In this document: one piece after another, positions 1 through 22,265 of the stretch
Position numbering within the stretch: the first letter of the stretch is position 1
Layout of the letters: each line of letters starts with the position of its first letter
Virus record (IMG/VR): IMGVR_UViG_3300044617_001237
Span: 1 to 22,265 of that record
Length of the DNA stretch: 22,265 nucleotides
Origin: a virus
Reading direction: 5' to 3' (one strand)
Program-made: the position numbers and the translations under genes
Notes under the pieces: generated by a model
Databases searched by the model: none
Told to the model about the DNA's origin: nothing
The model's input: the letters and a program-made list of their open reading frames with translations, nothing else

Positions 1-2
1 AC

Positions 3-2036
3 AACGCCATCGGCGAAGTCTCGTTCGGCCTGAGCGCCGTGCAAGTCGGCACGCTCACGGGCGTCTTGAGCGTCACGGCGTTCCGCTACTTCGCGTTCGA
101 GGACTACCGGCTCACGGCGTCCAGCGTGCTCGCGGACAACGGCACGGGCCCGCCCGCGTTCGGCGGCACGACCACGGACCGCTTCGGCGTCGCTCGCGTG
201 GCCCCGCACGAAATCGGCGCGCACTCGGGCGTCGAGCTTCCCGACGAGCGCGACCCGACGATCATCGAGAGCACCATCGGCACGGGAAAGACGTACACGA
301 CCGCGCAGGCGTGGGCCGACGCCACGTCGAAGAACCTTGTGACGGCGAACGAGCGGCACGTCGGCCTGATCTACGGAACGCTCACGGAGGACGTTGTCCT
401 CACGGGCGCGGTCGCGGACCAGTGGCGCTACCGCGAGCTCAAGGCGGCCGACGGCGAGCGCTACGACCCGGTCAACGACACGGGCGCGCGCATCATCGGT
501 TCTCCCGGCGACAACTGGGGGCAGGTCGCACTTGTCGAGGACTACGCGCGTTTCGGCGGCGGGGTGCTCGTGTGGTCGAACGAGAGCTTCGGCTCGGGCT
601 TCCTCAGCGAGACCGTCGGCGTGTTCCTCGATGGCGAGTCGATCACCGTTGACGGAGTGTTCGCCATCATCGACACGAACCCTGACGGCGGGACGTGCTT
701 CTACCTCACGGACGCCACGAACGCCCGCGTGCGCAACTGCATCGCGGTCGGCGGGACCACGACAGCCGGGGCGCACTACGGCTTCCTCGCGGTCGACGGG
801 GCGCTCATCGAGAACTGCACCGCGCTTCGGTGCCGCAACGCCGCGAACTGGGACACGCTCACGCCGACGGGCTTCATCTCCACGGGGACGAGCTTCGTGC
901 GCAACTGCATCGCGAGCACGCCCGGCGCCGGAGTGTGCTTCAACGTGGTCGACGGATACCAGTCGCACAACGCGAGCAGCGACACGACGGCCGGCGGGTT
1001 CGGCTCCAACGTGTCGATCACGAACTCGACGACGTGGGTGGACGCGAGCCCGACGCCGCCCGACCTGCGCCTGATCTCGTCCAGCGTGTGCGTCGACTCG
1101 GGCGCGCGGCTGACGCAGCGGTTCTCCACGGACTTCTTCGGCGTGACGCGCGGGCGTGCGTGGGAGAAAGGCGCGATCGACGGCTACGCGACGCCGCCGG
1201 CATGGCCCGCCCCGCGCATCTTCGAGGGCGCCTCGCTCGCGTGGGCGTGGGACATCGAGCGCGCCGACGGCGTGGTCAAGCGCTTTACGGACGCGCCGAC
1301 GCCGATCGCCATCGCGGGCCTCACCTACTCGCCGGGCGGGGCTATGGATGCCAGCGCGCGACGCAGCGAGGTCGGCGTTGCCGAGCACAGCGTGAACGTC
1401 CGCGGCGCGATCTCGTCCGACGCGCTGTCGCACGACGACCTACTCGCCGGCCGCTTCAACGAGGCGCGCATCATCGAGACGATGGCCTCGGGCGAGTTCC
1501 CCTGGCTCGAGCCGTACTGGTTCAAGGCGTGGAAGCTGCGCGAAGTGCGCTTCGACGGCGAGCGGTTCAGCGCCGACCTGATCGGCCTCTCGCGCGCGTT
1601 GGAGGCTCGCGTCGGCGACGTGTACTCATCGCAGTGCTCGGCGGTCGTCGGCGACCATCGCTGCGGCGTGGATCTCCCCTCGCTGACGGCCTACGGGTGC
1701 GCGGTCTCCAGCGTCACGAACGAGCGGCGCACGTTCCGCGCATCGGTCATCGGCTCGGCCGCGACGGGCTACTACTCGCTCGGGCGGCTCACGTGGACCG
1801 GCGGCGCGAACGTGGGCCTCGAATCCGAAGTGCTCCTGCACAGCGACACGAACCTGATCGACCTCTTCCTCGAAACGGTCTTCCCGATCGAGGTCGGCGA
1901 CACGTTCGAGGTCTCGCCCGGGTGCGACCTTTCGAGCGCGACGTGCTCCTCGAAGTTCAACAACCTGCCCAACCATCGCGGCTTCCCGCTGATCCCAGGC
2001 TCCGACCGCGCGCTCGACACGCCGCGCAGCTCATGA
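3..2036 (+). CDS. Tail hub protein (DUF2163/BR0599, GTA g13-like) fused to beta-helix modules, 5' partial
   Basis: The reading frame is open from base 3 with no stop, so the gene begins left of the window; the GTG at 39 is probably internal. The C-terminal part (about 1215-2030) matches the phage BR0599/DUF2163 family, the baseplate hub of GTA-type and siphovirus tails. It ends with the family's Gly-Cys...Cys...Phe-Asn-Asn...Arg-Gly-Phe-Pro stretch. Cys codons at 1635, 1662, 1923 and 1944 give C-x8-C and C-x6-C, the arrangement I recall for the iron-sulfur site of lambda gpL. The preceding ~1.2 kb reads as right-handed beta-helix, with rungs such as RNCIAVGG and ENCTAL. A beta-helix end motif (Asp-x-Phe-Gly-x-x-Arg, then Gly-Ala) occurs twice, near 171-218 and 1128-1185. 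Standard GTA g13 is far shorter, so this is an extended fusion. It overlaps the next gene by ATGA. The hub call is firm; the role of the beta-helix is inferred. Confidence 0.85.
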   Translation, partial: NAIGEVSFGLSAVQVGTLTGVLSVTAFRYFAFEDYRLTASSVLADNGTGPPAFGGTTTDRFGVARVAPHEIGAHSGVELPDERDPTIIESTIGTGKTYTTAQAWADATSKNLVTANERHVGLIYGTLTEDVVLTGAVADQWRYRELKAADGERYDPVNDTGARIIGSPGDNWGQVALVEDYARFGGGVLVWSNESFGSGFLSETVGVFLDGESITVDGVFAIIDTNPDGGTCFYLTDATNARVRNCIAVGGTTTAGAHYGFLAVDGALIENCTALRCRNAANWDTLTPTGFISTGTSFVRNCIASTPGAGVCFNVVDGYQSHNASSDTTAGGFGSNVSITNSTTWVDASPTPPDLRLISSSVCVDSGARLTQRFSTDFFGVTRGRAWEKGAIDGYATPPAWPAPRIFEGASLAWAWDIERADGVVKRFTDAPTPIAIAGLTYSPGGAMDASARRSEVGVAEHSVNVRGAISSDALSHDDLLAGRFNEARIIETMASGEFPWLEPYWFKAWKLREVRFDGERFSADLIGLSRALEARVGDVYSSQCSAVVGDHRCGVDLPSLTAYGCAVSSVTNERRTFRASVIGSAATGYYSLGRLTWTGGANVGLESEVLLHSDTNLIDLFLETVFPIEVGDTFEVSPGCDLSSATCSSKFNNLPNHRGFPLIPGSDRALDTPRSS

Positions 2037-2485
2037 CCACGACGCAGGCCACTTCGATCGTTACCGCGGCGCGAGGCTACCTCGGCGTGCCGTTCGAGCA
2101 TCAGGGGCGCACGCGCAAGGGCCTCGATTGCGTCGGCCTGCTCGTGTGTGTCGCGAAAGACCTCGGGCTCGCTCACGAGGACTTCGTCGCCTACTCGCGC
2201 AACCCGAGCCCGCGCAAGATGCTCGACGCGCTCATGGTGTCGTGCGACCGCGTGTCGGGCGTCAAGGGCCTCTCGCTCGAAGGCGACCTGAGCGCGTGGA
2301 CCGACAGTCAGCCGGGGGACATCGTGGTCTTCTGGTTCAGCGCCCCCACGCGGCCGCAGCACGTCGCCTTCCGCACGCAACGCGGGATGCTCCACACGTG
2401 GGGCAGCGTCGGCAAGGTCGCCGAGCACGGGCTCACGGAATGGTGGCGCGAGCGCGTTCACTCCGTTTGGCGGTACAAGGGCTAG
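2033..2485 (+). CDS. NlpC/P60 tail-tip peptidoglycan peptidase
   Basis: This 150-residue protein has the NlpC/P60 layout: a helix with Gly-Tyr-Leu-Gly-Val-Pro-Phe, then the nucleophile in LDCVGL (Cys33), a Pro-Gly-Asp turn at 94-96, His110 in PQHVAF, and His121 as a possible third polar residue. Family members cleave peptide bonds in peptidoglycan. In GTA-type and siphovirus tails the enzyme sits at the tip and opens the cell wall during DNA entry. Length and position between the hub and the large tip protein match GTA g14 (TIGR02219). The ATG overlaps the upstream stop (ATGA), which suggests coupled translation. It has no signal peptide, as expected for a virion protein. It could double as the lysis enzyme, since no other endolysin is seen. 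Confidence 0.9.
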   Translation: MTTTQATSIVTAARGYLGVPFEHQGRTRKGLDCVGLLVCVAKDLGLAHEDFVAYSRNPSPRKMLDALMVSCDRVSGVKGLSLEGDLSAWTDSQPGDIVVFWFSAPTRPQHVAFRTQRGMLHTWGSVGKVAEHGLTEWWRERVHSVWRYKG

Positions 2486-2488
2486 ACG

Positions 2489-5197
2489 ATGGCGACACTC
2501 CTACTCTACGCGGTCGGTCAAGCTGCGGGCGTCGCCGTCGCTGGAGCGCAGGGCATCGCCGCGGCCTCGATCGCGTTCAACGGCTTTGCGGTCGCTGGCG
2601 GCGCGCTCGGCTCGGTCATCGACCAACGCTGGCTAGGGCCGCTGCTTGCGCAAGACCCGCCGAAGCAGCGCTACCTCGAGCACCAGATCCAAGGCACCGA
2701 CGACGGGCAGCCCATGTCGCGCTGCTACGGGCGGCAGGTGCGCGTGCCGGGTCAACTGCTCTGGCTCGGCGAGCTCGAACGCATCGACCGCGACATCAAC
2801 GCGGGCAAGGGCGGCGCGGGCGGTAACGCGGTCGAGCACGTCTACAACACGTCGCTGCTCGTCGGCATCTGCCGCGGTCCGATTCGCCGCGTGCTCAAAG
2901 TGTGGGCGGACGGGAAGCTCATCTATGACGTGCTGAGCGCGAGCTTCGACGAGACCAGCTCGAACGTCAGCGCCACGGCGAGCTACACCTTCTCGGGATC
3001 CTCTACGCCATCGATCACGGTTCCGTTCGCTGGAACATACACGCACCGACTGCGGATCACGGCGCCGGCGGGCGACATCGACCTCTCGCAACTCGTGAGC
3101 GGCCGCAACGTGCTCACGCAGGGATTCGCCAACGCGCTCAACAACCGCGACGCGCGTTGCTCCGAGCGCGGCACGCTGAGCGACGGCAGCACCTACGCCG
3201 TGATTCGCTGGGAAGAGAAGGTCATGAGCTCGGGCGGCGTCTACCCGGCCCCGTCGCAGGGGGGCGTCACGGAAGCGGCGGGCGCTAGCGTCACGATTAC
3301 GCAAGGCCACTTGGCATATCTGGGCAGCGTCGCGCGCCGGATCACGTTCTACGACGGCAGCGATGACCAGCAGCCCGACCCGTACTTGCAAGCGCTGGAG
3401 CCCGAGGAAGGCGGCATCGCGTACCGCGGCACGGCCTGCATGTTCTTCGAGGGCCTCCAGCTCTTCGACTTCGGCAACCGCACGCCCAATCTGAGCTTCC
3501 TCGTCGAGTCGGCGCAGTCGCAGACCGTCGGCGAAGCGATTGCGTCCATGTGCGAGGACGCGGGGCTCGAGTCGGACGAGTTCGACGTGAGCGCGTGCGA
3601 CGGCGAGTTGCTGGGCTACGCGGCCGCTGGCCACAACGCCGCCGCCGCCGACATTTCGCCGCTGCTCGTCTCGCATGACCTGCTCGCGAGCGAGCGCGCT
3701 GGACGGCTGACGTTCACGCCGCGCCGTGACTTGCGCGTTGTCGCCATCGAAGAGACCAACCTCGGATGCGCGCCGTACGCCGAGCGCGACAGCGTCCCGC
3801 AGGCGGTCGAGATCGCGGTCGAGTCCAACGCCGCGCAGGTGTCCGACGTCGTCGTGCGCCACATCGACCCCGAGAAGGAGTGGCAACCAGGCACGCGCCG
3901 ATCGGTGCGAACGTCGATGCCGAGGCGCACCACGCAATCGGTCGAGCTCCCCGTCGTCATCGACTCGACCGAGGCGCAGGCCATCGCGAAGCGCACGCTC
4001 TGGAACAGCGCTTCAATGTCGCGGCGGCTCACAATCTCGATCCCGCCCTCGGACTGGCCCCGCGTCAACGAGGCCGACATCCTCACCTTCACGGCGAACG
4101 GGCGCGACTGGACGATGATCGCTCAGCGCCTCGATCGCTCGCCGTTGCTCCACATGCTCGCCACGGGGTATGCCGAACAGCGACACCTCGCGACGGCGTT
4201 CGACCCCGAGCCCGGCCCCGCGTTCTCCACCGCGCCCTCGGGCCTCGCGCGCTCGCCGAGCGTCGAGTGGACGATGTTTGAGGCTCACGCGCTGGACGAT
4301 GAGCACGCGCTTTCGCCGGGCCTGTACTTCGCCGCGTGCGTGGCCGACGCTGACGCCACGTTCAACGGCGCGACGATCTTCGAGTCCTTGGACGCCGGCA
4401 CGACCTATTCGCAGGTGGGCCGCGTCGGGACCGGCGCCGCGATGGGCCTGCTCGACACGGAGCTAGCCGCGTGGCCGACGCCCGAAGTGTGGGACGACGT
4501 GAACACCTTCGACGTGCGGATGATCGCCGGCTCGCTTGAATCCGTGACCGACGCCGATTGCCTCAACGGCATGAACCGCATGAGCATCGACGACGGCGCG
4601 GAGATCGTCGGCTTTGCCACGGTCGAGAGCCTTGGCGACGGGGTCTACCGCCTCTCGCGCTTGCTGCGCGGTCGCGGCTACACCGAAGAGCGCGCGAAGT
4701 CTGGCCCGCACGAGGCGCAGTCCATGTGTGTGCTGCTCACCGGCGGCGGCGTGTCGTGGCTCTCGCGCAATCCGGCCGCGATTGGTCAAGAGCGCTGGTA
4801 TCGCGTCGTGCCGAGCGGCGGGCTCCTCGATGACTTCGAAGGCCGGCCGATCACGCTCCAGGGCCGCACGTGCAAACAGCCGACGGTGGCCAACCTTGCG
4901 GCGACGCGCAACGGCTCCGACGACCTCACGCTCACGTGGCGACGCCGAACCCGCACCATCACGCGCACGCTTGGCCAAGTCCCGGCGCCGCGGATCGAGC
5001 CGGTCGAGGCGTACACCGTGGAGATCATCGACGACGGCGACGTGGTGCGGACGATCGCCGCGAGCTCGCCGACGTGCACCTACACCGCGGCGCAGCAAAC
5101 CGCCGACGGGCTGACGCCGGGCGATCCCGTGACCGTCCGAATCTCGCAGGACAGCGACCTCGCCGGCCGTGGCGACGTGCTCGAAAGGACCGTGTGA
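2489..5197 (+). CDS. Large tail tip/fibre protein (GTA megatron C-terminal and gpJ-like)
   Basis: This 902-residue protein starts three bases after the peptidase stop, with AAGGG about eight bases before the ATG. The N-terminal ~48 residues are hydrophobic and Gly/Ala-rich, ending in GSVIDQ, as in GTA g15 and phage tip proteins. Next come a Gly-rich stretch (about 106-112) and the family signature around CRGPI...VWADGKLIYD (about 130-147). The middle part fits the phage-tail_3 region. Near residues 724-735 is the recurrent LLRGRGYTEER motif. The last ~100 residues look like a fibronectin-type III fold with a Leu-Thr-Trp-Arg-Arg-Arg strand. The GTA protein is about 1300 residues with a TIM-barrel glycosidase-like part; that part is absent here. 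The protein should form the central fibre or tip and contact the receptor or periplasm. Confidence 0.85.
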   Translation: MATLLLYAVGQAAGVAVAGAQGIAAASIAFNGFAVAGGALGSVIDQRWLGPLLAQDPPKQRYLEHQIQGTDDGQPMSRCYGRQVRVPGQLLWLGELERIDRDINAGKGGAGGNAVEHVYNTSLLVGICRGPIRRVLKVWADGKLIYDVLSASFDETSSNVSATASYTFSGSSTPSITVPFAGTYTHRLRITAPAGDIDLSQLVSGRNVLTQGFANALNNRDARCSERGTLSDGSTYAVIRWEEKVMSSGGVYPAPSQGGVTEAAGASVTITQGHLAYLGSVARRITFYDGSDDQQPDPYLQALEPEEGGIAYRGTACMFFEGLQLFDFGNRTPNLSFLVESAQSQTVGEAIASMCEDAGLESDEFDVSACDGELLGYAAAGHNAAAADISPLLVSHDLLASERAGRLTFTPRRDLRVVAIEETNLGCAPYAERDSVPQAVEIAVESNAAQVSDVVVRHIDPEKEWQPGTRRSVRTSMPRRTTQSVELPVVIDSTEAQAIAKRTLWNSASMSRRLTISIPPSDWPRVNEADILTFTANGRDWTMIAQRLDRSPLLHMLATGYAEQRHLATAFDPEPGPAFSTAPSGLARSPSVEWTMFEAHALDDEHALSPGLYFAACVADADATFNGATIFESLDAGTTYSQVGRVGTGAAMGLLDTELAAWPTPEVWDDVNTFDVRMIAGSLESVTDADCLNGMNRMSIDDGAEIVGFATVESLGDGVYRLSRLLRGRGYTEERAKSGPHEAQSMCVLLTGGGVSWLSRNPAAIGQERWYRVVPSGGLLDDFEGRPITLQGRTCKQPTVANLAATRNGSDDLTLTWRRRTRTITRTLGQVPAPRIEPVEAYTVEIIDDGDVVRTIAASSPTCTYTAAQQTADGLTPGDPVTVRISQDSDLAGRGDVLERTV

Positions 5198-5200
5198 ACC

Positions 5201-5995
5201 ATGCCGACGACTCACCTCGAACTCGACTACCTCGAAGCGGGCAGCGCGACGCCCGAAGTCGTAGTCAACACCGCGCTAGACTCGCTGGACGCGCACGTCG
5301 AGCGGTACGTCCCCGACACGACCAAGGGCTTTCGGCACTCCGACGACTTCCTCGGCGGCCTGCTCGCCAACGGCGGGCCGTTCGTCCTCAACTCGTCGGG
5401 CACGGGCTCGGGCTACAGCGGGCTCCTCGCGAACGAGGCCGGGCACCCCGGCATCGCGGAAGTGTCCACGGGCACCACGACGACGGGCTACGCGGCGGCC
5501 GGGTCCAAGAGCGCAGCGTCCGTGTTCTTCGGCTCCGACGCGTGGAAGCTGCGCGCGGTGTTCCGGCTGCCCGCAGTCAGCGACGGGACGAACACCTACA
5601 CGGCGCAGGTCGGTTTCGGCGACACGCCGTCAAGCAACGTCCAGACGGACGGCGCCATGTTCCGCTACACGCACTCGGTCAACGGCGGCCGCTGGGAGTG
5701 CGTCACCATCGCGAACAGCGTCGAGACCGTCACGGACTCGGGCGTCACGGTCGCCGCGAACACGTGGTATCGCGTCGAGATCGAAGTGAGCGCGGCCGGC
5801 GTCGTCACGTACTCGCTCAAGGACGGCTCGGGCGCGCTGACGCTCGAAGCGACGCACTCGGGCTCAGCGGTCCCCACCGGCAGCTCGCGCGCGACGGGGA
5901 TTCTCGTCGGCATCGGCAAGCTCGCCGGCACGACGGCGCGCATCATGGAGATCGACCTGCTCGAAGTGTCGTGCGTGTTCGGCGCCGAGCGTTGA
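5201..5995 (+). CDS. Tail-associated receptor-binding candidate (DUF2793-like N-terminus, jelly-roll body)
   Basis: This is a 264-residue protein. The first ~35 residues (LELDYLEAG, then VNTALDSLDAHV) resemble the DUF2793 N-terminus, whose usual form is Leu-Pro-Tyr-x-x-x-Gly-Gln...Asn-Glu-Ala-Leu...Leu-Asp-Ala. In GTA-like loci that family follows the large tip protein. The body (about 45-264) has the Gly/Ser/Thr-rich beta pattern of phage lectin-like jelly rolls, including DDFLGG, GTGSG, GHPGIAEVSTGTT and NTWYRVEIEV. An AAAGGA site lies 11 bases before the ATG, which follows the upstream stop by three bases. It is the last gene of the tail cluster before a hairpin and gap, typical of a host-range protein. 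Receptor binding is inferred from position and fold type only. Confidence 0.65.
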   Translation: MPTTHLELDYLEAGSATPEVVVNTALDSLDAHVERYVPDTTKGFRHSDDFLGGLLANGGPFVLNSSGTGSGYSGLLANEAGHPGIAEVSTGTTTTGYAAAGSKSAASVFFGSDAWKLRAVFRLPAVSDGTNTYTAQVGFGDTPSSNVQTDGAMFRYTHSVNGGRWECVTIANSVETVTDSGVTVAANTWYRVEIEVSAAGVVTYSLKDGSGALTLEATHSGSAVPTGSSRATGILVGIGKLAGTTARIMEIDLLEVSCVFGAER

Positions 5996-6001
5996 AACTA
6001 A

Positions 6002-6036
6002 ACGGGCCCGGCCGCCGATTGAGCGACCGAGCCCGT
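6002..6036 (+). terminator. Hairpin after the tail cluster, possible terminator
   Basis: Two 10-base arms (6002-6011 and 6027-6036) pair with one mismatch around a 15-base loop, starting seven bases after the stop of the 264-residue protein. No T-run follows, so it is a weak intrinsic terminator at best; it could instead protect the transcript end. Confidence 0.35.
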
Positions 6037-6087
6037 CCCCATGAGTCTGCGCCGTTTCCCACCGCCGGCGCGAGACGAGGCTAGCGC

Positions 6088-6116
6088 TTGACCTCAAAGC
6101 GCGAAAGGCGAATCCT
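6088..6116 (+). promoter_or_regulatory. Possible promoter before the lysis-type cassette
   Basis: TTGACC at 6088-6093 is followed, after 17 bases, by AATCCT, a poor -10 match (3 of 6). It lies in the 127-base gap between the tail cluster and the small membrane-protein genes, where a start site would make sense. I see nothing else in that gap apart from the hairpin above. Confidence 0.22.
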
Positions 6117-6122
6117 GCAACT

Positions 6123-6401
6123 ATGAAGGCCGACCCGACACTAACCGCCCAACTGGAGAGCCTGCCCGAGTGGGAGGGCCTCTTGAACCGCGTGGGCTGG
6201 CCCATCCTCCTCCTCTTCGCCGTCGGCCTCGCTGCGTGGAAGGTGGGGCGATTTCTGGCCCCGCAGGTCGAGCGCATCGTGAACGCGCAAGTGGCCTTCA
6301 TCGAGGGCCTCAAGTCGAAGCTCGACGCGATGGACGGCAAGCTCTCGTCGATCGACGGCAAGGTTGATGACCTCATCGAGCAGAAGAGGGGGCGCAAGTG
6401 A
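6123..6401 (+). CDS. Small membrane protein with C-terminal coiled coil, lysis-cassette candidate
   Basis: This 92-residue protein has one clear membrane segment (about 24-42, GWPILLLFAVGLAAW). A charged heptad-patterned helix follows (about 55-87, KSKLDAMDGKLSSIDGKVDDL), and the tail is basic. Small single-span proteins with a cytoplasmic coiled coil are common beside phage holins (XhlA-like arrangement), but I do not recognise the exact family. The position right after the tail genes and before a three-span protein supports a lysis role. The stop overlaps the next start as GTGA. The ribosome site is weak. It could equally be a membrane adaptor unrelated to lysis. Confidence 0.6.
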   Translation: MKADPTLTAQLESLPEWEGLLNRVGWPILLLFAVGLAAWKVGRFLAPQVERIVNAQVAFIEGLKSKLDAMDGKLSSIDGKVDDLIEQKRGRK

Positions 6402-6703
6402 AGCTCGCCGCATCCATCGTGCGCGTCGCGATCGAGGTCGCGGGCGTGTTCCTTGTGCTGGCCACGACGGCCGAGCAGTTCGACGCGACAGAGATCGCGG
6501 CCCTTTTTGGCATCGCGGCAATCCTCGTGACGGTCGAGGCGTGCGTCGCCTTCAGCATGTGGAAGGCCCCGCGCGCGCCCATGATTGCCGGGGTCGCGCT
6601 CGCCGCGTCGTTGATCGGGCTCGGCTGGATCGGTTGCGCGTCGCAGCCGAGGTTCCGAATCCGCACTGAGATGATCGCACTGATCGAGGGACTACGCAGA
6701 TGA
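6398..6703 (+). CDS. Putative holin, three membrane spans
   Basis: This 101-residue protein has three hydrophobic stretches, about residues 4-22, 32-54 and 61-80, then a short basic tail rich in Arg. Size, span number and place after the tail cluster fit a class I holin, which forms holes in the inner membrane at lysis time. No family-specific signature is visible, so this is an inference from topology and context. It starts with GTG inside the upstream stop (GTGA) and ends in an ATGA overlap, making a tightly coupled trio with its neighbours. Confidence 0.55.
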   Translation: MKLAASIVRVAIEVAGVFLVLATTAEQFDATEIAALFGIAAILVTVEACVAFSMWKAPRAPMIAGVALAASLIGLGWIGCASQPRFRIRTEMIALIEGLRR

Positions 6704-6993
6704 ACATGGTCACCGAATGCGCGGCGAAGGACGTCGAAACGCCGAGCGAGGGGCAGGGCGGCGGCAACTGGTTTGCGCGCCACGTCGAACGGGTCTACGA
6801 GGCCGTCAACAACGGCGATCTGGTCATCGCCGGGGCCACGCGGCTCTACACGAGCTGGCCGGTGGATGGTGGCATCTACACCGTCTGCACCATCCGCTAC
6901 AACGGCCCGCCGCCCGAGACCGATCAAGACTTCCTGCACCGACACCTAACCGAAGCGGGCAACGCGCTCCCTTCGCACCCACCCATCCCGTGA
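6700..6993 (+). CDS. Unrecognised small soluble protein in the lysis-type cassette
   Basis: This 97-residue protein has no membrane segment or signal peptide. The N-terminus is polar and Gly-rich; a central part (NWFARHVERVYEAVNNGDLVI, then a beta-like stretch IYTVCTIRYNG) suggests a small alpha/beta fold; the C-terminus is Pro-rich. I do not recognise it. It is coupled to the holin candidate by an ATGA overlap and sits eight bases before the lipoprotein gene, so it is co-transcribed with the lysis-type genes. Nothing in it resembles a known endolysin active site. Confidence 0.6.
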   Translation: MNMVTECAAKDVETPSEGQGGGNWFARHVERVYEAVNNGDLVIAGATRLYTSWPVDGGIYTVCTIRYNGPPPETDQDFLHRHLTEAGNALPSHPPIP

Positions 6994-7001
6994 GACTCCC
7001 C

Positions 7002-7496
7002 ATGAAGAAGCCCCGTAGCTGGCCCGTCCGCATCGCGGCCACGATCGCGCTGGCCGTCTGGATCGTGCTCGCCGCAGTGTTCCTCGGCTCGTGCGTGACC
7101 ACTCCCGAAGGCACCCGCCGCCCGCCCACGCCGACCGAGCTTGCCAGCATGGACGAGCCGACGTGGCAGGCGTACCTCGGGCGCGTCGAGTTCATCGCAA
7201 CTGCGTGCGGGGCCGTCGCCGTCGAGCACGGCATGGACGCCGACAAGGTGCTCGAAGTCGCGCAGGCGTTGACCGCGATCGAAGACCCCGCGCGCGTGGA
7301 CTTGTACTCCGTGGCCGTGCGCGCGGGCGTCTCGCCCACGTTGGCGCTCATCTTGACCGTCGAGTCCCAGGCGCTCTTGGACGCGCGCGGCGGGCTCCCA
7401 GGCGGTCCTAGGGGCATCGAGTTCTTGCTGCGCGCTGCCAATGCGTTCGTGAGCGGGGCCGCGAGCGCTGAGATGGCACGCGGGGCTCGCTCCTGA
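7002..7496 (+). CDS. Phage lipoprotein, last gene of the late arm
   Basis: This 164-residue protein begins with a basic start (MKKPRSW), a hydrophobic core, and the lipobox L28-G29-S30-C31, so it should be lipidated at Cys31 and anchored in the outer or inner membrane. The mature part is mostly helical (VEFIATACGAVAVEHGMDADKVLEV...). It is larger than most outer-membrane spanin subunits, which are usually under 100 residues, and lacks their Pro-rich character. A spanin role is therefore only a possibility suggested by position; a superinfection-exclusion or lysogenic-conversion lipoprotein is another. The reading frame continues upstream to 6717, but the signal peptide fixes the start at 7002. 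Confidence 0.7.
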   Translation: MKKPRSWPVRIAATIALAVWIVLAAVFLGSCVTTPEGTRRPPTPTELASMDEPTWQAYLGRVEFIATACGAVAVEHGMDADKVLEVAQALTAIEDPARVDLYSVAVRAGVSPTLALILTVESQALLDARGGLPGGPRGIEFLLRAANAFVSGAASAEMARGARS

Positions 7497-7500
7497 CTTG

Positions 7501-7556
7501 CCCCGTCAGGGCGCGGCTGCCGTCCAAGTGACCGCCGCGCCCGTTCCAGTACGGGG
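7501..7556. terminator. Nested inverted repeat at the convergent junction
   Basis: A perfect 9-base stem (7509-7517 with 7534-7542, loop of 16) sits inside an outer perfect 6-base stem (7501-7506 with 7551-7556). It begins four bases after the lipoprotein stop and lies in the short gap between converging gene blocks, so it may act on transcripts from either side. No T-run is adjacent on either strand. Confidence 0.45.
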
Positions 7557-7567
7557 AACCGCCCTGG

Positions 7568-7590
7568 GGCGTACGCCTTGGGACTAGTCC
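7568..7590. repeat. Two adjacent perfect 10-bp palindromes
   Basis: GGCGTACGCC (7568-7577) and GGACTAGTCC (7581-7590) are each perfectly self-complementary and lie three bases apart. The second contains the stop codon of the leftward methylase gene at 7584-7586. They sit between the nested hairpin and the rightward terminator. A protein-binding or processing role is only a guess. Confidence 0.6.
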
Positions 7591-8354
7591 TCGTGGCGCC
7601 CCGGCTCCTGCGGCTGGGGCGCTTTCGTTTCGGAGCAAACACGAGGCCATGCGCCCCGCGTCAAAACGCCCCATGCAAGCGCCGCCACTCCCGGAACCTG
7701 TCCGTTACCGAGGCACCCGTTTCGGTCCATTGCAAGGGCCAGCCCATCAGCCACTCGACCCACATCGGGTTCGGCGTTGAACCATTCAGGAACTCTCGCA
7801 AGGTTGGCGCTCCCTGTCGGAATGCGTCCCCGCGCACACTCATCGCCTTCGTTGGGGTTCCAAGCCGCAATCCAGACCCTCTCACGTCTGTGTCGTGCTC
7901 CAACGTCGGCAGCGGAAAACACGCCCCACGCAGCATCAAACCCGATCTCGGCCAAATCCCCGAGCACTCGATCGAGCCCTCGAAAAGTGAGAGCTGGACT
8001 GTTTTCCATGAATGCGAATCGCGGTCGTACCTCGCGAATGATCCGAGCCATTTCTCGCCAAAGTCCGCTGTGCTCGCCATCGAGTCCGCGCCGGTTAGCT
8101 CCGCCGTTGGTGCTGATGTCTTGGCATGGGAAGCCGCCAGAAACCACGTCAACAATTCCGCGCCACGGTCGCCCGTCAAAGGTTCGCACGTCATCCCAGA
8201 TCGGGAAGGGCGGAAGGCATCCGTCGTTTTGCCGGGCGACCAGTACATCGCGGGCGTAGGGGTCGAACTCGACCGCGCAGACGGTGCGCCAGCCGAGCAG
8301 GTGCCCTCCAAGGATGCCGCCGCCAGCGCCCGCGAAAAGTGCCAGCTCATTCAC
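7584..8354 (-). CDS. DNA (cytosine-5) methyltransferase, miniature Dcm-type
   Basis: This 256-residue enzyme transfers a methyl group from S-adenosylmethionine to C5 of cytosine. The core motifs are present: motif I at 6-13 (LFAGAGGG), motif IV with Cys77 in SGGFPCQ, motif VI as MENS in place of ENV, motif VIII ARHRRERV, and motif X GNGQVP. The stretch between VIII and X, where target recognition normally lies, is only about 50 residues, so the protein is shorter than cellular enzymes (usually above 300). The start is taken as GTG at 8354 because it overlaps the upstream stop (GTGA) and begins just before motif I; the frame stays open further upstream. As last gene of the leftward arm it probably protects phage DNA from host restriction. 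Confidence 0.88.
   Translation of the reverse strand: MNELALFAGAGGGILGGHLLGWRTVCAVEFDPYARDVLVARQNDGCLPPFPIWDDVRTFDGRPWRGIVDVVSGGFPCQDISTNGGANRRGLDGEHSGLWREMARIIREVRPRFAFMENSPALTFRGLDRVLGDLAEIGFDAAWGVFSAADVGARHRRERVWIAAWNPNEGDECARGRIPTGSANLARVPEWFNAEPDVGRVADGLALAMDRNGCLGNGQVPGVAALAWGVLTRGAWPRVCSETKAPQPQEPGRHED
7596..7630 (+). terminator. Intrinsic terminator for the rightward late arm
   Basis: Ten-base arms 7596-7605 and 7613-7622 pair with one G-U wobble around a 7-base loop and are followed by TTTCGTTT at 7623-7630. This is a good rho-independent terminator for rightward transcription. It lies inside the 3' coding end of the oppositely oriented methylase gene, so its bases also encode that protein's last residues. 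Confidence 0.65.
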
Positions 8355-8662
8355 GTAGCCCCCGCCTTCTTTTCCTTCGCGTGCTTCGCCAGTTCCTTGG
8401 CAAGCAACGACTGGAACTTGAGTTCGATCGCCTCGCCAAGTTCGATCGCGTCGTTGCCGTTCATCACGCGGGCGATGTGCGGGCGCTTCTCGGTCCAGTC
8501 CCAGACGACGTCCATGCACGCGGCCCGGTAGCGAGACCAGCGCGCTTCGTCCAAGACTGCGTTGATGCGCCGTGCGTGCCAGCGATCCACCCAGCACTTG
8601 AGCGAGTCGAGCGCGAAGGCGGCTAGTGCGCCGAGGCAGAAAGAGAGCACGTCGAGCGTCAT
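8351..8662 (-). CDS. Small membrane-anchored protein, unrecognised
   Basis: This 103-residue protein starts with a hydrophobic segment (about 3-20, LDVLSFCLGALAAFALDSL). A long, mostly helical soluble part with many Trp, Arg and Glu residues follows, then a Lys-rich end (ELAKHAKEKKAGAT). It is probably anchored by its N-terminus with the rest in the cytoplasm. I do not recognise the family. The ATG at 8662 overlaps the upstream stop (ATGA), and its own stop overlaps the methylase start (GTGA), so the three genes are coupled. Confidence 0.65.
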   Translation of the reverse strand: MTLDVLSFCLGALAAFALDSLKCWVDRWHARRINAVLDEARWSRYRAACMDVVWDWTEKRPHIARVMNGNDAIELGEAIELKFQSLLAKELAKHAKEKKAGAT

Positions 8663-8976
8663 GGTGTCCCCGCTTTCGTTTGCGCGGCGAGGGCGGCGTC
8701 CACCTTGGCGTTCCAATCGCTGGCTCCGCAGTCGCACATGGCGTCTCGGATACCGCCGACCGTGACGGCCGAGCACGAGTGCCATTCGTCTTCGCCGACG
8801 GCGTGAACGCGCCGTGACTGCTGCGCCAACGTACGCAGCGCCGCGTTCTCGCGCTCAAGCTCGGCCACGCGGGCGCGCAGGGCCAAGTAGTCGGCTTCCG
8901 AGACAAAGCGCTCGGACCCGCTATCCGCATCGGCGCTGAACGTGTAGATCCAGCGCTTTGCGTTGTCAGCTTCCAT
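8659..8976 (-). CDS. Coiled-coil protein with C-terminal Cys/His cluster
   Basis: This 105-residue protein has an N-terminal beta-like part, a leucine/glutamate heptad stretch (about 28-52, YLALRARVAELERENAALRTLA), and then a region with His and Cys residues (EWHSCSAV...MCDCGASDW) that could bind a metal. The family is not recognised. The ATG at 8976 lies inside the upstream gene (11-base overlap) with a GGAAGGGGG ribosome site just before it. It ends in an ATGA overlap with the next gene. Confidence 0.6.
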   Translation of the reverse strand: MEADNAKRWIYTFSADADSGSERFVSEADYLALRARVAELERENAALRTLAQQSRRVHAVGEDEWHSCSAVTVGGIRDAMCDCGASDWNAKVDAALAAQTKAGTP

Positions 8977-9406
8977 GCGCGCCCCCTTCCGCCGTCGCCA
9001 CGCGCGCCGCCTTGCGCTTCACGTGCCTCGCGCGGTCACGCTCCCGGCGACACGTGCGGCACTCGCGCCGTCCGTCGTCTCGCACGAGCACGTTGCAGCG
9101 GTGCAGTTCGTGGCCGTGCTGGCAGTGCTCCATGCGCGGCCGCTCCGACGCCGCATTGCGCTGAGCCTCGTCCGCCGGCAAGTCGCGCGGCTCGAGCCTC
9201 CAGTATTCGCGCGTCTCCCCACCCGCGTACGTCACGCGCCAGAGCTCGAGCCACGGGCTGCGCTTGTAGCCGGTCTCGCGCCTCACCCGCGGCGTGACTT
9301 CGACGTGCTCGACTCGCCGGCCGTCTGGCAACGTGTGGCGCCGCTTGAACTCGCGGAGGATCTCGGCGCGGCGATCGTTCGCCACTTCGATCTGAGAGGC
9401 TCTCAC
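8966..9406 (-). CDS. Zinc-ribbon phage protein
   Basis: This is a 146-residue, strongly basic protein. The C-terminal ~55 residues carry the phage motif Cys-x-His-Gly-His...Asn-x-x-x-Arg-x-Asp-Gly-Arg-Arg-x-Cys-x-x-Cys, a probable zinc ribbon often seen in small phage proteins and beside HNH nucleases. No HNH core is present. The N-terminal half (EFKRRHTLPDGRRVEHVEVTP...YWRLEPRDLP) looks like a small beta domain. It starts with GTG overlapping the upstream stop (GTGA). DNA binding is plausible from the charge and ribbon; the exact role is unknown. Confidence 0.6.
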   Translation of the reverse strand: MRASQIEVANDRRAEILREFKRRHTLPDGRRVEHVEVTPRVRRETGYKRSPWLELWRVTYAGGETREYWRLEPRDLPADEAQRNAASERPRMEHCQHGHELHRCNVLVRDDGRRECRTCRRERDRARHVKRKAARVATAEGGAHGS

Positions 9407-10347
9407 ACGCCCCTCCTATACCCGTTCGCCAGCGGCACGTTCTCGGCGAGGATCCACTTCGTCGGGCTGATGCGCTCGTACACAAGGATGCGCCCGTCGC
9501 CCTTCATGCGCCGGATGTCCACGGTGTCGTGGTGGCGCGTGATGGCGAGGTTGTTCCCGTAGTCGAGATGAACGCCCGCGATCTCGATGTGCTCGGGACC
9601 GCTCGTCGGCGCGTCCTTGATCTCGGGCTGGTAGATCTGCACCGGGTTGCGATCGGGGTTGAGCATCCCCACGTAGCCGCCGTTCCACTTGAGCGAGCGG
9701 CAGTAACCCACGAGCACGCCGCCGAACGAGTTGTAGGGGCGTCCGTTCTTGACCACGACCACGCCCGCGTCCTTCGTTCGCACGTTGAGCCCACGGATAC
9801 GCACGTCGGTCAGCGGGCCTTGGTCGAAGATCGTGAACGAGAAGCCCGCACGGCCCACGCCGCGCGCCTGGCCGCACTCGCTCACGCGCACGTCGGTGAA
9901 TCGCAGCGTGCGCTTGACGTTCCACATGGGGTCCGCGCGGTTGCCCGTGTGGCGGAACTGAGGCCCCTGCGCGCCGCACTTCTCGAACAGGCAGTCCTCG
10001 TAGGTGAGGTCGCCCGCGCCCGTGCTCTCGTAGTCCGCGTGCTCCATCCACGCGCCCGAGACGTAGACGCGACGGCGCACGCCTGAGCACTTGTAGCGCC
10101 GGATGCCCCACTTGCTCATCGTGAGCGTGTCCGTGGGCGACGTGGGCGGCAAGCACTCGATACGCACGTCCTCCAGCACGTCGTTGTCGTGCGGCTCGTT
10201 GTGGTCGATGAGCGCCGCCCAGTAGCCCTGGTAGCGGATGTGCGTCTTGCGCAGCTCGTAGTTCTTGGTGCCCTTGGGAATGAAGATCGCGCCGCTCGAC
10301 TTGAGCGGTCCCTTGATCTTGGGCGGGGCGAAGTTGGGTCCGGTCAT
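9403..10347 (-). CDS. Right-handed beta-helix (pectin-lyase-like) protein in the early arm
   Basis: This 314-residue protein is built of repeated short strands with turn residues: LEDVRIECL, LTYEDCLFEKCG, LRFTDVRVSECG, LTDVRIRGLNVR and HIEIAGVHLDYGNN. This is the pattern of a parallel beta-helix as in tailspikes and polysaccharide lyases. There is no signal peptide. The N-terminus (MTGPNFAPPKIKGPLKSSG) is Pro/Lys-rich and could be an anchor. The start at 10347 overlaps the upstream stop (ATGA), which excludes the longer frame. Its place is odd: virion beta-helix proteins are normally in the late arm, yet this gene sits between resolvase-side genes and methylase-side genes on the opposite strand. 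It may be a spike, a capsule-related enzyme, or a cargo gene. Confidence 0.65.
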   Translation of the reverse strand: MTGPNFAPPKIKGPLKSSGAIFIPKGTKNYELRKTHIRYQGYWAALIDHNEPHDNDVLEDVRIECLPPTSPTDTLTMSKWGIRRYKCSGVRRRVYVSGAWMEHADYESTGAGDLTYEDCLFEKCGAQGPQFRHTGNRADPMWNVKRTLRFTDVRVSECGQARGVGRAGFSFTIFDQGPLTDVRIRGLNVRTKDAGVVVVKNGRPYNSFGGVLVGYCRSLKWNGGYVGMLNPDRNPVQIYQPEIKDAPTSGPEHIEIAGVHLDYGNNLAITRHHDTVDIRRMKGDGRILVYERISPTKWILAENVPLANGYRRGV

Positions 10348-10562
10348 TGGTTCTCCTGCGGTAGTTGCCCCACGCCAGACGCGGCGGGGGTGGTCAGTTT
10401 GCGCACCATGTTGCGGACCTCCTCGGGTCCGTCGTACCTGCGCTCCATCTCGCCGAACGCGGCTTCGTACGCTTCCACGCGCGCGATGGCGCATTCGTGG
10501 TGGACGCGCCAGCACTCGTGCCAGTGGGCGGGGCCGCCGTGGATGATGATGAACTCGCTCAC
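10344..10562 (-). CDS. Small His-rich protein, unrecognised
   Basis: This 72-residue protein begins MSEFIIIHGGPAHWHECWRVHHEC. The His/Cys-rich N-terminus may bind a metal; the rest is helical (IARVEAYEAAFGEMERRYDGPEEVRNMVRKL). GTG at 10562 overlaps the resolvase stop (GTGA) and continues as GTGAGCGA, the start form shared by many genes here. It ends in ATGA with the beta-helix gene. No function can be assigned. Confidence 0.6.
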   Translation of the reverse strand: MSEFIIIHGGPAHWHECWRVHHECAIARVEAYEAAFGEMERRYDGPEEVRNMVRKLTTPAASGVGQLPQENQ

Positions 10563-11071
10563 TGCACCACGCTCCCCGTGCGCGCGTCGCGGCGACCTGC
10601 GCGATCCCAGCGAACCGGGCATCCCGTGCGGTCGAGCGGCTGGACGCTCAAGAGCAGGCCCGGCTCAGTGCGCACGGTGAAGTCTACGTAGTGCTTCCGC
10701 GCGCGAACGTCCACGATGCGCGAATCGTCCCACAACACGACGCCGGTGAGCGCGTCGCCAACTGCGCGCACGAGCTTGTCGAGGTCGGGCTTCGTCGTGG
10801 GCGCGAAGGGCGCGCTCGGACTCAGACCACGCTTGCCATAGTGCGACTTGAGGCGCTCGAAGTAGAACGCGAGCGAGACGTAGACGGGGCAGTCGAGAAG
10901 CTCGTGCCCGTGACCGCTGGCGCGCAGCACCGTGCGGATGGTCTCGCGCCACGGCATCGTGCGCTTGTTGTCGCTGACGAGGCGCGCGTGAGATCCACGT
11001 CGCACGGCCTTGAGCGAGCCCTGCGGCGCTGGCGTGCCGGGGATCCAGATGGTCAGTTCGGTGGCGGTCAA
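10559..11071 (-). CDS. rusA: RusA-family Holliday junction resolvase
   Basis: This 170-residue enzyme should cut four-way DNA junctions during phage recombination or before packaging. RusA family features: an early strand LTIWIPGTPAPQGS, then KPDLDKL with Asp96 and Asp98, and ALTGVVLWDDSRI with Asp115/Asp116. These correspond to the three catalytic aspartates of E. coli RusA. The last ~35 residues, rich in Arg, extend past the usual family end of about 120-140. I place the start at TTG 11071 because it overlaps the upstream stop as TTGA and begins just before the first strand; the frame is open far upstream, but that part has no RusA homology. It acts in the cytoplasm, together with the recombination genes of the preceding unit. 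Confidence 0.85.
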   Translation of the reverse strand: MTATELTIWIPGTPAPQGSLKAVRRGSHARLVSDNKRTMPWRETIRTVLRASGHGHELLDCPVYVSLAFYFERLKSHYGKRGLSPSAPFAPTTKPDLDKLVRAVGDALTGVVLWDDSRIVDVRARKHYVDFTVRTEPGLLLSVQPLDRTGCPVRWDRAGRRDARTGSVVQ

Positions 11072-11259
11072 AACGGCTTCCTCGAGTTCGTGTAGTCGTG
11101 GTCGGTCGTGCCATTGCGCCGCTCGCAAGCGCAGTACGCCAAGCCGAGAACGAGCGCGTGGTCTTGTCCCTCGCACCAGTGGGCGTCCTTGTAGATCCAG
11201 CGGACCCAGCGCGGGATGCGGCCGCGGCGGTCGAGCCAGCGGTAGAGCAGATCGCTCAC
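11068..11259 (-). CDS. Small Cys/Trp-rich protein, unrecognised
   Basis: This 63-residue basic protein (MSDLLYRWLDRRGRIPRW...) has a central HWCEGQDHALVLG and then CACERR, so up to three Cys and a His could hold a metal. GTG at 11259 overlaps the upstream stop (GTGA) and reads GTGAGCGA; its stop overlaps the resolvase TTG. I see no known family. Its reality rests on the two tight overlaps and the unbroken gene chain. Confidence 0.5.
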   Translation of the reverse strand: MSDLLYRWLDRRGRIPRWVRWIYKDAHWCEGQDHALVLGLAYCACERRNGTTDHDYTNSRKPF

Positions 11260-11576
11260 GCCCCACCTCGCGCGCGGATGGCCGCGGCGCACCCGCACTG
11301 GTAGCAGTCGTCGCACGCCTTCGCGTTCGCCTCGCGCTCGTCAGCGAGGGCGGCGGCGAGGAGGGCGTGCAGGTCGGCGCGCGTGTTCCACTGCCGCACG
11401 GCGTCATCTTTCGCCTTCGACGTGTCGCCGTTCCAGTCGCAATCGGTCGATGCGCCCGTCGCGTCGCAGCCGCCGCAGACCACTTGGTAGCTGTAGTTCG
11501 TCACGCGAGGATCTTCGTGCGAGAGAAGTGTCCCTTTGCCCCCACAGAACGGGCACGGCAGTAGTTGCTCGCTCAC
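11256..11576 (-). CDS. Lar-like restriction-alleviation zinc-ribbon protein
   Basis: This 106-residue protein starts MSEQLLPCPFCGG, with Cys8/Cys11 and Cys34/Cys37 forming a zinc ribbon and WNTR at 63-66. This is the arrangement of the Lar_restr_allev family (phage and Rac-prophage Lar), which eases host type I restriction by modulating EcoKI-type enzymes. The C-terminus adds a second Cys cluster (ACDDCYQCGC), which the short Lar proteins lack. It lies among methylases and a helicase, in line with an anti-restriction role. Many phage proteins share this ribbon without a proven function, so the activity is inferred. GTG at 11576 overlaps the upstream stop. Confidence 0.65.
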   Translation of the reverse strand: MSEQLLPCPFCGGKGTLLSHEDPRVTNYSYQVVCGGCDATGASTDCDWNGDTSKAKDDAVRQWNTRADLHALLAAALADEREANAKACDDCYQCGCAAAIRARGGA

Positions 11577-11845
11577 CTGCTCGCCTCCATCGCCCGCACG
11601 GCGCGCATGAGACGGGACACGGCGCGCGCGTAGCCAACCGCGTCAAGCTCGCGGTCCACGTCGTGCCACTCCTTCGCCGCAGCGCACACTTCGAGCATGG
11701 CGGGCGTGTACTCGTCGGGCCGCAGCGCCTCGTTGTGCGCCTTCTTCTCCTCGGCCAGCGCGCGCGTGAGGTCGGCGATCTGCTCGGTGTAGCTGCGGCG
11801 CGAGGACTCAAGCGCCTCCCGCAGTTTCTTCTCAGCTTCGTTCAT
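11573..11845 (-). CDS. Coiled-coil protein, unrecognised
   Basis: This 90-residue protein is almost all helix, with heptad-like charged and Leu residues in the first ~45 positions (EKKLREALESSRRSYTEQIADLTRALAEEKKAH), then AMLEVCAAAKEWHDVD and a basic end. A clear AAGGAG site lies just before the ATG at 11845, set in the 15-base gap after the methylase. Its stop overlaps the Lar-like gene (GTGA). Such proteins are common in phage early operons; no role can be named. Confidence 0.6.
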   Translation of the reverse strand: MNEAEKKLREALESSRRSYTEQIADLTRALAEEKKAHNEALRPDEYTPAMLEVCAAAKEWHDVDRELDAVGYARAVSRLMRAVRAMEASR

Positions 11846-11860
11846 CGCGTTCTCCTTGTG

Positions 11861-12847
11861 TCACTCCAGGCCCGCAGACGCTTCGGCGTCCACTTGATCG
11901 AAAAGGGTCGGCTCGACCTTGCGCGTGCCAGCTTCGGACACGTTGCGCACAGCCTGCCGGTAGTAGCTCGGCTTGAGCTCCACGCCGATCGCGCGGCGCC
12001 CAGCGCACACAGCGGCATAGACCTCGCTCCCGACGCCCATGAACGGCGTGAGCACCGTCTCGCCCTCGTTGCTCCACAGCACGAGCGCGCGGTCGATCAC
12101 GTCCAGTTGCAAAGGGTGCACGTGCTTCTCGTCCTCGGCATCGCGCGCCTCGCGGTAGGGCAGCACGCGATCGAGCCGCACGTCGTCCCAGAAAGCGCTC
12201 GCGTACTGGCGCCAGATCCAGTGCGAGTAGCGATTCTGGATCTGGTTCCCGGTCCAGCCCTTGTAGCTCAACACGTCGGACGGAATCTGTCGCGCGCCGG
12301 CGTACTCGAGCAATCCAACGGGGTGCGACACGGGAACCCCGTTCTTGCCCTTGCGCCGGAACACGAGCAGGTAGTCAGCGCTGGCGACGGTGCAGCGCGA
12401 CGAGTCCTCGACGATCGACTTGTGCGCGAGGGCCTTCGTCATCGTCCGATTGCGCACCGTGAGCGGCTCCTTCCAAACGTGGTAGCGCGCGACGTAATCG
12501 AACCCGAGGCGCGCGTGCTGGCGGATGATGTCGCCGGGGAAGTCGCGCAGCACGTCGCATCCCGTGTTGCCGCTGGGAACGTCCATGCAGTGAACCGCGG
12601 TCATGCGGCCCGGCTTGGTCACGCGCGCGATCTCGCCGACGATGAAGTCGTAGTGCGTGAAGAACTCTTCGTAGCTCTTGCAGTTCGACAGATCGCGCTC
12701 GTTCGAGCTGTAGTGGTACAGGCCGGCGAACGGCGGCGAGTAGATCGACAGATCGACGGACGCGTCGGGAAGGTCGCGCATGACCTCCATGCAATCGCCG
12801 TTGTAGATGGCGAAGCGGTCAGTCACGAGTTGGTCTAGGACAGCCAT
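11861..12847 (-). CDS. DNA N4-cytosine/N6-adenine methyltransferase (beta class)
   Basis: This 328-residue methylase has SPPF at 37-40 (motif IV, the catalytic loop) ahead of TPFMGVGSEVY near the C-terminus (motif I, cofactor binding), followed by AIGVELKPSYY. This order defines the beta class of the N6_N4_Mtase family (PF01555). SPPF does not decide between adenine N6 and cytosine N4. The middle ~150 residues (LRDFPGDIIRQHARLGFDYVARYHVWKEPL...) form the expected target-recognition insert. It overlaps the helicase gene by 13 bases. No restriction nuclease is adjacent, so it is best read as an orphan phage methylase that hides DNA from host restriction or times replication. ATG at 12847 is the only start close to the fold's beginning. 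Confidence 0.88.
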   Translation of the reverse strand: MAVLDQLVTDRFAIYNGDCMEVMRDLPDASVDLSIYSPPFAGLYHYSSNERDLSNCKSYEEFFTHYDFIVGEIARVTKPGRMTAVHCMDVPSGNTGCDVLRDFPGDIIRQHARLGFDYVARYHVWKEPLTVRNRTMTKALAHKSIVEDSSRCTVASADYLLVFRRKGKNGVPVSHPVGLLEYAGARQIPSDVLSYKGWTGNQIQNRYSHWIWRQYASAFWDDVRLDRVLPYREARDAEDEKHVHPLQLDVIDRALVLWSNEGETVLTPFMGVGSEVYAAVCAGRRAIGVELKPSYYRQAVRNVSEAGTRKVEPTLFDQVDAEASAGLE

Positions 12848-14265
12848 TGGGGAACCTCGGTCTTGGTGGGGTAGTTCACAGAGCGCCCGATGGAGAGCGC
12901 GTTGTTCATGTTGGCGACGAGTTCGGCGAACATCGCCGAGGCTTGGTCGGCCTTGCGCTTCAAGTTCTCTTGCACGATCGCGCCGCCTTCCGTGGTCACG
13001 ATGTCCACGACGACGGGGCGCTTTTGCCCGAAGCGCCAGCATCGGCGAACGGACTGGTAGAGCTGCTCGAAGCTGTGCGACGGGAACCAAGTCATATGCG
13101 CGCAGTGCTGCCAGTTGAGGCCCCACGCGCCGATCTTCGGTTTGATGACCAGCACGCGCGCACGGCCCTTGCCGAACTCCTCGAATAGCGCCTCCTTGCG
13201 CTCTGGCTCGTCGCTGCCCTGAATCTCGATCGCGCCCGGCACAAGCTCGCGCAGTAGCTTCCCCTCGGCGTTCAGGTGGCACCACATGACGGCCGGCTCG
13301 CCGTGCGCGTTCACGAGTGCCGCGGCTCGCTCGCACCGCTCGACGATCGTTCGGCGCTGCTCCTCGCGTTGTTCGTGCAAGCCCTCGGCGGGAAGCTCGA
13401 ACAGCATCCCCGGCGCGAGGCGCTTGGCCTTGACGATATGCAGCACTTCGCGGAGTTCGGGCAGCACGAATCGCTCGTCGGAAAAGCCCAGGTCCGACGG
13501 CTTGCGGCACGCGCGCGCCCACGAGCAAACCCAGCGCCAGAAGTGCGCCTCGGCGTGTCCCTTGAAACGCCACTTGAGCCCCATGTCTTGCCGCTGACCG
13601 CGGTACGCGCCCTTCGTGTTCGAGTTGTTCATCGCGTTGACGAAGAACTTCCCGAGCATGTCCATGTGCCCGAGGTAGCCGAGCGCCTCGCTGGACGTGC
13701 CGAGTTCGATGTAGTCGTTGGGCGCCGCGGTCGCCGTCGCCAGCAAGCGATAGGGGAGCTTGCGCATCAGGTCCGTGACGACCGCGCGGCGCACGCCATC
13801 GAAGTTTTTGATCGCGCTCGACTCGTCGCACACGAACCCGCCGAGCTTCGACGCGTCGAACAGGTGAAGGCGTTCGTAGTTCGTTGCGACAACGCCGCAC
13901 GGGAGCGAGCCGTCGCGCGAGACCGCGGCCTCGACGCCGAACTTCGCCGCCTCTTCGACCATTTGCTGCGACACGGCAAGCGGAGTCGCGACGAGCACGG
14001 GCTTTCCGGTTCGCGCGTAGACGTTCTGCGCCCACGCCAGTTCCATCAAGCTTTTGCCGAGGCCGCAGTCGGCCCACACAGCCGCGCGACCCTTGCGCAG
14101 GCTCCATTCGATGAGCGCGCGCTGGAAGTCGAACGCCTCGCTCGGCATCCACGACGGGTCGAACCCGTGGTCACCTTCTAGCTGCGCCTTCGAGTCAAGG
14201 AAATCCCCGTAGCTCGCCGCAGCTTCGGGCGCTTGCACGCCACGCCATTCTCCGAGACCTCTCAC
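12835..14265 (-). CDS. SNF2-type superfamily 2 helicase/translocase
   Basis: This 476-residue ATPase has two RecA-like lobes. Visible motifs are a Q-motif (FDFQ, 45-48), Walker A in DCGLGKS (66-72), motif II as DESS (147-150), motif III TATAAPN (177-183), and in the second lobe QLYQSVRRCWRFGQ, the motif V/VI region typical of SNF2 proteins. Such phage proteins use ATP to move along or remodel duplex DNA, in replication or against bound proteins. GTG at 14265 overlaps the upstream stop (GTGA) and has AAGGAG six bases ahead. The 13-base overlap with the DNA methylase suggests joint expression and perhaps joint action. It could be a replication helicase, a recombination remodeller, or part of a modification system. 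Confidence 0.85.
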   Translation of the reverse strand: MRGLGEWRGVQAPEAAASYGDFLDSKAQLEGDHGFDPSWMPSEAFDFQRALIEWSLRKGRAAVWADCGLGKSLMELAWAQNVYARTGKPVLVATPLAVSQQMVEEAAKFGVEAAVSRDGSLPCGVVATNYERLHLFDASKLGGFVCDESSAIKNFDGVRRAVVTDLMRKLPYRLLATATAAPNDYIELGTSSEALGYLGHMDMLGKFFVNAMNNSNTKGAYRGQRQDMGLKWRFKGHAEAHFWRWVCSWARACRKPSDLGFSDERFVLPELREVLHIVKAKRLAPGMLFELPAEGLHEQREEQRRTIVERCERAAALVNAHGEPAVMWCHLNAEGKLLRELVPGAIEIQGSDEPERKEALFEEFGKGRARVLVIKPKIGAWGLNWQHCAHMTWFPSHSFEQLYQSVRRCWRFGQKRPVVVDIVTTEGGAIVQENLKRKADQASAMFAELVANMNNALSIGRSVNYPTKTEVPQWLS

Positions 14266-14369
14266 GAGTCACTCCTTCGCGAAAACATCCAGTAGCTCAC
14301 CCCAGCCGCGACGCTCACCAGCGAGCACCACGCGAGGTAGGCCAAAGCTGCGCACACGATGTAGTCCAT
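14262..14369 (-). CDS. Short single-span membrane peptide
   Basis: This 35-residue frame (MDYIVCAALAYLAWCSLVS..., ending FSRRSDS) is almost entirely one membrane helix with a basic end. Its stop overlaps the helicase start as GTGA. The frame extends upstream to 14471, but that part runs through the terminator stem and is unlikely to be coding. No good ribosome site precedes 14369, and the promoter-like motif lies at 14380-14400, so the start is uncertain and the gene may not be real. Confidence 0.4.
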   Translation of the reverse strand: MDYIVCAALAYLAWCSLVSVAAGVSYWMFSRRSDS

Positions 14370-14379
14370 GTCGCTATTC

Positions 14380-14400
14380 GTCAACGCTAATCCGTAGAAA
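14380..14400 (-). promoter_or_regulatory. Boundary motif copy A, with promoter-like TTGACG
   Basis: On the minus strand this reads TTTCTACG, two variable bases, then TTAGCGTTGAC, 19 of 21 identical to the copy at 20732-20752. It touches the T-tract of the upstream terminator and lies before the helicase unit. TTGACG (14384-14379) could be a -35 box; the -10 17 bases on (CATCGT) is poor. It could be a phage promoter or an operator. Confidence 0.45.
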
Positions 14401-14469
14401 AGAAAAGGCCCCGCCGAACAGCACGCTGTACTGAGCCAGCGCGCCCCTCTCCATGTGTTCGGCGGGGCC
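14398..14469 (-). terminator. Strong intrinsic terminator after the SbcC-like gene
   Basis: A perfect 14-base inverted repeat (arms 14456-14469 and 14407-14420) starts five bases after the ATPase stop in the reading direction and is followed by TTTTCTTTT (14406-14398). The 35-base loop holds a further 5-base stem (14424-14428 with 14438-14442). It should end the unit that carries the recombination genes. Confidence 0.8.
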
Positions 14470-14474
14470 ATCCA

Positions 14475-15899
14475 CTAGAGGACCTCGGCGCGCACGTCGC
14501 CGGAGTCGGCCTCGCCGGCCAAGAGCACGCATCCGCGCGAGAGGGCGTGCGCCTTGATCGCGGCGCGGTTCTCGGGGTCGAGCCCTTCCCACGCTTCCTG
14601 CGCGATCACGACGAGCTTGACGCGCCCGTCGATCTGCGGGACGGCATCGAGCGCGATGTCCACGCCGAGCTTCCATCGCTCGCCGCTGGAGAGCTTGCCC
14701 ATGCGCTCGACCTTCGCGCCCTTCGCGTAGACCAGCCGCCCCTCGGCGATCGTGAGGCCCGCCGGCATCGCGCGCGCGAGCATCGACTGGAGGACCTCGT
14801 CGCACTTCTCGGCAGCGTCGCGCAGTCGCTTCGCTTCGAGCGTGGCGGCGTCCTTCGCGGCGGCGTGCTTGTCGGCCTTCTTGCGGGCGGCGACGCGCTG
14901 CGTGAGAGCCTGAGCCCCCTCCAGCGTCGCGCGTGCGGCGTCCACGGCGGCGGCAGCCCCGCGCACCTGCTCCGGCGTCACGGTTTCGGCGGGCAGCGTG
15001 ATGGCGGCCTTCAGGGTGGCGATGGTGCGCTCGTGGTCCAGGGCGCGGACGTGCGCGGCCTTCGCGGTCGCAAGCTCGGCGCGGGCCTCGGCAAGCTGCG
15101 CCTCGAGGTCGGCCACGGCGCGCTCGACCAGCCGCAATGCCGCTTCGACGGTCGCGGACGGCGGGCCGCTGTGCTCAGCCTCGGCCTTCTCGAGCGCCTG
15201 GCGTGCCTGCTCGGCCCGGCTCGCCGCCAGCGCCTCGCCCTTCGCGCGTTCGACCAGCCGGGCGTGTTCGACCGTCGCCGATGCAAGCGCCGACTGCGCG
15301 GCCCCCACGTCAGCCACGTCATCCGGCCCCGCCCCGCCAGACAGCGCCAGAGCCGCGCTAAGCGCGCCGCCTTCGGCTTCGGCCTTGGACTCAAACTCGC
15401 GCGCCGCCGCCTGCAAATCACGGCGCAGGCCCGCGGCGAGGTCGGGCAGCGTCGAAGCGCTCACGGTCTTTGCGCTCGCGGCCCGGTGGTCCACGCCAAC
15501 GGCCTTCGCGAAGGTCGGAAGGTCGCTCGCTGCGCCCACCATGCGGCAGAGAGCCACGATACGCGCGGAGTCGGCGCGTTCGGCGTCCGCGATTTGCGGG
15601 TCCACGAACGTTTCGAGGCTGGTCCCGTCGATGACCGTGGCGAACAGCTCGCCAACGCGCGTCGTGCGCTTGGCCGTCACGGTCAGCTTGACGCCAAAGC
15701 CTTCGACGGTGCCGCGGTCGAGCGGGCGGCGCGGCTCGAGAGCGATGTTCTCGCCGGCCAGCGCGCGCACCGATTCGAGCGCCGTGCTCTTGCCTGCGCC
15801 GTTCGCGCCCTTGAGCACGACGACGCCCCCGCCTTCGGGGATGGGGATGGAAAGGGCGGCCAGCGCGCCGACGTTGTTGATGGTGAGGGATTCGCTCAT
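14475..15899 (-). CDS. SbcC/Rad50-like ATPase with coiled coil
   Basis: This 474-residue protein has Walker A at 31-39 (GANGAGKST) near the N-terminus. A long Ala/Glu-rich coiled coil follows (about 165-370), then the ABC signature LSSGER at 403-408. This is the SMC/Rad50 layout in a small form (SbcC is about 1000 residues). The Walker B strand reads LVVIAQE (429-435), with Ala-Gln where Asp is usual, so hydrolysis may be altered. Phages often pair such ATPases with exonucleases and annealing proteins to process DNA ends. It follows the RecT-position gene by eight bases and is the last gene before a terminator. No SbcD-type nuclease is seen; the YqaJ enzyme may take that part. Confidence 0.78.
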   Translation of the reverse strand: MSESLTINNVGALAALSIPIPEGGGVVVLKGANGAGKSTALESVRALAGENIALEPRRPLDRGTVEGFGVKLTVTAKRTTRVGELFATVIDGTSLETFVDPQIADAERADSARIVALCRMVGAASDLPTFAKAVGVDHRAASAKTVSASTLPDLAAGLRRDLQAAAREFESKAEAEGGALSAALALSGGAGPDDVADVGAAQSALASATVEHARLVERAKGEALAASRAEQARQALEKAEAEHSGPPSATVEAALRLVERAVADLEAQLAEARAELATAKAAHVRALDHERTIATLKAAITLPAETVTPEQVRGAAAAVDAARATLEGAQALTQRVAARKKADKHAAAKDAATLEAKRLRDAAEKCDEVLQSMLARAMPAGLTIAEGRLVYAKGAKVERMGKLSSGERWKLGVDIALDAVPQIDGRVKLVVIAQEAWEGLDPENRAAIKAHALSRGCVLLAGEADSGDVRAEVL

Positions 15900-15907
15900 G
15901 GGTGGTC

Positions 15908-16903
15908 TCAGAACTTGACGGGCGGGAGGGGATTGCCGTTCTCGTCGAGTTCGACGGGCGCGGCGGGAGTTGCGGGCGCGGCCTTGGCGGCCTTCGCGGT
16001 CATGCGGTCGGCGACGGGGGCGGTCTGGCCCTCGGCTTCAACGGTGCGCGGCGACGCTTGATCGTGATTGGCTGCGACTTCCGACCACGTCGTTTCCTTG
16101 TCGCGGATGGCGTTCCACACGGCGCGCAGGTCGGCGATCTCTTCGGGCGTCGCGTCGTCGATCTTGTGGCCTAGATACGCCGCAAGCATGTCTGCGCTCA
16201 CGCCGATCCGCCGGAACGCATCGACCATATTGCGCAGGCTGTCGCGCGGATCCTTCGCGATCTCGCCGCGCTCGGTCGCCTTGCACGCCTCCAGCGCCTC
16301 TTCGAGCAGGTCGCCGGGGACGAGGCGCAGGATGCACGTGCGAAGCGCCTTGCTCACGAGCGCGTTCTGCTTGTCGACGATCTCGTCGTCGGTCGCTTCG
16401 AGCAGGAACGTGTCGTAGCCCTTCGAGTTCTTGCGCGTGCTGATGATCCGGCGGCCGGCCAGCGGGCGCGAGCGCTCGATCGTCTTGGCAATCGTCACGT
16501 CGTAGGGGTAGGTGAGGTTCGCCTCGAGGTCGGTCGCCTCCACGCGCACGATGCGCTGCTCGGGCGAGTCGTAGATCGCGGAGACGTTCGTCGCGATGTT
16601 GCCCAGGGCGCGCGCAAAAGCCTCAGCCATGCGGATTCCCGGCCCGCTGACGGTCGAGTTGCCGACGGGCTTCGCGTACACGGCGGTCTTGGCGAAACCA
16701 GGCCGGCGGCAGTCCGCGAGGATCCGCTCTCGCGATCGCATCAGGTCGCGCGGGCGTTGCATGGCCACGATGAAGCGCGCTTGGACTGCGGCCTTCGCCT
16801 GCTCGGCCAATGCGAGCGCCGACGTTTCGCCGTGGCGCGTGACGCTCGATGCGTCGAAGGCCTGAATGGCGGTTTCGCCCGCCCGCGGTTGCTGTTCGCT
16901 CAC
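15908..16903 (-). CDS. Candidate single-strand annealing protein (RecT-position phage protein)
   Basis: This 331-residue protein has conserved-looking blocks: ALAEQAKAAVQARFIVAMQRPRDL, then CRRPGFAKTAVYAKPVG, GPGIRMAEAFARALGNI, a beta stretch with VRVEATDLEANL, and DEIVDKQNALVSKALRTCILRLVPGD. The Ala/Pro-rich tail (about 285-331) looks disordered. I know similar phage proteins but no firm family name. The gene directly follows a YqaJ-type exonuclease with a GTGA overlap and AAGGAG site, the place usually held by RecT/YqaK-like annealing proteins. An annealing or ssDNA-binding role is therefore inferred from position, size and the acidic tail. Alternatives are a replication accessory or recombination mediator. 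Confidence 0.55.
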   Translation of the reverse strand: MSEQQPRAGETAIQAFDASSVTRHGETSALALAEQAKAAVQARFIVAMQRPRDLMRSRERILADCRRPGFAKTAVYAKPVGNSTVSGPGIRMAEAFARALGNIATNVSAIYDSPEQRIVRVEATDLEANLTYPYDVTIAKTIERSRPLAGRRIISTRKNSKGYDTFLLEATDDEIVDKQNALVSKALRTCILRLVPGDLLEEALEACKATERGEIAKDPRDSLRNMVDAFRRIGVSADMLAAYLGHKIDDATPEEIADLRAVWNAIRDKETTWSEVAANHDQASPRTVEAEGQTAPVADRMTAKAAKAAPATPAAPVELDENGNPLPPVKF

Positions 16904-17925
16904 TTGCCGTTCTCCTTGAATGTCAGTTGGGGGTAGGTCGTCGGTTCAACGGTGTAGCCCTTGCGGACCACGGTCTTGCGCACGTACTCGCCCGATCCAT
17001 CGGGCAAGCTGCCGTAGGTCGCGCCGTCGAGAAGCGCCTCGATGCGCGTCGCGGCCTGCTCTTCGAGCGTCTTCAGGTCCTCGGCGGCCTTCTCCAGCTT
17101 GAGCCGCTCCTTGCGCCAGTCCTGCAACTCGGCGTGAATCGTCAGCGCGTCGTTGGGAAGCACGATCGTTCGCCCGCTGTCGTCGGGGTGCAGGGCCGAG
17201 CGGACCTTGCGCGCGTCGCCGGCCGCTGCCGAGTCCCAGTCGGGTTCCACGCCTTCGCGCAGGCATCGCGCGAACGAGCCTTCGAGCGCCACGATCGAGT
17301 GAATGGGGATGCTCGGCGCGTGGGCGCTCTCGATCACCATGCGCAGCGCGTCCATGCCGATCACGGCCCCGAGACACGCGCTTTCGACGCCTGTGACGGC
17401 GAGGGAGTGCAACACCTGGAAGCGGTAGATGGTGGGGGCCATGCCGCTCTCGTCGCCGCCCCAGTCGCGCGCCGCGTTCATGCCGACAGTCTTGATCTCG
17501 ACCACTTCGAGCGTGCCGTCGGGGCGCTCGGCGAGCCCGTCCAACGTCGCAGTCATCCACGGCCACTTCGTCGAACGCACGAACGGTTGCCAGCGACCGC
17601 GCTCGTGGACCCAGCCTTCGACCTTGCACGCGCCAAGGGCCTCCAGCCGTTGCTCGAACGCCGCGCGGTCCTCGGGCGTCGCCGTGGGCAGCAAGCGGTA
17701 GCCGGTGGCGTGCACGTACTCTTCGAGGCCGAACGCTTCGAGGGCCAGTCCGCGGCGTGTGGCGAACGTGGAGACGTGCTCGCGCTCCTGCTTGCCCAGC
17801 TTTTCGGCCCACAGTCGCAGCGCCGAGCAGTAGCGCGACTCGCCACACGCTGCCGCCGCTTCGCTCGCGCCGATCGAGCCGGTGCGCAAGGCGAGCCATT
17901 GGTCGCGGTTCAACTCAGCGCGCAC
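16900..17925 (-). CDS. YqaJ-type viral recombinase (lambda-exonuclease-like nuclease)
   Basis: This 341-residue enzyme belongs to the PD-(D/E)XK fold used by lambda Exo and RecE. Seen: RTGSIGASEAAAACG (14-28, the Gly-x-Ser box), RRGLALE with Glu63, TATLDGL with Asp129, VVEIK with Glu143 and Lys145, and a Gln-x-x-His stretch (QVLHSLAVTG). It should resect double-strand ends 5' to 3' and hand the strand to an annealing protein, fitting the next gene. The C-terminal ~110 residues, partly coiled coil, extend beyond the nuclease core. I chose GTG 17925 (11-base overlap, AAAGG nine bases before); a TTG at 17979 in the same frame lacks a ribosome site and would overlap the upstream gene by 65 bases. 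Confidence 0.85.
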   Translation of the reverse strand: MRAELNRDQWLALRTGSIGASEAAAACGESRYCSALRLWAEKLGKQEREHVSTFATRRGLALEAFGLEEYVHATGYRLLPTATPEDRAAFEQRLEALGACKVEGWVHERGRWQPFVRSTKWPWMTATLDGLAERPDGTLEVVEIKTVGMNAARDWGGDESGMAPTIYRFQVLHSLAVTGVESACLGAVIGMDALRMVIESAHAPSIPIHSIVALEGSFARCLREGVEPDWDSAAAGDARKVRSALHPDDSGRTIVLPNDALTIHAELQDWRKERLKLEKAAEDLKTLEEQAATRIEALLDGATYGSLPDGSGEYVRKTVVRKGYTVEPTTYPQLTFKENGK

Positions 17926-18190
17926 GGGCAGCCGCCTTTCGCCGTTGGTCAAGCGCGAGACTCCACACACGACGGTCAACGGTCGTGCCGAAGAGGCGGT
18001 CGAGCTTGTCGCACACGAGCTCGCCGGGGATCTTGCCGCGGTAGTCGGCGAGCAGGTTGTTGAGCGACGCGATGCCGATGCCGGCGCGAACGCACGCCTC
18101 TTCGCGGCGCAGCTTGAGGCGTTTCAACTCGTCGGCGACGTGGCGGGCCAGTGCGGACTTGGGGCGTTTCGTGGTCTTGCGTTTCGTCAT
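17915..18190 (-). CDS. Small basic HTH-like DNA-binding protein
   Basis: This 91-residue protein is Lys/Arg-rich at both ends. The middle (about 14-68) reads like a Cro/C1-type helix-turn-helix: RHVADELKRLKLRREEACVRAGIGIASLNNLLADYRGKI is split as helix, turn with Ala-Gly-Ile, recognition helix SLNNLLA, then a helix ending LFGTT. It may regulate the leftward genes or bind the boundary motif, but its place inside the operon before the exonuclease is also compatible with an accessory recombination role. ATG at 18190 overlaps the upstream stop (ATGA). Confidence 0.6.
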   Translation of the reverse strand: MTKRKTTKRPKSALARHVADELKRLKLRREEACVRAGIGIASLNNLLADYRGKIPGELVCDKLDRLFGTTVDRRVWSLALDQRRKAAARAR

Positions 18191-18309
18191 GCGATCACCA
18201 GGGGCAACACGTAGAAGAGAAGGACGCCCAGCGCGAGGAACACCCCGACGCCAAGCCAGAAGTCCGCGAGGCTCTCGCCTTCGCAGTCGTAGTCGTCGCG
18301 GTTGGTCAC
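18187..18309 (-). CDS. 40-residue single-span membrane protein
   Basis: This peptide has an acidic N-terminus (MTNRDDYDCEGESLADF) and one membrane helix (about 19-38, LGVGVFLALGVLLFYVLPLV). Small spans like this are common in phage early operons and usually lack known roles. GTG at 18309 overlaps the upstream stop and its own stop overlaps the HTH gene start, so both ends are fixed by 4-base overlaps; the longer open frame has an unlikely Arg-rich extension. Confidence 0.55.
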   Translation of the reverse strand: MTNRDDYDCEGESLADFWLGVGVFLALGVLLFYVLPLVIA

Positions 18310-18611
18310 GGGTTCACCTCGCCGCGTGCGCGCGCCAGTGCAGCGCGAGCCAAGTCGATGCCCATAATTCCGCACGACTCGCCGGGACAAGTCGCATCGT
18401 GAGACTCCACGATCATGCGCAGGGCCGAGTACAGCGCGGGCGCGGATGCAATCAGCGCACCGTTAGCGCGATACTCCACGCGCTTTTCGGCTGTGACCCC
18501 AGGTCCGCAGAGTTCCGCGATGATGACGCGATCCCGTGCATTGGCATCGTCCGTGTAGATCGAAAGATCGTTGTACCGCCACGGCCCCGGCGTGAACTTC
18601 GGCGCGCTCAC
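18306..18611 (-). CDS. Conserved phage protein of the FTPGPW type
   Basis: This 101-residue protein begins MSAPKFTPGPWRYND and later has YRANGALIASAPALYSALRMIVE. Both blocks are hallmarks of a widespread small phage/prophage family of unknown role found in early operons. The region between is a small beta sheet (SIYTDDANARDRVIIAEL). A late pair of Cys (CPGESCG) is present. GTG at 18611 overlaps the upstream stop. I can place the family but know no activity. Confidence 0.65.
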   Translation of the reverse strand: MSAPKFTPGPWRYNDLSIYTDDANARDRVIIAELCGPGVTAEKRVEYRANGALIASAPALYSALRMIVESHDATCPGESCGIMGIDLARAALARARGEVNP

Positions 18612-18874
18612 GGCATCGCCTCCACCGCGCCATCAACCTCGGCGCGCGCGAGCAAGTCCTCAAGCCGCGGAGGATGGCCCCCGCGATCCATGCGCAGTCC
18701 CGCGCGGTCCTCGTAGCGCCTCAGTGCGTCGCGGCGATTGCGTGCAACGGCGATCACGCGCGCGATCAGGTCGGCCTCCAGCGGGCTTTCAAGGTGGCGT
18801 TCGAGGGCGTCGAGCATCAGGTCGGCGCTGTCCTCGAAGGCGATTCGTAGGTCGGCGTGGAGTGTGTGTCGCAT
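18608..18874 (-). CDS. Small helical protein, unrecognised
   Basis: This 88-residue protein (MRHTLHADLRIAFEDSADLMLDALERHLESP...) is predicted helical from its composition, with an acidic first half and a basic second half (ARNRRDALRRYEDRAGLRMDR). ATG at 18874 has AAAGGA eight bases before it and lies two bases after the upstream stop; the longer frame is less likely. It ends in a GTGA overlap. Confidence 0.55.
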   Translation of the reverse strand: MRHTLHADLRIAFEDSADLMLDALERHLESPLEADLIARVIAVARNRRDALRRYEDRAGLRMDRGGHPPRLEDLLARAEVDGAVEAMP

Positions 18875-18876
18875 GG

Positions 18877-19293
18877 TCAAGATCCTTTCTGCGCGTTGAT
18901 CGCCGCGCGTGCGTTTTCGAGACGTTCGAGGCGCGCGAGGTAGTGGCGGCGCGTCTCCATCCACTCGGCGAGCGACCGATTGAACCTCTCCGAGTCGATC
19001 GCGGCGCCGAGCAGTCTTTGCGCCATTTCCTCGTGAGGGTCAATCGCCAGCGATGCGCGCGCGGCGTCGCCAGTCGCAAGCAGCGCCACGGCATCGCGCA
19101 GAGAGTTCGACGCCTCGCGGTAGGTCGTGGCGACTTCGAGAAGCGCGTCTTTCGCGGCGACGAGTTCGTGGTGGAGGTGGGCTGAGTTCATGGCGTGGGC
19201 TTTGGTGTCCTGAAAATCCTGGGGGAACGCGAGTCGCATCAGCGCGTCGCGAAAGCTGCGGTCCGTAGTTCCGTCCCGGACGTGGCGCTTCAC
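18877..19293 (-). CDS. Helical protein, unrecognised
   Basis: This 138-residue protein begins MKRHVRDGTTDRSFRDALMRL and continues as long amphipathic helices (LHHELVAAKDALLEVATTYREASNSLRDAVALLA, then RSLAEWMETRRHYLARLERLENA). GTG at 19293 overlaps the upstream stop (GTGA). An internal ATG at the MNSAHLHHE position is an alternative start that would drop about 34 residues. No function is visible. Confidence 0.55.
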   Translation of the reverse strand: MKRHVRDGTTDRSFRDALMRLAFPQDFQDTKAHAMNSAHLHHELVAAKDALLEVATTYREASNSLRDAVALLATGDAARASLAIDPHEEMAQRLLGAAIDSERFNRSLAEWMETRRHYLARLERLENARAAINAQKGS

Positions 19294-19727
19294 GGCAGCA
19301 CCTTCGCCTTGATCGCGGCGCCGGCCTCGCGTTCGACGGTCTCGATGATCGCGACCTCTTCGCGCAGTCGCACGGCGCGGGCTCTCATCGTGTTGATCTT
19401 GTCCCACATGATCGCCGACGCCTTGACTCGCATGTTGACCGGCAGCTTGTCGAGGATGGTGGAGCACGCATCGGCAAGCCCCAGCGCGGTGGCAAGCGGG
19501 TCAGTCTTCAACGGTAGCGGCAAGTACCAATCGAAGGTGATGCCGCACGGATGGCTGGCCCAAAACTCAATCTGCCCGGCGACGTTGGCCGTGACCTCGT
19601 CGACGTGGCCCCACGGAAGGTCACCGCACGAAGCGTTGAGGGTGACGCTTTGCACGCCAAGCTCGCGCAGATGCGCGATCCGTCGGACGTGCCACTCAAA
19701 CGAGTTCGAAGAGTGGAAGTCGCTCAC
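19290..19727 (-). CDS. Unrecognised alpha/beta protein with basic C-terminal helix
   Basis: This 145-residue protein begins MSDFHSSNSFEWHVRRIAHL. The middle has a beta-type stretch (VQSVTLNASCGDLPWGHVDEVTANVAGQIEFWASHPCGITFDWYLPL, with two Cys), and the C-terminal half is helical and basic. I do not recognise it. GTG at 19727, again in the form GTGAGCGA, overlaps the upstream stop. The beta part could be a small ligand- or DNA-binding fold, but nothing points to one. Confidence 0.55.
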   Translation of the reverse strand: MSDFHSSNSFEWHVRRIAHLRELGVQSVTLNASCGDLPWGHVDEVTANVAGQIEFWASHPCGITFDWYLPLPLKTDPLATALGLADACSTILDKLPVNMRVKASAIMWDKINTMRARAVRLREEVAIIETVEREAGAAIKAKVLP

Positions 19728-19891
19728 GCCGCACCGCCTTCGACGTAGCACACGCGCCCCTCGCACTTGAACGCGCCAGCGCCGCCGTCGATCTCTGCCG
19801 CCGTGATGCTCGCGAGTAGCTCGCGTTCGGTCGCCGGGCGAATCGCGTCGCCGGTCGAGTAGTCGCGCAGGGTGCCGTAGTCGGGGGTCAT
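19724..19891 (-). CDS. 55-residue protein with C-terminal GRVCYVEGG motif
   Basis: This short protein (MTPDYGTLRDYSTGDAIRPATERELLASITAAEIDGG..., ending EGRVCYVEGGAA) has the N-terminal form of small phage proteins in which a Thr-Gly-Asp...Arg-Pro-Ala-Thr segment precedes a helix. Its last residues resemble the C-terminus of the first gene of this unit (GRIVYVDGG). ATG at 19891 overlaps the upstream stop and its stop overlaps the next GTG. Function unknown. Confidence 0.55.
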   Translation of the reverse strand: MTPDYGTLRDYSTGDAIRPATERELLASITAAEIDGGAGAFKCEGRVCYVEGGAA

Positions 19892-20217
19892 GATCCGCTC
19901 TCCTCTTTGGCCTTCGCGAGGAACTCGTCGACGTAGTTCGTGGCGCCGCGGATCGTCAGTTCGTAGCCGTACTGGCTGCCCCAGTCGCACGATTCGCATC
20001 CGCCCTCCGAGCGCCTGTCTACGTCGATGTTGCGCGTGCCGAACAGGTCGCACAGCGCCATGAGTCGCTCGGCCGTCAGCGGCGGGGCGTCGTACATCCG
20101 ATAGCACGTGAGCGTCAGCTCGGCGCGGTCCGCACCGGAGAACTCGAACTTCACGTCGCACCACGCATCGGGCTCGCTCCAGATCGCGTCCAGCTTGCTT
20201 TTGAGTGTGTCGCTCAC
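19888..20217 (-). CDS. Unrecognised protein with CESCDWG motif
   Basis: This 109-residue acidic protein begins MSDTLKSKLDAIWSEPDAWCDVKFEFS and alternates strands and helices (ELTLTCYRMYDAPPLTAERLMALCDLFGT, then GCESCDWGSQYGYELTIRG). Phage proteins with a C-x-x-C-D-W-G stretch next to a beta strand are common in early regions and have no known role. GTG at 20217 (GTGAGCGA form) overlaps the upstream stop; ATGA overlap at the other end. Confidence 0.55.
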   Translation of the reverse strand: MSDTLKSKLDAIWSEPDAWCDVKFEFSGADRAELTLTCYRMYDAPPLTAERLMALCDLFGTRNIDVDRRSEGGCESCDWGSQYGYELTIRGATNYVDEFLAKAKEESGS

Positions 20218-20420
20218 GCTTGCACCGCCTTTGCCATCGCCGCATTACGCGCGTCGATCTCGCGTTGCTCGCGGTCCAAGCGCGCAGCTTCCTTCTCGGC
20301 CTCGCGCATGTTCGGCACGTAGCTCTTGAGCACGGCGCCGTCGGCGTGGTGGATGGCGTACGCGCCGCGAGCGTGGCGGCGGATGAAGACAAGGCCGCGG
20401 GGTAAGTCGGAGTGGTTCAC
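20214..20420 (-). CDS. 68-residue small protein, unrecognised
   Basis: This protein (MNHSDLPRGLVFIRRHARGAYAIHHADGAVLKSYV...) has a short beta-type first half and a charged helix rich in Arg, Glu and Ala (REAEKEAARLDREQREIDARNAAMAKAVQA). GTG at 20420 overlaps the upstream stop. It may be a small nucleic-acid-associated protein, but no family is recognised. Confidence 0.5.
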   Translation of the reverse strand: MNHSDLPRGLVFIRRHARGAYAIHHADGAVLKSYVPNMREAEKEAARLDREQREIDARNAAMAKAVQA

Positions 20421-20638
20421 GCGATCACCGCCTTTGCGCTCACTCCGCCGTCGACGTAGACGATGCGCCCGTCGTCGCGGACGATGTAGCGATCCGAGTA
20501 GCCACCCTGCGCGCGACAGCCGCGAGCGTCGCGCGCCAAGCAACGCTGAGCGGCTCCGATGCTCCGATGGTCGTGGCCGCAGCAGCCGCGGACGGAGCCG
20601 ATGGTGGTATAGGTGTGATGGGCGATGGCGTGCGTCAT
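20417..20638 (-). CDS. Small Cys/His protein, first gene of the middle leftward unit
   Basis: This 73-residue protein has TIGSVRGCCGHDHRSIGAAQRCLARDARGC, then GGYSDRYIV and DGRIVYVDGG. The Cys-Gly-His-x-His-Arg...Ala...Cys layout is shared by small phage proteins that probably bind zinc. It is the first gene after the 150-base gap with a promoter at about 20708-20736, so it leads a unit of 13 genes ending at the terminator near 14400. The ribosome site is weak. Its role is unknown; a regulatory one is a guess from position. Confidence 0.6.
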   Translation of the reverse strand: MTHAIAHHTYTTIGSVRGCCGHDHRSIGAAQRCLARDARGCRAQGGYSDRYIVRDDGRIVYVDGGVSAKAVIA

Positions 20639-20707
20639 GGCTTGCGTCTTTCGTGTGTCGCGCCGTCCGGCCCCGGTCGCTCGTCGGGGCGTCGCGGCGA
20701 TGGAGGT

Positions 20708-20736
20708 ACTATCGACGCTCTAGTGCTGACGGTCAA
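20708..20736 (-). promoter_or_regulatory. Leftward sigma-70-like promoter
   Basis: On the minus strand, TTGACC (20736-20731) is followed after exactly 17 bases by GATAGT (20713-20708), matching 5 of 6 and 4 of 6 consensus bases. It lies in the only sizeable gap of this arm, about 70 bases before the ATG at 20638. The -35 box is part of the boundary motif. The gap (20639-20788) otherwise holds only the repeats listed separately. Confidence 0.55.
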
Positions 20737-20752
20737 CGCTAAAGCGTAGAAA
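20732..20752 (-). promoter_or_regulatory. Boundary motif copy B, with embedded palindrome
   Basis: This is the second copy of the motif at 14380-14400 (two mismatches in 21). Its centre is a dyad ACGCT-AA-AGCGT (20736-20747) that touches the -35 box, as an operator would. The dyad is incomplete in copy A. Confidence 0.5.
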
Positions 20753-20762
20753 TAGAGCGTAG
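20743..20762. repeat. Direct repeat AGCGTAG, 13-base period
   Basis: AGCGTAG occurs at 20743-20749 and 20756-20762, six bases apart, just upstream (on the minus strand) of the promoter and partly in the boundary motif. It may be a paired regulator site; seven bases is short in this GC-rich sequence, so chance cannot be excluded. Confidence 0.35.
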
Positions 20763-20788
20763 CGACGTAAACCCTTGCGCGGGGCCAG

Positions 20789-21367
20789 CTAATCCCACCC
20801 GCCGCTGTTCCGCTCGGACCCGGTCTCGTCGCCGTCGAAGAGGACTTCGCCCCTCGCGAGCGTCGGGAGAGTCTCGGCCTCGGTCTCTGGAGCGCCGGGC
20901 AGCGGGCCGGGTGGCGTCACGGGGCGCTTGGCCAGCAAGTCGAGGACGGCGGCGTTCCATGCGCTCGCTCGCTCGGGGCTCGCCGGCTGAGCTTCGGGCC
21001 ACAGTCGCGAGGGGCGCGGCGGAAGGGGGGCGGCCGCGCGCATCGACTTCTCGGGCTCGATCCACGTGCGCAACCACGTCTCGCACGTCTCGGGCGGGCG
21101 GTCCGAGCTGACGCGCGACGATGACAGCGCTGACGCACGGCACGCGAGCACGTGATCCAGCGTCCAGCCGTGGACCCGCAAGTCACGCTCGCACGCACGG
21201 CGCTCCACGTCGCCAGCGGTGCCGAGGATGAGCCTGCCGTTGCCCGAGAGCCAGTAGTGGATTCGGTCGACGATGAGCCACTCCTCGCAAGCGGCCGTCC
21301 ACCATCGGCGGCGACTCTCGGCGTCCGTGCGCGAGTTGTAAAACAGGGATCCGGCGGGGGCGGTCAT
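20789..21367 (-). CDS. Unrecognised protein with Pro-rich acidic C-terminal half
   Basis: This 192-residue protein has an N-terminal half of about 90 residues with Trp-rich helices (RRRWWTAACEEWLIVDRIHYWLSGNG, ERDLRVHGWTLDHVLACRASAL). The C-terminal half is Pro/Ala-rich, probably disordered, and ends acidic (LFDGDETGSERNSGGWD). An acidic flexible tail is typical of proteins that meet ssDNA-binding or replication partners, so a replication accessory role is possible but unproven. The start at 21367 overlaps the upstream stop (ATGA). It is the last gene of the first leftward unit. Confidence 0.55.
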   Translation of the reverse strand: MTAPAGSLFYNSRTDAESRRRWWTAACEEWLIVDRIHYWLSGNGRLILGTAGDVERRACERDLRVHGWTLDHVLACRASALSSSRVSSDRPPETCETWLRTWIEPEKSMRAAAPLPPRPSRLWPEAQPASPERASAWNAAVLDLLAKRPVTPPGPLPGAPETEAETLPTLARGEVLFDGDETGSERNSGGWD

Positions 21368-21573
21368 TGGCGAGCCTCCCACGCCGCGCGGGCGCGCCGC
21401 AGGTCGCTTTCAGCGCTGGCGAGCGAGTTCTCCGCCCGCTTCACCATCCGTTGAGCGATCGCCGGGTCTAGCGCCACGACGGAGAGCAGCGTTGCCGCGT
21501 ACCGCTCGCGTTCGTAGTTGACCCGCCCGGCGGCCTCCACGGCCGTCGCGAATAGGCGTTCAAGGTCACTCAC
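21364..21573 (-). CDS. Small helical coiled-coil protein, unrecognised
   Basis: This 69-residue protein (MSDLERLFATAVEAAGRVNYERERYAATLLSVV...) appears all helical with a C-terminal coiled-coil-like stretch (RAENSLASAESDLRRARAAWEA). GTG at 21573 overlaps the upstream stop (GTGA), and its stop gives ATGA. Set between two possible replication-accessory genes; no activity can be named. Confidence 0.5.
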   Translation of the reverse strand: MSDLERLFATAVEAAGRVNYERERYAATLLSVVALDPAIAQRMVKRAENSLASAESDLRRARAAWEARQ

Positions 21574-22259
21574 GATCCACCCCCGCCCGCTTTCTGAACC
21601 TGGGTCCGGCTCTCGCGCTTGAGCATGTCCGCGAGCTGCCGATCGAGGTGCCGGCGTCGCTCAAGGTCCGAGGCCATCCCGCCCCGCACGGACAGCCTTC
21701 GAGCCTCTTCCTTGTCTCGCGCCTCCTGCTCGGCCTTAGCTTGGCGCTGGGCTTCACCATTGCCACCGTCCGCGCGTTCGGACGGAAAACTTGACCCGAG
21801 AGCCGAGTTTCCGCCATCGTGCGCTAGCGGCGATTCTGTGGAGTTTGTGGGCAAGGCGCCGTTTTCGGCCCTTTGAGACGCGAGAAGCTCCTCCGCACGC
21901 CGCCGCCGCGCCGACAGCCGCTCGGCGAGGTCCACGACGTCCGCGAGCGTCGGGGGGTAGTTCCGCCCATCGGGGGCCTTCGCTCGAGTCGCGGCCTCCA
22001 CGGCCCGCGCGCACTCGTCGAGGGTGTAGCTCCCAAGCTCGGCGACGAACGCGCGGCCGGTGTCGGCGGTCACGGGGAAGCGCGCGCCGTACACCGCGGC
22101 GAGGTAGCGCATGGCGTGGTTGGCGAGCTCGGCGTGGTTTCGCGCGGGCTTGCCCTCGCTGACGAAGGCCAGCTTCGCGACGGCGGGGTGCGGCGGCGCC
22201 ACGGGACCGACGGCGTGCGAGGAATCGGGGGACGGGGCGGGGAGTTGCGGGGCGTTCAT
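21570..22259 (-). CDS. Possible replication accessory or helicase-loader-like protein
   Basis: This 229-residue protein begins with a Pro-rich leader (MNAPQLPAPSPDSSHAVG). A helical domain follows (about 40-115) with HAMRYLAAVYGARFPVTADTGRAFVAELGSYTLDECARAVEAATRA and then NYPPTLADVVDLAE. A helix bundle ending in Tyr-Pro-Pro-(Thr/Ser)-x-Ala-Asp-Val recalls phage helicase loaders of the G39P/G40P-inhibitor type, which bring DnaB-like helicase to the origin. The second half is a charged, probably disordered or coiled-coil region (QAKAEQEARDKEEARRL). The match is by pattern only; a phage replication organiser or an unrelated family is possible. ATG at 22259 lies six bases from the window edge, so the upstream context is not visible. 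Confidence 0.5.
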   Translation of the reverse strand: MNAPQLPAPSPDSSHAVGPVAPPHPAVAKLAFVSEGKPARNHAELANHAMRYLAAVYGARFPVTADTGRAFVAELGSYTLDECARAVEAATRAKAPDGRNYPPTLADVVDLAERLSARRRRAEELLASQRAENGALPTNSTESPLAHDGGNSALGSSFPSERADGGNGEAQRQAKAEQEARDKEEARRLSVRGGMASDLERRRHLDRQLADMLKRESRTQVQKAGGGGS

Positions 22260-22265
22260 GGGCGG

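Follow-up and report, generated by a model that had tools for sequence, protein, structure and literature searches.

Why does one 21-bp sequence stand at two gene-unit boundaries of a phage's minus-strand arm, and what might it do there? An earlier, sequence-only reading of the DNA considered here (the window, a complete virus record of 22,265 bases) had proposed that this motif is a phage-specific promoter or operator co-regulating the leftward units.

Motif copies and their conservation

A pattern scan of the window confirmed the positions and strand first reported: TTTCTACGNNTTAGCGTTGAC has exactly two matches, copy A at 14380-14400(-), which reads TTTCTACGGATTAGCGTTGAC, and copy B at 20732-20752(-), which reads TTTCTACGCTTTAGCGTTGAC. 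The claim that there are no further copies holds as well, with no third copy in the whole window at up to 3 mismatches. The pattern was never matched in 100 dinucleotide shuffles. When the window was compared with itself, with scores weighted by base composition, the pair of copies was the top 21-bp repeat (score 38.5; the runner-up pair scored 34.2, and nothing in three shuffled windows scored above 34.2).

Both copies are located in noncoding DNA in the same orientation, and none was found within genes. They had been described as occupying gaps in an otherwise gapless arm. The gaps, at 20639-20788 (150 bp) and 14266-14474 (209 bp), are real and are the two largest in the tiled part of the minus-strand arm, but “otherwise gapless” is only nearly right, since gene tiling of positions 11256-22259 leaves one more gap of ~98 bp at 19192-19289. 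Judging from the tiling, the unit headed by copy B would span 14475-20638(-); it contains small genes and genes for an HTH protein, a YqaJ exonuclease, a phrog_3657 protein and an AAA ATPase. The unit headed by copy A would start with the stretch 11256-14265(-) and continue leftward; a DEAD-like helicase, a DNA methyltransferase and small genes belong to it.

When 2.9 million viral contigs were scanned for exact matches, just two others, both from IMG/VR, carried the motif. Since these are 99.99% identical to each other, they count as one virus, referred to below as the relative, which is the sole other virus found with the gene block; conservation as discussed here thus means conservation in one independent relative. 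Loss of the motif from close relatives had been named as an outcome that would speak against its function; both copies are retained in the relative, in the same contexts as in the window. Copy A is identical in the two viruses, copy B of the relative reads TTTCTACCGTTTAGCGTTGAC, and all changes are confined to the central triplet. Because the relative shows position 8 to be free as well, the motif is best written TTTCTACNNNTTAGCGTTGAC, with three variable central bases and 18 bases that are invariant in the window and the relative. The TTGAC of both copies is in the -35 register, and the distances from the motif to the first start codon are 114 and 111 nt at copy A and 93 and 91 nt at copy B.

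Viral contigs scanned with patterns of 19, 15 and 16 fixed bases yielded the known relative plus single matches and nothing more; almost all of the single matches came from contigs whose G+C content is much lower and which lack the surrounding features. There were no matches in GTDB contigs. Comparison with phage and plasmid records gave short chance pieces and nothing longer for the copy B block, and no matches for the copy A block. Protein-based scans (RecT-like protein, ATPase, YqaJ and HTH protein) found no further close relative, and in the loci retrieved by these scans the motif at 4-5 mismatches occurred in numbers not clearly above those of scrambled motifs. A wider operator family, ACGCTNTAGCGT, was considered and rejected, as with 2 mismatches allowed it is no more frequent than in shuffles.

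Predicted promoters at copies B and A

At copy B, the motif runs into a -35 box, TTGACC (20731-20736, minus strand), which is followed after a 17-bp spacer by a -10 box, GATAGT (20708-20713, minus strand); both are conserved in the relative. They are part of a promoter-leader block of 102 bp (20651-20752, minus strand) that is 95% identical in the two viruses. The similarity begins exactly at the copy B motif and ends before the first genes, which are unrelated, as are the flanks. TTGACC-17-GATAGT is the only σ70-like promoter found in 6000-22265. This match alone is not significant, since shuffles of the region also give about one; it gets its weight from conservation in the relative, and on this ground predicted promoter B is well supported.

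The first reading had also placed a dyad within copy B over the -35 box of a fair promoter. The dyad, ACGCTTTAGCGT in the window's copy B, is changed to ACGGATTAGCGT in copy A and to ACCGTTTAGCGT in the relative's copy B, and an internal dyad conserved across motif copies was therefore rejected. Missed at that time was a degenerate inverted second copy, B′ (20710-20730, plus strand), located 1 bp downstream of copy B and matching it at 16/21 bases (14/21 in the relative). Relative to the predicted start, the centres of copy B and B′ fall near -40 and -20, at a distance of 21 bp from each other. Together the two copies form the window's only palindrome in which 21-bp arms make at least 15 pairs across a 1-bp loop. 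As shuffles contain 1.7 such palindromes anywhere, the surprise lies in the exact position of B′ and not in its existence. The pairs show no covariation between the two viruses, so that the case for B′ as a second site at promoter B is suggestive only.

Downstream of copy B, the leader contains a G+C-rich hairpin. A structured RNA leader was nevertheless rejected, because the leader folds no better than shuffles; the window has no match to Rfam families, and no stem-loop was found directly before copy B. An 8-bp inverted repeat, ACGCTCTA/TAGAGCGT, flanks copy B (window 20718-20763); its upstream arm is missing from the relative, and the repeat is thus present in the window only.

Copy A had been described as abutting a strong terminator, and this is borne out. 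An intrinsic terminator hairpin of 63 nt (14407-14469, minus strand; -44.5 kcal/mol), which would end the copy B unit, directly precedes the motif, and the T-rich tract that follows the hairpin (14395-14406) extends into copy A. In the relative, the hairpin has the same fold (-43.0 kcal/mol), and every stem substitution keeps pairing.

Downstream of the terminator, copy A places TTGACG (14379-14384) in the -35 position. Counted from TTGACG with the 17-bp spacing of promoter B, the candidate -10 element of promoter A is CATCGT in the window (14356-14361, minus strand) and CATTCT in the relative. It is poor (3/6 at 17 bp), though positions A2, T3 and T6 are invariant in all four copies. Transcription from predicted promoter A is inferred; the presumed leader of the unit would extend over 14266-14355 (minus strand) and end at the GTG start codon of the helicase at 14265. 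A 33-codon open reading frame lies over copy A, and a coding role for this stretch was rejected, as none of its 6 changed codons is synonymous, compared to 83/133 in the neighbouring ATPase gene (p=0.004). The small open reading frame next to it, in the presumed leader, shows a similar pattern (p=0.04). The stretch is best read as noncoding DNA made up of terminator, motif and leader.

Candidate regulators, mechanism and alternatives

Which protein might read the motif? The HTH protein of the copy B unit (91 aa, 17915-18190, minus strand; 98% identical in the relative) has an XRE-like fold in a single-sequence AlphaFold2 model of moderate confidence (mean pLDDT 67), and Foldseek gave weak scores, with C proteins and HigA among the top matches. 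The relative carries in addition an XRE-family HTH gene (PF13560, PF01381) that is divergent from copy B, so that its copy B sits between the early unit and the divergent gene. Classical phage control regions are arranged in this way, and the divergent XRE protein is a candidate regulator at least as good as the HTH protein at 17915-18190. No counterpart is visible in the window in the 1.5 kb upstream of copy B, to the end of the record.

We consider it likely that the motif is a phage-specific extended promoter/operator which starts two early recombination-module units and is probably read by an XRE-type protein. The earlier interpretation is thus supported in part and holds in outline: a promoter/operator heading the leftward units remains the best supported proposal, with both copies conserved and noncoding and a terminator before copy A, while the poor -10 element of promoter A counts against it. 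The binding protein, and co-regulation of both units by this putative regulator, are inferred. Some 16 bp, probably read by the regulator, would be fused to the -35 box (TTGAC) and form the upstream part of two early promoters. Copy B would start the early recombination unit, from 20638 leftward to 14475, and copy A, placed directly behind the intrinsic terminator of this first unit, would start the second one with the helicase, the methyltransferase and the genes beyond, both transcripts being made by host RNA polymerase. A phage-encoded protein, probably of the XRE type, would read TTTCTACNNNTTAGCG. At B it would probably occupy two inverted sites, one near -40, which suits activation, and one near -20, which suits repression. 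At A there would be one site before a weak -10 element, and since the site is single and the element weak, promoter A may depend on the regulator. A more elaborate version appears doubtful to us. In it, structurally different phages would exchange a mobile early recombination module together with its own two-promoter regulon, in which one XRE-type protein acts through paired inverted sites at B (activating from -40, repressing from -20) and through a single activating site at weak A, right behind the terminator of the module itself, and so provides an ordered switch from early to delayed-early expression.

Other explanations have to be weighed against the promoter/operator. The motif could serve mainly as a linker for module exchange, a short homology at unit boundaries whose promoter activity is incidental. 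The upstream edge of copy B is indeed the exact start of similarity between the two viruses, and new genes are found after both leaders (different first genes at B; the helicase-methyltransferase pair after A, in the window only). A linker, however, needs neither a conserved -35/-10 register nor a conserved leader, A and B have no common flanks, 18 bp is short for homologous recombination, and the edge at B is equally expected if selection ends at the upstream limit of a promoter; we regard this explanation as unlikely. Less probable still is action in RNA, e.g., as an antitermination or processing signal in transcripts crossing the terminator at A. The overlap of copy A with the terminator's T tract and the leader hairpin after B would fit such a role, but the motif at B is upstream of the predicted start and would not be transcribed from promoter B, whose leader, as noted, neither folds better than shuffles nor belongs to a window with any Rfam match.

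Two short conserved sites flanking a recombination module, one of them with an inverted partner, might also suggest a role in replication, packaging or some other transaction on DNA, for instance as an initiator or terminase site. The equal orientation of the copies, their similar distance to the start codon and the -35 register are not accounted for in this way, and the repeat array usual at phage origins is absent, which makes such a role very improbable. Hardly any room is left for a chance likeness or a short peptide encoded at both places: one frame does read FLxxSVD in both copies, with a stop within four codons, but no occurrences are expected by chance, the pair is the strongest repeat of the window, no synonymous bias exists over copy A, and conservation of the motif in the relative already refutes this explanation.

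The promoter/operator reading can be compared with known systems. PeSLs of T4-type phages are composite promoter/stem-loop cassettes (Arbiol et al. 2010, Comeau et al. 2014, as outlined in PMC4503421). As far as that outline goes, the likeness is that boundaries between gene units carry a stem-loop terminator beside a (here predicted) early promoter, and that genes are exchanged next to them. The present case differs in its sequence, in having two sites and not many, in the long conserved box that precedes the -35 element and in belonging to a small phage outside the T4 type. PeSL anatomy, a stem-loop terminator and then a weak predicted promoter, is present at copy A, with no stem-loop found directly before copy B. 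No T4-like genes were recognised among the scanned proteins of the 22- and 38-kb records. The SAS/ESAS elements of Cluster K mycobacteriophages, with GGGATAGGAGCCC right at the start codon and in many copies, are likewise short asymmetric motifs, mostly in one orientation, repeated before phage genes and kept between relatives (PMC3203893); the present motif has a different sequence and two copies, and stands 91-114 nt from the start codon. Judged by sequence, copy number, spacing and phage type, the motif belongs to neither group.

XRE-family regulators, among them lambda CI/Cro and the C proteins of restriction-modification systems, bind paired operators. The putative sites at B resemble these: they are about two helical turns apart and cover a predicted early promoter from roughly -40 to -20. 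The divergent XRE gene of the relative is a further likeness. Here, however, B′ is a degenerate site, only one site is present at A, the conserved motif lacks symmetry and binding is putative; dyad-symmetric sites of the kind found in paired operators are not conserved across the 21-bp motif copies. Phage-specific promoters or operators present at more than one unit are well known as a general kind, and the motif system is ordinary in this respect and not a new mechanism. Its value is that the sequence by itself indicates where an uncharacterised early region of a phage is likely to be controlled.

Shared and exchanged genes

The YqaJ exonuclease (94%), HTH protein (98%) and ATPase (89%) are common to both viruses, as are small genes and a gene (84%) at the arm's convergent end. 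The relative lacks the window's tail genes, its helicase and methyltransferase and its first genes after copy B. By this comparison, the two viruses are mosaic, the early module they share being combined with structural modules that differ; the likely control elements remain with the early module where structural genes, first genes and the annealing protein have been replaced. Positions 1-7000 of the window hold a GTA-like siphovirus tail module (Rcc01698-like protein, phrog_4271). The structural genes of the relative (contig L011) are unrelated to it, most being without a PHROG or Pfam match.

The first genes after a leader of this kind are a position where phages often hold exchangeable accessory genes. 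After the copy B leader they are unrelated in the two viruses, occupying ~2 kb in the window, 20417-18612(-), and 0.75 kb in the relative, L012:3394-4140(+). The helicase-methyltransferase pair (~2.4 kb, window 11861-14265(-)) is inserted right after the copy A leader; in the relative, which has neither gene, the next gene (MNEAEKK...) stands in their place with the same ribosome-binding site.

A further exchange is seen in the slot between the genes for the YqaJ exonuclease and the ATPase. In the window this slot holds the phrog_3657 protein (15908-16903(-)), a member of a function-unknown family with no Pfam match; in the relative it holds a canonical RecT (PF03837, 3.8e-45; L012:6119-7039(+)). 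Only over their final 47 residues do the two proteins match (81%), which looks like a swap of the annealing core with retention of the C-terminal tail. The occurrence of RecT in the same slot, together with the common last 47 residues, suggests that phrog_3657 proteins are single-strand annealing proteins, and this slot may be of more use than the motif itself.
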